Assembly (NCBI GenBank): GCA_015057705.1
Contig: SVDU01000001.1
Span: 372,001 to 436,000, forward strand
Reading direction: 5' to 3'
Source of the DNA: Paenibacillaceae bacterium
GTDB taxonomy: Bacteria; Bacillota; Clostridia; Lachnospirales; Lachnospiraceae
DNA: 64,000 nt
Under the pieces are notes generated by a model. The model saw only the letters and a program-made list of their open reading frames with translations, made no database searches and was not told the DNA's origin. A program made the translations under genes and the position numbers. Positions 1 to 64,000 of the stretch are shown here, in pieces. Numbering within the stretch: the first letter of the stretch is position 1; the number at the start of each line of letters is the position of its first letter.

Positions 1-655
1 TAAAGCCTGCAGATGCCTGATCTGCCGCAGCCTGGGCTAGAGCCAGCTTTAATCCCTCCGGATCATCGGAAAGAGCAGATAGCGTAATCCTCTTTCCATT
101 TTCCACATCATAAGAACTTAAAAAGGCAAATGTATCATTGCGGTCATTTCCCCTGATATCGGTTCCGTTCTGCTTCAGACTTAAAAGTCTTCCGTCATTT
201 CGCAGTACCTGATAATCAAAGGTGTAAAGGTAATTTTTCTGTGGATTACCGGCTTTTGCTGGTGGGATTTCCATGGTATCACTGATGAAATTGTTTCGCC
301 TGGTGTTCTGATCATTCTCTCTAACGTTACGGTTGATGAGATACTGGGAAGTGGGGGTATCAGGAATGATTACCTCCGGCACCCGGCTGTTCCAACGGTA
401 AATCAGGGCTCCGCGGTCGGTATATTTCTCACTGGTAACCGTAGTCCAGGTTTTTACTGTTACCGGACTGACGCTATTTTCTGTATTTGTTTTTACAGCT
501 TCCGTACTGCTTTCTTCTTGTGTTGCAGTATCCTGTTTTGTGGTGGATCCAGACGGCTGGGAAGGGGTCTCCCCCAACCGGGAATTCATCCTACATCCGG
601 ATGCGGTTAAGGAAAGGGCTAGGAGTATAACTGGAAGCAATGGATGTGGTTTCAT
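1..655 (-). CDS. Putative lipoprotein, DUF3298/RsiV-like (3' end outside window)
   Basis: The reading frame runs leftward from ATG 653-655 and leaves the window at base 1, so only about 218 N-terminal residues are visible. The start is a signal peptide with a hydrophobic core and a lipobox (LTASGC, Cys at about residue 21), which predicts a lipid-anchored surface protein. A Thr/Ser/Glu-rich linker follows, then a folded region with Tyr/Asn-rich beta motifs. The segment around 'ITLSALSDD' resembles the DUF3298/PdaC-RsiV type of extracellular domain. That family link is from memory and is weak. A GAGAGG ribosome site lies about 11 bases upstream of the ATG. The gene diverges from uvrA. Confidence 0.6.
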   Translation of the reverse strand, partial: MKPHPLLPVILLALSLTASGCRMNSRLGETPSQPSGSTTKQDTATQEESSTEAVKTNTENSVSPVTVKTWTTVTSEKYTDRGALIYRWNSRVPEVIIPDTPTSQYLINRNVRENDQNTRRNNFISDTMEIPPAKAGNPQKNYLYTFDYQVLRNDGRLLSLKQNGTDIRGNDRNDTFAFLSSYDVENGKRITLSALSDDPEGLKLALAQAAADQASAGF

Positions 656-792
656 ATATCTTCATTCCTCTCTTGTGGTTTATAATAATTATACCATGCT
701 TTTTTTTCGAAAGACAGTTTTACCATAATTTTATTCCAGACGAGAAAAGCATGTTGGATTCTAAGAAAAGCATTCAGAATTAAAATATTTAT

Positions 793-832
793 CGAACAAA
801 TGTTTGCAATGCGGTTCATGTTGTGCTATAAT
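793..832 (+). promoter_or_regulatory. uvrA promoter with LexA/SOS box
   Basis: TTGCAA (804-809) and TATAAT (827-832) are separated by 17 bases and form a good housekeeping promoter about 105 bases upstream of uvrA. CGAACAAATGTTTG (793-806) fits the Gram-positive LexA box (CGAAC-N4-GTTYG) and overlaps the -35 element, so LexA would block polymerase. This predicts SOS induction of uvrA. Confidence 0.75.
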
Positions 833-937
833 GGGAAAAACCGGTTGCTGAGTAACTACAGGTGCGGACTTCATATCATAAGTCCGCATTCGATTGTTGT
901 GAGATTAATAAATTTCAGGATATAACAGGAGTACAGT

Positions 938-3766
938 ATGGCAAAACAGTATATTAAGATAAGAGGTGCCAATGAGCACAACCTAAAGAACGTGAGTCTG
1001 GACATTCCCAGGAATGAGCTGGTTGTATTAACCGGTCTCAGCGGTTCCGGGAAGTCTTCCCTGGCCTTTGATACCATTTATGCTGAAGGTCAGAGGCGGT
1101 ATATGGAGTCTCTTTCCTCCTATGCGCGGCAGTTCCTTGGTCAGATGGAGAAGCCGGACGTGGAGAGCATTGAAGGTCTGTCACCGGCCATTTCCATTGA
1201 CCAGAAGTCGACCAACCGCAACCCTCGTTCCACAGTCGGTACCGTTACGGAAATTTATGATTATATGAGGCTTCTTTATGCCAGAATCGGTATCCCCCAC
1301 TGTCCAAAGTGCGGAAGAGAGATTCGCAAACAGACCATTGACCAGATGGTGGATCAGATTATGGAGCTGCCTGAGCGGACCAAGATCCAGCTGCTGGCTC
1401 CGGTTGTCCGCGGACGGAAGGGAGAACATGCCAAGGTTCTGGAGAGTGCCCGCAAGAGCGGATACGTAAGAGTCCGTGTTGACGGCAGTCTCTACGAGCT
1501 TTCAGAAGAGATCAAGCTGGACAAGAACATCAAGCACAGTATCGATGTGGTTGTGGACCGTCTGGCTATCCGTGAAGGAATCTCAAAGCGTCTTACCGAT
1601 TCCATTGAGACCGTGATGGAGCTGGCAGGCGGGTTGATGACCGTTGATGTTATTGACGGAGAGCCCATTCATTTCAGCCAGAGCTTTTCCTGCCCGGACT
1701 GCGGAATCAGCATTGATGAAGTGGAGCCAAGAAGCTTCTCCTTTAATAACCCCTTTGGAGCATGTCCGGACTGTTTCGGTCTGGGATATAAGATGGAGTT
1801 TGATGAGGATTTAATGATTCCGGATAAGAGCTTAAGTATTGATCAGGGAGCCATCACAGTGCTGGGCTGGCAGTCCTGTACGGATAAGGGAAGCTATACC
1901 CGTGCAGTCTTAGATGCTCTTGCAAGAGAATATAAGTTCAGTCTTGATACACCTTTCGAGGACTACTCACAGGAAGTTCATGACATTCTGATCCATGGAA
2001 CCAAGGGAAAAGAGATCAAGGTATACTACAAGGGACAGCGTGGAGAAGGAGTCTACGATGTAGCATTTGAAGGTCTGGTACAGAATGTTGCCAGAAGATA
2101 TCGGGAAACCTATTCCGAATCCTCCAAGGCAGAGTATGAGACATTTATGAGAATTACACCCTGTCCTGCCTGCGGTGGCAAGCGATTAAAGAAGGAATCC
2201 CTGGCTGTAACAGTAGGGAATGAGAATATATATGACGCAACAAACATGTCCATCGTCCGTTTCCGTAATTTTATGGACGAGCTGCAGCTGACTGACATGC
2301 AGCATGCAATCGGAGACCAGATCTTAAAGGAGATCAGGGCGAGAATCTCGTTCCTTATCGATGTAGGTCTGGATTACCTGTCACTGACCCGCGCTACAGG
2401 AACCCTTTCCGGTGGGGAGGCTCAGAGAATCAGACTAGCTACCCAGATTGGTTCCGGTCTGGTGGGTGTGGCATACATTTTAGATGAGCCAAGTATCGGG
2501 CTTCATCAAAGAGATAATGACAAGCTGTTGAAGACGCTTTTACATCTGAGAGATCTGGGTAACAGTGTAATTGTGGTAGAGCACGACGAGGACACCATGA
2601 TGGCTGCTGACTATATCGTGGATATTGGACCGGGAGCTGGTGAGCATGGCGGTAATGTAGTTGCTGTCGGCAATGCAAAGCAGATCATGAAGAATAAGGA
2701 CTCCGTTACCGGCGCTTATTTAAGCGGAAGAATTAAAATTCCGGTTCCAGTAGAGAGAAGACAGCCTACCGGCTATCTTACGGTAAAGGGAGCCAGAGAG
2801 AACAATTTAAAGAATATTGATGTGACATTCCCACTGGGCGTAATGACCTGTGTTACCGGTGTATCTGGTTCTGGTAAGAGTTCTTTGGTGAATGAAATCC
2901 TTTATAAGGCATTGGCTAAGAAGTTAAACCGCGCCAGGACGATTCCCGGAAAGCATAAGGAGATTTTAGGAACAGAACAGCTGGATAAGATTATTGCAAT
3001 TGACCAGTCTCCGATTGGAAGAACGCCGAGATCCAATCCTGCTACTTATACAGGTGTGTTTGATCTGATCCGTGATTTATTCTCTTCCACGGCAGATGCC
3101 AAGGCAAAGGGGTATTCCAAGGGTAGATTCAGTTTTAACGTGAAGGGCGGACGATGCGAAGCCTGCAGCGGTGACGGTATTATCAAGATCGAGATGCATT
3201 TCCTTCCTGATGTTTATGTACCATGTGAGGTTTGTAGTGGAAAGCGGTATAACCGCGAGACATTGGATGTGAAGTATAAGGGAAAGAACATCTATGATGT
3301 CTTAAACATGACGGTAGAGGAAGCGCTGAAGTTTTTTGAAAATGTTCCTACGATCGCAAGGAAGATCTCTACGCTTAATGACGTGGGATTATCCTATATC
3401 CGGCTGGGACAGCCATCGACGGAGTTGTCTGGTGGTGAAGCACAGAGAATCAAGTTGGCTACGGAGCTGAGCAAGCGGGGAACTGGCAAGACTATTTATA
3501 TTCTGGACGAGCCAACCACCGGACTTCACTTTGCAGATGTTCACAAGCTGATTGAGATCCTCAGGAAGCTGTCTGAGGGCGGCAATACAGTGGTTGTTAT
3601 TGAGCATAACTTAGACGTTATAAAGACAGCCGATTATATCATTGATATCGGTCCGGAAGGCGGAGACAAGGGCGGAACAGTTATCGCTCAGGGAACGCCG
3701 GAAGAGGTCGTGAAGTGTGCAGAGTCTTATACCGGTTACTATGTAAAGAAGTATTTGGAGCAGTAG
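938..3766 (+). CDS. uvrA: Excinuclease ABC subunit A (UvrA)
   Basis: This is the DNA damage-recognition ATPase of nucleotide excision repair, which acts in the cytoplasm as a UvrA2-UvrB complex. The protein has 942 residues, the normal length. It shows two ABC modules: a first Walker A (GLSGSGKSS, residues 33-41) and a second P-loop (GVSGSGKSS, near 644), two LSGGEAQRI signature motifs and two ILDEP Walker B motifs. Cys-X2-Cys zinc pairs are visible (CPKC, CPDC twice, CEAC, CEVC). The ATG has an AGGAG site 8 bases upstream. The gene stands alone behind an SOS-type promoter; uvrB is not adjacent in this window. Confidence 0.98.
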
Positions 3767-3864
3767 AAGAAGATTTATGAACGGAAGATCCCGGAGATTT
3801 TCCTGCCTGATTTCTCTTGCTGTCGTCTGTATGTGAAGATGCATGTGCAGGGGGCAGTTTGGGA

Positions 3865-3895
3865 AACGGGAATTTCCGGCATTTTCCGTTTTTTC
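3865..3895 (+). terminator. Probable uvrA terminator
   Basis: A short stem (AACGGGAA paired with TTTCCGTT) with a roughly 10-base loop is followed by a run of T residues. It lies about 100 bases after the uvrA stop and before the guaA promoter. Confidence 0.55.
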
Positions 3896-3977
3896 TGTCT
3901 GATTGGTGAGAAAAACAAGCTGTCAGGAACCTTTGGTTGTAGGATTCGACATCTTTTTCGCGAAACTTAGAAAATGC

Positions 3978-4006
3978 TTGTCAAGCCATTGGAAGTAGAA
4001 TATAAT
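3978..4006 (+). promoter_or_regulatory. guaA promoter
   Basis: TTGTCA (3978-3983), a 17-base spacer and TATAAT (4001-4006) form a near-consensus promoter 48 bases upstream of the guaA start. I see no guanine riboswitch fold in the short leader. Confidence 0.7.
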
Positions 4007-4053
4007 ATTATCCAAAGTGCTATTTGTTGAAGCTTAAATTAGGAGGAATACCC

Positions 4054-5595
4054 GTGAAGAGAGAAATGATTATCGTTCTGGATTTCGGCGGACAGTACAA
4101 TCAGCTGATTGCCAGAAGAGTCAGAGAATGCAACGTTTACTGTGAGGTCCATCCACACACACTGCCCCTGGACAAGATTAAGGAAATGAACCCCAAAGGA
4201 ATCATTTTCACAGGCGGTCCAAACAGTGCCTACAAGGAAGAATCCCCTCGCTGTGAGAAAGAAATCTTTGAAATGGGAATCCCGATCCTGGGTATCTGCT
4301 ATGGCTCCCAGTTAATGGCTCATATGCTTGGCGGTAAGGTTGCCACAGCTCCTGTCAGCGAGTATGGTAAGACGGAAGTTACCACAGTAGTTGGTAGCAA
4401 AATATTAGAAGATGTTAGTCCAAAGACCATCTGCTGGATGAGTCATACGGATTATATAGAGACAGCACCAGAAGGCTTCACTGTTACCGCTCATACTCCA
4501 GTATGCCCGGTTGCGGGAATGGAATGTGAAGAGAAGGGGCTTTACGCCGTTCAGTTCCACCCGGAGGTTATGCACACACAGGAAGGAACCAAGATGCTTT
4601 CCAACTTCGTTTACAATGTGTGTAAATGTACTGGTGACTGGAAGATGGATTCTTTTGTGGAGACTTCTATTCAGTCCATTAAAGAGAAGGTTGGAGACGG
4701 AAAGGTTCTTTGTGCACTGTCCGGTGGTGTAGATTCTTCTGTGGCAGCGGTTATGCTGGCAAAGGCGGTTGGTAAACAGCTTACCTGCGTATTCGTTGAT
4801 CACGGTATGCTTCGTAAGAACGAAGGTGACGAGGTTGAGGCGGTATTTGGACCTGCTGGCTCATATGACTTAAACTTTATCAGGGTAAACGCTCAGGAAC
4901 GTTTCTATGAGAAGCTGAATGGGGTGGAAGATCCGGAGACGAAGCGGAAGATTATTGGGGAAGAGTTTATTCGTGTTTTTGAGGATGAAGCGAAGAAAAT
5001 TGGTGTAGTGGATTATTTTGTGCAGGGAACCATTTATCCGGATGTGATTGAGTCAGGTCTTGGTAAGTCAGCTGTGATCAAGTCCCATCATAATGTGGGC
5101 GGACTTCCTGAGCATGTGGATTTTAAGGAGATTATTGAGCCACTTCGTCTTCTGTTTAAGGACGAGGTTCGCAAAGCTGGTCTGGAACTTGGAATTCCGG
5201 AATATCTGGTTTATCGCCAGCCATTCCCAGGTCCGGGGCTTGGTGTAAGGATTATTGGTGCAATTACACCGGAAAAGGTTAGGATTGTACAGGAAGCAGA
5301 TGCGATTTATAGAGAAGAGATTGCTAAGGCAGGCGTGGATAAAGGACTGGGACAGTACTTTGCTGCACTTACTAATATGCGTTCGGTTGGATGCATGGGC
5401 GATGAGAGAACTTATGATTATGCAATTGCTTTGAGAGCTGTACTGACTTCAGATTTCATGACTGCGGAATCTGCAGAGCTTCCTTGGGAGGTTCTGGGAG
5501 TTGTGACAAGAAGGATTGTAAATGAAGTGAAGGGCGTGAACCGGGTGTTGTATGACTGTACGGGGAAACCGCCGGCTACGATTGAGTTTGAATAA
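4054..5595 (+). CDS. guaA: GMP synthase, glutamine-hydrolysing
   Basis: Converts XMP to GMP using ATP and glutamine, the last step of guanylate synthesis. An N-terminal class I glutamine amidotransferase has its nucleophile in GICYGSQ (Cys about 82) and the FHPEV histidine. It is followed by an ATP-pyrophosphatase domain with the SGGVDSS loop and the GMP synthase C-terminal dimer domain. I place the start at GTG 4054 because GGAGG lies 7 bases upstream; an in-frame TTG at 4024 has no ribosome site. The protein is 513 residues. The last 15 bases are the prophage attachment core, so the gene is intact after integration but has lost its native terminator to a site 58 kb away. Confidence 0.97.
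5581..5595 (+). other. attL core (15-bp direct repeat)
   Basis: ATTGAGTTTGAATAA encodes the last four residues and stop codon of guaA. It is identical to 63691-63705, and the bases on either side differ. The integrase gene starts the element about 100 bases away. Confidence 0.88.
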
Positions 5596-5601
5596 CAAAC
5601 A

Positions 5602-5646
5602 GTTTCGGGAATCCCTAGTATTTACAAGGATTCCCGAACTTTTTTT
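5602..5646 (+). terminator. Phage-supplied terminator after guaA
   Basis: Stem TTCGGGAATCC (5604-5614) with GGATTCCCGAA (5628-5638), then seven T residues. It lies inside the prophage just after attL. It therefore replaces the host guaA terminator and also shields the convergent integrase gene from read-through. Confidence 0.85.
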
Positions 5647-5655
5647 ATGCCAAGT

Positions 5656-5674
5656 GACACCCAAATGACACCCT
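5656..5674. repeat. Integrase arm-type repeat, left end
   Basis: TGACACCCAAATGACACCC holds two TGACACCC copies three bases apart. A near-identical 19-mer (one mismatch) lies at 63581-63599 near the other end of the prophage. Paired repeats flanking an att core are typical of arm-binding sites for lambda-type integrases. Confidence 0.65.
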
Positions 5675-5695
5675 GAATGTCAAATGGAGATCTTT

Positions 5696-7066
5696 TTATA
5701 GGTATTGGGTAGGCATTCCCCGTTTGGAGAAACAAAGTATGGTGTCAGGTGTCAGCTCCAGATAACCTTCTTTAATAATTGTTTCATATGCTGCTTCCGG
5801 ATCAGGCTTTAGGGTTAACATTGTAGGTAGGTCTTGAAAAGAAATAATATTCTTTCTTTTTGTTTTGCAATCCCATACAATGACATCATCATTTTCATAT
5901 GCGGTAGTGATAGCAGGTAACGAAGATTTTATTTCTGTCATCAAACTGTATAGTTGTGCTTCCATGGTACCTTGACCTGAGATAAGTCCGTTTGTATTGG
6001 CACTATGGAGACCCCGGGCAACTTCTTTATCTTTACCTGGGTATAGGTGTCCATAAGTATCCAACGTGACAGATACGTCCTTGTGACCTACACGTTTTGA
6101 TATAACAATAATATTAAATCCCATTTCTATTAGAAGGCTGACATGACTATGCCGTAGATCATGCACCCTTATTACGTTCAGGTCAGCGGATGCTGCAGCT
6201 GCCTTAATTTCCTTACGGAGATATGAACCGGTGAACATGAAGAGCCGGTCTGTTGGTTTTAGCCCATACAATTTACCAGCATATTCCATAACCTCGTCAT
6301 ATAGAAATTCTGGAATAGGAATGCATCGCACACTATAATATTTTGGTGCTTTAATGATCTGCTCACCTCTCACAATCTGAAAGTTCTTTTTAATATCTAA
6401 CTGGTGATCTGGTAAAAAGTCAGCAAGCGTCAGTGCAAGTAATTCCCCTTCTCTAATTCCACTCCAGTAAAGGATATCAAAAGCAATTCTGGCCGGAGTC
6501 TTTACAACATGAGTTCTAAAAAGCTTATATTCATCCAGTGTCCATATTTGCATTGCATCAGCTGTAGATGATCCCATGCTGCCAGCTAGCTGAGCCACAT
6601 TGTTTGGCAGTCCATAATAGCGCCGGCCGTAATTTAACATAGCGGAGAGTTCGTTGTTTATGGTACGGAGATATGTATCTGAGTAACCATATTCTTCATC
6701 GTATTCTTCATAGCCTTTTTGGCGAACCCAGGTCTGCCAGTTAAGCACATCAATAGGCATAATCTGATTTATAGGTGTTTTCTTAAAAAAAGGAGCTAAT
6801 TTTGTTTCAATCATATTTTCTTTTCTTACTGCCGTCGTTACTTCTATTTTTTCATTCTGAACTAAATCATCCATATATTTAATAATAAAAGCATCAAAAG
6901 GAATATCTGAAGATTTAATGAACTGGGATTTAAATGTAGATTCCCACGCATCTGCATCCTTTTTTCGTTCAAAGCCACGCTTGGTTTTTTGCTTTTTTTC
7001 GCCGGCGGCGTTCTTGTACTTGAATTTAACGGTCCATGTACCATTTTCTTCTTTATATGCTGGCAT
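5696..7066 (-). CDS. int: Prophage integrase, tyrosine recombinase
   Basis: Integrates and excises the phage at guaA. The N-terminus (residues 1-45) looks like an AP2-type arm-binding domain, followed by a SAM-like core-binding domain (about 55-155) and the catalytic domain. Catalytic residues are visible: Arg205 (SGIREGE), His302 and Arg305 (HDLRH), His328 (VGHKD) and Tyr338 (DTYGHLYP). At 456 residues it is longer than the usual roughly 390. About 110 residues follow the catalytic tyrosine and I do not recognise that extension. The ATG overlaps the stop of the upstream gene by one base and is preceded by GGAGAGG, so the two are co-transcribed and probably translationally coupled. Confidence 0.95.
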   Translation of the reverse strand: MPAYKEENGTWTVKFKYKNAAGEKKQKTKRGFERKKDADAWESTFKSQFIKSSDIPFDAFIIKYMDDLVQNEKIEVTTAVRKENMIETKLAPFFKKTPINQIMPIDVLNWQTWVRQKGYEEYDEEYGYSDTYLRTINNELSAMLNYGRRYYGLPNNVAQLAGSMGSSTADAMQIWTLDEYKLFRTHVVKTPARIAFDILYWSGIREGELLALTLADFLPDHQLDIKKNFQIVRGEQIIKAPKYYSVRCIPIPEFLYDEVMEYAGKLYGLKPTDRLFMFTGSYLRKEIKAAAASADLNVIRVHDLRHSHVSLLIEMGFNIIVISKRVGHKDVSVTLDTYGHLYPGKDKEVARGLHSANTNGLISGQGTMEAQLYSLMTEIKSSLPAITTAYENDDVIVWDCKTKRKNIISFQDLPTMLTLKPDPEAAYETIIKEGYLELTPDTILCFSKRGMPTQYL

Positions 7067-8148
7067 TATTCCTCTCCATTGTCAGTTGATTTTTCTATTT
7101 CTAAGGCTATTTCTTCTATTTTTAGAGTAGGCGTTTCCGGTATTCTATACTCCTCACCGTTAATGCTACCATGAAGGTTATGCTGAAGATAATTTAAAGT
7201 TTGAATTCCAGCCTGGTTAATCATTTTTCTGTAAACTTCATTTTCCGGATCAACAGACAGAATTTTTGCAGCATCATTGATAATCTGGGATGTAATTTTC
7301 ATTTCATTTTGGGAAAGTTCTTTTTCTTTGAGTTTCGTACTAATCTGTCGTTCTTTTGCCATCTGACATTCTTTGATTATCAAAAAAATAAAACCTGCTA
7401 TTGCAGACGCTGCAGGAAGAGCGGTTGAAAGAAACAGTTCAAAAGAACCAGTTGTTAAACGCCTTATAAAATAATTAGGAGAAGCATTGTCATCTTCAAG
7501 ATCATTGGGTTCTTTTTTTAGAACAGAAGACAGTAGCTCTATGATTTCATGCAGACGGTGAAGGTCCTCATCAAGATATAATAAATTTTCATATTGTGAA
7601 TATGTACGTATTCTGAGGTTATGCAATGCTTCCTTATCAATAGCAATATTAGAGGGAAGAGGAGTTAATGTGTCATCTTCACATATTTCAAGAGATTTAA
7701 CTGTTGCTTGTAGATACATATATACTGATGTTGCCTTTCTAAACGCTCCCTCAACAGATATGTTTTGCTTCATAGAATATGTAGGCTCTGAATACGGATC
7801 AGTAATTTTAAAAAATGCATTTGGAGAATTATTCGTTTTTTTGTTATCATAAAGGCTATTAAAATCTATCGTATCCTCTTGCGTTTTTGTAGTTTTTTCT
7901 TTTTTGGGGGAGGTTATCTTATTATATTGCTTTAATGCTGTAAGCAACTCTTTTGACCAGTATTTTGCTAAAGATGATTTGAGATCTTTGCGTACGGCAT
8001 TAAGATTTTTTTGACATTCCGTTAATACTAATAAAATATCTTCATCAAAAAATGACTTCTCATAATAATCTACAGTATCACTCATATCAAGTTCATGGCA
8101 TGTTAATAGAATTCTTTCCAACTCTCTCTTTATATCACTTATCTGCAT
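7066..8148 (-). CDS. Unknown single-span membrane protein upstream of integrase
   Basis: I do not recognise this 360-residue protein. It is mostly charged and helical. One hydrophobic stretch (about residues 236-256, with SAIAGFIFLII) is a likely membrane span, followed by a coiled-coil-like Lys/Glu-rich segment. The ATG has a GGGGG-type ribosome site. It shares an operon with the integrase and sits in the lysogeny arm, so it should be expressed in the lysogen. That position is often used by superinfection-exclusion or abortive-infection genes, but nothing in the sequence proves that role. Confidence 0.6.
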   Translation of the reverse strand: MQISDIKRELERILLTCHELDMSDTVDYYEKSFFDEDILLVLTECQKNLNAVRKDLKSSLAKYWSKELLTALKQYNKITSPKKEKTTKTQEDTIDFNSLYDNKKTNNSPNAFFKITDPYSEPTYSMKQNISVEGAFRKATSVYMYLQATVKSLEICEDDTLTPLPSNIAIDKEALHNLRIRTYSQYENLLYLDEDLHRLHEIIELLSSVLKKEPNDLEDDNASPNYFIRRLTTGSFELFLSTALPAASAIAGFIFLIIKECQMAKERQISTKLKEKELSQNEMKITSQIINDAAKILSVDPENEVYRKMINQAGIQTLNYLQHNLHGSINGEEYRIPETPTLKIEEIALEIEKSTDNGEE

Positions 8149-8172
8149 GGTATCCCCCTGGTAATTAGTATT

Positions 8173-8201
8173 TTAAAAGAGGGCAGCCTAAGCCACCCTT
8201 T
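8173..8201 (-). terminator. Hairpin between repressor and membrane-protein genes
   Basis: AAAAGAGGG and CCCTTTT arms form a stem ending in T or A runs on both strands. It lies in the 140-base gap after the 8289-8936 repressor and could end its leftward transcript. Confidence 0.4.
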
Positions 8202-8288
8202 TAGTCTATTTAATTTATCAATATTCTATTTTTAAATTGTTCTTATTTTATATACGGTCAACTTTATTGTGTCAGCTTAGGTACCACT

Positions 8289-8936
8289 CTAAGCTAAGGA
8301 TTTTCCCTGTTTAGTTGCAGATTGTTCATTCTCTTGTTTTATCATATTTTCCATTTGAACTAGTATTGATCGCTGATTACTTCTTGATAGTTCACGAAAA
8401 TACGATAACAAATCTGTTTCATCAATGGATAGATCATTATTATTACCTATCTGTTTAACTGTATTTCTTTCTTTACCAGTCAATAGATACTCTAGGCTGA
8501 TATCCAAAAATTCGCAAATTGGTAAAAGTACTTCACTCGAAGGATTTCTATTTCCTTGTTTCCAACCATGCACAGTACTGGTTGCAGTTCCTAAAAAATC
8601 AGCAAGATCTTTCTGGCGTTTTCCTTGTTCATTCAGTAAAACATGCACTCGTTTACCAATACACTGATAAAGATCGATTTCATCTTTAGATAATGAAGTT
8701 GATATTTTTTCTGGTTGAATTTTAGGTTTGATAATTAATTCTTCACTAGATAATAAGTATTCTGGAGAAACCTCCAAAATGTTACAAATTTGAAGAATAT
8801 ACTTTGCTGGGGGATCAGTGTTTCGTTTATGCCAATTAGATATTTGACTGTACGTAACATTTAATTCTTTTTGTAAATCAGATGCACGTATTTTTTTTTC
8901 CTCCATTATGTAAAAAATACGTTCTATTATGGACAT
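8289..8936 (-). CDS. Phage repressor with two tandem HTH_XRE domains
   Basis: The 215-residue protein has two complete Cro/C1-type helix-turn-helix domains: residues about 4-60 (SYSQISNW-type recognition region) and 86-145 (LADFLGTATSTVHGWKQGNR). A short C-terminal tail follows. The tail, about 50 residues starting at LSIDETDLL, is nearly identical to that of the neighbouring repressor. It has no LexA-like S24 protease domain, so induction by RecA-driven self-cleavage is unlikely. AATGGAGG precedes the ATG. It was probably formed or extended by a local duplication with the 8999-9379 gene. Confidence 0.85.
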   Translation of the reverse strand: MSIIERIFYIMEEKKIRASDLQKELNVTYSQISNWHKRNTDPPAKYILQICNILEVSPEYLLSSEELIIKPKIQPEKISTSLSKDEIDLYQCIGKRVHVLLNEQGKRQKDLADFLGTATSTVHGWKQGNRNPSSEVLLPICEFLDISLEYLLTGKERNTVKQIGNNNDLSIDETDLLSYFRELSRSNQRSILVQMENMIKQENEQSATKQGKSLA

Positions 8937-8998
8937 ATTAAAACCTCCATTAAATACAATAAGGGCGCCAACTTAATAACGGCAGCTTAGGTACCACT

Positions 8999-9379
8999 CT
9001 AAGCTAAGTATTTTCCCTGTTTAGTTGCAGATTGTTCTTTTTCTTGATTTATCATATTTTCCATTTGAACTAGTATTGATCGCTGATTACTTCTTGGTAG
9101 TTCACGAAAATAAGATAACAGATCAGCCTCATCCGTGGATAGATCAGCATTATCTCCTATCTGTACAACTGTATTCTCTTCTTTACCAAGGAGTAAATAA
9201 TCTGTACTGACTCCAAAATATTGCGCAAATTTAATTACTGCATCAGTGGATGGTTTTGCCTTACGCTTTTTCCATTCTGAAATTGAACTTTTAGAAAGTT
9301 CTAATTCAGTCAATATGTCACTTGCCGTTTTATTACTATTATCAACTAAATAAAGTATTCGTTCTATTATGTCAGACAT
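8999..9379 (-). CDS. Phage repressor, single HTH_XRE domain (C1-like)
   Basis: 126 residues from ATG 9377-9379, chosen because AGGAGGG lies 6 bases upstream; a longer frame to 9424 runs into the operator and lacks a ribosome site. The HTH lies at residues about 18-62 (TELELSKSSISEWKKRK). The tail is shared with the 8289-8936 repressor. The gene starts next to two operator-like palindromes and faces away from the rightward promoter, the standard C1 position. It is probably the primary lysogeny repressor. Confidence 0.85.
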   Translation of the reverse strand: MSDIIERILYLVDNSNKTASDILTELELSKSSISEWKKRKAKPSTDAVIKFAQYFGVSTDYLLLGKEENTVVQIGDNADLSTDEADLLSYFRELPRSNQRSILVQMENMINQEKEQSATKQGKYLA

Positions 9380-9395
9380 AATAACCCTCCTGTCA

Positions 9396-9409
9396 TTAGA
9401 AAATTCTAA
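9396..9409. promoter_or_regulatory. Operator palindrome OR-like 1
   Basis: TTAGAAAATTCTAA is a perfect 14-base palindrome between the repressor ribosome site and the rightward promoter. It differs by one base from the palindrome at 9426-9439. Confidence 0.75.
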
Positions 9410-9417
9410 AATAACCA

Positions 9418-9446
9418 TTGACAAATTAGAAAGTTCTAATTATAAT
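9418..9446 (+). promoter_or_regulatory. Rightward early (lytic) promoter with embedded operator
   Basis: TTGACA (9418-9423), 17 bases, TATAAT (9441-9446) is a perfect consensus promoter. The spacer holds the operator TTAGAAAGTTCTAA (9426-9439), so a repressor dimer bound there would occlude polymerase. It drives the early genes starting at 9765. Confidence 0.85.
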
Positions 9447-9764
9447 TACAAATGTAAAGTGAATTTGTAGTTTCGGATACAACAAATGCCGGGCCACTAA
9501 CCCGGAACTCTCCAACATTATGCAACCGAGGTAGACAAGCCCTCAAAAGATTATCATTCATACCTGTGAGCCTTATTCCCCCATGAGAAGCAATAGACAC
9601 GCAAGACTGATAGCGGTTGCAGTATTAAACTTTGGATTTAGGTATCGCCAAATACCTGTTTTAACTAATCCTCTTGTATGTGTTGTAGTAGCCAAACTAC
9701 AAATTTATTTTACCTTACAACCTAACAAATGTAAAGGAAGTTTGCAGGAAGGAGGCGAAATTGA
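9447..9764 (+). other. 318-base leader without a convincing gene
   Basis: This is the untranslated leader between the early promoter and the Cro-like gene. It contains a GC-rich hairpin (CCGGG...CCCGG, about 9491-9507) and no ribosome site in front of any ATG until 9750. A 72-codon open frame from 9583 has no ribosome site and overlaps the next gene, so I do not call it. Confidence 0.5.
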
Positions 9765-9977
9765 ATGGCAGTATACACTCCTAAATGGGGTAAGGAAGTA
9801 AAGAAGGCTTTAATTGATAATGACCTTTCGGTTGCGGACCTTGCAGTTACGCTGAGTTGCTCAAGAATCTATTTAAGTAATGTGATTCATGGACGGGAAT
9901 ATTCCAGTGAAATTGTAACAAAAGTAAGCAGGCAGCTAAATATCCCGGAAATGGGAATGTGTGATGTCTTACGTTAA
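9765..9977 (+). CDS. Small Cro-like HTH protein
   Basis: A 70-residue helix-turn-helix protein (LSVADLAVTLSCSRIYLSNV) and the first gene behind the rightward promoter, hence probably the Cro-type switch or an early regulator. GGAAGGAGG lies 8-9 bases before the ATG. Confidence 0.75.
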   Translation: MAVYTPKWGKEVKKALIDNDLSVADLAVTLSCSRIYLSNVIHGREYSSEIVTKVSRQLNIPEMGMCDVLR

Positions 9978-10012
9978 AACTATTATGTAACTAATCCAAA
10001 GGAGGTGGAAAA

Positions 10013-10279
10013 ATGGAAGATTTCAAGGAGCAGATAGCAAAACAATTTGTTTCAAGTGAAAAAGCGTGTATCGAAGCAGAAAAAAGGAGTAAAGGTATTG
10101 ATCCAGCAAAAGTCCAGATTGTTGTTCCTATGTTATTGGAAATTGCAAGTAACAACTACCTGAACCCAGCCGAATTCAATGAAGCCTTAAAAATTGCTAA
10201 AGATTTAATGGATTATTCTTTAGCCAGATTATCAGCTAATGCTTGGACAGTAACTGCATTAGAAAAAGCAAAGTTGTAA
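10013..10279 (+). CDS. Hypothetical early phage protein
   Basis: 88 residues, predicted helical, with no recognised domain. AAAGGAGGTGG is a strong ribosome site 5 bases before the ATG. It follows the Cro-like gene in the same transcript. Its 3' end overlaps a convergent small frame on the other strand. Confidence 0.65.
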   Translation: MEDFKEQIAKQFVSSEKACIEAEKRSKGIDPAKVQIVVPMLLEIASNNYLNPAEFNEALKIAKDLMDYSLARLSANAWTVTALEKAKL

Positions 10280-10410
10280 TCCGTGATAAACTCTAAAATT
10301 TGACCTTCCATGGCTTGGTGTGAATCGTCATTGTTTGAATTTATGCGAGCCTGCATCTTGACAGATGCAAATGCGATAGCAATATCATGTGCCCTTTTTT
10401 CAATCTTCAT
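10213..10410 (-). CDS. Possible small antisense protein
   Basis: 65 residues from ATG 10408-10410, with AAGAAAGG upstream on the minus strand. It overlaps the last 67 bases of the 10013-10279 gene tail to tail. The composition is normal for a soluble helical protein, but no domain is recognised. It is the only minus-strand candidate in the early region and needs protein-level conservation to be accepted. Confidence 0.35.
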   Translation of the reverse strand: MKIEKRAHDIAIAFASVKMQARINSNNDDSHQAMEGQILEFITDYNFAFSNAVTVQALADNLAKE

Positions 10411-10532
10411 ATATGTTTTTCCTTTCTTAAGTACTCGGTGGTCAAACACCTGTAACTAAAGCATTGCAGAAATTGTGAAGATGAGATGAATTGCTATTAA
10501 TATAATTTTAAATCAGATTGGAGTAGGAATCT

Positions 10533-11015
10533 ATGGGAGCTAAGCCAACGAAAGCAGCCAATAGTATCTACTGTAAGTCGAGATTAGAAGCAGCGATCTT
10601 TGATGACAGACTGAGGAGCCGGGAAAAAGCGGCTGAGATGTTAGGATATGATCCTTCTACCGTTGCAAGTTGGGAGCTGGGCTCAAGTCGCCCTTCGCCT
10701 GAAGCTGTGCTAATTATGGCAGATACATATAATGCACCAAACTTATGTAATCATTTTTGTACGAATGAATGCCCTCTGGGAAAAGATATGCCGTCAGTAA
10801 TAGATGGTGATCTGGATAGACTTGTTCTTCGGGCATTAGGAGCAATCAGAGATTTGAAGGAGACCAAGGAAAGTCTAATTGATATTACAGTAGATGGAAT
10901 AATTGATGAAAGTGAAATGCCAATACTGGAGGAGATTATAGCTACATTTGATGAATTATCTGTAATTCATAATAGCTTAAAGATCTGGTTTATAAAAAAC
11001 AGTAAGGAGGGATAA
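10533..11015 (+). CDS. HTH_XRE transcriptional regulator
   Basis: 160 residues. An N-terminal HTH at about 20-65 (EKAAEMLGYDPSTVASWELG) is followed by a cysteine group (CNHFCTNECPLG) and an acidic helical C-terminus. The same architecture occurs in early-region regulators of clostridial phages. The ATG at 10533 has GGAGTAGG upstream. Two bases separate its stop from the next start. Confidence 0.75.
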   Translation: MGAKPTKAANSIYCKSRLEAAIFDDRLRSREKAAEMLGYDPSTVASWELGSSRPSPEAVLIMADTYNAPNLCNHFCTNECPLGKDMPSVIDGDLDRLVLRALGAIRDLKETKESLIDITVDGIIDESEMPILEEIIATFDELSVIHNSLKIWFIKNSKEG

Positions 11016-11017
11016 GG

Positions 11018-11263
11018 ATGCCAAAAGGAAGAGCAACTAAGAAAAAAACTGAGCCTGGGCTTAGTAATATGGTGACACTGTCATATTACACAATTAAGGA
11101 TGTGATGACTATACTTGGTTGTGGTCGTACTAAAGCATCGGAGGTCGTTCGTGCGTTGAACGATGAGCTTGAGGGAAAGGGTTATATGAGGTTTCCGCTT
11201 GGGCGGGTACCAAAACAGTATTTTGAAGAAAGATATCATTTAGTAGAAAGGAGAGAAGCTTAA
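11018..11263 (+). CDS. Small HTH (excisionase-like) DNA-binding protein
   Basis: 81 residues. YYTIKDVMTILGCGRTKASEVVRALNDEL-like sequence fits a MerR/excisionase-type winged helix used for DNA bending. The N-terminus is very basic. It is a candidate excisionase, though position alone does not prove it. AAGGAGGG precedes the ATG, directly coupled to the gene upstream. Confidence 0.6.
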   Translation: MPKGRATKKKTEPGLSNMVTLSYYTIKDVMTILGCGRTKASEVVRALNDELEGKGYMRFPLGRVPKQYFEERYHLVERREA

Positions 11264-11304
11264 GATATAACCGGCGGTGATTAACTCCAGAAAGGAGGAA
11301 TACC

Positions 11305-11451
11305 ATGAGATATTTTGAAAATCTGGATGATTTTCAGGATGGCAGTCGCCCCCCCATTATTGATTGGGTAGAATGGTTTGTCAGCAGATTGATTGCCATA
11401 GGAGCTATAATGTTGATTTTTATAATTTGTGGCACATTGGAGGTATTGTGA
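11305..11451 (+). CDS. Small membrane protein
   Basis: 48 residues starting MRYFENLDDF. The second half is a single hydrophobic span (RLIAIGAIMLIFIICGTL). AAAGGAGG lies 7 bases before the ATG. It is followed within 14 bases by the next gene. No family recognised. Confidence 0.6.
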   Translation: MRYFENLDDFQDGSRPPIIDWVEWFVSRLIAIGAIMLIFIICGTLEVL

Positions 11452-11464
11452 AAGAGGGTGAGAA

Positions 11465-11659
11465 ATGATTACCTATTCATGTAAGTCGTGTCGGTTCCGC
11501 AATCGTTGCCCGGATCGGAGCAGGCGGTATACCTGTAAAGATTACAAAAGAAAGAATCCCCAGGAGCAGCAACTCCCAGGGATCAAAGAAACTGATAATA
11601 ACTTTTCAACTCTATTATACGTAGAGAAACGGAGAAAATCAAGATGGAAAAAATGTTAG
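11465..11659 (+). CDS. Small cysteine-rich protein
   Basis: 64 residues with four N-terminal cysteines (CKSCRFRNRC and a later C) that could bind zinc or an iron-sulfur cluster. The C-terminus is basic. The ribosome site is GAGGGTGAG. The 3' end overlaps the next start by 16 bases. Confidence 0.55.
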   Translation: MITYSCKSCRFRNRCPDRSRRYTCKDYKRKNPQEQQLPGIKETDNNFSTLLYVEKRRKSRWKKC

Positions 11660-11919
11660 AAGCTATTTTATTGGCTGCTATGCCAGAGAAGTTGAGAGAA
11701 GAGGCGAAAGAACCAATATGCCTTATCTTTAATAAGGAAAAAGGATTAGAGGGGGAAGTTACTACAACCATTGCTGGACCGGCTTCCGGTATTTTTGCAG
11801 GTCTTTGTACCTTGCTTATTGATTCTCTAAAAGTCATGGAATCAAATGATCCTATGAGACAAAAGGAAATTCTGGACTCTATTTATGAAATAGTAAGTAT
11901 TGAACTGGGATTAAAATAG
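11644..11919 (+). CDS. Hypothetical phage protein
   Basis: 91 residues with a helical, partly hydrophobic middle (IAGPASGIFAGLCTLLIDSL) that may be buried or membrane-associated. It lies in the early operon between the Cys-rich gene and a zinc-ribbon peptide. No family recognised. Confidence 0.55.
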   Translation: MEKMLEAILLAAMPEKLREEAKEPICLIFNKEKGLEGEVTTTIAGPASGIFAGLCTLLIDSLKVMESNDPMRQKEILDSIYEIVSIELGLK

Positions 11920-11930
11920 GAGGTTTAAAG

Positions 11931-12077
11931 ATGGCTTATTCTAATGAATGTCCTTATTGTGGAGCCAACCTGGATCCAGGAGAGCATTGTAGCTGTATTG
12001 AGGAAAAGGCAGAGGAAGAACAGACTTCTGTTGTTGGGATTACATATCATACTCAGGAGAAGCAAAATGTCTGTTAA
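11931..12077 (+). CDS. Small zinc-ribbon protein
   Basis: 48 residues with CPYCGANLDPGEHCSC, a two-pair cysteine knuckle of a zinc ribbon. AGGAGG lies 7 bases before the ATG. It overlaps the start of the YqaJ nuclease gene by 11 bases, so the two are translationally coupled. Small zinc ribbons at this place are common in Firmicutes phages. Confidence 0.65.
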   Translation: MAYSNECPYCGANLDPGEHCSCIEEKAEEEQTSVVGITYHTQEKQNVC

Positions 12078-12720
12078 GAAGATGGTTCTTAGCAGTAGAG
12101 AAGAGTGGTTGCAGGCCAGAAAAAATCACATTGGTGGATCTGACGCCAGCGCCTGTGTAGGCATGAATCCTTACAAGTCCAATGTGGAACTATGGGAAGA
12201 AAAGTCAGGATTACGTCAGCCAGAGGATATCTCAAAAAATGACTATGTTATTTATGGAAATAAAGCAGAAGAGTGCTTAAGAGCGCTGTTTTCTCTTGAT
12301 TTTCCCCAATATCAGGTTATCTACGATGATAATAATATGTTCCTAAACTCTGACTTTCCTTGGTTACATGCTTCCCTTGATGGAGAATTGATTGATCAGT
12401 TTGGCAGACATGGAATTTTAGAGATTAAGACAAGCAATCTCCTTCAGTCTCTGCAAAGGGAAAAGTGGAAGGATAGAATACCTGATAATTATTTTTGTCA
12501 GGTTCTCCACTATCTGGCTGTGACAGGTTATGAATTTGCTGTGTTAAAAGCCCAGCTAAAAAGTGAATGGGGCGGAGAACTAAGTATTATAACAAAGCAT
12601 TATTTCATTGATAGAAAGGACGTGGAGGAAGATATTGAGTATTTGGTTGATGCTGAAAAACGATTCTGGAATTGTGTGGAAACGGGACGGCGTCCAGATC
12701 TTATTCTTCCAGCGATATAA
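12067..12720 (+). CDS. YqaJ-type phage exonuclease
   Basis: A lambda-exonuclease-fold 5'-3' double-strand DNA exonuclease that makes single strands for annealing by the RecT protein two genes downstream. The 217 residues show the YqaJ start (EWLQARKNHIGGSDASACVG), the acidic 'LDGEL' region and the catalytic-type EIKTSN motif. Start ATG 12067 has CAGGAGA upstream; the open frame extends to 11944 but that part overlaps the zinc-ribbon gene in another frame. Confidence 0.88.
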   Translation: MSVKKMVLSSREEWLQARKNHIGGSDASACVGMNPYKSNVELWEEKSGLRQPEDISKNDYVIYGNKAEECLRALFSLDFPQYQVIYDDNNMFLNSDFPWLHASLDGELIDQFGRHGILEIKTSNLLQSLQREKWKDRIPDNYFCQVLHYLAVTGYEFAVLKAQLKSEWGGELSIITKHYFIDRKDVEEDIEYLVDAEKRFWNCVETGRRPDLILPAI

Positions 12721-12729
12721 GGTGGTCAC

Positions 12730-13635
12730 ATGGAATTAAAAATATATAATCCACAGGAAAACAGCTTCCTGCAAAAGATTGAATGGAACTTTGAGGATTT
12801 GAAAAAAGAAATTGCTGTGTCGGCTCAGGAATATGAATCCTCAGTTTATACGGATGACACGATAAAGGCTGCAAAAGCAGATCGGGCAAAGCTTAATAAA
12901 TTTGTAGATGCACTGAATAACAAGAGGACGGAGGTCCGAAAGGCACTTCTAAAACCAGATGAACAGTTCGGACTGGAAATTAAAGAACTGACTGGGATTG
13001 TTCAAAAGGCAATTAATAACATTGATACCCAGGTGAAAGGCTATGAAGAACGCCAGAGAAAGGAAAAAACAGCAAAGGTCCAGGAGTTTTACGAAGAGAA
13101 TATCCATGATCTTTCCTCTATTCTACCTTTTGATCGAGTTTTTAAGCCAGAGTATGCCAATGCCTCTACAACCATGAAATCGATTAAAGAGGATATACTG
13201 GCTCTGATCCAGAAGGTTGATGAAGGCCTGGCTATTATCAATGAAGTTGATAGTAAGTTTGCAGGAGATATGAAAGAAGTGTTTATTCGGACTTATGACA
13301 TAGGGGCAGCTATGGCCGAAAGGAATCGCTTGGAAACTGCAGAAGAGAAACGCAAAGCTTATGAGGAAGAACAGGCTCGTAAAAAGGCAGAACGAGAAGC
13401 TGCCATGCAGGCTCAGACAAGCAGGGTAATTACCGTCGGTAAAGTGCCGGTAACTTCTACGCGTCCAATACAGACTCAGCATGTAGCACAGCCTACGCCT
13501 GCTGTGGAAAGCATAGAAGATCCTGTACATATTCTGGACTTCCGTGTCCATGCAACAAAAAAACAACTGGATAAGTTAAAGGATTTCTTGAATTCAAATA
13601 GTATCCGGTTTGAACCGGTACCGAAAGGAGTGTAG
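12730..13635 (+). CDS. DUF1351 protein of the recombination module
   Basis: 301 residues, long charged helices in the first 130 residues, then an Ala/Glu/Lys coiled coil (about 195-225) and a Pro/Thr-rich linker before a small C-terminal domain. DUF1351 proteins regularly sit between YqaJ and RecT in Firmicutes phages. Their biochemical role is not known to me. GTGG ribosome site, 10 bases after the nuclease stop. Confidence 0.75.
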   Translation: MELKIYNPQENSFLQKIEWNFEDLKKEIAVSAQEYESSVYTDDTIKAAKADRAKLNKFVDALNNKRTEVRKALLKPDEQFGLEIKELTGIVQKAINNIDTQVKGYEERQRKEKTAKVQEFYEENIHDLSSILPFDRVFKPEYANASTTMKSIKEDILALIQKVDEGLAIINEVDSKFAGDMKEVFIRTYDIGAAMAERNRLETAEEKRKAYEEEQARKKAEREAAMQAQTSRVITVGKVPVTSTRPIQTQHVAQPTPAVESIEDPVHILDFRVHATKKQLDKLKDFLNSNSIRFEPVPKGV

Positions 13636-13640
13636 TCTCA

Positions 13641-14558
13641 ATGGCAGTTAATAACAGTCTTGCTAAACAACAGAATAGAAAAATGGATTTTGGTATGTAT
13701 TTGACTCAAGATGCCGCGAAGCAGCAGATTAACAAACTCTTGGGAGGGCAGGCAGGAACCCGTTTCATTTCCAGTATTGTATCTGCGGTTCAAGCAAATC
13801 CAGCACTGCAGGAATGTACCAACACTTCTATATTGAGTGCAGCGTTGCAGGGAGAAGCATTAAAGCTTTCTCCTTCCCCACAGCTGGGACAGTTTTATAT
13901 GGTCCCATTTAATAATAAAAAGAAAGAGGTCAAGGAAGCTCAGTTTCAGCTGGGATATAAGGGATATATCCAGCTTGCAAAAAGAAGCGGGGTTTATAAA
14001 AAACTCCATGTCATTTCAATCAAGGAAGGGGAATTGATTTCTTATGATCCACTGGAAGAGGAGTTGAAAGTATCCTTAATTGAAGATGATCTCTTAAGAG
14101 AAGCAGCACCTACCATCGGATATTATGCCATGTTCCGGGAGCATAACGGTTATGAGCATAGTATGTACTGGTCTAAAAAGAAGATGATGTCTCATGCAGA
14201 CAAATTTTCATCGGCATTCAATGCAAAGGATCTGGAGCGATTAGAGAGAGGGGAAATACCGGACAAGGATTTATGGAAGTATTCATCCTTCTGGTATAAG
14301 GATTTCGACGCAATGGCTCACAAGACCATGCTAAGACAGTTGATCTCAAAATGGGGAACTATGAGTATTGAAATGGTTCAGGCCATAGATGCCGATATGG
14401 CAGTGATCCGTGAGGATGGTACCGCAGATTATGTAGAGGTGGAAGAAGCTGCCAAAGATAATGTGGTTGCAGAGCAGGAAGCAGAACAAGAGCAACCGGT
14501 TCAGGAATCGCCGGAAAGCCCGGAAACGAGTGTGGAAGATGATTTCTTTAATCAATAA
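13641..14558 (+). CDS. recT: RecT family single-strand annealing protein
   Basis: Phage recombinase that pairs complementary strands exposed by the YqaJ exonuclease. 305 residues. The RecT core includes the N-terminal SSIVSAVQANPALQECT region, the LSPSPQLGQFYMVPF motif, KEAQFQLGYKGYIQLAKRS and FWYKDFDAMAHKTMLRQLI. The C-terminal 50 residues are acidic and disordered, usual for RecT. AAAGGAG precedes the ATG. Confidence 0.93.
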   Translation: MAVNNSLAKQQNRKMDFGMYLTQDAAKQQINKLLGGQAGTRFISSIVSAVQANPALQECTNTSILSAALQGEALKLSPSPQLGQFYMVPFNNKKKEVKEAQFQLGYKGYIQLAKRSGVYKKLHVISIKEGELISYDPLEEELKVSLIEDDLLREAAPTIGYYAMFREHNGYEHSMYWSKKKMMSHADKFSSAFNAKDLERLERGEIPDKDLWKYSSFWYKDFDAMAHKTMLRQLISKWGTMSIEMVQAIDADMAVIREDGTADYVEVEEAAKDNVVAEQEAEQEQPVQESPESPETSVEDDFFNQ

Positions 14559-14584
14559 AATCCAGTAGAAAGGAGGAAATACAA

Positions 14585-15016
14585 GTGGGAATCAGCCTTG
14601 ATAGTATGGGGTGTGGAGCATTGCTCGAAAGAGCCAATCTCGCCCTGGCCCAAGTAGCAAGAAATATCATGGATCCAAATACAGATCCGGAAAAGGCCCG
14701 TAAGGTTACAATTACCCTTACATTTAAACCTGACAAAAGTCGAAGACATGTAAAAACTTCTCTGGGAGTTAATGTCTCCTTAGCCCCACCTTTGGCAGAT
14801 GAGACAATGATGCTGATAGGACAGGACTTAAAGACAGGACGGATTGAAATGAATGAGTATGGGAGCAATCAGCAGCCTGTACGGGTTGCTGGGGAATCTT
14901 ATCCGGTTGCAACAGAAGAAATACCACCTCAGCCCAGAAACTTCGATTCAGAGACCGGAGAGATTATAGAGACGTCGCAGTATCAAAAACCTATTAATTT
15001 AAGAGAAGCAAATTAG
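14585..15016 (+). CDS. Conserved phage protein ('replication terminator'-type annotation)
   Basis: 143 residues from GTG with AAAGGAGG 8 bases upstream. The N-terminal part (MGISLDSMGCGALLERAN) is typical of a small family next to recT in clostridial phages, often labelled replication terminator protein. I know of no proof of that function. The second half is Pro/Glu-rich. Confidence 0.6.
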   Translation: MGISLDSMGCGALLERANLALAQVARNIMDPNTDPEKARKVTITLTFKPDKSRRHVKTSLGVNVSLAPPLADETMMLIGQDLKTGRIEMNEYGSNQQPVRVAGESYPVATEEIPPQPRNFDSETGEIIETSQYQKPINLREAN

Positions 15017-15033
15017 AGAAGGAGATCCGTAAC

Positions 15034-15777
15034 ATGGACAATTTAAAAGAAGCATTACAGTACATTGCAGGGCTTGGAGTTGATGCAGAAAAAACAGAAG
15101 TACTTGATATCAATGGGAAAACCTATGCTACTAAGTCATTGACGCGGTATGACAAGATGCCAAAGGCGGACAGGATCAAAGCATCCACCCTCACATCTAT
15201 GGTGGATTATATTTACCAGTGTAATAATGAATTCCCTGGCAGCATGATTATACATATTGCAAGTCCCACTAAGGTGTACCTAATGTCAGCTCTTGATAAG
15301 GAAAGGGAGCGAGAGATACTGTTTGAAGTAAATGCAGAGATCTCAGAATTCCGTTTTGATCAGTGGTACGATCAGGAACATATGATGATTGATTTACAGG
15401 CTAACTTCCAGAAGAATGAGGATCTTGAGTTGGTTTTAAAAGCAGTTGGAAATATCGTGAAGAAGAATGGCGAGACTTACTCCGATGATGGCTGCTCCCA
15501 GGTTGCAACTATGAGCACGGGAATTGCAACAAAAGCAGATGTGATTGTACCCAATCCAGTAGAGCTGATCCCATATCGCACATTCCAGGAAGTGGGTCAG
15601 CCGGCAAGTAAGTTTGTATTCCGGATCGGAGACAAAGAGGTTCCAGCCTTTAAGATTGTAGAAGCAGAGGGTGGAATCTGGAAGAACGAAGCCATTTCAA
15701 ATATCAAGGCTTTCCTTATGGAGAACCTCTCCAATATGGAAACTGAAATAAGAAGTAACATTACTGTAATAGGTTAA
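15034..15777 (+). CDS. Conserved phage protein, YfdQ/DUF2303-like
   Basis: 247 residues, mixed alpha/beta, with phrases such as SMIIHIASPTKVYL and RFDQWYDQEHMMIDLQ that fit the phage DUF2303 (YfdQ) group. Function unknown. It ends the recombination sub-operon; a GC-rich imperfect hairpin follows (15825-15862). Confidence 0.6.
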   Translation: MDNLKEALQYIAGLGVDAEKTEVLDINGKTYATKSLTRYDKMPKADRIKASTLTSMVDYIYQCNNEFPGSMIIHIASPTKVYLMSALDKEREREILFEVNAEISEFRFDQWYDQEHMMIDLQANFQKNEDLELVLKAVGNIVKKNGETYSDDGCSQVATMSTGIATKADVIVPNPVELIPYRTFQEVGQPASKFVFRIGDKEVPAFKIVEAEGGIWKNEAISNIKAFLMENLSNMETEIRSNITVIG

Positions 15778-15887
15778 TATTTTTTCCTTAGTGGTTTTAT
15801 ATGTCACGAATCTAAGACCAACTGTTTTACCTCCGCTGCCTGTCAGTGGGTGGCGGGGGATTTTAGTGGAAGTAGGTGAACCACACC

Positions 15888-16742
15888 ATGTCAAGACCTC
15901 AGAAAGAGGGTATCGACTACTTTCCATTTGATATAGACTTTTTTTCCGACCCTAAAATAAAAATCCTGAAGGCCCGGTATGGGGTAGATGGCATTGCAAT
16001 CTATTTGTATCTACTGTGTGAGATTTACCGATCAGGATATTATATTCGATTTAATGATGATTCTCAGTATATCATATCGGACGATTTAAAAATGAGTCCA
16101 GATAAGGTGATGCAGGTCTTGAAATTCTTGCTGGAACGGTCACTGTTTGATAATAAACTTTTCCAGTCGGACGCTGTCTTGACCTCAACCGGAATACAGA
16201 AGAGATTCCAGCTAGCTGTTAAAGAACGAGCTAAAAAGAATCCTATTCAAATAGAGGGTTTCTGGATTCTTCCAGAAGAAAAAACAGAACCCTTTATTAA
16301 AGTGAACTCATTTTTAAATAAATCAGGGAATAACAAGGATTTTTCCGGGAAAAACTCGGATAGTTCCCGGGAAGTATCCCTAAAGGAAAGTAAAGTAAAG
16401 GAAAGTAAAGTAAAGGAAATAAAAAGAAGTGTTTTTGTTCCTGAAGAGGATCTTAATAAGGCCATTTTGCGGTTTATGGATTATAGAGAGGAATTAAAAA
16501 AACCGTTGACCGATGATGCAATTACTTTATTAATTAAAGAATTACAGGATATAGGAAAGACCACAAACGAGCGTATTGCTATTTTAAATAGATCAATTAT
16601 GAACGGATGGACGGGAATTTTTCCTTTGAACAATATTGAAAAGGATTCAGCTCCATCTAATAAAAAAAACCAATTCCAGAACTTCCCTCAAAGGGATACT
16701 GATTATGATGCCATTGTAAATGAACAGTTTCTGGAAATGTAA
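15888..16742 (+). CDS. DUF4373 (Lin1244/Lin1753-type) phage replication protein
   Basis: 284 residues from ATG 15888, with an upstream in-frame GTG at 15876 as alternative. The N-terminal domain (residues 1-100, DYFPFDIDFFSDPKIKILKA) is a winged-helix domain found in replication initiators of Firmicutes phages. The middle contains a KESKV repeat encoded by tandem 15-base units. The C-terminus is a DnaD-like helical segment. It probably binds the origin and recruits helicase loading factors. Confidence 0.75.
   Translation: MSRPQKEGIDYFPFDIDFFSDPKIKILKARYGVDGIAIYLYLLCEIYRSGYYIRFNDDSQYIISDDLKMSPDKVMQVLKFLLERSLFDNKLFQSDAVLTSTGIQKRFQLAVKERAKKNPIQIEGFWILPEEKTEPFIKVNSFLNKSGNNKDFSGKNSDSSREVSLKESKVKESKVKEIKRSVFVPEEDLNKAILRFMDYREELKKPLTDDAITLLIKELQDIGKTTNERIAILNRSIMNGWTGIFPLNNIEKDSAPSNKKNQFQNFPQRDTDYDAIVNEQFLEM
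16382..16420. repeat. Tandem 15-bp repeat inside the replication gene
   Basis: AAAGGAAAGTAAAGT occurs at 16382-16396 and 16397-16411 with a partial third copy to 16420, coding KESKV repeats. Purine-rich repeats inside phage replication genes can act as origin iterons; that is a suggestion only. Confidence 0.6.
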
Positions 16743-16755
16743 AGGAGGAGTGACC

Positions 16756-18276
16756 ATGGAAGAGTTGGAGACCGTAGTCCAAAATAATGCAGAAATAAAA
16801 TCAGAGCCTTCACGTTGGTATGAAGGTCATATCAGTCTGGAGGACGCAAAGACATTTATTAAAAGCAATATTACTACGGCAGCCCGTTCTTTTATTGCCA
16901 TTGGATTTTATTTGAAATGTGTCAGAGACCGGAATCTGTTTGAAGAAGATAATTATCAAGATGTATGGGATTTTGCCAAATCAGAATATGGTATAAGCAA
17001 AAGCACAGCTAGCCGTTATATGTCCATGAATGATCGTTTCTCTGAGAACGGAAACAGTCCCAACATAAAAACGGAATACAAATCATTTGGAAAAAGTCAG
17101 CTGCAGGAAATGCTATATCTGGAAGATGAGCAGTTGGAACAGGTCAAGCCTGAGGATAGAGTGGAAGATATCCGGAATTTACGAAGACCCAAGGAGATTC
17201 CATACATAGAGCTACCAGGGCAGATGGATTTTGAAATAGACTTTCCTGATATTTTGCCTTCCGATCAGATTGAGAAGCCGGTTATGATACAAAAACAGAC
17301 CTTTGAAATAAATGTGGTGGATATGTTGTCTGGTGAGGAGCAGGAGAGCGTTGCGATATCGCAACAGGATGCGGATGTTAATAGTCAGGACTTTGAGGAT
17401 AAACGAAGAGAAGAATGGTTGATCCGATGTGATGTCCTTAGAAAAATGTGCAATGCTCTTTGCGATATGCATTCCTATGGTCTGGAAAAAGATAATTACA
17501 GTATGACAGCAATTCAAAGAATATCAAGCGGATCCTATGGTTTTGGATTTGGCGATGACGGATCTGATCATTCAGAATATAACGTTGAATATAAGGAACC
17601 CAGGTACTACGTAGAGGAATTTGATGGAATTGGAAACTGGGTATTTGAATCAGGTGAGATCGATCAGCAAATCTGGAATTTTAATGGCCGTGAATGGCAT
17701 AATGCACATCCGGATCAGCAGAAATTGGAAACCTCCCAGCTCGAAGATAAAGGATTTTATAATCCAGATGATGAAAAGAAAGTAGATGAATCTAACCCTG
17801 AAAATGTTATTGAACAACCAGGAAGTGTACCGGAAGAGGACGAAACTGTACCTGTTTCTTCTGAAAACGTAATTGATGGAGAATATGAGGAAGTTCCGTC
17901 AGAACCGATAAAGCAGGAACAGCCAGATCTTCCTATACTGAAGAACAATGAACAGCGCGCCGCTTTCATAGATGCCTATAAGACGTGGCCAATATGGATC
18001 GAGACCAAAGAAACAGGGGAAAGGTACTACCGGTATGATTTATCGGAAAAGGCTGCCATTGTGGTAAAGGTATACTGGAAGCACTCATGGGAGAGTTATA
18101 AGGAATCTAAGAATTATGAATACGGAGCAGAGCACTACTACCTTATGGGAGTGATGTCAGAATGGCATAACGGTAAAAATGCTTACGTGGAAGATGAGTC
18201 CAGGACATTTTATGAGTGTGGCACAAACCGATCTGCCCTAGTGGAATATTTGAAAGAATTTCAGAAAAAGCAATAG
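16756..18276 (+). CDS. Hypothetical phage protein, acidic linker between two domains
   Basis: 506 residues from ATG 16756 (AAAGGAGG upstream). The N-terminal 110 residues (FIKSNITTAARSFIAIGFYL...YGISKSTASRYMSM) look like a helical DNA-binding or DUF3102-like region. The centre is Glu/Pro-rich and low-complexity. The C-terminal 100 residues carry many aromatic residues (YKTWPIWIETKETGERYYRY). No function assigned. Codon 199-204 region spans a GTTGCGA palindrome. Confidence 0.6.
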   Translation: MEELETVVQNNAEIKSEPSRWYEGHISLEDAKTFIKSNITTAARSFIAIGFYLKCVRDRNLFEEDNYQDVWDFAKSEYGISKSTASRYMSMNDRFSENGNSPNIKTEYKSFGKSQLQEMLYLEDEQLEQVKPEDRVEDIRNLRRPKEIPYIELPGQMDFEIDFPDILPSDQIEKPVMIQKQTFEINVVDMLSGEEQESVAISQQDADVNSQDFEDKRREEWLIRCDVLRKMCNALCDMHSYGLEKDNYSMTAIQRISSGSYGFGFGDDGSDHSEYNVEYKEPRYYVEEFDGIGNWVFESGEIDQQIWNFNGREWHNAHPDQQKLETSQLEDKGFYNPDDEKKVDESNPENVIEQPGSVPEEDETVPVSSENVIDGEYEEVPSEPIKQEQPDLPILKNNEQRAAFIDAYKTWPIWIETKETGERYYRYDLSEKAAIVVKVYWKHSWESYKESKNYEYGAEHYYLMGVMSEWHNGKNAYVEDESRTFYECGTNRSALVEYLKEFQKKQ

Positions 18277-18299
18277 CGACAGGGTTGGAGGTGATTAAC

Positions 18300-19448
18300 T
18301 TGGGGATAGGAAGAAGTTGGACTGCGGAGGAAGAATCCTACTTGGAAGATAAGTGGGGAACTATATCCATAAAGGGCATCGCAAAGAGTTTGAACCGGTC
18401 AGAGAATGCCGTTATTGTGAGAAGCCAGAGAATGGGATTGGGATCATTTTTATCATCAGGAGATTATATTACATGGAACCAACTGCAGATTGCTCTTGGA
18501 ATGGGACTATCTGGAAGTGGATACAAAATGATTTCCTGGGTACAGAACAGAGATTTCCCCTTACACACAAAGCGGATCAGGAACAATTCCTTCAAGGTTG
18601 TCTTTTTGGATGAGTTTTGGATCTGGGCTGAGAAAAATAAGGCGTTCTTAGATTTTTCCCGGTTTGAACCCTATGCTCTCGGAGAAGAGCCTGCTTGGGT
18701 ACAAGAAAAACGCCGGCAAGATTATTCAGATCGGCTTCAAATCAAAAACGCTCCATGGACATCACATGAAGACGAAAAGCTGATCCGGCTTGTTAGAAAG
18801 CAGCGGTATGGATTTCGGGAACTATCCCAGATGATGAAGAGAACCGAAGGAGCAATACAACGCCGTCTTACAGATTTGGGAATTAAGGACCGTCCGGTAA
18901 AAGCTGACAATCATACCAACTGGACTAATGAAGAGTTTTCTTTACTGGGGCAGATGATTATTGCAGGGAAAAAGTATGAACAGATGGCTGAAGTTATTGG
19001 CAAGTCGGTAAAAGCTATTCGTGGGAGGGTTTATCAGATGTATATTACCGAAAATTTGGACAAGATACGGGAAATGATCGGATCTGGCCCATGGGGATCT
19101 GGCAGACCGGAACGAAAGATTAAACAATATCTTCTCATGAACCTGGAAGAGAAAGCACAGACCAAGGAACTTATGACCAGACTGGCAGCTATCATTCGGA
19201 ATCAGTATAAGCAAAACTTTGATGATTGCGATTATTGGCAGAAAGACCTATGTCAGCACTGGGAGGGCTTCTGCATGGCGAGTGAAACGGATTGTGACAG
19301 CTGCGTGAATTTCCAACGGATTAGGCTCCAGTATTGTAAACGCTGCGGAAAAGAGTTTTTGGAGCGGAAGGAAAATCTGTATTGTAAAGACTGTAGGGCT
19401 GCCAGAAAGAAACAGTATCTCAAGAAATTGGCAGTACTTGATAGATAA
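18300..19448 (+). CDS. Myb/SANT-like HTH protein with C-terminal zinc finger
   Basis: 382 residues from TTG 18300, chosen because GGAGGTG lies 9 bases upstream; the frame opens earlier but that would overlap the previous gene by 61 bases. It contains at least three tryptophan-anchored helical repeats (SWTAEEESYLEDKW, PWTSHEDEKLIRL, NWTNEEFSLLGQM), a Myb/SANT pattern. It ends in CKRCGKEFLERKENLYCKDC, a zinc ribbon. Probably a DNA-binding regulator. Confidence 0.7.
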   Translation: MGIGRSWTAEEESYLEDKWGTISIKGIAKSLNRSENAVIVRSQRMGLGSFLSSGDYITWNQLQIALGMGLSGSGYKMISWVQNRDFPLHTKRIRNNSFKVVFLDEFWIWAEKNKAFLDFSRFEPYALGEEPAWVQEKRRQDYSDRLQIKNAPWTSHEDEKLIRLVRKQRYGFRELSQMMKRTEGAIQRRLTDLGIKDRPVKADNHTNWTNEEFSLLGQMIIAGKKYEQMAEVIGKSVKAIRGRVYQMYITENLDKIREMIGSGPWGSGRPERKIKQYLLMNLEEKAQTKELMTRLAAIIRNQYKQNFDDCDYWQKDLCQHWEGFCMASETDCDSCVNFQRIRLQYCKRCGKEFLERKENLYCKDCRAARKKQYLKKLAVLDR

Positions 19449-19802
19449 AATCCCCTGAATAAGGGAGGTGCCGGTAAGATCGGGGGAATCCTACCGGCGG
19501 AAGTATGAAAAAAAGTATTTATATTAAAAGGTTGTTTGCCTCTTTACAAGTATTAATATACCGGAGAATTGTGACGGGAGTTTGATGGTTCTGTGAAGAT
19601 TTTGTGAGAGAAAGTTGTACATTGAAAACTTTATATTGATAGTTAGTAAGTATGGTGGTATTCTACTATTGAAGGTTATTCATCTAAAGTGGGGGTTATG
19701 CAGTTAAACACCAGACATGCCTTGTATATTTGATACGTCTCGAAACTAATAACAGTCTAAACAAAGTTTAGGAACAAAGGTTGTATAGAATGGAGGGTAT
19801 TT
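19449..19802 (+). other. 354-base non-coding region with leader-like element
   Basis: No gene seen. It holds a hairpin (GGTAAGATCGGGGGAATCCTACC) soon after the upstream stop. It also holds the segment CTTTATATTGATAGTTAGTA (19629-19648), which recurs inverted at 20155-20174 beyond the next small gene. The sequence before it (TTGTACATTGAAAACT) resembles the boxA-type leader found ahead of clostridial rRNA genes. Confidence 0.5.
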
Positions 19803-20189
19803 ATGTCAGATTGGGCAGGAGCCAATTCTTATAAAGATAAGAATATTTTAGAAACTTGTGATTATTGTGGTTGTGTATTTCGAATGGAAAACCAATTGCA
19901 GGATGGTCACAACGAATATGAAGAATACTATTGTCCGGAGTGCCGAAAAGAGTATAGAATTAGGGCAAGTCTTTCCCCAAGAGTGACTTTGGTTACTAAA
20001 AGAATAGACGGAAAATCAGACCATTATAACAACAATAGATAAGCTCATTTCAAACCTTGAAATACTATTCCACACGTTTAGTTAAAAATTTGTAATTTTT
20101 ATACTTGTATTTCTAGCATAATCCGAAACAAAAAAATAATTTTGAAAAGAAAACTACTAACTATCAATATAAAGTTGGTAGTTTTTTTA
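19629..20189. repeat. Inverted-repeat gene module A (20-bp perfect repeats)
   Basis: CTTTATATTGATAGTTAGTA (19629-19648) is perfectly inverted at 20155-20174. The right copy is part of an intrinsic terminator (ACTAC...GTAGTTTTTTT, ending about 20189). The module contains only the 79-residue zinc-ribbon gene. The transcript's 5' leader could thus pair with its own 3' end. Confidence 0.7.
19803..20042 (+). CDS. Small zinc-ribbon protein
   Basis: 79 residues with CDYCGCVF and CPECRKEY, 20-odd residues apart, a zinc-ribbon arrangement. GGAGGG lies 8 bases before the ATG. It is the only gene of inverted-repeat module A. Small treble-clef proteins of this type are common phage cargo; the target is unknown. 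Confidence 0.65.
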   Translation: MSDWAGANSYKDKNILETCDYCGCVFRMENQLQDGHNEYEEYYCPECRKEYRIRASLSPRVTLVTKRIDGKSDHYNNNR

Positions 20190-20317
20190 TTGTCAAAAAG
20201 AGAGAAGTTAAAATGGCTATTTGAATTAGGATTTAAAAGAAAAATTGTTCCTTGATAATTGAATATTGCTAGTTGGGGTGGTAAAATAGATTATTAAATA
20301 GACAAAGAGGTGACTAT
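20043..20317 (+). other. Intergenic region with terminator and second leader-like element
   Basis: Contains the module A terminator (20153-20189) and the start of module B: TTGTTCCTTGATAATTGAAT followed by ATTGCTAGTTGG, again like an rRNA-type leader. The FRG gene follows. Confidence 0.5.
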
Positions 20318-21087
20318 ATGAAGGAATATTTTATAAATTCATGGAATGAGTTTATGAGTGCTGTTTTAGAAATTTCCTTTGAGAATAAGGGATTTTGTTG
20401 GTATAGAGGACATAGAGAGACAGGTTGGAAATTATTACCTTCTGTAAAAAGAGATCCTTTTAATCAAGGAGAAAATGAACAATATTTAGCTAATAATTTT
20501 TATATTGATGCAAGTCGTAGAATAAGAGATAAGCCTAATAATAAAGCTGGATGGATTTCTCTCATGCAACACTATGGATTACCAACTAGGCTTTTAGATT
20601 GGTCAGAATCACCATTAATAGCACTATTTTTTGCTCTAGAAAATCAGGAAGGTTATTCTGAAAAAGATGCGATTGTATGGTCTTTAAATCCTGAAAAGTT
20701 AAATATCAACATGGATAACGATAAATACCTATATCCAATGGATAGTTATACAGTTCAAAAATATATTGAGCCTGCTTTTTCAAAATGTACTGAACCCGAT
20801 AATGTTATAGCTTGCTTCCCGGTAGAAAATGATTTGAGAATGTATGTTCAACAATCAGCATTTACAATTCATTCATCGAATTTACCACTTGAGGAATTTA
20901 AGTGTTCAGTTGATTTTTTAAATAAAATTGTAATTTCGTCAAAAATAAAAAAAGAATTTAAATTACAACTTGAGATATGCGGATTCAAATTAAGTAACAT
21001 ATATCCAGATGTGGAGCATATCTCAAAAGAATTAAAAAATAATTTTTAAATACTAACCAACTATCAATATTCGGTAGTTGGTTTTTT
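20261..21087. repeat. Inverted-repeat gene module B (16-bp repeats, one mismatch)
   Basis: GAATATTGCTAGTTGG (20261-20276) is inverted at 21057-21072 with one mismatch. The right copy forms the 5' arm and loop of an intrinsic terminator (CCAACTA 21057-21063 with TAGTTGG 21075-21081, then six T). Layout and sequence match module A. The enclosed gene is the FRG protein. Confidence 0.7.
20318..21049 (+). CDS. FRG domain protein (candidate anti-phage cargo)
   Basis: 243 residues. The FRG domain is clear: WYRGHRETGWKLLPS at about 28-42 and LMQHYGLPTRLLDWSESPLIALFFAL at about 86-111. FRG proteins occur in abortive-infection and other defence settings, but their enzyme activity is not established to my knowledge. 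The gene is AT-rich relative to its neighbours and has its own leader and terminator, so it is an autonomous cargo cassette within the early operon. AAAGAGGTG precedes the ATG. Confidence 0.85.
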   Translation: MKEYFINSWNEFMSAVLEISFENKGFCWYRGHRETGWKLLPSVKRDPFNQGENEQYLANNFYIDASRRIRDKPNNKAGWISLMQHYGLPTRLLDWSESPLIALFFALENQEGYSEKDAIVWSLNPEKLNINMDNDKYLYPMDSYTVQKYIEPAFSKCTEPDNVIACFPVENDLRMYVQQSAFTIHSSNLPLEEFKCSVDFLNKIVISSKIKKEFKLQLEICGFKLSNIYPDVEHISKELKNNF

Positions 21088-21109
21088 ATTACCCAAAAGG
21101 AGGAATATA

Positions 21110-21325
21110 TTGAGAAAATCATCAAAAGACTGCAGAGCAGATAGAGCTAGCGTGAACAGTCGTATACAGGCCGAGGCGGATGAAGCTATAAAGGCGCCGC
21201 CGGTAATGAGCTTCAGCGCAACAAATCCACCCTACGCATATACAAGCTCATGCCCGGATCCAAAGCGCAGGACTGGCCCAGCTTTTGCGGAATTACGGAG
21301 GAAGAAGGTGCAGCATGAGGCTTGA
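21110..21325 (+). CDS. Hypothetical small phage protein (TTG start)
   Basis: 71 residues from TTG 21110, preceded by AAAGGAGGAA 6 bases upstream. It is basic at both ends, Ser/Ala/Pro-rich in the middle, with no domain seen. It overlaps the next gene's start by 11 bases, which supports translation. Confidence 0.5.
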   Translation: MRKSSKDCRADRASVNSRIQAEADEAIKAPPVMSFSATNPPYAYTSSCPDPKRRTGPAFAELRRKKVQHEA

Positions 21326-21509
21326 AGAAAAACAGATAGTCACTGTCCAGATTTATCCAGGTAGGAAGTTTGGGACCATGATCGGCAGCAATGACGGTCT
21401 GATCGGGATACAGCTTAACAATGGTGATTACATAGACGTACCCCAGGAGAGGGTGAGGATTGTGTCGGTAGAGGTGGAAAATGAAAAAGACGAAAATAGA
21501 ATACAGTAA
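21315..21509 (+). CDS. Small beta-rich (SH3/KOW-like) phage protein
   Basis: 64 residues from ATG 21315 (GGAGGAAGAAGG upstream). The pattern QIVTVQIYPGRKFGTMIGSN...GIQLNNGDYIDVPQERVRIV suggests a small SH3-like beta barrel. It overlaps both neighbours. Function unknown. Confidence 0.55.
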   Translation: MRLEEKQIVTVQIYPGRKFGTMIGSNDGLIGIQLNNGDYIDVPQERVRIVSVEVENEKDENRIQ

Positions 21510-21669
21510 CAAGAAATGTCAATGTTGTGGAAAGTTATATCCTCCCAAGACAGATCAGAAAAGATGTACTTGTAAGCAAGCTGGGTGGTTACTTGATTGG
21601 GGAACATGGCATGAGCCGAAAATATTAGGCGTGAATCCAACAAATATACAACCGCCTGAAAAAAGTTGA
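21481..21669 (+). CDS. Small zinc-binding protein
   Basis: 62 residues with CQCCGKLYPPKTDQKRCTC, two CXC/CXXC groups that fit a small zinc ribbon. GAGGTGG lies 4 bases before the ATG. It overlaps the previous gene by 29 bases. Confidence 0.55.
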   Translation: MKKTKIEYSNKKCQCCGKLYPPKTDQKRCTCKQAGWLLDWGTWHEPKILGVNPTNIQPPEKS

Positions 21670-21686
21670 TGGAGGAAATTTATTAT

Positions 21687-22673
21687 ATGAATCGGTCAAA
21701 AGTTGAATGGTGTGATCATGAATGGAACCCAATAACCGGATGCTCTGACAAGTGCATCAAATGTACTTATACCAAGTTCATACGTGGCTTTGGTGGTGCT
21801 GATAGCAGATTTAATCTTTCAAAAACTCATATGTATAAGCAGGAAGGTGAGCTTTGCGTTTTAGAATCTGAATTCACCTCAGAAACAGGGTATAAAAGCG
21901 ATTATCCATTTGGTATGTTGCCAACGTACCATCGATATAGATTAGGGCGTTTGGGTACCCTTAGTACCGGAAAGAATGTGCTTTGCGGTTCCATTGGTGA
22001 AATGTTTGGATATGAATCTTGGTGCTATAAAGAGATATTCGATGCTTGTAGATTGTATTCTCAAAACAACTATCTCTTCCTTTCATCAGAAATTGGATAT
22101 AGTAAGCTGCTGCATACTTTGCCTGCGGAAGATAATATGTGGTACGGAAGTGTGATTTATAAAAAAGAAGACCCGGTATTTGCAAAAGAGGGATACCATT
22201 GCTTTCTTTACATTAACCCGAAAGAAGAGCTGGCTATGAATTTATTAGAATTAGATGTTCGGGTGGAATGGGTGGTTGTAGGTACCGGTGGCTGCAGGTA
22301 TGGAAATAAAAAACAGATGCCTGAAAAGGAATGGATTGACAATATTATTAAATATACAGAAAGATTGAGCATCCCAATATTTATAGAATCTGCTATATGT
22401 CTGAAGTATCAGCTTCCACCTAGAAGAGAGTACCCGGATCAGTTGATGTGGAGTTCTGGCCGTCGGTATTTTGGGGAACTCAAGGAGAAAATGGTCGGTG
22501 TATGTGGAAAATGCAAACGAGAAGAATTAAAGCAGAATATGGTAGCTATATGTGGTCGAGTTCAGAGAGGGAAACAGCCACAACAAATGGGATATCTTTG
22601 TAAGGAATGCTTGGAGAAGGTATGTGAGAAATACGATTTCAAAAATATTATAGGAGGTACCGCTAATGAGTAA
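21687..22673 (+). CDS. DUF5131 (phage Gp37/Gp68-type) protein
   Basis: 328 residues from ATG 21687 (GGAGGAAA upstream). The opening KVEWCDHEWNPITGCSDKCIKCTY matches the phage Gp37/Gp68 family, whose cysteines resemble a radical-SAM or metal cluster motif (CxxxCxxC). Aromatic and cysteine-rich C-terminal repeats (CGKCKR, CKECLEK) add a second metal site. The family is widespread in phages; its reaction is not established. Confidence 0.8.
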   Translation: MNRSKVEWCDHEWNPITGCSDKCIKCTYTKFIRGFGGADSRFNLSKTHMYKQEGELCVLESEFTSETGYKSDYPFGMLPTYHRYRLGRLGTLSTGKNVLCGSIGEMFGYESWCYKEIFDACRLYSQNNYLFLSSEIGYSKLLHTLPAEDNMWYGSVIYKKEDPVFAKEGYHCFLYINPKEELAMNLLELDVRVEWVVVGTGGCRYGNKKQMPEKEWIDNIIKYTERLSIPIFIESAICLKYQLPPRREYPDQLMWSSGRRYFGELKEKMVGVCGKCKREELKQNMVAICGRVQRGKQPQQMGYLCKECLEKVCEKYDFKNIIGGTANE

Positions 22674-22962
22674 AAGAAGCTGCAGGAGAACCGAAGATGC
22701 AAAAATGATTCATGAGAAGGCGGTCAGGATGCGAAAAATGACTGATGAGCAACTTGTTCATTATGTGGAGGATCGCATCGCAAAAGCGGAGAGCGAAGGA
22801 TATAACCGAATAAAAAAAGATGCCAGTGGTGATCTGGATAATTCTACAGTGAAATATTTTTTAGATGGATTTAGACAGGTTCCTGGAGTAGGGAAAATTA
22901 CATATAAGCGCCTGGTTGAGTATGCAAAAGAAAATGGGTATATTCCTGAAGAACGATGTTGA
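22666..22962 (+). CDS. Hypothetical phage protein with HhH-like segment
   Basis: 98 residues. The C-terminal VPGVGKITYKRLVEYAKENGYI is a helix-hairpin-helix-like DNA-binding segment. AGGAGGTACC lies ahead of ATG 22666, with an 8-base overlap with the preceding gene. Role unknown. Confidence 0.6.
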   Translation: MSKRSCRRTEDAKMIHEKAVRMRKMTDEQLVHYVEDRIAKAESEGYNRIKKDASGDLDNSTVKYFLDGFRQVPGVGKITYKRLVEYAKENGYIPEERC

Positions 22963-23061
22963 AAGTTAATCTATAAATTAAAAGAGGGTGCTTTCGCTCC
23001 CCTCCCTAACCAATATTATTGTAGCAGAGATGCATTTTAATAGCAAGGAGGAGTGTAAAGC

Positions 23062-23625
23062 ATGGATCAAAAGATTTTTATGATTAACGAGTTGGAGTTT
23101 GAACGAATGATGAAAGAGGCAGCAAAAATTGGGGCCACTACCGCGATAGAGAAATTAGGAGAAGAAAAGGCAAGGTATAAAAGAGAACTTGGAAAGAAGA
23201 AATTGCATAATACTGAGTTGTTAATGAGAAATTATCGGGTATTAAAGGTTCATACCGATAATTCCGTTTTTGATGCTGCTCATCTAAATGAATCCGCAGC
23301 GGATATCCTAATTAATATGATGTCTCTAAAAGATGATGGAATGGTAGTTGAAAGTATTAAACGATCAGCAGAACGGACTGCTATTATGATGGCGCATATA
23401 GATGCAATGTTGGACTTATTTAAGCGATTGTGCGAGAGGTCCTGCAACGAACTACAAATGCGAAAATATGATGTATTATATCAACTTTATATTGCAGGAA
23501 CTAACATGACCGTTAAACAGTTAGCGGAGCATTACAATATATCCAAAGAAAGTGTTTATGCGGATAAAAACTCTGCGATAAAGCAATTATCGGCTCTTCT
23601 GTTTGGAATTGATGCATTGAAATGA
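23062..23625 (+). CDS. Sigma-70 region 4-like phage regulator (possible late activator)
   Basis: 187 residues. The last 65 residues (LYIAGTNMTVKQLAEHYNISKESVYADKNSAIKQL) form a sigma region 4/ArpU-type HTH; the rest is helical. Its position, last regulator before the packaging genes, is that of late-gene activators (ArpU/RinA-like). AAGGAGGAG lies 9 bases before the ATG. It may act at the TTGACA promoters at 24.49 and 31.90 kb; that is inference. Confidence 0.65.
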   Translation: MDQKIFMINELEFERMMKEAAKIGATTAIEKLGEEKARYKRELGKKKLHNTELLMRNYRVLKVHTDNSVFDAAHLNESAADILINMMSLKDDGMVVESIKRSAERTAIMMAHIDAMLDLFKRLCERSCNELQMRKYDVLYQLYIAGTNMTVKQLAEHYNISKESVYADKNSAIKQLSALLFGIDALK

Positions 23626-23632
23626 GGTTGTT

Positions 23633-24259
23633 ATGTATGAAGTTGCAAGATTATTAGATTTTGTACCAGGACCAGAAGGTACCGAGCTGAAATTATTAGT
23701 ACCAAGGGTTAACCTAATGGAACCTATAATCACTAAGGAGATTACTGAATGTGGGATCTGGCTTGATGATGGTCGACAAATAAGTGCAGCACAACGGAAA
23801 AAAATATATGCAATGTTCAATGATATTTCTGAATGGACCGGATACAGTCCAAAGGAAACTCATGAGGTAATGAAGTATGAATACATAAAGTGTATTGGCT
23901 GTACTGAGTTTTCGCTAAGTGACTGCAGTATGGATTTTGCACGTGATTTTATTAGCTTTCTTCTGGATTATGCATTAGCTCATGGTATGTGGTTATCAGA
24001 TCATGGAATAGATCGAACTGATGATATAGATAGGTATTTGTATTCCTGCCTGAAGCACAAGCGCTGCTGCGTATGTGGTAGGGCAGGAGAAACCCACCAT
24101 GAGGACGCTATAGGCATGGGAAATAATCGAAAGAAAGTTGATGATTCGAAACACAAAAAAATATGTTTATGTAGAAAAGAGCATACTGAAGCACATACGA
24201 TTGGTATGGCTACCTTTTCAAAAAAATACAAGGTATATGGAATCCTGTTTAATGAGTAA
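23633..24259 (+). CDS. Putative HNH nuclease (HNHc_6 type)
   Basis: 208 residues. The C-terminal 80 residues contain CCVCGRAGETHHEDAIGMG and ICLCRKEHTEAHTIG, a His-Cys metal-binding ββα nuclease like the phage HNHc_6 family. The N-terminal part is a beta-rich phage domain. GAGG lies 6 bases before the ATG, seven bases after the regulator gene. Confidence 0.8.
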   Translation: MYEVARLLDFVPGPEGTELKLLVPRVNLMEPIITKEITECGIWLDDGRQISAAQRKKIYAMFNDISEWTGYSPKETHEVMKYEYIKCIGCTEFSLSDCSMDFARDFISFLLDYALAHGMWLSDHGIDRTDDIDRYLYSCLKHKRCCVCGRAGETHHEDAIGMGNNRKKVDDSKHKKICLCRKEHTEAHTIGMATFSKKYKVYGILFNE

Positions 24260-24547
24260 AAATGGTTGCTAATGCTATCTTATGTCCATTGAGTTAAATT
24301 TGATAGATCGTATGTTTATACAAGTAAATCCGTTATGGAATTAGGTTTAGCAATAGGGAAAAATGACGAATGTTATCGTTTTCGGTCATAAACTAAGGGT
24401 AAAATTTTTTGTTAACACCGTTTATCCGATATAGCATGTAAGAATGTACATTTACATTCAACAAAATATAGTTATTGATCTAAACATACATTGACATTGC
24501 AAGATTAGTAATGTTAAAATGTAGAAAAATATAGGGGGGATGAAGAA
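24260..24547 (+). other. AT-rich intergenic region at the left edge of the defence island
   Basis: No gene seen. GC content drops sharply here. The region contains a promoter (next entry) and the motif TGTACATTTACATTC, which resembles in inverse GTAAATGTA near the island's right edge. Confidence 0.5.
24491..24520 (+). promoter_or_regulatory. Promoter for the PARIS-like operon
   Basis: TTGACA (24491-24496), 18 bases, TAAAAT (24515-24520). The extended pattern CATTGACA...ATGTTAAAATGTA is closely matched at 31897-31932, on the far side of the island. Confidence 0.7.
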
Positions 24548-25954
24548 ATGATTAAGTATTTTACGGTATATGGTCTATTTGGAAAGTTTAAAAATGAAAT
24601 AGTTTTTAATGAAAAAGAAAAAATCACTTTATTAATTGGACCAAATGGATGTGGAAAAACTACTACATTAAAAATACTAAAATGTGTTTTTATGGATACT
24701 CTAAAAGAATTATGGAGATTTGACTTTGAGAAAATTGAAATAGGGATTGAAAATTCAATCATCAGGATTGAGACAGATAAGGAGTATCCCTATTTACAAA
24801 AAAAAATGAATAGAAACAACAAGACCTTCTCGATTCATGGCGTATTTAAAATTTTTTTGAATGATAAACCTATGGAATATGTATATTCTAGAAATACAGA
24901 TAAGTATTTAGAAAGAAATTATATAAAAAATCATTACTATGAAGATGAGATTAGTGAAATTACGAAATTTAATCCATATATTGAAAGGAGTATAATAAAG
25001 GAAGAATATAATGATACTTCTGCAGCAATTGAGTTGAATTTTCCTGAAGAAATAAAAGTACTATTAGAAAAAGTTAAAATCGATTTTGTTTCAACTAATA
25101 GATTACTAAAGATGGATATAGACGAAAATATTCCTTTACGTGAATTGAGAAATCGTTTTCGCTATGAAAATATGGTTGAAGTATATTCAAATGAATTAGT
25201 TAAAATGATTAAAGATACATTATCTGAATATGCTAATATATCACAAAAATTAGATGAAGCTTTTCCGGGAAAAATATTTGAAGCTTTAAAAAATAATATA
25301 TATTATGATGAAGATAAAGAATTAGTAGAAAAAAAAATTGAGGAAATTAATACTCTAAGAGAAAAACATATTAAAACGGGTATACTTGAGAGCAATGAAA
25401 CTACAAAATACATTACAGATAGTATTGATACTGTTGATTCTAAAACATTGCCTATATTAAAGGTTTATTATAAAGATACAGAAGAAAAATTAAAATCTCT
25501 CAATGATTTGTCTGACCGTATTTTATTGTTTATTGATTTGGTAAATAGAAAATTAATGTATGGTAAGCAGCTTATTATAACAAAAGAAAAAGGAATTCAA
25601 ATAACAGATGAAAAAGGAATACAAATAACAGAAGAAAAAGGAATACAAATAACAAAAGAAAAAGGAATTCAAATAACAGATAGAAAGAAGATAATAGAAC
25701 TTTCCCAATTATCCTCTGGAGAGCAACAAGAGATAGTTTTACTGTATCGGCTTATATTTTCGTCAAATGAAAATCAGTTAATCTTAATTGACGAACCTGA
25801 AATTTCATTGCATGTAGCATGGCAGAGACAATTTGTTGATGACTTAAAGAAGATTATTGAATTAAATAAAATGAATATATTAATTGCTACACACTCACCT
25901 CAGATATTAAATGATTATTGGAATCTAACAGTAAAATTGGGTGAGGTAGAATAG
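24548..25954 (+). CDS. AAA/ABC-type ATPase, AriA-like (PARIS defence)
   Basis: 468 residues. Walker A GPNGCGKTT (31-39), a long helical insert (about 100-340), ABC signature LSSGEQQ (388-394), Walker B LILIDEPE (411-418) and the switch THSPQ. With the DUF4435 partner 1 bp downstream this matches PARIS, where AriA senses phage anti-restriction proteins and releases the AriB effector. Just before the signature, residues 347-378 are four copies of an eight-residue unit (EKGIQITD) encoded by 24-bp tandem repeats. Such a repeat is unusual beside an ATPase core. GGGGGGATGAAG ribosome site. PARIS is an architecture-based call; a related OLD-like ATPase pair is possible. Confidence 0.82.
   Translation: MIKYFTVYGLFGKFKNEIVFNEKEKITLLIGPNGCGKTTTLKILKCVFMDTLKELWRFDFEKIEIGIENSIIRIETDKEYPYLQKKMNRNNKTFSIHGVFKIFLNDKPMEYVYSRNTDKYLERNYIKNHYYEDEISEITKFNPYIERSIIKEEYNDTSAAIELNFPEEIKVLLEKVKIDFVSTNRLLKMDIDENIPLRELRNRFRYENMVEVYSNELVKMIKDTLSEYANISQKLDEAFPGKIFEALKNNIYYDEDKELVEKKIEEINTLREKHIKTGILESNETTKYITDSIDTVDSKTLPILKVYYKDTEEKLKSLNDLSDRILLFIDLVNRKLMYGKQLIITKEKGIQITDEKGIQITEEKGIQITKEKGIQITDRKKIIELSQLSSGEQQEIVLLYRLIFSSNENQLILIDEPEISLHVAWQRQFVDDLKKIIELNKMNILIATHSPQILNDYWNLTVKLGEVE
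25586..25681 (+). repeat. Four 24-bp tandem repeats inside the ATPase gene
   Basis: Unit GAAAAAGGAATTCAAATAAC plus four bases, at 25586, 25610, 25634 and 25658, with only 1-3 differences between copies. It keeps the reading frame. Copy number may vary between strains. Confidence 0.9.
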
Positions 25955-25955
25955 C

Positions 25956-26834
25956 ATGTTTGAACAAGAGATGAAACAGAGTCCTGTAGAATTAGCAGAT
26001 GAAATCGGAATGATGTTATGTGGATTAGAAGATAAATTTATTCTTGTAGAAGGAGATTCTGATAAACGATTTTGGAATACATTACAAATTAGTAATAAAA
26101 AAAAGTATCGAATATACCTTGGTGCTAAAATAGATTCTAATAGTAACAAAGATTACGTAATTAATGTGCTAAAGTTATTATATGAAAGAAATATAGAAGC
26201 TAACATTATCGGAATTGTAGATGCGGATTATGATTTTTTAGATGATATAAATGTCTCACTTAAAAGCTTATATTATTATAAATATAAAGACTTAGAGTTG
26301 ACTCTGTTAAAGAGTCCTTCTTTGGATATAGTAAATGAATTGGTCTCATCAAATAAAAAAAGGAAGCCAACTTATGAATTATTAGAATTAATTCTTACAA
26401 AAACATATCCTCTAGGAATTCTAAGACTTGTTAATGAGAAGTATAATTATAACTTTGATTTTAAAGATATTAAATTTAAAAAGCTGTATGAAAAAACAGA
26501 GGAAGATTTTTTGAAATATTTTTGTGATTATACTAAACTACCTTTTGATGAGAGAAGTATCTTAATTGAAAGATATAAATATATTAAAAATAAAAATTAC
26601 AGAAAGGAATATATTTGTAACGGCCATGATGCATTAGAAATATTTAGTTTATTATTGAAACAAGAGATAGCTAATGAAAGTCATTGTGAGCATAATGGAG
26701 GTATACTATGTGAAATGTTAATGTCATCATACCATCATATCCAATCATTAGAAAGTCATATCGATATAGAGTCATTCGATAATATAGTTATTTCATCAAT
26801 AAAAACTAAAGAATTGAATATATTAATGACTTAA
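25956..26834 (+). CDS. DUF4435 protein, AriB-like TOPRIM effector (PARIS defence)
   Basis: 292 residues. The DUF4435 core is visible: FILVEGDSDKRFW (about 28-40, Glu of a TOPRIM-like site), GIVDADYDFLDD (about 87-98, DxD acidic pair) and DLELTLLKS. In PARIS the AriB dimer is a nuclease that cleaves host tRNA after release from AriA. It starts two bases after the ATPase stop, so the genes form an operon. No separate promoter. Confidence 0.82.
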   Translation: MFEQEMKQSPVELADEIGMMLCGLEDKFILVEGDSDKRFWNTLQISNKKKYRIYLGAKIDSNSNKDYVINVLKLLYERNIEANIIGIVDADYDFLDDINVSLKSLYYYKYKDLELTLLKSPSLDIVNELVSSNKKRKPTYELLELILTKTYPLGILRLVNEKYNYNFDFKDIKFKKLYEKTEEDFLKYFCDYTKLPFDERSILIERYKYIKNKNYRKEYICNGHDALEIFSLLLKQEIANESHCEHNGGILCEMLMSSYHHIQSLESHIDIESFDNIVISSIKTKELNILMT

Positions 26835-27364
26835 TAAAAAGATTATTTATAAAACATGATTAATATAGTTAATAGTGCTGAGTGCAAAATTAATTGATTA
26901 CCAAATAAAGATTGTAAACTTACAATGATTTTAAGCAAATCTAACCCTTTAGATAAATCGATTATTCTGGAATTAGGATGTACTGTAAAATATTTAAAAC
27001 AAGAGTTGCTATATTATAAATAATTTCATTTTAATTGAGAAAGTACTGTCCCGACGCTCGCATCCGTCAAAGACAGTATTAACCCCTTCCCAAAGGTTCG
27101 TTGTCGGGGTGGGGATAACAGCAGAGAAAGTCCAGGGTATCCGCCCTGGATTTTCTTGTCTTATTGTATCTCAATATTCCTCCCTGGTTGCCCGGTGCTG
27201 CTCTGACCAAGAATTTGATTGAGCTGCACTCTTTAACTTGTATTATTTTCCATTTATAATATAATAGATACAGAATTATTCATTTATTAATATGGTGGCA
27301 TAGCTTAATATAATTGTAATAATGGGAAGTTAGAGCATCAAGAGATGCGCTGGGGGATAAATGT
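26835..27364 (+). other. 530-base non-coding region with a structured GC-richer core
   Basis: No gene seen. Within AT-rich sequence the segment 27044-27157 is GC-richer and folds well on paper: TACTGTC (27044-27050) with GACAGTA (27072-27078); alternatively CCCGAC (27050-27055) with GTCGGG (27103-27108); ACCCC with GGGGT; and a 13-bp hairpin 27125-27137/27144-27156. Then TATAAT-like boxes around 27255-27270 may drive the SIR2 gene. Confidence 0.55.
27125..27157 (+). terminator. Strong hairpin, probable terminator of the PARIS-like operon
   Basis: AGAAAGTCCAGGG pairs over 13 bases (one G-U) with CCCTGGATTTTCT around a six-base loop. T-rich sequence is at the 3' side. It ends whatever is transcribed across 27.04-27.12 kb. 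Confidence 0.6.
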
Positions 27365-30328
27365 ATGTACGAACAAGAATTTCAAAGAATTGTAGACGCC
27401 TCAAGAAACCATTCCTTAACATTTTTTGTTGGCGCAGGTGTTTCGGCTCTATCCGGAGCTCCCTCCTGGAAAAAGTTAATCCAAGAAATTTGCTATAGGC
27501 TAAAACGTCCTATAAAAGAGGCGTATTCGTCAGATGAAAATTTGCAAATTCCTCAGATGTACTACTACTCTATTGAGAAAGATGATGATACGTATTATAG
27601 CTTTATCGAAGAGCTACTTACCACTAATAACCTCCTACCAAATGAAGTTCACAAAGAATTGTTGAACTTCAATCCAAGCTCTTTTATAACAACAAACTTT
27701 GATAGCCTTATTGAGGAAGCTGCTATCCAATATTGTCAAAGCTTTAAGGTAGTTGCATGTGACGATGAAGTCTCAAGCATTAACGGCGACAGATATATAT
27801 TGAAACTTCATGGTGACTTAAAGCATAAAAACATTGTATTTAAGGAAGAAGACTACCTAAATTATAGTGAGAATTTCAAATTAACTGAGACTCTGCTCAA
27901 GTCCATTTTTTCAACAAATACAGTTGTTTTTATTGGATATGGTTTAAATGATTACAACATAAAGTTGATTCTCAATTGGGCAAAAACGCTATTAAAAGAC
28001 CATTTTAATAAGCCTATCTTCATTTATACTGGTGAAACTCCATTAAGTACCGAAGAACTCTTATATCAAAAATCAAAAGGATTATGCGTGATTGAATGTG
28101 AAAAAATAGTTAAGCACTCCACTGATTATTTTACAAGATATATGTCTGTTCTAATGGCAATAAAAAAATCATCGGATTTATCTATCGATGGAAAAACAGA
28201 ACAAGAGGCCTTTGGCATCCTATATGAACTATTAGAACCTCTTGATAGATTGAATACTTTAAGAATCAGAGATGTTTATTCTAAATTAAAGCCTTATATA
28301 AGAATAAATGATGACGGAACAATTTTGACTTCCCCTAGCGAAAGTATTCTGATTCAATACTTTTTTAAAATAAATATGATCTCCGTCGAAGAATATGAAT
28401 CAATCCCTAAAGCTATACAAGAAAAGTATCAAGTTATTTTAAGAGTGTTTAGTAAAGCACAAATTGATAAAGTTGATATAGAACATAAGAGACACTTCTT
28501 TGCCAACAAGGAAGTTTACTTTGCTGATCCAAATTGTATAGGTTTTAATTATGAAAATATGTTTGCTTTTGCGTCAAAAAAGTATACTACAATTCGTGAT
28601 AATTACAAAAAGGGATTCTATCTTGCACGCTTAAAACAATATGACAAAGCATTCTATATGTTTGCTCAAATTGCTAATCAAGCATTTAAATCTAAGGATT
28701 ACCTATTTTATTATCTTGCAGAAGTCAACTGTATCAATCTTCGTATAATTCTACGAAATGTAAATCAGTATTACAACTGTTATGACATCGAAAAAATTGA
28801 TGCGACAGCTCCAAATACTGATGACATCGAGCATTTGTTTGAAAAACTGCCAATTGAGTTTCAGAACCAATACATCAGCTTCAAAGATATACATTCAACA
28901 AATCTATTATACCAATATTCTTATGAGGCTTTTGCTGATGGTCAAAAGCTTCGGAATGCAATAGAGTCAAATTCAATAGAGTATGGTTTTACAAGCAGTG
29001 CAAAAGCAATGTGTAGAATTAATGACTATTTACATTTCTTACTGGGTAATGGTATTGTTGTTGATCTTTTTGCTGAATTTAAAAATACTATTAATAACTT
29101 GATGTCTCTGCTTGTCTATAAGTATTCTGTGCAAGGTAAAAAAAATCTGCAAGATGAATTTTTCCTCGGCTCTACGCAAGAGGAGGTATATTTTGATGAA
29201 ATAGATTTTTATTGTTTTGTTGAATGCTTTAGTAGCAATGAATTAATTCAGTTATTTAGTAAGCATAAAGTGAAAACAATCACATTTCAAAAAATTGATT
29301 TGGTTGAAAATGCAATAAATAATATGCTGAAATATTATGAACAGCTAATAAAAAAGAACGCAAGTTTTACAGAAATTATAAATTTACAAAGGCAAATAAA
29401 GTCATGTTTAGCTTTGCTGCGATATGTAGATATATCGCAGTCATTAGTTGAAACATTATGTCGGTTTCTTTTTAAATATGAATTCCGTGAAATACTGATC
29501 AATGATAAAATTTCATTTCTTTATTATCAATTATTATGCAAAGAAATGTATAGTGATGTAACCTCGAAAATAATTGAGGACAAGTTGCTTTTTTATATAG
29601 ATTCTCAAATAAGGGCAATTGAGTCTTCAGAAAAATTTAATGAACCCTTGTCTAATAGTGGCCTTACCTATAGCAATTTGATCCACTACGTTGCTCCTAA
29701 AAATGAGCAATATCATTCACGTAGGGTAGCCATCCGAGTTTTGTATATTATTAAAAACAATATGACTGACATGGTTCCACATGTCTTAAAGGATTATTGG
29801 AACCATATCTCACCATATTCTCGATACAAAGTTACTACTTGGGTAAAGGAGAAATTAACATATTCTTTTAACTTTGATATGTTCACATTGCTAATTGAAT
29901 GCAACGTAAAAATTGATAAAAAATTAATTGAATCCCTTATAGGATACTTACGGGATATAATTCAGAAAGAATCTATAGAATCAAAAAAAACAGAGATTTT
30001 TACACACTCCGAAAGAGATCTCTATAGGGAATTGAAACTGGTTGGATATTGGTGTTTGATAAAAAAACTTCGTAAAGATGATTTTAAAGCCTTTGTAGGT
30101 GTTAACGATTTTTTTGACTTCTTTTACCAATACGAAAAATTTGATTTTACTAAATTTGATGTATCGTGGCTTCTAAATCTTAATTTGCAAGCACTGAAAG
30201 CAATTGCAAATAACAAACTTGTTAAAGAAAAAATCAGATTTTCTATTGTGCATGTTTTGGATGAGGGAAATGTTTTAGATACAGATAAAATGAAATTATT
30301 AGACATATTAACACATCATTTTTGCTAA
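27365..30328 (+). CDS. SIR2-domain defence protein, DSR-like
   Basis: 987 residues. The N-terminal SIR2 domain (about 10-260) has the NAD-binding GAGVSALSGAPSW (23-35), Asn111 in TTNFDSL, His149 in LKLHGD and FIGYGLND (189-196). These match the catalytic positions of defence sirtuins that destroy NAD+ on phage sensing. The remaining 700 residues are helical and TPR/HEAT-like, the expected sensor part. Size and layout resemble DSR1/DSR2. GGGGGA lies 6-7 bases before the ATG. AT-rich cargo with its own promoter region; stands alone between non-coding gaps. Confidence 0.82.
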   Translation: MYEQEFQRIVDASRNHSLTFFVGAGVSALSGAPSWKKLIQEICYRLKRPIKEAYSSDENLQIPQMYYYSIEKDDDTYYSFIEELLTTNNLLPNEVHKELLNFNPSSFITTNFDSLIEEAAIQYCQSFKVVACDDEVSSINGDRYILKLHGDLKHKNIVFKEEDYLNYSENFKLTETLLKSIFSTNTVVFIGYGLNDYNIKLILNWAKTLLKDHFNKPIFIYTGETPLSTEELLYQKSKGLCVIECEKIVKHSTDYFTRYMSVLMAIKKSSDLSIDGKTEQEAFGILYELLEPLDRLNTLRIRDVYSKLKPYIRINDDGTILTSPSESILIQYFFKINMISVEEYESIPKAIQEKYQVILRVFSKAQIDKVDIEHKRHFFANKEVYFADPNCIGFNYENMFAFASKKYTTIRDNYKKGFYLARLKQYDKAFYMFAQIANQAFKSKDYLFYYLAEVNCINLRIILRNVNQYYNCYDIEKIDATAPNTDDIEHLFEKLPIEFQNQYISFKDIHSTNLLYQYSYEAFADGQKLRNAIESNSIEYGFTSSAKAMCRINDYLHFLLGNGIVVDLFAEFKNTINNLMSLLVYKYSVQGKKNLQDEFFLGSTQEEVYFDEIDFYCFVECFSSNELIQLFSKHKVKTITFQKIDLVENAINNMLKYYEQLIKKNASFTEIINLQRQIKSCLALLRYVDISQSLVETLCRFLFKYEFREILINDKISFLYYQLLCKEMYSDVTSKIIEDKLLFYIDSQIRAIESSEKFNEPLSNSGLTYSNLIHYVAPKNEQYHSRRVAIRVLYIIKNNMTDMVPHVLKDYWNHISPYSRYKVTTWVKEKLTYSFNFDMFTLLIECNVKIDKKLIESLIGYLRDIIQKESIESKKTEIFTHSERDLYRELKLVGYWCLIKKLRKDDFKAFVGVNDFFDFFYQYEKFDFTKFDVSWLLNLNLQALKAIANNKLVKEKIRFSIVHVLDEGNVLDTDKMKLLDILTHHFC

Positions 30329-30429
30329 AGCCAATTATGATAACCGTTTTATGTATATAATAAATAGATTAAGTTAAGTATTGAGATTATTGAAAGTCAT
30401 TACTTGCAGCATATACAGGGGGTAAATAC

Positions 30430-31401
30430 ATGGAAAAACGGTATCAAATTTTTGTAAGTTCGACATTTGAGGATTTAGTAGATGAGCGTAAGAGGGTCAT
30501 AGAAACTATTTTAAATTTTAATCATATTCCAGCTGGAATGGAGTTGTTTACTGCCTCTAACGATGAACAATTTGAATATATAAAAAAAATAATGCATAAT
30601 TGTGATTATTATATTCTAATAGTTGGAGGCAGATATGGAACTATAAATCCAGATAAAGGTATAAGCTACACAGAGCAAGAATATCTTTATGCCTTGGAAT
30701 TAGGTTTACCAATTTTAGCTTTTTTACATGAGACACCATATGATTTGCCATCCAAAAGAAGGGATGATGAGAATAGAATACTATTTGATGCATTTCTAAA
30801 AAAAGTTAAAACAGGTAAGATGATTAAGTATTGGTCTAATATAGATAATTTGACTTCTTCAGTTTTACTAGGATTAAATTATGAATTTAATAATAATCCT
30901 AGGTTAGGTTGGGTGCGTGGCGGAGAAAGTAATAGTGCTGAACTTTTAAAACAAATTAATGATTTGAGGTTAGAAAAAGAGACGATAGAGAAGAAGTATA
31001 TGGAAGTTAAAGAGACTCTTCATGAAAACCAACCTAAATTTGAAAATTTAGCTGAAATGTCAGAGGTGTATACTGTCAGAGGAATAGAAATGGATGAAAA
31101 TGGTGATAGCAATTTTTATGAGGATGATTTTGATTTTACTTGGAATGACATTTTTAAAGCAATTGGTCCGCACCTTAATCCTTGTGTAAAAAAAGACATA
31201 TTTGAAAAAATCGTAAAGTGTAATCTTGGTTATTATGGTTTCGAAGGAATCAGAGATGAGTGTATACAAACTATTAGGATACAGTTATATGCGCAAGGTC
31301 TTATATATCAAGATACAATATCAGGTAGCTTGCATATAGGTCTGACTCAAAAGGGAGAAGTATATCTATTGCAGATTATGACTATAAAGACGCAAAAGTA
31401 A
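30430..31401 (+). CDS. DUF4062 protein (TIR-like fold), candidate defence component
   Basis: 323 residues. The N-terminal 100 residues (YQIFVSSTFEDLVDERK, then DYYILIVGGRYGTI and YTEQEYLYALELG) are a clear DUF4062 domain, a TIR/flavodoxin-like fold often found in predicted NTP-dependent signalling or defence proteins. A coiled coil (about 172-200) and a C-terminal winged-helix-like region follow. AGGGGGTAAA is a good ribosome site. The HEPN gene begins 13 bases after its stop, so the two form an operon. Confidence 0.75.
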   Translation: MEKRYQIFVSSTFEDLVDERKRVIETILNFNHIPAGMELFTASNDEQFEYIKKIMHNCDYYILIVGGRYGTINPDKGISYTEQEYLYALELGLPILAFLHETPYDLPSKRRDDENRILFDAFLKKVKTGKMIKYWSNIDNLTSSVLLGLNYEFNNNPRLGWVRGGESNSAELLKQINDLRLEKETIEKKYMEVKETLHENQPKFENLAEMSEVYTVRGIEMDENGDSNFYEDDFDFTWNDIFKAIGPHLNPCVKKDIFEKIVKCNLGYYGFEGIRDECIQTIRIQLYAQGLIYQDTISGSLHIGLTQKGEVYLLQIMTIKTQK

Positions 31402-31413
31402 GAAAGGTTAGCT

Positions 31414-31875
31414 ATGGAATATAATTATAATGATATATTGATACATGCAAATAAATTTTACAATATTTATTTAGAGATAGCAAAGAATAATGAAGATAAG
31501 GATGAGTATTCTTCCTATGCTGTCGAATTCGTAAATGGTACATTTACTTGTGAATTATATTTAAAAGCGTTATGTTTAAAACTGAATAAAAAGCATGCGC
31601 ATGGTCATGACCTCAAGGACCTATTTATGTGTTTACCTGATGATTATAAGACTTTAATTGGGCAAAAAATGCATAAGGAAGACTATGCTTATCCTATATA
31701 TCCGAATAAAGACTGTGTATTAGATACACTCTGGTACGAGTTTAGTAAAGGATTTATTGAATATCGATATGAATATGAAAAAGTGGGTAATGGTAAAAGG
31801 TTGATTATTTTTCCAAATCTGTTATCTGAATTTGCAACTATTTTAAAAGAGGTTACTGAAAGTATCTATTTATAA
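31414..31875 (+). CDS. HEPN domain protein, partner of DUF4062
   Basis: 153 residues, nearly all a HEPN helical bundle. FVNGTFTCELYLKALCLKL, HAHGHDLKDLF and the C-terminal FIEYRYEYE are typical of this HEPN subgroup. HEPN proteins are often ribonucleases or nucleotide-transfer targets in toxin-antitoxin and abortive-infection systems. The catalytic RxxxxH motif is not obvious here, so it may be a non-catalytic or divergent member. Ribosome site AAGAAAGG. Confidence 0.75.
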   Translation: MEYNYNDILIHANKFYNIYLEIAKNNEDKDEYSSYAVEFVNGTFTCELYLKALCLKLNKKHAHGHDLKDLFMCLPDDYKTLIGQKMHKEDYAYPIYPNKDCVLDTLWYEFSKGFIEYRYEYEKVGNGKRLIIFPNLLSEFATILKEVTESIYL

Positions 31876-31897
31876 GTATAATTACAAAATAATTACA

Positions 31898-31926
31898 TTG
31901 ACACTACATATAACAGATGTTAGACT
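31898..31926 (+). promoter_or_regulatory. Probable late-operon promoter
   Basis: TTGACA (31898-31903), 17 bases, TAGACT (31921-31926). The wider context (CATTGACA...ATGTTAGACTGTA) matches the promoter at 24491. Confidence 0.65.
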
Positions 31927-31954
31927 GTAAATGTAAAATTCTATCATATGTAAG

Positions 31955-31989
31955 GGGATTGCCGAAATGAAGACGGTAGTCCCTTTTTT
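31955..31989 (+). terminator. Leader terminator directly after the late promoter
   Basis: GGGATTGCCG (31955-31964) pairs with CGGTAGTCCC (31974-31983), followed by six T. It lies about 30 bases past the promoter and just before the ParB-like gene, an attenuator/antitermination layout. Confidence 0.75.
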
Positions 31990-32011
31990 GCTCCCCAGGA
32001 AGGAGCATAAG

Positions 32012-32512
32012 ATGTATATAAAGAATGTGGCAGTGGAAGAGTTGCAGGTGGCGGCATATAATCCTAGAAAGGACTTGAAACCAGAGGATGTTGAGTATCA
32101 AAGAATTAAAAAATCTTTAGATAAGTTTGGCTGCGTTGAGCCTATTATCTGGAATGAAAAGACTGGTAACGTAGTTGGCGGACACCAAAGGCTGAGAATA
32201 CTGATGGATGAAGGTGTAGAGGCAGTTGATGTCAGTGTGGTGAATCTTGATCCAATTGAGGAGAAGGCGCTTAATGTTGCACTGAATAAGATATCCGGTA
32301 ATTGGGATATTGAAAAACTGACAGATATAATGCAGGAGCTTGTAGAAAAAGACTATGCCTCGCTTACCGGATACAGTGAAAAAGAAATTGAGAAGCTAAT
32401 TGATCAGGTGAATATTGATGCAACGATAAGCACTATGGGAGAGATAGATACGGCTGATTTCTCAGCGGATAACTTTAAAAATAAGTGCCCACGTTGTGGA
32501 TTTCTTTATTAG
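32012..32512 (+). CDS. ParB/Srx-fold protein
   Basis: 166 residues from ATG 32012 (GGAAGGAG upstream; the longer frame begins inside the terminator). VEELQVAAYNPRKDLKP and GGHQRL give the ParB N-terminal nuclease/CTPase fold. Such proteins precede DNA methyltransferases and terminases in Firmicutes phages. The end has a zinc-type CPRCG. It adjoins the methyltransferase gene. Confidence 0.8.
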   Translation: MYIKNVAVEELQVAAYNPRKDLKPEDVEYQRIKKSLDKFGCVEPIIWNEKTGNVVGGHQRLRILMDEGVEAVDVSVVNLDPIEEKALNVALNKISGNWDIEKLTDIMQELVEKDYASLTGYSEKEIEKLIDQVNIDATISTMGEIDTADFSADNFKNKCPRCGFLY

Positions 32513-32523
32513 GAAGGGGATAT

Positions 32524-33540
32524 ATGTATAGACCTTGGAGCTTAAAAGAGATAGATAATATTCCCCGAAACGGCATTAAAGTATTTTCATGTTTTTCCTG
32601 TGGAGGTGGTTCCACTATGGGATACAAGCTGGCCGGCTGTCAGGTGCTTGGTAATTGTGAAATAGATCAAAGGATTAATGAACTGTATAATAGAAATCAT
32701 CATCCCTTATATTCATACAATATGGACATAAGGGATTTTGTTAAATTATCGGACAATGATCTGCCACCTGAATTATTTCAATTGGATATATTAGATGGAT
32801 CGCCGCCATGTAGTGTGTTTTCAATGTCCGGGAACCGTGAGAACGACTGGGGGAAAGCCAAACGATTCCGGGAGGGCCAGGCAGCCCAAACGTTGGATGA
32901 TTTGTTCTTTGAATTTATATCCGTCATTCGAAAATTAAAGCCAAAAGTATTCATAGCTGAAAATGTAAAAGGTATGCTACATGGCAGTGCAAAAGGTTAT
33001 ATAAGTGAGATCCTCAATAAAGTTGATGAAGCTGGATATAAAGTCCAGCTTTTTTGCTTAAATTCTGCCGTAATGGGCGTTCCACAGCGCCGTGAAAGAG
33101 TATTTTTTATTGGTCATAGAAAAGAGCTGCCATACTCAAAGTTGAATCTGGATTTTACCATGAGACCGATTCGCTTTGGAGAGATCAGGAGCTTAGCCGG
33201 TGGACCGGTTACTAAAGAGACATATCAACTTTTGAAGCACAAAACACCAACCGACCGCAATTTGGCTGATATCAATAACCGGCTGTTTAATAAACAGAGT
33301 AGATTTAATGCAGCTGTAGTTTGGGACAGCATTGTTTCGCCAACCATTACATCTAATGGTGATTTCCTGAGGGCTATCGACGACAGTAAATTTTCAGATA
33401 TGGATTACATTAATTGCCAGACGTTCCCTGTGGATTATGATTTTAATAAGACCAGCGTTCAATATGTATGTGGAATGTCTGTGCCACCGCTGATGATGAA
33501 GGAAATAGCAACTCAGATATGCAATCAGTGGTTTTTCTAA
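32524..33540 (+). CDS. C5-cytosine DNA methyltransferase
   Basis: 338 residues from ATG 32524 (GGAAGGGGA upstream). Motif I is FSCFSCGGGSTMG (21-33), motif IV SPPCS with catalytic Cys96, motif VI AENVKG (145-150), motif VIII PQRRERVFFIG (187-197). No restriction partner is adjacent, so it is an orphan phage methylase, probably protecting phage DNA from host restriction or marking it for packaging. Confidence 0.92.
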   Translation: MYRPWSLKEIDNIPRNGIKVFSCFSCGGGSTMGYKLAGCQVLGNCEIDQRINELYNRNHHPLYSYNMDIRDFVKLSDNDLPPELFQLDILDGSPPCSVFSMSGNRENDWGKAKRFREGQAAQTLDDLFFEFISVIRKLKPKVFIAENVKGMLHGSAKGYISEILNKVDEAGYKVQLFCLNSAVMGVPQRRERVFFIGHRKELPYSKLNLDFTMRPIRFGEIRSLAGGPVTKETYQLLKHKTPTDRNLADINNRLFNKQSRFNAAVVWDSIVSPTITSNGDFLRAIDDSKFSDMDYINCQTFPVDYDFNKTSVQYVCGMSVPPLMMKEIATQICNQWFF

Positions 33541-33573
33541 AACACAAAACAAACGATTGAGAGGTGGTGAGGA

Positions 33574-34335
33574 GTGAATGAAGTCAGGGCTCCAAATTAT
33601 GAATTAGCCTTGATTGATTATCAATCAGGCATGAAATATAAAGATATCGCCGAAAAGCATGGTGTTACCATTAATACCGTTAAATCATGGAAAACAAGAT
33701 ATAAGTGGTCCAAGGATAAAAAAAAAGGTGTGCACACAAAATCTGATAAGGTGTGCACACAAAAAGGTGGGCAACCAGGCAATAGAAATGCGGCTGGACA
33801 CGGAGCACCGGCCATGAATAAAAACGCAGTTAAGCACGGACTCTTTAGCAAGTATCTGCCAGAGGAAACGTTGGCCATTGTTGAGGAGCTTCAGGAGAAC
33901 GCATTGGACCCGGCGGATATTCTTTATGATAATATCCTCATGCAGCATGCAGCTATAATTAGGGCTCAAAGAATAATGTATGTGAAGAATCAGTCGGATC
34001 TGACTAAGGAGCTGAAGAAGGTTAAGACTTCAACAAGCGGTATGAGTGGGAAGAATAAATCCTCGGAGTTGGAGTATGAATTGCAATTTGCCTGGGATAA
34101 GCAGGCCAGTTACCTTCAGGCCCAGTCCAGGGCAATGCAGACGCTTACAACTATGCTTAAGCAGTTTAAGGAATTGACTGCTCCCGATGATGAGCGCAGA
34201 ATGCGTTTGGAACTTATGCAAGTTGAACTTGAAAAACGTCGCAACGAGACAGATTCACTTGGCGGTGGTGAAAATGTAGTTGATGATTGGATTGATGCTG
34301 TTACCGGTGAAGATGAGGGGGATGATGTTGATTGA
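33574..34335 (+). CDS. Terminase small subunit
   Basis: 253 residues. The N-terminal HTH (YKDIAEKHGVTINTVKSWKTRY) and the following GGQPGNRNAAGHGAPAMNKNAVKHGLF are standard for the PBSX/YqaS type. It recognises the packaging site on phage DNA. GTG-type start with GGTGGTGAGG upstream. It overlaps the large subunit by four bases. Confidence 0.9.
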   Translation: MNEVRAPNYELALIDYQSGMKYKDIAEKHGVTINTVKSWKTRYKWSKDKKKGVHTKSDKVCTQKGGQPGNRNAAGHGAPAMNKNAVKHGLFSKYLPEETLAIVEELQENALDPADILYDNILMQHAAIIRAQRIMYVKNQSDLTKELKKVKTSTSGMSGKNKSSELEYELQFAWDKQASYLQAQSRAMQTLTTMLKQFKELTAPDDERRMRLELMQVELEKRRNETDSLGGGENVVDDWIDAVTGEDEGDDVD

Positions 34336-35771
34336 GAAAGGAATCCCTTCGTTGCGACGGTCGCAACAGTAAATCTTCTAAGCGCAGGGCATTTTTTAAG
34401 GAGCGAATTCCAATATACCGTAAAAATCCTGTTTTATTTGCTCAGGAGGTTCTTTTGTTTGAGCCTGATCCATGGCAGCAAGAGGCTCTTATGGATTTGG
34501 CTGAGCACCCGAAAGTAAGTATTAAGTCTGGCCAGGGTGTCGGAAAAACCGGTATTGAAGCTGTAGCCCTTCTGTGGTTTTTAACATGTTTTCCATTTCC
34601 TCGAGTGGTTGCCACAGCTCCGACAAAACAGCAATTACATGACGTGTTGTGGTCTGAGGTATCCAAATGGCAGGAACGGGCTCCTCTGCTCCAGGAAATA
34701 TTGAAATGGACTAAAACCTATATCTACATGAAGGGGCATGAGAAAAGGTGGTTTGCTACTGCCAGAACGGCAACCAAGCCGGAGAATATGCAAGGCTTCC
34801 ATGAAGATAACATGCTTTTTATCATAGACGAAGCTTCTGGTGTGGCTGATCCGATTATGGAAGCAATCCTGGGTACCCTGTCTGGAGGAAATAACAAGCT
34901 GCTTATGTGTGGCAATCCTACCAGAACCAGCGGTACCTTTTATGATGCCTTTTATTCTTCCAGAAGGATGTATAAGTGCCATACGGTCTCATCAGAGGAC
35001 AGTCCACGTACCAATAAAGACAATATTAAGACATTGGTTGACCGGTTCGGATATGACAGTAATGTAGTCCGGGTACGTGTCCGGGGATTATTTCCGAAAC
35101 AGGAAGATGATGTGTTTATTGCCCTGCAACTTTTGGATGCAGCAATTGAACTTGAAATAGATATGGAAGAGGAAAACGAGGAATACACCCCTGACCGCAT
35201 TGATATAGGTGTGGACGTTGCCCGCTTTGGTAATGATAATACGGTAATAGCCCAGAAGATTGATAAGGTTATACCGGATCTCCTTGTCCGTCATGGACAG
35301 GATACGATGAAAACTGCCGGTGATATTGTTCGCATGTATCGGAGTTTACTTGAAAAATATCCGAAGTATGATAATTACATCTATGTCAAAATTGATGATA
35401 CTGGTGTCGGTGGTGGTGTCAGTGACCGTCTGAAGGAGCTGCAAAGCGATCCGGAAGAGAAGCTGGAGAAACTGGTTGTTGTTCCTGTTAATTTCGCAAA
35501 GAAGGCACCAAAGACAAAGTCAGCCAGGTATTATGATGATATTGTAACTTGGATGTGGGCGAATGTACGTGACCTCTTGGAGAACAAAGAAGTTAAGCTG
35601 CCTGATGATTCAATCTTAGTCGGTGAATTCTCCACACGGAAGTATAATTTCCAGTCCAACGGTAAGCAGAGGCTTGAAAGCAAAGATGAATTGAAAAAGA
35701 GGGGATTAACTTCTCCGGACAGGGCGGATGCGGTTGCATTAGCCTGTATGCCAGTATTTAAAAAGAAATAA
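34332..35771 (+). CDS. Terminase large subunit
   Basis: 479 residues from TTG 34332 (GAGGGGGATG upstream). ATPase domain: KSGQGVGKTG (Walker A, about 63-72) and LFIIDEAS (Walker B). RNase H-like nuclease domain: IGVDVARFGNDNT, KIDDTGVGGG and the C-terminal DRADAVALA acidic motif. It drives DNA into the prohead and cuts headful units. Confidence 0.93.
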   Translation: MRKESLRCDGRNSKSSKRRAFFKERIPIYRKNPVLFAQEVLLFEPDPWQQEALMDLAEHPKVSIKSGQGVGKTGIEAVALLWFLTCFPFPRVVATAPTKQQLHDVLWSEVSKWQERAPLLQEILKWTKTYIYMKGHEKRWFATARTATKPENMQGFHEDNMLFIIDEASGVADPIMEAILGTLSGGNNKLLMCGNPTRTSGTFYDAFYSSRRMYKCHTVSSEDSPRTNKDNIKTLVDRFGYDSNVVRVRVRGLFPKQEDDVFIALQLLDAAIELEIDMEEENEEYTPDRIDIGVDVARFGNDNTVIAQKIDKVIPDLLVRHGQDTMKTAGDIVRMYRSLLEKYPKYDNYIYVKIDDTGVGGGVSDRLKELQSDPEEKLEKLVVVPVNFAKKAPKTKSARYYDDIVTWMWANVRDLLENKEVKLPDDSILVGEFSTRKYNFQSNGKQRLESKDELKKRGLTSPDRADAVALACMPVFKKK

Positions 35772-35793
35772 TTGTGGGAAGGAGGTAAAGATC

Positions 35794-37431
35794 TTGGAGG
35801 AAGTACAGGAGCAGGAAGAAAAAAAGCGTATCCATAATTCGGTTGTCATTAAAACCATATCAGAGGACCGTGTAGCTATTATGGAAAGCAAAGCGGTTGA
35901 TGAAGATGAATTTCATGGACTGTATGAAGATGGGGCTGTTTTGGAACCGCTTTATAATCCGGAGCAGTTAACCCGGCTTTCCGAAAACAGCGATATCCTA
36001 CAGCAATGCATAGATGCGTATAAGACTAATATTGTGGGTTTTGGTGTAGACTTTGATTATGATATTGATGTGGATAAGCAGAATGAGAGCATTCAATCAG
36101 CTCTTGATAAAGAATGGACTAAGTATGAAAACTTCTTTAAATTCTGCAATTTTGATGAAAGCTATACAGAAATCATGAAAAAGGTTGTTGATGATAGGGA
36201 GCGTATCGGTTGGGGAACCTTAGAGGTTATAGAAGATGCTGTTGGCAGACCTGCAGGGCTGGAACATATACCGGCGCATAAAGTACGCTTATGTAAAAGG
36301 GAGAGGAAAGCCATTTCAGTAAAAACAATGGTTCCCAATGACAATGGAGAATTGATCGAAATTACTATCATGAAAAAATTCAGGAAGTTTGTTCAGATCG
36401 TGGATAGCCGGAAGGTATTCTTTAAAGAATTTGGAGATCCGAGAACATTGAATTGTAAAACAGGGTTGCATGATGAAGCCGCTGCGGATGAAGACAAAGC
36501 CACAAGCATTATCTTTTTTAATATCTATTGTCCTTATACACCCTATGGTTTACCGAGGTACATAGGTCAGCTACTTAATGTTCAGGGAAACAGGAAGGCC
36601 GAAGAACTTAATTATACTTATTTCATGGACGGCAGGCATATGCCAATGGCCATCATTGTAGAAAATGGAAAGTTGACAGATGAATCTATTCAAAATATAT
36701 CCAATTCTAAAGGAGATAAAGCCAGGCATAAATATTTGATTCTGGAAGCTGAGGGAGCTGAAAAGACAGTATCAATAGGTGATGATGATGAAAAATCAAA
36801 GGTGAACATTCGGTTTGAGAAGCTTGCGGAAATGTTGGAAAAGGATGGACTGTTTCAAGATTACTGTAAAAATAATCGTGATAAAATTCGATCCGCTTTT
36901 CGATTGCATCCGATATATACCGGAGAGAGTCAGGACTACACCAGAGCCACAGCTGATACTGCAAGGCAGGTCACAGAAGAGCAGGTGTTCCAACCGGAGC
37001 GGGAGGACATCGCTTTCAAATTTAACAACACTCTTAAGCGAGTACTGGAAATAAACCAGGTAAGCATGAAATTTGTGGCTCCTACCATATCGGATAAGGC
37101 AGAGATTGCTACAGCTATTGCACCTTATGTACAGGCCGGCGCGGCATCACCGAATATGCTTATAGATGCCCTGGGAGATCTGCTTGGCAAGTCATTTGAG
37201 CCTTTTGAGGGTGAATGGGCTGATAAGCCCTTACAATTATTGCTTAAGGAAATGGAACTGGAAGCAAGTCAGAGTAATGGATATGGAAGTGAAGAACAAA
37301 TAAATAATGGTTCTGTAGGGCAGGAAAATGACCAGAATACTATAGAAAAGTCTGAAAGCATTGAAAGTATAGTCGGGATATTAAAAGGCTTGCAAATAGC
37401 AATAGAGGAGGCGCTTACAGATGAAGCCTAA
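35794..37431 (+). CDS. Portal protein
   Basis: 545 residues from TTG 35794 (GGAAGGAGG upstream). PBSX-type portal: PLYNPEQLTRLSENSDILQQCI at about 48-69, YCPYTPYGLPRYIGQLLNVQG in the middle and a C-terminal helical crown. It forms the dodecameric ring at the head vertex, next to the terminase in gene order. Confidence 0.88.
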   Translation: MEEVQEQEEKKRIHNSVVIKTISEDRVAIMESKAVDEDEFHGLYEDGAVLEPLYNPEQLTRLSENSDILQQCIDAYKTNIVGFGVDFDYDIDVDKQNESIQSALDKEWTKYENFFKFCNFDESYTEIMKKVVDDRERIGWGTLEVIEDAVGRPAGLEHIPAHKVRLCKRERKAISVKTMVPNDNGELIEITIMKKFRKFVQIVDSRKVFFKEFGDPRTLNCKTGLHDEAAADEDKATSIIFFNIYCPYTPYGLPRYIGQLLNVQGNRKAEELNYTYFMDGRHMPMAIIVENGKLTDESIQNISNSKGDKARHKYLILEAEGAEKTVSIGDDDEKSKVNIRFEKLAEMLEKDGLFQDYCKNNRDKIRSAFRLHPIYTGESQDYTRATADTARQVTEEQVFQPEREDIAFKFNNTLKRVLEINQVSMKFVAPTISDKAEIATAIAPYVQAGAASPNMLIDALGDLLGKSFEPFEGEWADKPLQLLLKEMELEASQSNGYGSEEQINNGSVGQENDQNTIEKSESIESIVGILKGLQIAIEEALTDEA

Positions 37432-38470
37432 GAGAAGAGCAGTTCTTCTATCCATAGTAAAATCAATCGAAGGAGTGCTTGAAAAAATAGATAAGGAAAA
37501 TGAGGTATTCATAAATTCCTTTGATAACCTGACGAAAGAACAAAAGAAAATTGCATTAAAGGGATTGGAAGAGCTTGTGAAAAAACTCCAGGCTTTTTTT
37601 ATTGCTCAAAAAAAGGATTACATAAAGGCCATGAAAGAGCTGCCTGCTTATCTTAAAAAGCGTAAGATCAAGTACCGGATAAACATAAAAAAGGCAGATG
37701 GCATTCCGGATGATATTTTAGACCAGTTTGTTGAAGTGATAACGGATTTTGTTTTTGCAAATGACAAACGGAGAATAGAGCAGTTGGAGGAAATATATGC
37801 TGCGTATTCTGGTTCAGTATTCCCTGGGGTTGCTGAGATATGTGCCCGGTCCGTTGAAGGTTCTAAGCTTGGAAATGAACTGACATTGACAGATATGGCG
37901 GTAAAATGGTTGGAACAGCACAAGATTAAATTTGCACAGGAAGTTACAGAATCTACCCACAATTCAGTTATAAGGTCCTTGAAAAATACACTCACTGGTG
38001 CCAATGGAATCATAAGCGGTTCAGAGGACTTGATTTCTGTTCTACCGGATTTTTTTAAACAAACAGGACTGAAGCAGAAAAGCAAAAACCTTACCAGTGT
38101 TACTGATGTTGACCTTTATAACAAAATGTCCCAGGAGATCGAACAGCAGGCATGCTTTGAACATTACAGAGCCAGGAGGATAGCCAGAACAGAAACTATA
38201 AATGCCACGAATTCGGCAACTCTTGAGGGGTGGAGGCAAAGTGACGTAATAGGCGGTAAGCAATGGGTATGTGCCATGAGTGATAACAGCAGGAAATCTC
38301 ATAAAAAAGCTAACGGCCAGATTGTGGATGTTGATAAACCTTTTATGGTTGATGGTGAAAAACTCATGCATCCGGGAGATACCTCTATGGGAGCCAGTGC
38401 TGAAAATGTTATAAACTGCCGTTGTACCATGAAATCCGTACTGAAATATAAGATGAAAGGGAGGGGATAG
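37421..38470 (+). CDS. Minor head protein (SPP1 gp7/Mu F-like)
   Basis: 349 residues. The C-terminal half carries the Mu F/SPP1 gp7 morphogenesis domain: RARRIARTETINATNSATLEGW and ASAENVINCRCTM. Overlaps the portal gene by 11 bases; GAGGAGG ribosome site. It is expected inside or on the prohead near the portal. Confidence 0.87.
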   Translation: MKPKRRAVLLSIVKSIEGVLEKIDKENEVFINSFDNLTKEQKKIALKGLEELVKKLQAFFIAQKKDYIKAMKELPAYLKKRKIKYRINIKKADGIPDDILDQFVEVITDFVFANDKRRIEQLEEIYAAYSGSVFPGVAEICARSVEGSKLGNELTLTDMAVKWLEQHKIKFAQEVTESTHNSVIRSLKNTLTGANGIISGSEDLISVLPDFFKQTGLKQKSKNLTSVTDVDLYNKMSQEIEQQACFEHYRARRIARTETINATNSATLEGWRQSDVIGGKQWVCAMSDNSRKSHKKANGQIVDVDKPFMVDGEKLMHPGDTSMGASAENVINCRCTMKSVLKYKMKGRG

Positions 38471-38472
38471 CC

Positions 38473-38925
38473 TTGGGTGATGTTATTTCAACTGTCATAC
38501 CAATTGCCAAGGTGGATACTGTGACCAAGACAGTAATTGGTGTGGTTTACAAAGCGTCAAAGACGTTTGATGCCAATGGGAAACCATTAGACAATATTGA
38601 CTCTCATGGAAATTGGGCAACTGTGGAAGAAGTAAAAAAAGCTTGCCATAATTTTAATAAAAAGCTGCAGCAAAAGAAACTTATAGGAAAGGTCGGAATT
38701 GATAAGCAGCACAATGAAAAGCCGGGATACGGAGTTGTAATTGAAAGCTATATTGCAATGTCTGATATACCGGATATTAATGCTTCCCAAGGTGACTGGG
38801 TGGCTGCTGTTGAGGTTACCGACAATGAATGCTGGAAGGAGATTGAGAAAGGTGAAATCGAAGGTTTTTCTATTGGCGGAACTGCAAAGATAGATACATC
38901 GAAAGGAGGTGAAAAAGGTGATTAA
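38473..38925 (+). CDS. XkdF-like head protein
   Basis: 150 residues from TTG 38473 (GGGAGGGG upstream). VVYKASKTFDANGKPLDN and NIDSHGNWATVEEVKKACHNF are typical of the PBSX XkdF N-terminal domain. The next gene overlaps by eight bases and may supply the rest of the XkdF function. Confidence 0.75.
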   Translation: MGDVISTVIPIAKVDTVTKTVIGVVYKASKTFDANGKPLDNIDSHGNWATVEEVKKACHNFNKKLQQKKLIGKVGIDKQHNEKPGYGVVIESYIAMSDIPDINASQGDWVAAVEVTDNECWKEIEKGEIEGFSIGGTAKIDTSKGGEKGD

Positions 38926-39889
38926 AAAAATTATGAAAGCGGCAAAGCAGCCTGAAATCATACCTGGGGAAATGAGTGATATGGATATCGACATGATTTC
39001 CCTGGTGAGAAAAGGAGCAAACGGTCAGAAAATTCAGATTTATAAGTCTGATGATTCAGATGAAACAGAAGGTGATGAGGAAGCACAAGGTCTTCTGGAG
39101 GTCTTGAAATTTTATTTCAATAAAGGGAAAGTGCAAAAGGCAGATGAAGCAGCAAAACCGGCAGCGAAAATCCCCAAAAAGACCTTTTCCAGTATGATGG
39201 CTGTAAACGATATCACAGAAAACATGTGGAGAGCGAATGACACATTACGCTCTGTTATGCGTGATATTATCAACAATGAAGAAATTACTGATAAGAAGGC
39301 AGCGTTATTGCAGGCTGTTGATGAATATTCCGCCTATATGAAAGACAAGGTGAATGTTTCAACAATAGCCAAGAGCGCGGCCTTTTTTGATGTTCCGGAA
39401 TCTGTTATTGAAAAGGCTGGGAAGAAAGTCTCCTCAAAAAATTTAACTGCACTTAGGGATGCACAAAAGGCTTTGTCAGCAGTTATTGAGGAAGCGGAAG
39501 GACCAAAGAATCCGGAAGATGATCCGGATGAAGAAAAAAACAAGGAAGGCAACGAGAAACCTGGTGGTGAGAAGGAGGATGGAGAAGTGAAAAAAGAAGA
39601 ATTGACTAATGTTATGAAAGAAGCTCTGGAGGATATCTTAAAGCCAATTGCAGAAAGGCTTGACAAGATTGAAAAGTCAGATACAGATGTGACTGAAGAG
39701 GAAGAAGCTGCAGAGGGAAATATTGCAGAGGTTGTAAAATCTGCAATATCAGAAGCCGTTAAACCAATTAATGAGAGACTTGAAAAGATTGAGAAATCCC
39801 GTGCCCTGCCCCGTAGTAAAGAAGGTGATGAACCGAATCAGGTTCAGAAATCGGAGGCAGGTATATATGACGGTTTTTTCGTTGAATAA
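38918..39889 (+). CDS. Head scaffold/XkdF C-terminal-like protein
   Basis: 323 residues from GTG 38918, with AAAGGAGG 8 bases upstream (another GTG at 38909 is too close to that site). The first 40 residues (MDIDMISLVRKGANGQKI) match the second part of XkdF. Long Glu/Lys-rich coiled segments (about 215-245) are scaffold-like. It precedes the capsid gene, the usual scaffold position. Confidence 0.7.
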   Translation: MIKKIMKAAKQPEIIPGEMSDMDIDMISLVRKGANGQKIQIYKSDDSDETEGDEEAQGLLEVLKFYFNKGKVQKADEAAKPAAKIPKKTFSSMMAVNDITENMWRANDTLRSVMRDIINNEEITDKKAALLQAVDEYSAYMKDKVNVSTIAKSAAFFDVPESVIEKAGKKVSSKNLTALRDAQKALSAVIEEAEGPKNPEDDPDEEKNKEGNEKPGGEKEDGEVKKEELTNVMKEALEDILKPIAERLDKIEKSDTDVTEEEEAAEGNIAEVVKSAISEAVKPINERLEKIEKSRALPRSKEGDEPNQVQKSEAGIYDGFFVE

Positions 39890-39904
39890 GGAGGGAAAGA
39901 GAGC

Positions 39905-40828
39905 ATGAACAACAGAACATTATTATCAAAAGCAGCGGTAGATACTTCAACGCTGGGAACTGGCGGCAAAATGAATGCGGAGCAGTCCACTCAGTTTATT
40001 ACTTTTATGAAAGACTATTCTGTATTTTTAAGATCGGTTGATTTTATCACTATGCAGACCACCAGACGTGTATTGGAATATGGTGATATTTCAAGGAGAA
40101 ATATGCGTAAGGCAAAAGAAAATCAGGATAACCCGGCAACGGGCAGCTTCTCAACCAAACAGAGGGAGCTGAATGCGGTTGGTGTAATCATGCCTTACGA
40201 TATTACTTTCCAGTTCATGAAGGAAAATATCGAAAAAGGAAACATCAATACAACTCTTGCTCAGCTGTTTGCCCAGCAGTTCGCAAATGACACCATTGAT
40301 CTTGCTTTCAATGGCAATGAAACCTCAACTGATGATTTCCTGAATATCAATAACGGTTGGGTTGCCATAGGGGAAGCAGATGGCGGAACCCATAAAATTG
40401 ATAATGCAGGAATTACATCAAAAAGGGAACTTTTTAAAACGCTGCTCGGAGCTGTACCGAGCAAATACTTTCAGATGTATCAGCAGGAAGATAAGAGCCT
40501 CCTTAAGCTCCTGGTGTCTCATAATGTCAACCGAGAGTATAAGGAAGAACTGACAGAAAGAAACACGGCTCTTGGTGACAGTCTTCTGATCAGCGGCAAT
40601 CATGTGGCCTATGATGGATTTGAAATTATCCCGGTGGGCTTCCTTTCTGATGATGTACAGATGGTTACTCCACTGAAAAACCTGGCCTATGGCGTATATG
40701 GAGGAAACATTGAGACTTATCATGATGTTGTACCAAGAAAAACACGCCATGAGTATACATTACTTGCTGACTTTGATTTTGAAATCCATAATCCTGATGT
40801 ACTGGTTATGGGAAATAAGAGAACCTGA
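39905..40828 (+). CDS. Major capsid protein
   Basis: 307 residues, HK97 fold of the P2/PBSX XkdG type: FITFMKDYSVFLRSVDFITMQ near the start, VIMPYDITFQFMKENIEKGN, and the C-terminal RHEYTLLADFDFEIHNPD. GAGGGAAAG ribosome site. The surrounding coding sequence is the most codon-regular of the module, as expected for the most abundant virion protein. Confidence 0.88.
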   Translation: MNNRTLLSKAAVDTSTLGTGGKMNAEQSTQFITFMKDYSVFLRSVDFITMQTTRRVLEYGDISRRNMRKAKENQDNPATGSFSTKQRELNAVGVIMPYDITFQFMKENIEKGNINTTLAQLFAQQFANDTIDLAFNGNETSTDDFLNINNGWVAIGEADGGTHKIDNAGITSKRELFKTLLGAVPSKYFQMYQQEDKSLLKLLVSHNVNREYKEELTERNTALGDSLLISGNHVAYDGFEIIPVGFLSDDVQMVTPLKNLAYGVYGGNIETYHDVVPRKTRHEYTLLADFDFEIHNPDVLVMGNKRT

Positions 40829-40842
40829 TAGGAGGGAACTTT

Positions 40843-41226
40843 ATGGGAAGAAAAGTAGAAGATAATCATAAGGTTGTAGTTGAAAATGAAAGCCCGGCTA
40901 CAGATCTGATTCAACAGCAGGAAGAATTCACGTTTGAAGAAGAACCTGCGGCCGAACCGGAATCCAAAGAACCGGTTCAGCAGGAAGAGCCAGTAACCGA
41001 ACCGGCCTCGGCATCAGAACCAGAAAAGAAAGAAGAGGAGAAAAAGGAAGAGCAGATACAGGAAGAGCAACCTAAGAAGAAACAGGCAGAATACTGGTTG
41101 ATTCTCACAGGTGCGGCTTCCTATACTGGCTGCGGAATGCGTTTCTTTAAGAATCAGCCGACACTTGTTACGGATGACACAGCATGCAAAAAGCTTCTTT
41201 CTACAGGGCTTTTTGTATTGAAATAA
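40843..41226 (+). CDS. Head-associated protein with Glu/Pro-rich N-terminus
   Basis: 127 residues. Residues 20-78 are a disordered PEEP-rich repeat; the last 40 (GAASYTGCGMRFFKNQPTLV) form a small folded domain. It follows the capsid gene by 14 bases (GGAGGGAAC) and its stop overlaps the next ATG. Possibly a head decoration or neck protein. Confidence 0.6.
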   Translation: MGRKVEDNHKVVVENESPATDLIQQQEEFTFEEEPAAEPESKEPVQQEEPVTEPASASEPEKKEEEKKEEQIQEEQPKKKQAEYWLILTGAASYTGCGMRFFKNQPTLVTDDTACKKLLSTGLFVLK

Positions 41227-41597
41227 TGGAAGCGTATCTGACTGCCAATGATTTGAAAGCAGGCGGAGAATTTGAAGGTGTTGTGTTGGAAGAGGACATG
41301 GAGCAGTTATCTGATAAAACTCTGGAAAATCTGCTGAAAACAGGGAAGGAACTGATTGACGCATACTGCGGTATCTCATTTGATGATAAGATTCCCAATA
41401 TGGTTAAGGTAGTAAATGCTCAGCTGGTCCCAGCTCTAATCCAGGATGATACCAAAAACAGTGAAAGTGTGGACGGATATTCTTATCAGAATAATCTGTC
41501 TGCCTTTTCCTCTATACTTTCAAAGCTTGATTTTCTGGTAATTGGTGGAAAAACAATTTCGGAGCGTAAAAGAAGCGTAAGGGCAAGGGTGATCTGA
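41226..41597 (+). CDS. Head-tail connector protein
   Basis: 123 residues from ATG 41226, which overlaps the upstream stop by one base (TAATG). Position and helical composition fit the gp6/gp15-type adaptor of the neck. The sequence match is weak. Confidence 0.65.
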   Translation: MEAYLTANDLKAGGEFEGVVLEEDMEQLSDKTLENLLKTGKELIDAYCGISFDDKIPNMVKVVNAQLVPALIQDDTKNSESVDGYSYQNNLSAFSSILSKLDFLVIGGKTISERKRSVRARVI

Positions 41598-41598
41598 T

Positions 41599-41940
41599 GT
41601 GAGTATAGGAAGAATGCTGATTCATAAATGCAATATCTATAAGCATGGTAATGAAAAAATCGGAAACTTTACTAAAAAAGTACCTAATATGAAAGCCTAT
41701 GAAAACCAAAGGTGTAGATTTATCCGGAAAAATTCAACTAATACAGAAGAAAATGGACGGGTAAAGGTAAATACATACTATGTTCTTATGCTTCCCAAAA
41801 GTGTATCAGTTGAAAATGGGAACATTGTTTGCTGGATAGACAAAAAGGGGAAAGAGACATACCGTTTTAAGGTTGAAGAGCCATATTCTCCATCCGGAAA
41901 ATACAATCGTGTTTCAATAGAACGGGAAAGTGAGGCGTAA
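41599..41940 (+). CDS. Head-tail joining protein (XkdH-like)
   Basis: 113 residues from GTG 41599. Beta-rich; MLIHKCNIYKH...TYRFKVEEPYSPSGKYNRVSIE has the pattern of SPP1 gp16/XkdH stoppers that close the neck. GTG start a base after the previous stop. Confidence 0.7.
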   Translation: MSIGRMLIHKCNIYKHGNEKIGNFTKKVPNMKAYENQRCRFIRKNSTNTEENGRVKVNTYYVLMLPKSVSVENGNIVCWIDKKGKETYRFKVEEPYSPSGKYNRVSIERESEA

Positions 41941-41943
41941 GAC

Positions 41944-42555
41944 ATGGAAGATGGGCTTTTTATTGATGGGTTAAATGAACTTGAAAAAAAGCTATTAAAA
42001 GCCGCTCAAAAGAATATGCCTGAGGTTATTCAGAACATTCTTGACACATTAGGAGAAGTTCTTATAAATGAGGCAAAAGATGTGCTGCAGAATGATGGAA
42101 GGCCGCATGCCAGGTATGCCAAAAAGACCAGGACGGTATCCAAAGGAAAAAATAAAGGAAAGACCAGGAATTATCTCCAGTTCAAAGGAACTGTCAATAC
42201 AAATGCGATTGATTCGGGATTGTTATGGAATTCCTTGTCCAGAGGCAGCGCCGGTAATATATGGACCTTTTCAGGAAAAGCCGGGAAGTTTACTTTGTGT
42301 GTCGGATCCAGTGTCAAATATGCCAGATACATCAATGATGGATATAAGGCAAAAAAGCATTGGGTACCTGGTACCATTGATGGCAGAGGAAAGTTCATAT
42401 ATCAGAAAGGTGCAAAAACCGGTATTATGGTTCATTCACATACTTATAAAGGTGTCAGGTACTTTGATATGGGCTTTGAAGAAATGCAGAAAGCTGCTCC
42501 GGAGGTCATAAGATACGAACTGGATAAGTTTAAGGAGGCCTTTGATAATGGATAA
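41944..42555 (+). CDS. Tail completion protein (HK97 gp10/XkdI-like)
   Basis: 203 residues. GLNELEKKLLKAAQKNMPEV at the start and the C-terminal YFDMGFEEMQKAAPEVIRYEL fit the gp10/XkdI tail-completion family. Overlaps the next gene by eight bases. Confidence 0.75.
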   Translation: MEDGLFIDGLNELEKKLLKAAQKNMPEVIQNILDTLGEVLINEAKDVLQNDGRPHARYAKKTRTVSKGKNKGKTRNYLQFKGTVNTNAIDSGLLWNSLSRGSAGNIWTFSGKAGKFTLCVGSSVKYARYINDGYKAKKHWVPGTIDGRGKFIYQKGAKTGIMVHSHTYKGVRYFDMGFEEMQKAAPEVIRYELDKFKEAFDNG

Positions 42556-43054
42556 TTTACCGTTGCCAGAAAATAGGGCACTTTCGGATATTGTAAAAGA
42601 AGTTTTTGGTGATATCATGCAGTACCAAATAGATGTTCCTGAAAAATTTAAACGACCTTGTTTTCTTTTTATAAATCCGGATAAATCAACAAAAACTGAA
42701 GAACTAACAAAAACGTTGTATAAGGAAACGAAAACATATGAAATTTACATGTATTGTGCAGAAGATGATGTTGACAGTTTGACATTGAATAAAGAAAAAC
42801 TGATAGATTATCTTATGGGTTTGAAAAAGATACCAATACCAGATACAGAACGCTTTTTCACCATTGAAAGGGTTGCTGCAGATACCGATGATGTAAATTC
42901 TATGGTAGCCTTTATGATTGAGGTCTCCAGGGTGAGATCCCGGAGTTTAAGACGTAATCCGGTACCCAAGATACAGCATATTGTGAATAAAGTCAGTATT
43001 GAAGGGAGGAAAGCAGTAGAAGATGAACAGCAAAGCGGAATTCAGTCTGGATGA
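42548..43054 (+). CDS. Tail terminator-like protein (XkdJ-like)
   Basis: 168 residues from ATG 42548 (AAGGAGG 7 bases upstream; a TTG at 42542 is less favourable). ALSDIVKEVFGDIMQYQ and the beta-sheet FFTIERVAADTDDVNSMVAFMIEV fit tail terminators, which cap the finished tail and join it to the head. Confidence 0.7.
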   Translation: MDNLPLPENRALSDIVKEVFGDIMQYQIDVPEKFKRPCFLFINPDKSTKTEELTKTLYKETKTYEIYMYCAEDDVDSLTLNKEKLIDYLMGLKKIPIPDTERFFTIERVAADTDDVNSMVAFMIEVSRVRSRSLRRNPVPKIQHIVNKVSIEGRKAVEDEQQSGIQSG

Positions 43055-43199
43055 GATATGCCAGAATTCAAAGGAGCTTTTAGGAGTCTATCCGGAAGTG
43101 ATTTATGGAGCTCTTTTTACTTGTGATAAGAAAGAGAAATATTCCCTAGGAGAAGTGAGCCAGGCAATTGATGAATTTCTAAAAAAGGAGGTAAGGTAA
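43023..43199 (+). CDS. YqzN/YkzM-like small phage protein
   Basis: 58 residues starting MNSKAEFSLDEI, with YGALFTCDKKEKYSLGEVSQAIDEFLKKEV at the end. The size and position directly before the sheath gene match YqzN/YkzM of PBSX and skin. It overlaps the previous gene by 32 bases; GAGGAAAG is the ribosome site. Function unknown. Confidence 0.7.
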   Translation: MNSKAEFSLDEICQNSKELLGVYPEVIYGALFTCDKKEKYSLGEVSQAIDEFLKKEVR

Positions 43200-43200
43200 C

Positions 43201-44622
43201 ATGTCAAGTGGAACATGGAAACCGGGTGAAAGTAAGGAACGTACCGGATTATATAACTGGTTTGTATCCTTGGCAGCATCCAGAATAGATGCTACTAAGA
43301 AAGGGGTTGTCGGTATCCCGATTAAGGCGGATTGGGGGCCTTGTAATCAGCTTACAATCTGTGAAGATGATTCAGCTATTATTTCCGCTTTTGGTACCGG
43401 CGGGACCGTATATTTAGCCCGGAGGGCTGCCAAGGGAGGGAAGCAATACAAACCATACCGGGTAATTTTATACCGTATGGCAACAGCCGAAGCAGAACAG
43501 GCAGTTGCTACTGTTGAAGGCAGTTTTAAGTTAATTGCCAAATACAAAGGTAGCAGAGGAAATCAGTTCAGGGCAGCTATCACAGAAAATATTCAGGATG
43601 AACAGTCAGTAAATCTTGCTATCTATGAAGGAAGTTCTATGATAAGCAAGTATACAGCAAAAAAGACAAATGTAAATGCTTTGGTTGCCGCTATAAACAG
43701 TGATGATGAATCTCTGGTGACTGCGGTCAAAACCGGTGATACAGAACTTGCGGTAACTGCATCCATATCCTTTTCTGGTGGTAATTCAGGAAGTGGTGTG
43801 AAGGTTGAGGATTACATAAGAGCTCTGGCAGCATTTGAAACCGCCTATCTAAATACAATCTCCATGGATGGTGTATGTGATGAATCATTGCTTACTACTG
43901 TGAAAAACTGGCAGAGCAGAGTATGGAATGCCGGGAAGATGATTCAGCTTGTCATTGGTGGGACACATGAAGATGATAAAGATCCGACCGTAGGGAATGC
44001 AAGGTCAAAAGCCTGCGATAACTACGGTATTATAAACGGTATTGTTGGCGGTATTGATGCTGCCGGCAATATGTACTGTTCGGCAGAAATGGCACCGCAG
44101 ATTGCCGGAGCAATAGCGGCGCTCCCCCTTAATAAAGCTATTACATATAAAGAGTTGGAAGATATTGTGAATGTTACAGCGGAATTGAGTGATACAGAAA
44201 TCCGTGAAGCCACAACTGCCGGCTCTTTTGTTCTGTTCAAAGATACTGATCCTGAAACCTTTGAGGTCACTGTCAAAGTTGAGAGAGGCATTAATACTTT
44301 TACCAGTTTCACAGCTGAAGCAGGGGAAAAACTCCGGAAAATAAAAGCTATTTCTACAATGGCGGCCATTGATTACGATATTGGACGTTACGCCATGAAA
44401 AATGTATTGGGGGAGTTGGATAACGATGGTGATGGCAGAGCAGCCTTGCTCAGTGGGATTTCCCAGTATCTTGAAACCCTGGCCGATCAGCACGTAATCA
44501 GTCCAGATATCCTTGTTGGGTTAAGTGAATCACTTGTCAGTGAAGGTGATACTGTTTATATGGAAACGCAGGCCCTGACAATTGATAAGATTGAACAGAT
44601 CTTTAATAAGGTCTTTCTGTAA
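43201..44622 (+). CDS. Contractile tail sheath protein (XkdK-like)
   Basis: 473 residues. SLAASRIDATKKGVVGIPI (N-terminal), AVKTGDTELAVTASISFSGGNSG, and the C-terminal VERGINTFTSFTAEAGEKLRKIKAI...DNDGDGRAALLSGISQYLETLA are sheath hallmarks. This shows the phage is a myovirus. AAGGAGGTAAG precedes the ATG. Confidence 0.92.
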   Translation: MSSGTWKPGESKERTGLYNWFVSLAASRIDATKKGVVGIPIKADWGPCNQLTICEDDSAIISAFGTGGTVYLARRAAKGGKQYKPYRVILYRMATAEAEQAVATVEGSFKLIAKYKGSRGNQFRAAITENIQDEQSVNLAIYEGSSMISKYTAKKTNVNALVAAINSDDESLVTAVKTGDTELAVTASISFSGGNSGSGVKVEDYIRALAAFETAYLNTISMDGVCDESLLTTVKNWQSRVWNAGKMIQLVIGGTHEDDKDPTVGNARSKACDNYGIINGIVGGIDAAGNMYCSAEMAPQIAGAIAALPLNKAITYKELEDIVNVTAELSDTEIREATTAGSFVLFKDTDPETFEVTVKVERGINTFTSFTAEAGEKLRKIKAISTMAAIDYDIGRYAMKNVLGELDNDGDGRAALLSGISQYLETLADQHVISPDILVGLSESLVSEGDTVYMETQALTIDKIEQIFNKVFL

Positions 44623-44641
44623 GAAGGGAGTGTTATAAGAC

Positions 44642-45073
44642 ATGGATGAAACCAAAGTTATAAATGGCTCTTACGGTGAGTGCCATTGTGAAGGAAAGTG
44701 GCTAACCAATATTTATAAAATGTCAGCAGATATTGAGCCTTCCTATGGTGATGTGAAAATGTCCGGTAGTCGATGGACCGGTCAGAAGTTACTTGGCTTA
44801 AAAGGCTCAGGAAGTATATCTGGATATAAAATCACATCAGAGTTGGTAAAGAATGTGGCAAGAATCACAGATGATCGGAAGTCAGAGTATGTAACTGAAC
44901 TGATTTCCAAGCTGGATGACCCGGAAGCGTATGGGTACGAGCGTGTCCGCCTGAAACATGTAAAGTTTTCAAAGATTCCTATTGTCGGTTGGGAAGTTGG
45001 TTCAATGGTGGAAGAAGAATGGCCATTTACCTTTGTTGGGGTGGAATGGTTGGATAAAATCGAAGAAAGTTAA
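44642..45073 (+). CDS. Tail tube protein (XkdM-like)
   Basis: 143 residues with the tube pattern VINGSYGECHCEGKW and WTGQKLLGLKGSGSISGYK. It polymerises into the inner tube under the sheath. Followed at once by a terminator-like hairpin. Confidence 0.9.
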   Translation: MDETKVINGSYGECHCEGKWLTNIYKMSADIEPSYGDVKMSGSRWTGQKLLGLKGSGSISGYKITSELVKNVARITDDRKSEYVTELISKLDDPEAYGYERVRLKHVKFSKIPIVGWEVGSMVEEEWPFTFVGVEWLDKIEES

Positions 45074-45078
45074 TATTT

Positions 45079-45103
45079 GCGGCTCTGCGGAGCCGCTATT
45101 TTT
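45079..45103 (+). terminator. Hairpin after the tail tube gene
   Basis: GCGGCTCTGCGGAGCCGC (45079-45096) followed by TATTTTT. It would lower expression of the downstream chaperone relative to the abundant sheath and tube. Confidence 0.75.
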
Positions 45104-45117
45104 GAAAGGAGCACATT

Positions 45118-45612
45118 ATGAAAGAAAATAAAGCAGGATATGAAAACTTAGAGGATATGCCGGCAGATGCCTATGTGGAGCCTGTCACACAGACAGACGA
45201 GGATTTGTTGGAAGCTCTCCTTGGAACTCCGGATGGAGATGAAAAAAAGGTATACATGAAACGGTTCAACTCTTATTTTACTGTAAAGGCAATTTCCTCA
45301 GAAGAATATGGTCAGCTTGAAAAGCGCTGCAAGTATCCGGTTAAGAATCCACGTACACACCAGATTGAGGAGAAAACCGATCAGGATAAATTATCCAGTA
45401 TGCTCATTTTAACAGCATGTACAAAGCCCATCTGGAATAACCCTAAGTTGCTTGCCAAATACAGCACAGAGGATCCGACTAAAGTAATCCGTAAAAGGTT
45501 GTTAATCGGTGAGATTTCACAGCTCACAGAGGCCATTATGGACGTCTCTGGATTTGACGATGGGATGGAAGCAATAAAAAACTCATTAGCCGAGGCGGAG
45601 AAGCAGCAATAA
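45118..45612 (+). CDS. Tail assembly chaperone (XkdN-like), zero-frame product
   Basis: 164 residues of the XkdN type (KKVYMKRFNSYFTVKAISSEEYGQLEKRC). Lies between tube and tape measure, the gpG position. Near its end, codons ..ATA AAA AAC.. form the slippery heptamer A AAA AAC at 45576-45582 in the zero frame. A ribosome slipping -1 there continues in an open frame to 45749. GAAAGGAG ribosome site. Confidence 0.87.
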   Translation: MKENKAGYENLEDMPADAYVEPVTQTDEDLLEALLGTPDGDEKKVYMKRFNSYFTVKAISSEEYGQLEKRCKYPVKNPRTHQIEEKTDQDKLSSMLILTACTKPIWNNPKLLAKYSTEDPTKVIRKRLLIGEISQLTEAIMDVSGFDDGMEAIKNSLAEAEKQQ

Positions 45613-45749
45613 TTCACAGACTGCTTCAGGAGAGCAATTATACTCTTTTTCCTGATGAAATATATGCGAAGCCTCGTAACGTAAGGAATTTTATGTACGC
45701 CTCCCTGGAACTAACTATGAAGGATCGGAAGAAGCAGTCCAAAAAGTAA
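45582..45749 (+). CDS. -1 frameshift extension of the tail chaperone (gpGT-like)
   Basis: Reached from the 45118 gene by -1 slippage at A AAA AAC (45576-45582). It adds 55 residues starting LISRGGEAAIIHRLL and ending RKKQSKK. The -1 frame is open from 45558 and has no start codon with a ribosome site at its head. Content resembles the second XkdN-cluster chaperone seen before tape measures. The longer product binds tape measure and tube in other phages. Confidence 0.8.
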   Translation, partial: LISRGGEAAIIHRLLQESNYTLFPDEIYAKPRNVRNFMYASLELTMKDRKKQSKK

Positions 45750-45779
45750 TTTCAAGAAAATAAGGAAGGGGGTGGAGGT

Positions 45780-48700
45780 GTGGAATTGAGTGCGGTTTTA
45801 TCATTACGGGACCGGTTATCTGCTAAGATGAAAAAGGCAAGCGAAGGTGTTGGAGCAATGACAAAACGGGTTAATGAATCAAAGGAAGCCTTAGTCAGGA
45901 TGTCTCAGTCACAGAATATTAATATTTCTGCTCGTACCAATATTGCAGAGGTAATGCGAACTGCAAAGCTTGAAATGGCATCTTTGAAGAATACCATAGA
46001 AGAGAAAGAAATTGCTTTAAAGGTTCATTTAGATGATGGGCTCAATATGGATAAGATAGAAGAGCAGTTAAAGCATTTCAATGCTCTTGCAGAAACCGGA
46101 GAAGATATAATTCAAGGGTACAGTAATAAGCTGGACACTTTAAAGCAAAAACAGGCTGAATTTACTGATAAGACTAAAGTAAATACGAAACTTGGTATTG
46201 AGCAATCTATTGATAGTTTAGAAAAAAAGCTAGCAGAAATAGAATCGGCAAAGCAGAAATTTACTGAGTGGCAAAAAATCCGAGCTGATTTCAGTGTTTT
46301 AGAAGAAGCCAGGTCAAAGCTGGCCGCAATGGAAAAGTCAGTAGAGGATTTGAATAAGACTAATGTAGCTGTCAGAGCCTATGTTGATTTCAAAGCCGAT
46401 GCCCTGAAACAAGTCTACGACATTGATGAAAAACTAAAAAGCTTAGGTAAGAAGGTTATCACTCCTGTAATTGATCTGAAGGATAGGGTTACGAATAGGA
46501 TAAAACCAATAACTTCCAGGTTAAAAGGCTTGGCCAGGCAAAAGGTTCAGCCATTGGCAGTTCTTAAAGACAAGGTTACAAATGCCGCCGGAAAGGTTCG
46601 CCAAAGATTAGCAAAGGTGGCCGGGACTGTAGCATATCCGGTGGTAAAGCTTAAGGATATGGCTTCCCCTCTTGTATCTAAGATTTCAGCGAAAATAAAA
46701 AAAGTGACGGGTAAGGTTTGGGCGGCCACTGTAAAAGTGATTGACAAGACCGGACCTGCTTTAAAGAAAATTGGTTCAGGTCTTAAGAGTGTTGCCGGTA
46801 TTGCTGCGAAAGGCATTGTCATTGGTGCTACAGTAGCCATGGCGGGAGCTACAGCGGCAACAGCAACCTCCATAAGTAAAGACCAGGCAATAAATTCTAC
46901 CATGGCACAAACGGGCCAGAAGGATAAGGCAGAAATAAACAGCATAATGTCAAATCTCTATCGTGATAATATGGGCGAAGATTATGCTGATCTTGGGAAA
47001 AGCATATCTACTGTTGCTCAGATATCCGGATCAACTGGTAAAGAATTAGAGGGTCTGACACACAATGCTTTGTTGCTTCGTGATACTTTTGAATTTGATG
47101 TAACTGAAAGTACACGATCTGCAAAAATGATGATGGACCAATTCGGCATATCCGGGGATGAGGCTTATAACCTGATTGCCCAGGGAGCACAAAAGGGTTT
47201 AAATAAAAATGGGGATCTTCTGGATACACTGAATGAGTATGGTACACATTTCAAGCAGATGGGATTTTCCAGTACAGAAATGATGAATATGCTGGTAAAC
47301 GGAGCCCAAAGCGGTACCTTCTCTGTCGATAAGCTTGGTGATGCCATTAAAGAATTCGGAATAAGGTCAAAAGATGGAAGTGACGGTACTAAACAAGCGT
47401 TCAAGGATTTGGGACTGGATGCCAATCGGCTTACAAAAGATTTTGCGGCCGGGGGTGCCAAGGGAAAAGCGGCATTCCAAGAAGTAACCGCTGCGCTTGG
47501 AACCATGCAGGATCCGGTAAAGCAGAATGCTGCTGGTGTGGCTCTCTTTGGTACCATGTGGGAGGATCTGGGAGCTAAAGGCGTACTTTCCATGTCCCAG
47601 CTAAATGGTGAAATTCAAGGCGGTACAGATGCGCTGACAGAGATTAATAATATAAAGTATGATGATCTCGGAAGTGCCTTTGGAAGCTTAAAACGAACCT
47701 TTACAGATGCGGTTTTGGAACCAATCGGGAAGAAGCTTACGCCGGTTGTATCAGATGCGGTAAATGTACTGAAAGGATTTGCGGGTAGGATTGGTAAAGC
47801 TATTGAATCAGGGGATACGTCTGAAATTGGAAACGTATTTAATGATATGATAGGTACTGGGGTTCAGGCTGTTCAAGATGGAGCACCTAAGATGATTAAA
47901 GCCTTGATCGGTGGTCTGGGTGGTTACCAGAAGATGATTAGACAGCAGGCGCCTTCTATTATAACAGCAGCAACTACTATAATCCTTACTCTTGTGCAGG
48001 GACTGACACAGGCAATGCCGGATCTTGCGGAGACATCAATATCGATTCTGGAAAGCTTTACCCAGGGTATTTCAGGAAACCTGCCTATGATAATTCAGGC
48101 GGCGGTACAATTACTTACCAGTTTAATTCAAGGATTCGTAAGCATGCTGCCGGCCATACTTAACCTGGGATTGCAACTGCTCTTATCTTTGATACAGGGA
48201 ATCGTACAAAGTTTACCACTGCTAATAGATTCAGCGGTTCAGATAGTTCTTAATCTACTTCAGTTCATTACTGATAATCTACCTATGATAATCCAGGCTG
48301 CCATTGATATTATAATGACACTGGTACAGGCTTTAATTGACAATATCCCGGTATTGGTAGACGGAGCTATACAGATCATAACAGGACTGGTTAGCTTTAT
48401 CATTGAGAATCTACCTATGATACTGGAAGCTGCAATACAGCTTGTGGTAGCTTTGGTGAATGGACTTATTTCCGCATTACCTACTTTGGTTGAGGGTGCC
48501 TTAAATTTGGTATCTGCAATTTGGGACACTTTGAAAGGGGTGGACTGGCTGCAGCTTGGCATTGATCTGATAAAGGGAATCGGGGAAGGCCTGTTAAGCG
48601 GAGTAAAGCAGATTGGTAGCACCATAGGAAATGTTGCGGGCTCCATTGTAGGAAAATTCAAGAATTTCCTCGGAATACATTCCCCATCCCGGGTGATGAA

Positions 48701-49157
48701 AGCCGAAGTGGGATTTAATATGGGTGCCGGTGTTGCGGAAGGTCTGAAAGATACTAAGGCTATGCTGAATAATGAAATAGAAAGCCTGACTGACGATATG
48801 ACAGTTACCATGAGTGCGAATACTCCTGAGGTAGTGATACCGTCCATGAAGCCTTATCAGCTACCGGTTTCCGAAGAGTCTGAGAAGCCTTCCAAGCCAA
48901 AGAATCCTTCCAGTGGTAGTGATGAATATTCAGGATTAGATATTGCACAGCCAATAAATAATAGCAATACATCAAATTCCTATAGTTCGTCTGCAGAAAG
49001 TAAGGTTGAGAAGAAATACTTTATTGAAAAGATAATCGAACACGTAGAGATAACAGGAGAGGGTGATGAAGATAGGCTGGTACAGAAGATACTGGCAGCA
49101 TTAGCTGATGATATAGAAGAAACCGCAGATAATATGGGAGAGGAGGCTGTTGATTGA
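45780..49157 (+). CDS. Tail tape measure protein
   Basis: 1125 residues from GTG 45780 (AAGGGGGTGGAGG upstream). Long N-terminal coiled coils (about 1-215), a basic repeat region, a glycine-rich hydrophobic stretch near 340-360, the conserved tape-measure core (about 370-640) and, from about 700 to 905, a run of amphipathic 'LPMIIQAA(V/I)QLL' repeats. A peptidoglycan-contact end follows. It sets tail length. The C-terminal SPSRVMKAEVGFNMGAGVAEGL motif is typical. Confidence 0.92.
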   Translation: MELSAVLSLRDRLSAKMKKASEGVGAMTKRVNESKEALVRMSQSQNINISARTNIAEVMRTAKLEMASLKNTIEEKEIALKVHLDDGLNMDKIEEQLKHFNALAETGEDIIQGYSNKLDTLKQKQAEFTDKTKVNTKLGIEQSIDSLEKKLAEIESAKQKFTEWQKIRADFSVLEEARSKLAAMEKSVEDLNKTNVAVRAYVDFKADALKQVYDIDEKLKSLGKKVITPVIDLKDRVTNRIKPITSRLKGLARQKVQPLAVLKDKVTNAAGKVRQRLAKVAGTVAYPVVKLKDMASPLVSKISAKIKKVTGKVWAATVKVIDKTGPALKKIGSGLKSVAGIAAKGIVIGATVAMAGATAATATSISKDQAINSTMAQTGQKDKAEINSIMSNLYRDNMGEDYADLGKSISTVAQISGSTGKELEGLTHNALLLRDTFEFDVTESTRSAKMMMDQFGISGDEAYNLIAQGAQKGLNKNGDLLDTLNEYGTHFKQMGFSSTEMMNMLVNGAQSGTFSVDKLGDAIKEFGIRSKDGSDGTKQAFKDLGLDANRLTKDFAAGGAKGKAAFQEVTAALGTMQDPVKQNAAGVALFGTMWEDLGAKGVLSMSQLNGEIQGGTDALTEINNIKYDDLGSAFGSLKRTFTDAVLEPIGKKLTPVVSDAVNVLKGFAGRIGKAIESGDTSEIGNVFNDMIGTGVQAVQDGAPKMIKALIGGLGGYQKMIRQQAPSIITAATTIILTLVQGLTQAMPDLAETSISILESFTQGISGNLPMIIQAAVQLLTSLIQGFVSMLPAILNLGLQLLLSLIQGIVQSLPLLIDSAVQIVLNLLQFITDNLPMIIQAAIDIIMTLVQALIDNIPVLVDGAIQIITGLVSFIIENLPMILEAAIQLVVALVNGLISALPTLVEGALNLVSAIWDTLKGVDWLQLGIDLIKGIGEGLLSGVKQIGSTIGNVAGSIVGKFKNFLGIHSPSRVMKAEVGFNMGAGVAEGLKDTKAMLNNEIESLTDDMTVTMSANTPEVVIPSMKPYQLPVSEESEKPSKPKNPSSGSDEYSGLDIAQPINNSNTSNSYSSSAESKVEKKYFIEKIIEHVEITGEGDEDRLVQKILAALADDIEETADNMGEEAVD

Positions 49158-49795
49158 TATATAAAATATCGTTTGAAAATTTGAAAGACAGTATAATTTT
49201 ACCGGTCAATCCCTCTGAACCGGTAATCAGCGGGGGTGGCAATAATTTTACGGATGTACAGGTTATTAAGGGTGGAGAACGTACCATAATCGGCAATAGT
49301 ATGCTGCAAGTGGTGTCGTTCTCCTCTTTTTTTCCCAGAGATTATGATTCTTCCTATTGTAGTGTAGAAGATATACCGGATCCATGGGAAGCAGTAAAAA
49401 AAATAGAGAAATGGAGGAAGTCTGGCCAACCAGTAAAATTGCTGATAACTAAGACGGGTGTAAATATGTACGCTACAATCCGGAAGTTTGACTACAGGGA
49501 GAAAGGCGGGGAGCCAGGGGATGTGTATTATGATATTGAATTTAAGGAGTTTAAATTTATAAAAATCCGGGAAGTAGTAAAAGAAGCACCTAAGGTACAG
49601 CAGCAATCGGACCGGCCGGAAACCTCCACCACTGCAAAGACCTACACTGTTGTGAAAGGAGACAGCCTGTGGAATATAGCGAAAAAATTCTATGGAAATG
49701 GGGGCCAGTATACAAAAATATTTAGTGCTAATAATCCTCCTATAAAGAATGCAAGCTTAATATCTCCGGGGCAGGTATTTACGATTCCGTCATGA
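49154..49795 (+). CDS. LysM-containing tail protein (XkdP-like)
   Basis: 213 residues from TTG 49154, overlapping the tape-measure stop. The C-terminal 48 residues are a LysM domain (TYTVVKGDSLWNIAKKFYG...LISPGQVFTIP). PBSX XkdP has the same build and caps the tube end at the baseplate. Confidence 0.88.
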   Translation: MIYKISFENLKDSIILPVNPSEPVISGGGNNFTDVQVIKGGERTIIGNSMLQVVSFSSFFPRDYDSSYCSVEDIPDPWEAVKKIEKWRKSGQPVKLLITKTGVNMYATIRKFDYREKGGEPGDVYYDIEFKEFKFIKIREVVKEAPKVQQQSDRPETSTTAKTYTVVKGDSLWNIAKKFYGNGGQYTKIFSANNPPIKNASLISPGQVFTIPS

Positions 49796-50820
49796 AAGAA
49801 TTATACAAAGAAAGGGAAAAGTATAAGGTTGCCGTTATTCAGGAAAATCTTATATCTTGGATTGAAGAGGCTGTCACTACCATGACTTGGGGTGGCAGCA
49901 AAGACGAAGCTTCCCGAACACTTAATCTGGAAGTAACAAAGGTCAATGGAAAAACAGATTTCCCGAATGGGAGCGCCATTGTGATATATGATCTTGCGGA
50001 CCAGGAACTCATGAGGTATATCATCACTAAAAAAAGTAAAACCCGGAGTAGTACAGCAATAAAGTATACGGCCAGGGATGTTCGGTGGTGGCTCACACGC
50101 AGTAAAATGGACAAAAAGTTTGAGAACATGACTGCCAGTGAGATTATCTCAAGCTTGTGTAAAAGTTTAGGAATAAGTACAGGAACCATTGCGGATACAG
50201 GTGTTAAATTTTCTGTTCTGCATTTTATAAAAAAAAGTCCCTGGGACATGATTGTCATTGCGCTTACAGAAACCAGGAAACAAAGTGGAAAGCGGTATAC
50301 AACCCGTGTTAAAAATGGAAACCTGGAACTTATTGAAAAGTGTAAGCAGACAGTACAATGGGTGATTGAGGAAGGGGCAAATCTACTGGATGCATCTTAT
50401 GATGAAAGCATTGAATCCACTTATACACAGGTTAAGGTAGTTGGAAAGAATTCCAAAGGCAATGAAATATCAGCGATTCAAAAGAATGAAGGAGCTCAAA
50501 AGCTTTATGGTGTGATGCAGGAATACATAAGTCAAAGTGACAAAATGACACAGGCGGAAGTGAATGCAATAGCAGTTCAAAAATTGAAAGAGCTGTCAGT
50601 CATGCAGAAAAGCGGAACAATAAAAACCTTTGGATTAGATGATGTAGAAACCGGAACAGGGATATATGTAATTGACAATGAAACCGGTTTGGTAGGCGGA
50701 TTTTATGTCGAATCAGATAGTCATACATATAGCAATGGATATCATGAAATGAGCCTTACTTTGGCCTGGACTGATGAATTACCGGAAATTGAATATGAGG
50801 CTCCAAAAGAATCAACGTAA
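49792..50820 (+). CDS. Baseplate hub protein (XkdQ-like)
   Basis: 342 residues. Hub fold with WIEEAVTTMTWGGSKDEASRTLNLEV at the start and FGLDDVETGTGIYVIDNETGLVGGFYV at the end, as in XkdQ/gpD hubs. Overlaps the LysM gene by four bases. Confidence 0.85.
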   Translation: MKELYKEREKYKVAVIQENLISWIEEAVTTMTWGGSKDEASRTLNLEVTKVNGKTDFPNGSAIVIYDLADQELMRYIITKKSKTRSSTAIKYTARDVRWWLTRSKMDKKFENMTASEIISSLCKSLGISTGTIADTGVKFSVLHFIKKSPWDMIVIALTETRKQSGKRYTTRVKNGNLELIEKCKQTVQWVIEEGANLLDASYDESIESTYTQVKVVGKNSKGNEISAIQKNEGAQKLYGVMQEYISQSDKMTQAEVNAIAVQKLKELSVMQKSGTIKTFGLDDVETGTGIYVIDNETGLVGGFYVESDSHTYSNGYHEMSLTLAWTDELPEIEYEAPKEST

Positions 50821-50840
50821 CCATAGGAAAGGGTGATAAT

Positions 50841-51101
50841 ATGAGTGCGGAAGCAGCGAGAATAATAAAAAAAATCTCTGGAAAGAAAACTGCCAGTGGG
50901 CTTGATATCATGTTAGGAACAGTAAAGGCGGTTTCTCCTCTTACTGTAAAGTTTGATGATGTGAGTTTTGATATATCTGCAGGACTATTAGTAAATCCGG
51001 ATATCAATCTTCGTGAGGGGCTTAAAGCAGGGGAAAGGGTAGCCGGTGTTCCTGTGGGGGGAACACAGTATCTTATTTTATGTAAGGCGGTGGCAGCTTA
51101 A
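50841..51101 (+). CDS. XkdR-like baseplate protein (DUF2577)
   Basis: 86 residues, beta-rich (DIMLGTVKAVSPLTVKFDD), fits DUF2577. Located between hub and XkdS genes as in PBSX. The stop overlaps the next ATG by one base. Confidence 0.8.
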   Translation: MSAEAARIIKKISGKKTASGLDIMLGTVKAVSPLTVKFDDVSFDISAGLLVNPDINLREGLKAGERVAGVPVGGTQYLILCKAVAA

Positions 51102-51559
51102 TGGGAATCTTACCTCAATCATCTGAAATAAGTAATACTACTGTAAAAACTTATAAAGACAGTTTGCTGGGGAAACACACATTTAAGTTTGATTTTGAAA
51201 AGAATGAGTTTGTCACCGATGTTATGGATAATGTTATTACCACTAGTAATGCCAATGAAATATTAGAGCAGGTAATTAATAAAATTCTCCATGATCGTAG
51301 ATATAAAAACCTCATTTATCCGAAATCATATGGGAATGAAATAGACCTTATATTAAATCAGGATGACCCATATGAAGTCGTGGAGTGTGAATTACGCAGG
51401 GTTTACATAGAAGCATTGGAATACCATCCAATGATTGAAAGCATAAGTGATTTCTCGGCCAGTTATGAAGGAGATACGATTACATGTAAATTTGTTGTGA
51501 ATGGAGTGGACGGTACCAGCGTCCAAGTAGTAAAGGAGCTGAATTATGTCACTACCTGA
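51101..51559 (+). CDS. XkdS-like baseplate wedge protein (DUF2634)
   Basis: 152 residues. DVMDNVITTSNANEILEQVINKILHDRRY and FSASYEGDTITCKFVVNGVDG fit the DUF2634/gp25-like family that starts sheath assembly. Overlaps the baseplate J gene by 14 bases. Confidence 0.83.
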   Translation: MGILPQSSEISNTTVKTYKDSLLGKHTFKFDFEKNEFVTDVMDNVITTSNANEILEQVINKILHDRRYKNLIYPKSYGNEIDLILNQDDPYEVVECELRRVYIEALEYHPMIESISDFSASYEGDTITCKFVVNGVDGTSVQVVKELNYVTT

Positions 51560-52709
51560 TTTTGATTTTATTAAAATGATCCAGGATGGATCTTTGGACG
51601 TGATTGAATGGTTGGCAGCTCAAAACGAGGAAACCATACGAGAAAGAGTTTATGAACGGGTGCCTGAAGGCTTGGATGTCTCAGTCGGAAGCTATGAATA
51701 TGATGCCATAGAGCCAACTAACGCAGAATTTGCAGTGGCTTATTTTATGCTGCGTAATGTGATTTTACTTGCGTTTCCCCAATATTCTTTTGGTCAATGG
51801 CTTACCCTGTCCGCCGCCGCCCATGGAGTATATCGAAAGGCTGCCACTTATGCAAGCGGAAATATTTTAATTCAGGGAGCCATTGGAACTGCAATACCGG
51901 CCGGGACCAAATTCTCAAACAGTATTCCTTCCGGATCTGCCTTAAGTGTTAAATATTATACTTCAAAAGAGTATTCGGTAATTGGAAGTGATAGCCAGGT
52001 AGAAATTGAGGTTACTGCTGATGAAATAGGCTCTGCCGGTAATGCTCAGGCTGGGGAAATAAATTTAAACCTGGCTGACATTCAAAATCTTACCTCTATC
52101 GGCAATGTCTCCGCTTTTACAAATGGAGTGGATGAAGAGAGTGATGATTCATTACTTACCCGGCTGCTTGATAAGGTCAGAAATCCCACCAGTGGAGGAA
52201 ATAAAAACGATTACAAACAGTGGGCGAAAGAAATATCCGGAGTTGTTGAAGTGGAAGTAATACCGCTTTGGAATGGTCCGGGAACAGTTCAGGTTATTAT
52301 TATTGGGGAAGGCGGTTCCCCTATTCCTGATTTGGTTTCGGTTGTAAAGGAGCATCTGGATCCTGCGGACCATGAAGGGGAAGGAGAGGGGCGGGCTCCC
52401 ATCGGAGCGGTAGTTACTGTGATTACTACAGAGAACTACGCTATCCGGATCGATATTAACGATTTGGAATTTGAAAGTGGATACAGCCTTTTAAATACTC
52501 GACAAGCTATTATTGAAGCAGTAAAGAAAGAAATTTCCAAGGTGAGCATTGGAGGTTTGGTGAGGATACATTATGTAGAGGATGCAATAAAGCATGTAAC
52601 AGGCGTAAAGGATTTCGGAAATGTGTTTCTTAATCAATCTAGTACCAATATGCAAGTACCGGCGCATTTAAAACCGTCAGCTGGGGAGGTGTATTTCGAT
52701 GGAAATTAG
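51546..52709 (+). CDS. gpJ: Baseplate J protein (XkdT-like)
   Basis: 387 residues with the baseplate J architecture: AAAHGVYRKAATYASGNILIQG, then VSAFTNGVDEESDDSLLTRLLDKVRNPTSGGNKNDYKQWA. Forms the baseplate wedge. Overlaps the next gene by 11 bases. Confidence 0.92.
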   Translation: MSLPDFDFIKMIQDGSLDVIEWLAAQNEETIRERVYERVPEGLDVSVGSYEYDAIEPTNAEFAVAYFMLRNVILLAFPQYSFGQWLTLSAAAHGVYRKAATYASGNILIQGAIGTAIPAGTKFSNSIPSGSALSVKYYTSKEYSVIGSDSQVEIEVTADEIGSAGNAQAGEINLNLADIQNLTSIGNVSAFTNGVDEESDDSLLTRLLDKVRNPTSGGNKNDYKQWAKEISGVVEVEVIPLWNGPGTVQVIIIGEGGSPIPDLVSVVKEHLDPADHEGEGEGRAPIGAVVTVITTENYAIRIDINDLEFESGYSLLNTRQAIIEAVKKEISKVSIGGLVRIHYVEDAIKHVTGVKDFGNVFLNQSSTNMQVPAHLKPSAGEVYFDGN

Positions 52710-53625
52710 CCGCTCTGAAGAAATGCTTAAATATGTTGAAGGGTATTACCGGGAAAGCAAATATTATCTGGCTCAGAACAGTGCCAAAGGTGAGGAACTT
52801 AATATCATCCATGCGATATTGGAGGATCTGCCCAATCAGTTTAACCCGCAGACAGCTACGTGGGGCCTTAGATTATGGGATGAATTACTGGAAATTGACG
52901 GAGGAATTCAGACCGTTGAGGATCACAGGGCAAAAGTGATGATGAAACTGATTGCCTTGCCAAGAATTACACCTATTTCCTTGGAAAGACTGATAAAAAG
53001 TATTGCAAAAGCAAATGTGGATATTATCCGGAACGTGGCACCGTATACTTTTCAAATCCGAGTGAGAGAAGATAGCCTTGACTGCAACAGCAACTTAATA
53101 CGGCAAATCGTAGAAGATTACAAGGAAGCACATATGGCATTTCACCAGGCGTATTATCTAGGGCACATTGTTTCAAAAGAACGTATTTATTTAAAAACTT
53201 TACATCGCATAACAATGTATTGGTTCCTTGAAGCGTGGCTTTTAAATGGGGCACATTCTCTAAACGGAGAGATGAAATTAGGATTTATATATCCAATGTA
53301 TAATCTTTTAGTATGCAACCGTATTTCAGTAGTAATTTCTGAGCGTTTTTATACAAAGACTATGCGGAATACCTTTATAGTGAAAACAACTGAAAAAGCC
53401 AAAGTTAGAGGCAGTATACGGCCTATTTTTAGCTGGTGGAATGGGGGCCTAAATAGAAAGCCAGATTATAAGACGAGGTCAACAAATCGGATTGATGTGA
53501 TTAATCCAGAGAGAGTATCCTCTCCAGTGGTAACTATTTCACATAATTTATGGCATTTAGATGGTTCTGTTATGTTAGATGGCAGCCGAACGCTGGATGC
53601 ATACCAAATTAAGGAGGTTTTATAA
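52699..53625 (+). CDS. Tail protein gpI/XkdU-like (DUF2313)
   Basis: 308 residues. The first 190 residues (EEMLKYVEGYYRESKYYLAQNSAKGEELNIIHAILEDL) are the DUF2313/YmfQ type that links baseplate and fibre. The last 100 residues are a beta-rich extension beyond the usual roughly 190, perhaps a fibre-attachment domain. Confidence 0.8.
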   Translation: MEISRSEEMLKYVEGYYRESKYYLAQNSAKGEELNIIHAILEDLPNQFNPQTATWGLRLWDELLEIDGGIQTVEDHRAKVMMKLIALPRITPISLERLIKSIAKANVDIIRNVAPYTFQIRVREDSLDCNSNLIRQIVEDYKEAHMAFHQAYYLGHIVSKERIYLKTLHRITMYWFLEAWLLNGAHSLNGEMKLGFIYPMYNLLVCNRISVVISERFYTKTMRNTFIVKTTEKAKVRGSIRPIFSWWNGGLNRKPDYKTRSTNRIDVINPERVSSPVVTISHNLWHLDGSVMLDGSRTLDAYQIKEVL

Positions 53626-53627
53626 TA

Positions 53628-54008
53628 ATGGCAGAAAGTATTGTTACAGATATTGCAAAAGAAAAAATGCTGAAGGCAAGGGCAGGAGTTTCACCCTTAC
53701 CACCTATTGTTGGGATGGCTTTTGGGGATGGGGCTAAAAATGTTTCGGGTGGAATAATTGCTCCAACCGCAAATCAAACAGCTTTGAACAATGAATTACT
53801 TAGAAAATCAAATGACAGTTGCAAAGAAATTACTAAATTAATTTATCGTTATTCTTGCACATTAGATGAAGGCGAATTGGCCAATAAATTTATAAATGAA
53901 ATAGCCTTGTATGATTCTGATGGAGATTTGATAGCGATAAAGACTTTCTTAGATAAGGGAAAAGATTCTGATCAAGAAATGGTATTTGAGATAGATGATA
54001 CATTTTAA
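53628..54008 (+). CDS. Tail-collar/fibre-associated protein
   Basis: 126 residues. ESIVTDIAKEKMLKARAGVSPLPPIVGMAFGDGAKNVSGG resembles N-terminal tail-collar (DUF3751) domains that anchor fibres to the baseplate. AAGGAGG upstream. It immediately precedes the switching fibre gene. Confidence 0.75.
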   Translation: MAESIVTDIAKEKMLKARAGVSPLPPIVGMAFGDGAKNVSGGIIAPTANQTALNNELLRKSNDSCKEITKLIYRYSCTLDEGELANKFINEIALYDSDGDLIAIKTFLDKGKDSDQEMVFEIDDTF

Positions 54009-54020
54009 AAGGAGGAGTTT

Positions 54021-54839
54021 ATGGCTGATTTTGAAATTGAAAAAGAGTATAGGGAACAACTGCGGAAATTAGAAACAACAGATCCTGCCCATGCTGACCT
54101 ATTTAATTCAACGTTTTCAACATTAATAAATAATGATGCATACCTCAACGAGCAGAATAACAAAATCAAACAACCAGAATTTGATGATTCTGGCAGCGTA
54201 GATGAAATAAAAGACTTCCCATCATTTTTATCATCTATGGTATCTAAGATGAGTATATTTAAGTTTTTTTCAGATTTGAAAGCTGGATTAAAATTTGTAT
54301 TACATACAGGGCAAATAGTCAATAACTGTGTTACGGACCGGTCAGACCTTCCAGGTTCGGCACATAATGATAAGGTTTTGATGGATAAATATTTGGCGTT
54401 AAGTAGTGATTTAAGTGAACGGCTTTTCTTTGGTGCTGGTACTGCGTTGCAAGCAAAGAACGGTACGACGTGGTACAGATTACAAATTAATCCTGATAAT
54501 TCAACAGGTGTTTTTAAGTCTATCGATAATGGTACCACATGGCCAATTTTTGAAAGATTTATAACAGAATCTGGATCAGTTAAAATAAAGAGTGGGTACA
54601 TAAACATTGCAACGACTGCTTCTTACGGCAATGAATACCAGGGATCTATGTCCATTCCATCTATCATTTCAGCTTTTAGTCTTACAGATAAAACGGTTTT
54701 GACAGTCATTTGTCGGGGAGGCAATCTTATATCAGATGGTGCAATTGTCCCAAAACATGGTTCAGACGGTTCTATATTTACACTCTCTGGTGCTGTGTCG
54801 GGTACATACAGGATGCATTTCGATATACTTTATAAATAA
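54021..54839 (+). CDS. Tail fibre with invertible C-terminus (currently expressed form)
   Basis: 272 residues, GGAGGAG ribosome site. Residues 1-131 are constant: an attachment region and an amphipathic/helical segment ending ...LALSSDL. Codons 128-131 (SSDL) are the 13-bp site AAGTAGTGATTTA (54401-54413). Residues 132-272 are the currently connected tip: a pyocin-knob-like beta fold (GTTWYRLQINPDN...NGTTWPIFERFI) followed by a second beta domain. Its stop lies 7 bp from the stop of an inverted alternative tip (54847-55107). I infer host-receptor specificity is switched by recombination at the site. Confidence 0.88.
   Translation: MADFEIEKEYREQLRKLETTDPAHADLFNSTFSTLINNDAYLNEQNNKIKQPEFDDSGSVDEIKDFPSFLSSMVSKMSIFKFFSDLKAGLKFVLHTGQIVNNCVTDRSDLPGSAHNDKVLMDKYLALSSDLSERLFFGAGTALQAKNGTTWYRLQINPDNSTGVFKSIDNGTTWPIFERFITESGSVKIKSGYINIATTASYGNEYQGSMSIPSIISAFSLTDKTVLTVICRGGNLISDGAIVPKHGSDGSIFTLSGAVSGTYRMHFDILYK
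54401..54413 (+). repeat. Fibre-switch site S1 (in the expressed gene)
   Basis: AAGTAGTGATTTA on the plus strand inside codons 127-131 of the fibre gene. Identical to S2 and one base different from S3 and S4. Confidence 0.88.
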
Positions 54840-54846
54840 TGATTAA

Positions 54847-55107
54847 TTAAATCCATGACCTCCACTGATTTCCCCAGCGCATACGATGTTTAAAGTCATT
54901 ATTCCAGTCAAAGAATAGCTGGATACCACTCGGACCATTATTAAATATGATGATAATTCCATCTTTCCCCGTTGGCGTTTTTGTACTTCCGTCATTTCGT
55001 ATGTCAATAGTAGCAATTTGCGTCTCCCGTAAATTATCCAGAGTTATAAGTGAACCATCTCCAATGGAATAGTTATTATATGGGAGGATGCTCGTTAAAT
55101 CACTACT
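54847..55107 (-). pseudogene. Silent fibre C-terminal cassette 2 (inverted)
   Basis: Minus-strand open frame beginning exactly at site S2 as SSDL, then 82 residues (TSILPYNNYSIG... to ...RWGNQWRSWI) and a stop. No start codon or ribosome site. Joined to the constant part in the same frame it would complete a fibre with a knob-type WGNQWRSW ending. Not a decayed gene but a stored alternative. Confidence 0.87.
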
Positions 55108-55108
55108 T
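55096..55108 (-). repeat. Fibre-switch site S2
   Basis: Reads AAGTAGTGATTTA on the minus strand, identical to S1 and in inverted orientation. Recombination S1xS2 would flip about 700 bp. Confidence 0.88.
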
Positions 55109-55203
55109 TATTAAAAAGATGGTAATAAACAAAATATTGTAATATTTTCCTTTTAAGTCTATAATTAAAAATGGATAAATAATCTGTATAGGGGGAATTA
55201 TGT

Positions 55204-56088
55204 ATGTTTAAAAAGAAAAATACGATAGGGTTTATAATCGGAGCATTAGCAATAATTACTGTAGCAATAACTAACAACACGAATAGTTATGCAAAAAGTG
55301 ATTTTGCCGTAACAACAAGGGATGAATCTATTGAATATAATGGAGTTACATATAAAAGAATTCAAGTTGATGGTGGAGATTTATCAGGTTCAAGGCAACC
55401 TAATGTGGCGGTAGATGTTGGGTATGGGGATAGAACATATTGGGCGTTAACAAATGAGCATAGTCAGCTTGTGTATGTAATAGCTGACAAAATCACCTTG
55501 CAAGATGAAAACACAGAACAAGTTACTTCTGAGGGACGTTATTATAGTGATGAGGCAAAAGTACCTGGCACTGAAAGGTCAGACTTAGATGAAGGACATG
55601 TCATAGCAGATAGTCTTGGTGGAGTTTCGAATGCATACAATATAACACCACAAGATAGCACTTTAAATCGCCATGGAGATCAAGCCTATATGGAGAAAGT
55701 GATTCGTGATGCAGGTGGTTGTGAACATTTCATAGCTACTATCACATATCCAGATACTTCAACTCAAATTCCGTCACATTATCATTATGAATATATACTC
55801 AAAGGGAATGCGGTTGTAGATGATTTTGATAATATAAATCCTGACGAAGTTAATAAAGCACAAGCAGATAAACAACAAAAAGAATCAAATGTAACAAGTG
55901 GAAATAATAATTCTAGTGAATCTAGTATAAATGAACAAGAGGAACTGAAAAAGATAGATACTAATGGCAATGGTAAAGTTACAATAGCCGAAGCAAAAGC
56001 AGCTGGATACAAAATGCCAATCTATTCAACTCATTGGTTGTATAAATATATGGATGACCGAGATGGAGATGGTATGGTAGGAGAATAA
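55204..56088 (+). CDS. Secreted DNA/RNA non-specific nuclease with Ca-binding tail
   Basis: 294 residues. An N-terminal signal/membrane segment (TIGFIIGALAIITVAI) is followed by a NucA/DNase-like core: DEGHVIADSLGG holds the catalytic-type His (the family has DRGH; here DEGH), and NAYNITPQDSTLNRHG the metal-binding Asn region. A Ser/Asn-rich linker leads to two EF-hand-like loops (DTNGNGKVTIAEA, DRDGDGMVGE), like excalibur domains. Atypical AT content marks it as cargo. It may digest extracellular DNA for the lysogen. GGGGGAAT ribosome site. Confidence 0.82.
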   Translation: MFKKKNTIGFIIGALAIITVAITNNTNSYAKSDFAVTTRDESIEYNGVTYKRIQVDGGDLSGSRQPNVAVDVGYGDRTYWALTNEHSQLVYVIADKITLQDENTEQVTSEGRYYSDEAKVPGTERSDLDEGHVIADSLGGVSNAYNITPQDSTLNRHGDQAYMEKVIRDAGGCEHFIATITYPDTSTQIPSHYHYEYILKGNAVVDDFDNINPDEVNKAQADKQQKESNVTSGNNNSSESSINEQEELKKIDTNGNGKVTIAEAKAAGYKMPIYSTHWLYKYMDDRDGDGMVGE

Positions 56089-56101
56089 TAGTCATGTTAA
56101 T

Positions 56102-56128
56102 AGGAGCCGTAAGGCTCCTGTTTTTTTA
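56102..56128 (+). terminator. Terminator after the secreted nuclease
   Basis: AGGAGCCGTAAGGCTCCT followed by G and seven T. Separates nuclease from the lysis-region genes. Confidence 0.88.
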
Positions 56129-56146
56129 TAAAGAAAGGAGTTCTTA

Positions 56147-56884
56147 ATGGAAAAAGTTAAAATAGGAGATAAGGAACTATTCTATGATATCCAAGAGATT
56201 CTTCCCATTAATACACATGTTTTGCGTATCGTTTTTGCTAACTCACTGCCTGCAAGTTACGGAGACATTACTACGTATACAGCTGGGGGAATTGAAGGAG
56301 TTACGCTTACTGGTTACGATACAGTTTATCGTGATGAGGGCAAGACAGTTTATTTAAGCAATGATAAAAGTGTTTATATACCAGTGGAAACCTCTACCGG
56401 GCCTATGGATCCACCGGAACCACATTCCCCCACTATGAAGGAACTAAAGGCATCAAAGCTTAGGGAAATATCGGCCGCCTGTGAAAAGTCAATCTATGCA
56501 GGAGTAGATGTTAATTTAGCTGATGGAGTAATAGAACATTTTTCCCTTACTGAACACGATCAGCTCAATTTGTTCGGAAAACAAATCCAGGTGTCAGCAG
56601 GTGTAGAGAAAATAGAATACCATTCAGATGGTATGCCATGCCGATATTATAATGCTGCTGATATGCAGACTATAATTTCGGCAGCTATGTGGCATGTATC
56701 TTACCATACTACATATTGTAATGCACTTAATATATGGATATCCGGGATTGAGCAAGCAGGGGATCTGGAAACTATTTCCTATGGGGTGGAAGTTCCCGAG
56801 GCTTACCAATCGGACGTACTTAAAGCATATTTTATACAGAAGGCTGCCATGACGGAAGGAGAAAGAGATGAAACAGCAAGCTAA
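56147..56884 (+). CDS. Phage tail-accessory protein (DUF4376-like)
   Basis: 245 residues. The N-terminal 90 residues are beta-rich; the C-terminal 150 (KASKLREISAACEKSIYAGVDVNLADG...YHTTYCNALNIWI) resemble DUF4376 domains seen near fibre genes. GAAAGGAG upstream. May act as a fibre-assembly factor, which is inference. Confidence 0.6.
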   Translation: MEKVKIGDKELFYDIQEILPINTHVLRIVFANSLPASYGDITTYTAGGIEGVTLTGYDTVYRDEGKTVYLSNDKSVYIPVETSTGPMDPPEPHSPTMKELKASKLREISAACEKSIYAGVDVNLADGVIEHFSLTEHDQLNLFGKQIQVSAGVEKIEYHSDGMPCRYYNAADMQTIISAAMWHVSYHTTYCNALNIWISGIEQAGDLETISYGVEVPEAYQSDVLKAYFIQKAAMTEGERDETAS

Positions 56885-57284
56885 ATACATATTTTTATTA
56901 GTGTCCGGTGGATTTATGTACAGCATTATAGAAATTTTATATCGGGGGTATACCCACTGGACCATGTTTATTTTGGGCGGTTTATGTTTTATATGTCTAG
57001 GGTTAATTAATGAGTTGATTCCTTGGAGTACGCCACTCTGGAAGCAGATGCTTATTGGTATGGCTATAATTACATGCTTGGAGTTTATAACTGGGTGTAT
57101 AGTCAATATATGGCTTGGGTGGGGCATTTGGGATTACAGTAATTTGCCAGGTAATATATTTGGCCAGATTTGTCCTCAGTTCACTTTCTTATGGTTTTGG
57201 ATAAGCGCTGCCGGGATAATATTAGACGATTGGCTTAGATATTGGCTTTTTGAAGAAGAACGGCCACATTATAAATTAATATAG
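56868..57284 (+). CDS. Membrane protein, 'ABC transporter type IV'-like (CmpB family)
   Basis: 138 residues with four hydrophobic spans and the motif WDYSNLPGNIFGQICPQF typical of the CmpB-like family. It has no ATPase partner. Common just ahead of holins in clostridial prophages. Role unknown; possibly part of lysis or membrane targeting. Confidence 0.7.
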   Translation: MKQQAKYIFLLVSGGFMYSIIEILYRGYTHWTMFILGGLCFICLGLINELIPWSTPLWKQMLIGMAIITCLEFITGCIVNIWLGWGIWDYSNLPGNIFGQICPQFTFLWFWISAAGIILDDWLRYWLFEEERPHYKLI

Positions 57285-57299
57285 GAGGATAAGGTTACG

Positions 57300-57605
57300 T
57301 TGACTTTTTGGGATTATGTAAAAGAGTCTTGGCCGGGATGGGTGTGTTCAGCAGCTGTCCCGGCCATCATTTATTTATATACACAGGTTATGGCCAGCCG
57401 TAATGGCGTAAGAGCCCTTTTGAGAGCAGAAATAATAAGAGTGTATAACAAGTATCATGATGATTTAAAGTATTGTCCAATTTATGTTAAACAATCCATG
57501 GAGGATATTTATAAACAGTATCATGCTCTGAAAGGTAATGGAGTTGGTACAAAGCTTTATGAAGAAATTATGGAATTACCAACAGAAAAAGAGGAGGAAA
57601 ATTAA
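57300..57605 (+). CDS. Holin-like or lysis-accessory membrane protein
   Basis: 101 residues from TTG 57300 (AGGAGGATAAGG upstream). One N-terminal span (GWVCSAAVPAIIYLYTQVMA) and a charged helical C-terminus. Next to the holin gene by no gap, so likely co-translated. Could be an antiholin or spanin-like helper. Confidence 0.6.
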   Translation: MTFWDYVKESWPGWVCSAAVPAIIYLYTQVMASRNGVRALLRAEIIRVYNKYHDDLKYCPIYVKQSMEDIYKQYHALKGNGVGTKLYEEIMELPTEKEEEN

Positions 57606-57809
57606 ATGAACAATGAAAAGATTTTAAAGTGGGTAAGAGCTGCAGGGGTAAGAGCAGTTAAGACAATGGCGCAGACGGCCATTGCAACCATTGGGACTAC
57701 AGCGGTAATGTCTGGGGTAGATTGGATTATGGTAGGATCAGCAACGGCACTGGCCGGGATTCTTTCTATACTTACATCGGTGGCTGGGCTACCGGAATTA
57801 AAAGATTAA
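57606..57809 (+). CDS. Holin (r1t type)
   Basis: 67 residues with two hydrophobic segments (AQTAIATIGTTAVMSGVDW, GSATALAGILSILTSVAGL), typical of short r1t-like holins that time lysis. GAGGAGG upstream. A terminator and the endolysin follow. Confidence 0.8.
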   Translation: MNNEKILKWVRAAGVRAVKTMAQTAIATIGTTAVMSGVDWIMVGSATALAGILSILTSVAGLPELKD

Positions 57810-57812
57810 TTT

Positions 57813-57829
57813 GTTGCGACCGTCGCAAC
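57813..57829. repeat. GTTGCGA palindrome, copy 3
   Basis: GTTGCGACCGTCGCAAC, perfect arms of eight bases. The exact inverse sequence is at 34351-34367 and a close relative at 17350-17365. Confidence 0.75.
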
Positions 57830-57834
57830 ACTAT

Positions 57835-57861
57835 GGACCTGGGACATCCTGGGTCCTTTTT
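57835..57861 (+). terminator. Terminator between holin and endolysin
   Basis: GGACCTGGGA pairs with TCCTGGGTCC (10 bp, one G-U pair region), followed by TTTTT. It could attenuate endolysin transcription. Confidence 0.78.
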
Positions 57862-57884
57862 CTATTGAAAGGAAGGGGAATATC

Positions 57885-58757
57885 ATGATTAGTAATTGTG
57901 GACATGACGAAAATGGAAAATACACAGGTGGTAAAGCCGGGGATCAGACTGGTGGAGAGTACGCAGTAATTAATTGGTATAACCGTCCATGGGCCTGTGT
58001 GTTAAGGTATCCAGATATTAATGTAGGGTTAAAGATTGCGGAGATTTCTAAAGCTGCAGCAATTAATAATAACGTGGGTTATGATCAGGGACAGAGACTT
58101 ACATATTACAACTGCTTACGAGCTGTAAATTGGGATCCTGCTAAGATCATAACTCCATGTGAGGGTGACTGTAGTGCAACAACGGCAGCAAATGTGATTG
58201 CCGCCGGAAATCTATTAGGTTTTAGTAAGTTAAAATCTATCAATCCATCAAACACTACATCGACATTGCGTAAGGCTCTTGTTGCAGTAGGATTTGAACT
58301 TTTGACAGACAGCAAGTACCTTACAGGTGATAACTATTTGCTTCCGGGAGATATTCCACTATATGATGGACATCACGTAGCAGTTAACCTTGATTATGGA
58401 TCAGAAGTTAAGCCAGCAGAAGAGAAGAAATCCGGCTGGATAAAAATAACAGATGGATGGATGTATTATAATGGTGATACCGATTTGCCGGTTCGTAATG
58501 ATTGGGTAGAGGATCAGAGCAAGTGGTACTGGTTTAACGCGGCCGGGATCATGGTCACGAATACCTGGTATCAGTATAATGCTGCATGGTATTATTTAGG
58601 ACCGGATGGGGCTATGTGCCAGTCACAGCTTGTGGAGAATTCCGGGAAGATTTATGCAGTGGACACAGATGGAAAAATGGTTACAGGTGAAATTTTGTTA
58701 TCTACTTTGAGCGACGGGACGCTGCAGTACAAAGGTTTAATAGGAGACGGCAAGTAA
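57885..58757 (+). CDS. Endolysin: NlpC/P60-type peptidase with choline-binding repeats
   Basis: 290 residues, no signal peptide, so export depends on the holin. Residues 1-180 are a cysteine peptidase/amidase domain: GDCSATT with Cys96 and GHHVAVN with His163/164. From about 190 there are four aromatic repeats (GWIKITDGWMYYNG, QSKWYWFNAAGIM, AAWYYLGPDGAM, IYAVDTDGKM), choline-binding type. Such repeats imply choline or a similar ligand on the host wall. GGAAGGGGAA upstream. Confidence 0.87.
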   Translation: MISNCGHDENGKYTGGKAGDQTGGEYAVINWYNRPWACVLRYPDINVGLKIAEISKAAAINNNVGYDQGQRLTYYNCLRAVNWDPAKIITPCEGDCSATTAANVIAAGNLLGFSKLKSINPSNTTSTLRKALVAVGFELLTDSKYLTGDNYLLPGDIPLYDGHHVAVNLDYGSEVKPAEEKKSGWIKITDGWMYYNGDTDLPVRNDWVEDQSKWYWFNAAGIMVTNTWYQYNAAWYYLGPDGAMCQSQLVENSGKIYAVDTDGKMVTGEILLSTLSDGTLQYKGLIGDGK

Positions 58758-58951
58758 TATTACTTTGAACCCAGAACCGGTCATTAACTGTAATGCGCTA
58801 TGTATGTTTCAAATCATGATGGGGTGCAGTATATAGGTACATTTTAATTAATGTTGGCGGGCTCTTGTCCTGAGTCCGCCATTAAAAGTACTTTTCAATT
58901 TTAGGGTCGTATGGTATTATAGTTAAGTAGAGTGGCAGAAAGAGAGGCCAC
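58758..58951 (+). other. Intergenic region with endolysin terminator
   Basis: GGCGGGCTC...GAGTCCGCC hairpin at about 58856-58880 ends the lysis operon. A -35/-10 pair (TTTTCA/TATTAT) precedes the next small gene. Confidence 0.6.
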
Positions 58952-59162
58952 ATGAGTAGTAATAATAACTGTCTGAAAGCAATCAATTTAATTCATTTCG
59001 ATGGCAAATCAATTAGTCTAAATAATGTATGTATGTCTCATACAATTTTTCAAGAAAACCAAGTTTTACAAGCAGCAATCTACGGTGATATGATAGTTAT
59101 AACTTCAGCAATGGAAGAAGAAAAAGAAAGTAATTAATTTGTATTATAGCCACTCTACTTAA
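58923..59162. repeat. 14-bp perfect inverted repeats around a small gene
   Basis: TTAAGTAGAGTGGC (58923-58936) and its inverse GCCACTCTACTTAA (59149-59162) frame the 61-residue gene. The bases GTATTATAG precede both repeats on the plus strand. Confidence 0.75.
58952..59137 (+). CDS. Small hypothetical protein
   Basis: 61 residues, beta-rich pattern LKAINLIHFDGKSISLNN, acidic C-terminus. AGAGAGG lies upstream. Enclosed by the 14-bp inverted repeats; no family recognised. Confidence 0.5.
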   Translation: MSSNNNCLKAINLIHFDGKSISLNNVCMSHTIFQENQVLQAAIYGDMIVITSAMEEEKESN

Positions 59163-59276
59163 ATTTTACTTTAATATACAAAATTGATTTTTTAAAGTAA
59201 TAAGATTATAATAAAAAAACGATTTTAAACTGAATATCAATTATATAATAATCAAATTTATTTGGAGGAAGTTTAT

Positions 59277-59951
59277 ATGGATAAAGAGTTAATTAATACC
59301 GAGAATATTGATGAAATATCAATAAAAAGAATAATTGATGGTTTAACAGGTTTTATATCTGGAAGTAAGGCAGACTATGCACACTCAGCAAATAGATTAT
59401 TGAAAAGCCTATTTGCTCATGATTTTTTATTTCAGTTACAAAAAGAATGGGATAAATATGTCGATAGAGGTAATATTGACTTAGATTATAAAAAATCAAA
59501 GCCATTCTTAAATAGTTTATCTGAATTAATGGACTATCTTGATACGGATTTACCAAATGATGAGATAGCTCTAACTTTAAAAAAGTTATTCTTTATACCA
59601 GCTTTTAAAGACTATTACAAAGAAGACAAGCTTTTAGCAATTGAATATATGAAAATAATAAGAAAGTTAACGCCAGGTGAAATGGTGGTTTTGTTTACAG
59701 CATATAATAATGTTGGAATAAGTACAGACAGTGCTTCAAAATGGTTGGAAATAATTGCAGAGAAATCCACTCTGAAATATACAGAACTAGTAGAGCTGCA
59801 TGAAAAGAAATTAATTGATTTAAATCTGATTACAAAACGTAAATATGAGGATAATAGTGGATTATGGGTTGGAAAATATTCTCGCTTAACAAGTTTGGGG
59901 TATAACTTATGTCATTTCATAAAATTGTATGATGAATTTAATGAGAGATAA
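59277..59951 (+). CDS. Unknown protein with C-terminal winged-helix-like region (cargo)
   Basis: 224 residues from ATG 59277 (TTGGAGGAAG upstream). All-helical, with LTPGEMVVLFTAYNNVG and an end ...YSRLTSLGYNLCHFIKLY that resembles a winged helix. AT-rich relative to the phage. A loose resemblance to Abi-alpha (DUF4393) proteins is not strong enough to name it. It ends facing the recombinase gene with a shared terminator. Confidence 0.55.
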   Translation: MDKELINTENIDEISIKRIIDGLTGFISGSKADYAHSANRLLKSLFAHDFLFQLQKEWDKYVDRGNIDLDYKKSKPFLNSLSELMDYLDTDLPNDEIALTLKKLFFIPAFKDYYKEDKLLAIEYMKIIRKLTPGEMVVLFTAYNNVGISTDSASKWLEIIAEKSTLKYTELVELHEKKLIDLNLITKRKYEDNSGLWVGKYSRLTSLGYNLCHFIKLYDEFNER

Positions 59952-59963
59952 AAAATTGTATTG

Positions 59964-60030
59964 AATCCTTATACTAATAATGAAATACAACTTTATTTTT
60001 TGGTGGTATTTCATTATTAGTGTAAGGATT
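59964..60030. terminator. Bidirectional terminator (25-bp stem)
   Basis: AATCCTTATACTAATAATGA plus five bases (59964-59988) pairs over 25 bases, one mismatch, with 60006-60030 around a 17-base loop with a T run. It separates convergent genes. Confidence 0.85.
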
Positions 60031-60034
60031 TATA

Positions 60035-61051
60035 TTACGGTACATATTTTCTATGGGCTTCCTGTACGGTGGCTTTGGCAATAGCTGCATAGCACTGCTT
60101 TGTTGTGTCCAGTTGGACGTGCCCTAATTTCTCGGCCACAAGTTCCAGAGGAGCCCCCTTATTAATCATATCTGTGCCAACGGTGCGTCGGAAAACATGA
60201 GGCGTTAATTTGACTGCAGCAAGATCATTGTCTCTATTCTTGATTCGTTTTAATATATTTCTTACTGTGCTACTACTTACACGGTTATGAGGTTTTTGAT
60301 TTGTTACAAATAAAGCCTGGTTATTATCGGTACGGCTTTTAAGATACCGTTCTAAATGAACCTTTGCTTGGCCGTTAAAATACACCTCTCTTTCCTTACG
60401 TCCTTTTCCGTATACAATGGCTTTCATATCGGAAAAATCAACATCATTGATATTTAAGCGGCAAAGCTCAGATACCCGTATCCCAGAGGAATATAGTAAA
60501 TCGCATAATGCTAATTCCATTTCATTTTTGCAGGCGCAGCGAACCTCTTCCCGCTGTTCAGCTTTAAGGGTCGGACCTATACGACGTTCTACTTTGGTTT
60601 CTTTTAGCTTTTTGGCTGGGTTATCAGGTAGCATATCCTCTTCATATAGCCAACCGAAGAAGCTCCTCATGCATATTAGCTTACTATTATATGTACGATC
60701 TTTCCATTTTCGAAAAAGTTTTCCGTATGCAAGATAACCTTTTAGATCTGAATATGATATTTCAATAATATTTTTATTTATATAATCAAGCATATTTTGA
60801 AGATTATTTTTATAATTTGCAATACTGGCATCAGTGCATCCGTCAAGCTTCATTTGTATTAGATATTGTCTTAAATATTCTTCCGTACAATCAATTTTGG
60901 TAGATAAACCTGTTCTGGCCTCTTCTTTAATTAATTTATAATTTCCTAAATACATATATATGAGTAATTTTGTTTCGTGTATTTTTTCTGTTTTTATTAT
61001 CCCTGCTATTTCAAACTGCAATACTAAATCATTTATAACATTTTCTTCCAT
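60035..61051 (-). CDS. Tyrosine recombinase, predicted tail-fibre invertase
   Basis: 338 residues. SAM-like core-binding domain (about 50-140) and a catalytic domain with Arg192 (SGIRVSEL), Lys in GKGRKER (about 217), His285 and Arg288 (HVFRRT), His311 (LGHVQL) and Tyr321 (KQCYAAI). Unlike the integrase it lacks an arm-binding N-terminus, as in Xer, Rci and other DNA invertases. It lies between the two fibre-cassette pairs, all of which share a 13-bp site. Hence I predict it recombines those sites. ATG 61051 has AGGGGTG upstream. Confidence 0.85.
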   Translation of the reverse strand: MEENVINDLVLQFEIAGIIKTEKIHETKLLIYMYLGNYKLIKEEARTGLSTKIDCTEEYLRQYLIQMKLDGCTDASIANYKNNLQNMLDYINKNIIEISYSDLKGYLAYGKLFRKWKDRTYNSKLICMRSFFGWLYEEDMLPDNPAKKLKETKVERRIGPTLKAEQREEVRCACKNEMELALCDLLYSSGIRVSELCRLNINDVDFSDMKAIVYGKGRKEREVYFNGQAKVHLERYLKSRTDNNQALFVTNQKPHNRVSSSTVRNILKRIKNRDNDLAAVKLTPHVFRRTVGTDMINKGAPLELVAEKLGHVQLDTTKQCYAAIAKATVQEAHRKYVP

Positions 61052-61077
61052 GGTGCACCCCTGTAAACTTATTACAG

Positions 61078-61124
61078 TTAGAATATAACCATTATCGTTA
61101 TATTAGAGAAAAAGTTAGAATATA
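61078..61124. repeat. Direct repeats in the recombinase promoter
   Basis: AGTTAGAATATAAC occurs at 61077-61090 and again about 33 bases on. AATATAAC-CATTATC-GTTATATT forms an inverted pair. These could be regulator-binding or autoregulatory recombinase sites upstream of the minus-strand recombinase gene. Confidence 0.5.
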
Positions 61125-61154
61125 ACACATTCCGTTATTCCGGGATTTTGTTTT

Positions 61155-61167
61155 AAATAGTGATTTA
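61155..61167 (+). repeat. Fibre-switch site S3
   Basis: AAATAGTGATTTA on the plus strand; differs from S1 and S2 by one base. Direct repeat to S1, inverted relative to S4. Confidence 0.87.
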
Positions 61168-61689
61168 ATGTATAAAGGTAATGCCAATGATTTAGATACG
61201 TTAATCAATGAAGAATACACTGATAAGGTTATAACAAACAGTTATAATTACTCCTCCACGGGAGTGCCAGAAAACTCAAGCGGATATGTTATTACATACT
61301 ACAGGACACCTGCCAGCGTATTACAAAATTTATATACTTTCACAGGGAACTGTTATACAAGGCGCAGAGACATTAATACAACACCTACATGGGTAAAACT
61401 CCCATCAAATGAAGATTTAGAAAACAAATTATCTACCAATGCTTTTTACATTACGAATATAAAGACTTTAGCTGATTTGTATTCCGCCTATGCCAGTGGT
61501 ATCATATTTGTTTATAATAGTACTGGAAATGTCCCAAGTTATGGTAGTGGAATTATATTACGATGTTCAAACTCTAACTTTAAACTCTTACTTGTAGATG
61601 ATGATACTGATGCAATGTATCTATGGTCATTAACGGGTGCGGCTGGAACAGCTCTAATAATTAGTGCGAATAAAACCAAGGTTATTTAA
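61156..61689 (+). pseudogene. Silent fibre C-terminal cassette 3
   Basis: Plus-strand frame that begins at site S3 as NSDL and continues MYKGNANDLDTLINEEYTD... for 173 residues to ...SANKTKVI. The ATG at 61168 lies directly after the site and has no ribosome site, so it is not an independent gene. The content has a knob-like motif (NTTPTWVKLPSNEDLENKLS) and a distal beta domain. Stop is 7 bp from that of cassette 4. Confidence 0.87.
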
Positions 61690-61696
61690 TGATCAT

Positions 61697-62009
61697 TTAT
61701 GCTATCATCTTCCAGGCAAGCCAGCTTAGGTATCCATAAAAATGATTTCTGTAATATACATTGTTCCTTTTGATATCAAACAGTATTTGAACTCCGTGAA
61801 AACTTACTTTGGATAAAATAGGATAAGTGTTGAATGAAAATACGAATACCGCTTCTCCTCCTGTCGCTCCAGAAATGGAAGGACCATTGGTGATATCTAA
61901 AACATACGAAAAATAAAATCCGCTGGTTATAGCATTTAAATCTAAATTCTCAGTATAGGGTGGAGAAATCATTAATTTGGGAAGTAATGTTTGTGCACCT
62001 AAATCACTA
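61697..62009 (-). pseudogene. Silent fibre C-terminal cassette 4 (inverted)
   Basis: Minus-strand frame from site S4 reading NSDL, then about 100 residues (GAQTLLPKLMISPPYTE... to ...YGYLSWLAWKMIA). No ribosome site. The Tyr/Trp-rich end YLSWLAWK is tip-like. It pairs tail to tail with cassette 3. Confidence 0.87.
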
Positions 62010-62012
62010 TTT
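62000..62012 (-). repeat. Fibre-switch site S4
   Basis: AAATAGTGATTTA on the minus strand, identical to S3. Recombination S1xS4 would invert about 7.6 kb and attach cassette 4 to the constant fibre part. Confidence 0.87.
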
Positions 62013-62120
62013 TATGGCATAACAAAGATATTAAAAAAAGTTAAATAATCAATAATTGTTGTAAATTCCCTTATTTAAAATTATAATGTTGATATATTAC
62101 TAATAAGGAGCAATTGTACA

Positions 62121-63065
62121 ATGAGTAATCTGTTTGTTTTTGGTAATGGTTTTGATTTGGCTCATGGTTTTGATACAAGCTATGATGATTTTAAAATATG
62201 GCTTAGTGAAAAATATGATGAATCATCAGATTCGTATGAGTCGTTTCCTAAATACAACACTAATTATAAAAGGTTTGAATCATTTAGTTTTGAAAGCATG
62301 TCTTATTTTTTCTATAATCTTATTTACAATGTAGTTGGTAGTGATTGGAGACAATTTGAAGCAGCATTGTCAAAACTTGATTGGGTTTCAATAATCGAAA
62401 ATGAATGTTATGGCAGTAATTATAAAGAACGAATGTTCCAAGCTGAGGATATAGCTGTACAAATAAGAGATTTTGCTCACGTTTTAAAAGATAGTCTATT
62501 TAAAAGTTGGGCTGAGGAAATTGACATTTCACACCCTAAGTCAATTTCAGAAGAACTTATAGGATTGATTGATAATGAACATGATTATTTCTTGAATTTC
62601 AATTATACTGATACACTTGAAAAACACTATAATATCAATAATGTTTGCCATATACACGGACAATCTTCTAAACATGATAGTTTGATCGTGGGACATTCGG
62701 GAAAAGATAAAATAGAGTTTGATAGCTATTTGACTATTACTTATTCTTACATTCGACAGATTTATGAAGATTATCGAAAAGATACTAAAAACATATATAA
62801 AAAGCACATGGATTTTTTTAATAAATTATATAATAATAATATTACTAATATTTATATACACGGTTTTTCATTTTCAGATGTTGATATGTTTTACTTAAAA
62901 AAAATCGCACTAAAACTAGATACTTCTGTGGTACGTATTCATCTACATAGCTATTTAGAGGAGGACTTTGAAGGCTTCAAAAAGAAACTCATTAGATGTG
63001 GATTCCATAATATTAACATTATACAGTTTAGATTATCTGATATCAATGATGTATGTGAGATATGA
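62121..63065 (+). CDS. AbiH family abortive-infection protein
   Basis: 314 residues. The opening LFVFGNGFDLAHGFDTSYDDFKIWL is the AbiH signature, and FNYTDTLEKHYNINNVCHIHGQ with GHSG follows. AbiH was described as a phage-exclusion factor in Lactococcus; its mechanism is unknown. AT-rich cargo at the right end with AAGGAGCA upstream. Immediately follows the fibre cassettes. Confidence 0.85.
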   Translation: MSNLFVFGNGFDLAHGFDTSYDDFKIWLSEKYDESSDSYESFPKYNTNYKRFESFSFESMSYFFYNLIYNVVGSDWRQFEAALSKLDWVSIIENECYGSNYKERMFQAEDIAVQIRDFAHVLKDSLFKSWAEEIDISHPKSISEELIGLIDNEHDYFLNFNYTDTLEKHYNINNVCHIHGQSSKHDSLIVGHSGKDKIEFDSYLTITYSYIRQIYEDYRKDTKNIYKKHMDFFNKLYNNNITNIYIHGFSFSDVDMFYLKKIALKLDTSVVRIHLHSYLEEDFEGFKKKLIRCGFHNINIIQFRLSDINDVCEI

Positions 63066-63238
63066 AACTAGGAGGCGGAAAATTCTGTCTCCTTTTTAAT
63101 AAAAAATTACTATTTATTTTGGCAGTCTTAATTTGATATAAGAATTACTTATTGCTATAACCTATTCCGTGATTATATAACATTTTACCATCGGTTTTAT
63201 CAACTGATGGTAAAGTATAACGGAAGGAGCAATTACAT

Positions 63239-63499
63239 ATGATAAAAATTTTACTCTCTTCAAGGCTAGGTGACCGAAAATGGACACAAGCAGATTTGGC
63301 GCGAAAAACAGGTATTCGGCCAACGACAATTTCGGAGCTGTACCATGAGATGGTAGAAAGAGTAAACTTAGAACATTTGGATCTGATTTGCGAAGCATTA
63401 GACTGCGATCTCAGCAACTTAATTGTATATGAACCAAATAAAGAGCCAAAAATTGTACATACCATTAATGGGTCACCTAAGCCAAAGGACATAAAGTGA
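63239..63499 (+). CDS. Cro/C1-type HTH regulator
   Basis: 86 residues with a classic HTH_XRE (residues 3-65: QADLARKTGIRPTTISELY). It lies at the far right end of the prophage, near attR. AAGGAGCA precedes the ATG. May regulate the cargo or act as a toxin-antitoxin-like regulator; no partner seen. Confidence 0.78.
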   Translation: MIKILLSSRLGDRKWTQADLARKTGIRPTTISELYHEMVERVNLEHLDLICEALDCDLSNLIVYEPNKEPKIVHTINGSPKPKDIK

Positions 63500-63507
63500 T
63501 ATGTCTC

Positions 63508-63545
63508 AAAAGGATGCGTTGTTTGATCAGCGCATCCTTTTTGTT
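63508..63545 (+). terminator. Terminator of the HTH regulator
   Basis: AAAAGGATGCG (63508-63518) pairs with CGCATCCTTTT (63531-63541), then T-rich sequence. Confidence 0.85.
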
Positions 63546-63690
63546 GTATTACTTCCTTTTATATGATATATTAATAGCGGTGACACCCAAATGGCACCCA
63601 TATGTTGAAAATGCTATTGATATTGTACGGAATGAGCGGTTAAATTGAACGTATTATAGCATATGTGTACGCTAACGATTACCGGTCAAT
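63546..63690. other. Right attachment arm of the prophage, no gene
   Basis: Contains the arm-type repeat (63581-63599) and no open frame of note. Together with 5656-5674 it flanks the core when the phage is excised. Confidence 0.6.
63581..63599. repeat. Integrase arm-type repeat, right end
   Basis: TGACACCCAAATGGCACCC, one mismatch to 5656-5674. Confidence 0.65.
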
Positions 63691-63705
63691 ATTGAGTTTG
63701 AATAA
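63691..63705 (+). other. attR core (15-bp direct repeat)
   Basis: ATTGAGTTTGAATAA, identical to the guaA end at 5581-5595. Marks the phage-host boundary on the right. Confidence 0.88.
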
Positions 63706-63712
63706 AAAATTT

Positions 63713-63756
63713 GAGCCCGCAAAGCCTTATAAAATAAGGATTTGTGGGCTCTCTTT
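63713..63756 (+). terminator. Displaced native guaA terminator
   Basis: GAGCCCGCAAA (63713-63723) pairs with TTTGTGGGCTC (63741-63751), with an inner CCTTAT/ATAAGG stem, then TCTTT. It begins 8 bases after attR, where guaA would end in an uninfected chromosome. Confidence 0.82.
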
Positions 63757-63889
63757 ATGTCGTTTGGTACTATTTTGGTATTATGTAACACGTCATTGAA
63801 CGAATAGTTAAATAACTTCTTTCAAATAACTATATGATTTACTTGAGAGAATTAAGTTATTTGTTTCTTTTATTTCATTTGCCATTTAA

Positions 63890-64000
63890 TTAGATATTAG
63901 ATGATGGTATTTCTATACTATGTACAAGCATGTCTCTTATCTTTTTTAATTCAAGAAGCCTATTATACTCTTTTGGTGAAAAAATTTCTTTTAGGTTATT
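63890..64000 (-). CDS. 3' end of an unidentified gene (partial)
   Basis: Minus-strand open frame entering from base 64000 and stopping at 63890. The last 36 residues include EYNRLLELKKIRDMLVHSIEI. RDMLVH has the spacing of a HEPN-type Rx4H motif, so it may be a HEPN-domain protein, but the fragment is too short to be sure. Belongs to the host flank. Confidence 0.5.
   Translation of the reverse strand, partial: NNLKEIFSPKEYNRLLELKKIRDMLVHSIEIPSSNI

Follow-up and report, generated by a model that had tools for sequence, protein, structure and literature searches.

A probable shufflon-type tail-fibre switch with a tyrosine recombinase in a contractile-tailed prophage

Background

The R64 shufflon is plasmid-borne and its switch target is a pilus adhesin. 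Tail shufflons with a tyrosine recombinase, Rin, are published for Bifidobacterium prophages (PMC6109161) and for Eggerthella lenta prophages (PMC8778435), and the resulting change in host range is there called putative. The former paper also describes Min of p15B. Inversion of hsdS by PsrA is described for Streptococcus pneumoniae (PMC7096588, PMC4948785), and in PMC11852207 two Rci homologues with palindromic repeats are mentioned and there set aside. The locus described here lies in a window of 64,000 nucleotides (the whole stretch of DNA that was analysed) from a genome of 4.53 Mb, and had earlier been proposed, in a sequence-only reading, to be a four-cassette tail-fibre switch.

Results

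Sites and fibre segments

The 13-bp site AARTAGTGATTTA, of which four exact copies had been claimed, is found at 54401..54413 (+, site a), 55096..55108 (-, site b), 61155..61167 (+, site c) and 62000..62012 (-, site d). Site a is read as the 14-mer TAAG-TAGTGA-TTTA from 54400, and alignment of the four sites, as had been suggested, shows the 6-bp spacer TAGTGA to be identical in all of them. A pattern search of the whole 4.53-Mb genome gave five exact matches to the site, four of which are those of the window, and no match to the site pattern read backwards. The fifth copy was dropped as a part of the switch; its context is chromosomal and without a visible link to a phage. With two mismatches allowed the count in the window is 12 against 8.7 expected, which is no excess over chance, and meaning is therefore attached to exact copies only.

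The constant N-terminal part of the fibre (54021..54410, +) ends in ...LALSSD ahead of the TTA codon of the site and forms, together with segment 1, the expressed tip (54411..54839, +), a single expressed ORF (54021-54839). It is preceded by a baseplate J-like protein, a tail/baseplate protein and a tail collar fibre protein. Segment 2 (54847..55098, -), segment 3 (61165..61689, +) and segment 4 (61697..62002, -) are silent tips in the window, the last being in the expressed position in the related locus L029. All four sites open in one frame, with 141, 82, 173 and 100 residues after SSDL/NSDL, and the segments are paired tail to tail with a stop-to-stop gap of 7 bp in both pairs, so the earlier description holds on both points. 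Sites b and d have an in-frame stop immediately 5' of SSD/NSD, and site c has 13 open codons upstream (site peptide counted in) and an ATG immediately after the site. Segments 2-4 matched nothing in Pfam or PHROGs; with the whole fibre ORF, Pfam again returned nothing and PHROGs two weak matches of unknown function. No match to phage records was found with megablast of positions 52000-63500. An AlphaFold model of the fibre (272 aa, single sequence) was set aside at a pLDDT of 36.

A palindromic 'symmetric site', AAATGATCATTT, is found at the tail-to-tail junctions, and cassettes change partners across the junction. In the window the unstranded junction J1 (TAATGATTAATTA, 54837..54849) is a shared stop/stop element whose best 12-mer is 3 mismatches from the palindrome, and J2 (TAATGATCATTTA, 61687..61699, likewise unstranded) is 1 mismatch from it. 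The literature search gave no description of such a symmetric site at tail-to-tail junctions.

The recombinase and the genes between the pairs

Between the pairs lies, as had been read, a tyrosine recombinase of 338 aa (60035..61051, -) with a SAM-like core domain and a catalytic domain (PF00589, E 8.4e-33); an arm-binding domain was absent by Pfam scan. The frame is intact and the conserved residues are retained, including those that we take to be catalytic. The bit scores fall below the NCBIfam equivalog cut-offs for XerA (185 vs 220), XerC (166.5 vs 335) and XerD (152.6 vs 329.6) proper. As the enzyme between the pairs belongs to PF00589, a serine invertase tail switch (Gin/Cin/Min) was rejected, and no resolvase was found among the 9 other proteins of the same domain scan or the 10 of another, together a minority of the prophage ORFs.

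The recombinase shares about 6 kb with a nuclease, an endolysin and other genes. In this central segment are a DNA/RNA non-specific endonuclease (PF13930, with a sub-threshold EF-hand match; 55204..56088, +), a tail-fibre-type protein (DUF4376/phrog_1348; 56147..56884, +), three small genes 5' of the endolysin (56868..57809, +), and the endolysin itself, with an ELLD domain and choline-binding repeats (57885..58757, +). The small genes, a phrog_20274 protein of unknown function and two short ORFs, may have a holin role. Among the loci checked, only the window and L029 have lysis genes on the invertible centre, and no description of lysis genes riding on an invertible shufflon centre was found in the literature. 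A separate integrase of the prophage, with an arm-binding domain, lies at 5696..7063 (-), and a probable left att core, ATTGAGTTTGAATAA (5581..5595, +), at the 3' end of the GMP synthase gene is repeated at 63691-63705.

Rearrangements in related loci

Permuted segment order in related prophages had been suggested as a check and was found in L029, L043/L044 and L096/L098. The breakpoints lie in the site, which supports the claim that recombination at the sites swaps the tip. The fibre region of L029 is 95% identical to the window, and its constant fibre is joined exactly at the site to what is segment 4 in the window; identity is 95.4% over 1850 bp of constant part plus upstream sequence and 97.8% over 325 bp of segment 4. 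The constant gene's own G is kept at site position 3 in L029, and the exchange is therefore placed to the right of that position. The lysis genes of L029 are in the normal orientation. The record is cut off, with two sites visible, and contains a segment X that is missing from the window and that plain inversion does not account for. Only segments 1 (window) and 4 (L029) have been observed in the expressed position; one other record, L028, matches the window exactly and has the same state across 13,963 bp.

L043 and L044 differ by a reciprocal inversion of the a/b pair (99.1%); the flanks on either side are 99.9-100% identical, and the crossover is confined to ATGCTGAT, within 8 bp. They are not two prophages: a single contig of G014 has overlapping ends, each with one of them, and they are probably two assembly copies of one locus. 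The two copies also differ in what pair 2 contains, a difference that plain inversion leaves unexplained. Two prophage regions of G108, L096 and L098, differ by a reciprocal inversion of the c/d pair. The recombinase points away from the constant gene in both and toward it in L142. In L144/L145 pair 1 is wholly different between the sites while the flanks are 99.2-99.4% identical.

Layout and sites across loci

The layout + - [recombinase] + - was found in 31 of 90 recombinase loci, against 0.00 expected from shuffles (10 per locus), in tail-fibre, hsdS and Rhs-adjacent settings. Among the 90 loci are repeats (L043/L044; L010/L127) and closely related ones, and true cases (L035, L043, L044 and L142, with a word length of 10) are missed through mismatched sites or through distance. 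Sites usually read TAAA-N6-TTTA, with inverted arms and an asymmetric 6-bp spacer that is common within a locus and varies among loci. L029 aside, the layout-bearing relatives with measured recombinase identity are 32-63% identical. The sites are present in L035, which belongs to the 61-63% identity group; for L030-L034, with recombinases in the same range, and for L038 (68% over the best segment) the DNA examined gave neither four sites nor a tail-marker match. A scan of viral_contigs with the L044 recombinase gave no relative. Terrisporobacter phage TPELB_ph1, with a related recombinase after a tail-region protein, was rejected as a case, no repeat set being recognised.

One search gave 52 matches, of which 40 were taken as wide stretches, 9 were already in the set (G042 just as a short locus) and three, G144, G343 and G049, were left out. 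The pair sets (24+10+24 and 30) were listed by hand from loci with recognised sites, some of them related. Context labels come from tblastn markers of our own choice, except for L037, L143, L144 and L145, labelled as tail by site or recombinase kinship, and L142, labelled by its ORFs. Labels for L018, L113, L119, L120 and L129 come from HsdR matches only, most of them weak. L138 was grouped with hsdS in the 24+10+24 pairs; no marker matched it, and the 90-locus count places it under 'other'.

Discussion

The sites, the frames, the type of recombinase, the permuted natural products with breakpoints in the site and the conserved layout are established, and the locus is very likely a tail-fibre switch of the shufflon type in a contractile-tailed prophage. 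With four interchangeable ends and an enzyme of the DNA-flipping kind at shared sites, the prophage can probably change its fibre end and so its receptor. The tips would be the parts that bind receptors, the recombinase in the window would be the switch enzyme, and the locus presumably flips today. This Xer-like enzyme (60035-61051) would bind TAAA-N6-TTTA, with strand exchange in the asymmetric spacer of 6 bp (TAGTGA in the window), and recombination between inverted sites would flip the intervening DNA. Recombination of a with b would exchange segments 1 and 2 behind the constant N-terminus and that of c with d would flip pair 2, while a with d would bring in segment 4 (or 3) and invert the 6-kb centre, lysis genes included, and b with c would put the inverted centre back. 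Because the site encodes a short linker, N/S-S-D-L, every product should be an in-frame fibre with another tip. The four states that had been claimed are unequal: segment 2 is one short inversion away, whereas segments 3 and 4 take a 7.6-kb inversion that turns the lysis genes and a second one to restore them. Recombination between direct repeats (a with c, b with d) would delete the lysis genes and no feature for avoiding this is visible in the sequence, which counts against the switch. So do the unchanged state of L028, the low recombinase identity of most relatives that have the layout, the closer recombinases without four sites, and segment X of L029 together with the differing pair 2 of the G014 copies.

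It is unlikely that the window carries a frozen remnant of a switch that works in the relatives, a reading compatible with the shufflon-type switch as the best explanation of kind. An intact recombinase frame with its conserved residues kept, four open segment frames, four identical spacers and a near relative (L029) in a different state all speak against it; in its favour are the 3 mismatches between J1 and the palindrome, the single state shared with L028 and the penalty that lysis genes within the span should put on long inversions. Evolutionary exchange of cassettes, in which phages traded segments through homologous or illegitimate recombination where they shared short sequences and the recombinase serves another end, would accommodate segment X of L029, the wholly different pair 1 of L144/L145, the pair 2 content of the G014 copies and the close recombinase relatives without four sites. 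It is nevertheless improbable, given inversions that are exact and reciprocal and cross over within the site, one of them between probable assembly copies of one locus, and given a layout, seen in 31 of 90 loci, that places the recombinase between the pairs. Integrases are common among tyrosine recombinases, and the one here adjoins pair 2, as it would if a small element had brought segments 3 and 4 into the prophage. That origin is hardly credible for a recombinase in which the Pfam scan found no arm-binding domain and which holds one layout with the pairs in many genomes, in a prophage with an integrase of its own and a repeated sequence at the GMP synthase gene.

An extension of the shufflon-type switch to two tiers is put forward tentatively. 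The junctions, TAAA-TGATCA-TTTA, would be sites of a second class at which the same recombinase acts; asymmetric sites would pick the tip, and symmetric ones would re-pair single cassettes and let cassettes move between loci. Recombination at the junctions could occur in either orientation because the same arms flank a palindromic spacer, and since the lysis genes and the recombinase are on the invertible centre, the choice of tip would be tied to lysis competence.

The kind of switch is already known from the tyrosine-recombinase tail shufflons (Rin), while the palindromic junction site and the lysis genes on the centre were not found described. The range of such shufflons, published from actinobacterial prophages, is widened here to phages of Lachnospiraceae, and a palindromic junction would add a new element to their design. 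The data suggest that one recombinase family and one site grammar, TAAA-N6-TTTA in two flanking pairs, are in use for the tips of phage tails, for the specificity of type I restriction and at a locus next to Rhs. The spacers, which agree within a locus and differ from one locus to the next, offer a simple and testable rule by which further switches can be found, and the avoidance of deletion between direct sites by an arm-less recombinase becomes testable.

Min, Gin and Cin work with serine recombinases, whereas the window has a tyrosine recombinase. The R64 shufflon (Rci) and Min of p15B are, like the locus in the window, multi-segment C-terminal switches, and the sites of Rci are asymmetric. 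PsrA, compared by its published description, is likewise a tyrosine recombinase; it flips coding DNA at a short site within a gene (15-bp IR1), but its target is a restriction specificity gene and that of the window a tail fibre. Relatives of the window recombinase occur with the window-type layout in hsdS loci. The switch had been called unusual, and with tyrosine-recombinase tail shufflons already in print (Rin; PMC6109161, PMC8778435) it is so only in part. Rin as published has, as does the window, a receptor-binding protein in a prophage with a constant N-terminus and interchangeable C-termini, a tyrosine recombinase separate from the prophage integrase (arm-less in PMC6109161), short asymmetric sites and inversions between relatives, on the window side the distant L096/L098 and L043/L044 and the permuted L029. 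The variable genes of Rin stand between the constant gene and rin, whereas in the window two tail-to-tail pairs flank the recombinase, and the Rin sites are TTCCCTAACCC or TTCCGTAT against TAAA-N6-TTTA, with a spacer common within the locus, in the window loci. Unlike Rin, to which it is likened by published description, the window has a palindromic junction between the tails and lysis genes inside the span.

The proposed invertible locus and its prophage

Four exact copies of AARTAGTGATTTA were found at the positions reported by the sequence-only reading, 54401 (+), 55096 (-), 61155 (+) and 62000 (-), here called sites a to d. They open into segments 1 to 4 of the fibre C-terminus; the four reading frames, the segment lengths of 141, 82, 173 and 100 residues and the stop-to-stop gaps of 7 bp given by that reading were all borne out. 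The whole genome contains five exact copies, four of them in this locus, and none of the pattern read backwards; with two mismatches allowed the count is at chance level. Site position 3 is G in sites a and b and A in c and d.

The prophage encodes tail sheath, tape-measure-like, baseplate J and YqbQ-like proteins and therefore probably has a contractile tail. Its own integrase, with an arm domain, adjoins a GMP synthase gene. A 15-bp sequence repeated directly at positions 5581 and 63691 puts the size of the prophage at about 58 kb. The stretch from site b to the recombinase encodes a nuclease, a DUF4376 protein, small proteins and an endolysin. The nuclease, an endonuclease (PF13930, 55204-56088), comes directly after site b and would move with the invertible centre. 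A 28-nt inverted repeat at 59964-60030 (93% complementary, 11 nt between the arms) is found between two convergent genes and is probably a bidirectional terminator. Just outside site d, in the right arm of the prophage, is an AbiH-family abortive-infection gene (62121-63065; PF14253, E 2.9e-43), likely anti-phage cargo.

The recombinase

The tyrosine recombinase between the two segment pairs (60035-61051, minus strand) has 338 amino acids and matches PF00589 (E 8.4e-33), with additional SAM-like N-terminal matches. The solved chains closest in sequence are XerC-like, XerD and XerA proteins, and the protein scores under the NCBIfam cut-offs for XerA, XerC and XerD. R192, H285, R288, H311 and Y321, which we take to be the catalytic residues, are invariant in an alignment of nine.

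In a tree of 85 recombinases, which carries long-branch warnings, the hsdS loci cluster (4 label changes over 21 rows, shuffled mean 19.1), and the tail label changes 11 times over 23 rows (shuffled mean 20.7). The window groups with L029, L035, L037, L039, L026 and L030-L034 (L-numbers denote loci with recombinase relatives). L030-L034 are other phage contigs whose recombinases are 61-63% identical to that of the window; they have neither the four sites nor a match to a tail marker. Because these loci group with the window and do not have its layout, kinship of the recombinase alone is no proof of role. The case for the proposed switch role is made by the sites together with the permutations, not by kinship alone.

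Natural rearrangements

The permuted segment order that the earlier reading proposed to look for in related prophages was found, with rearrangement at the sites in L029, L043/L044 and L096/L098. L029, a 7-kb viral contig ending inside the recombinase, is 95.4% identical to the window over 1850 bp of the fibre region and 91-94% in the following genes. Segment 4 (97.8%) here directly follows the constant N-terminal part, fused in frame at the site. At site position 3 the constant part still has its own G, which places the exchange to the right of that base. L043 and L044 have flanks that are 99.9-100% identical and pair a/b reciprocally inverted (99.1%), the crossover being confined to ATGCTGAT, spacer included, by polymorphisms on either side. 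Two prophage regions of genome G108 (L096 and L098) show pair c/d reciprocally inverted relative to each other (cassettes 97% and 100%), with the recombinase segment (97.5%) and the right flank (84%) both in place; pair 1 and the constant parts have no mutual match at the DNA level. The recombinase of L142 is 80% identical to that of L096 and is oriented towards the constant gene, whereas those of L096 and L098 are oriented away from it. Between L144 and L145 the entire pair 1 differs, with breaks at the sites and flanks 99.2-99.4% identical. L028 matches the window without a difference over 13,963 bp, is in the same switch state and possibly represents the same strain.

L043 and L044 are the two ends of one contig of genome G014. 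Its first 18.9 kb and last 19.2 kb (C1:1-18901 and 5280919-5300135) match up to both contig ends, the shufflon excepted, and outside the shufflon the copies differ by indels with almost no mismatches. This is probably the untrimmed overlap of a circular assembly; a true 19-kb duplication, which would have to end at both contig ends, seems far less likely. If the ends are an untrimmed overlap, both switch states were present in one DNA preparation, and the contig ends are probably an accidental record of that heterogeneity. The start copy lacks pair 2 of the end copy and has in its place a gappy copy of pair 1 (95%). This may be a mixed consensus; whatever its origin, the difference in pair 2 is not a plain inversion.

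Site order and spacers across loci

The order + - [recombinase] + - recurs around recombinase relatives, with a core that is mostly TAAA-N6-TTTA, the arms at times deviating by one or two bases. Sites of one locus have the 6-bp spacer in common; from locus to locus it varies. It is TAGTGA in the window, L040-L042, L045, L048, L096 and L098, TAGCAA in L039 and also in L026, L037 and L117 (fewer sites seen in these three), TGCTGA in L044, TGGCGA in L035 and TCACAA in L109; hsdS loci have CAATAA, CGAAAA, CGATAA and TGATAA. Exceptions are L057 and L101, which retain just the left arm, and L097, L113/L119/L129 and L123, which have other repeats.

By exact 10-mer, the layout was found at 11 of the 28 first recombinase matches (shuffles expect 0.10) and in 31 of 90 partly non-independent loci, all with a recombinase relative (shuffles expect 0.00): by context label, 8/23 tail, 17/22 hsdS, 4/5 Rhs-adjacent and 2/40 others. 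These are low counts, because contig ends cut off 9 of the 90 loci close to the recombinase and true cases were missed through site mismatch or distance (L035, L043, L044, L142). The hsdS-type four-site loci are L052, L053, L056, L008, L099, L100, L102-L106, L111-L113, L119, L129 and L136. In five genomes, four of them in the window's genus, the locus adjoins a large Rhs/YD-repeat protein (L040, L041, L042, L045 and L048) and comprises a 42-residue tail-fibre-like N-terminus (MSSTNKTSLGLN..LNSD) and four cassettes, with the layout in four of the five by exact word. The phage markers chosen for the analysis had no match at these loci; one cassette has 79% protein identity to a phage tail cassette.

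The tail-to-tail junction

In many loci AAATGATCATTT forms the meeting point of a pair's tails, and its neighbours often extend it to TAAA-TGATCA-TTTA, which by its sequence would be a recombination site core with a palindromic spacer. Among tail-context pairs, 13 of 24 have AAATGATCATTT with at most one mismatch, where 0.20 would be expected; among Rhs-adjacent pairs the count is 9 of 10, against an expected 0.10. The hsdS set has no exact copy in 24 pairs and six with one mismatch (0.42 expected), all in L102, L136 and L138, where the site of the locus itself contains TAAATGATAA, which differs by one base. The 11 tail pairs lacking AAATGATCATTT include the window junction of pair 1 (J1) and all pairs of L035, L057, L101, L109 and L117, so a palindromic junction is not required everywhere. 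In the window, J1 has three mismatches to the palindrome and J2, the junction of pair 2, has one; both gaps measure 7 bp because the element is common to J1 and J2.

Partners change across the junction. Segment 4 is opposite segment 3 in the window and opposite X, a segment absent from the window, in L029; a silent tail cassette of L039 is found again (82%, DNA) with a different partner in the Rhs-adjacent L040; and cassettes recur with different partners between L041 and L048 (75%) and between the two pairs of L048 (95%). By contrast, partners are unchanged between L043 and L044, between L096 and L098, and between the two pairs of L041. The four re-pairings are compatible with, and no proof of, recombination between junctions. 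An alternative reason for keeping the junction is selection for stops, as the element holds stop codons on both strands.

Predicted inversion routes and the lysis genes

Recombination a x b or c x d would give a short inversion, of 0.7 and 0.85 kb. Bringing pair 2 into the expressed position would require a x d, which would also invert the lysis genes; a subsequent b x c would return them to the original orientation. In L029 segment 4 is in the expressed position and the lysis genes are normally oriented, so this end point is reachable, either through inversions or through phage-to-phage exchange. Among the loci checked, lysis genes are inside the span only in the window and L029; matched holin, endolysin or neighbouring genes are outside it in L044, L043, L096, L098 and L142, and L035 and L039 have a different gene in the centre. 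If directly oriented sites recombined instead (a x c, b x d), both the lysis genes and the recombinase would be lost.

Comparison with known systems

In the open literature on shufflons and tail-fibre or hsdS inversion, as far as accessible, no description of the + - [recombinase] + - layout or the palindromic junction was found, which is weak evidence of absence. A survey reports inversions in prophage regions, tail fibres especially, in four species of Proteobacteria (PMC5903667); serine tail-fibre inversions are treated in PMC8987985; and a study of Rci homologues set aside two with palindromic repeats (PMC11852207). The Rin authors raise, for their own system, the question of how deletion is avoided (PMC6109161). 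Rin is described there from Bifidobacterium prophages and in PMC8778435 from E. lenta prophages; PsrA inverts hsdS at a 15-bp repeat (PMC7096588, PMC4948785).
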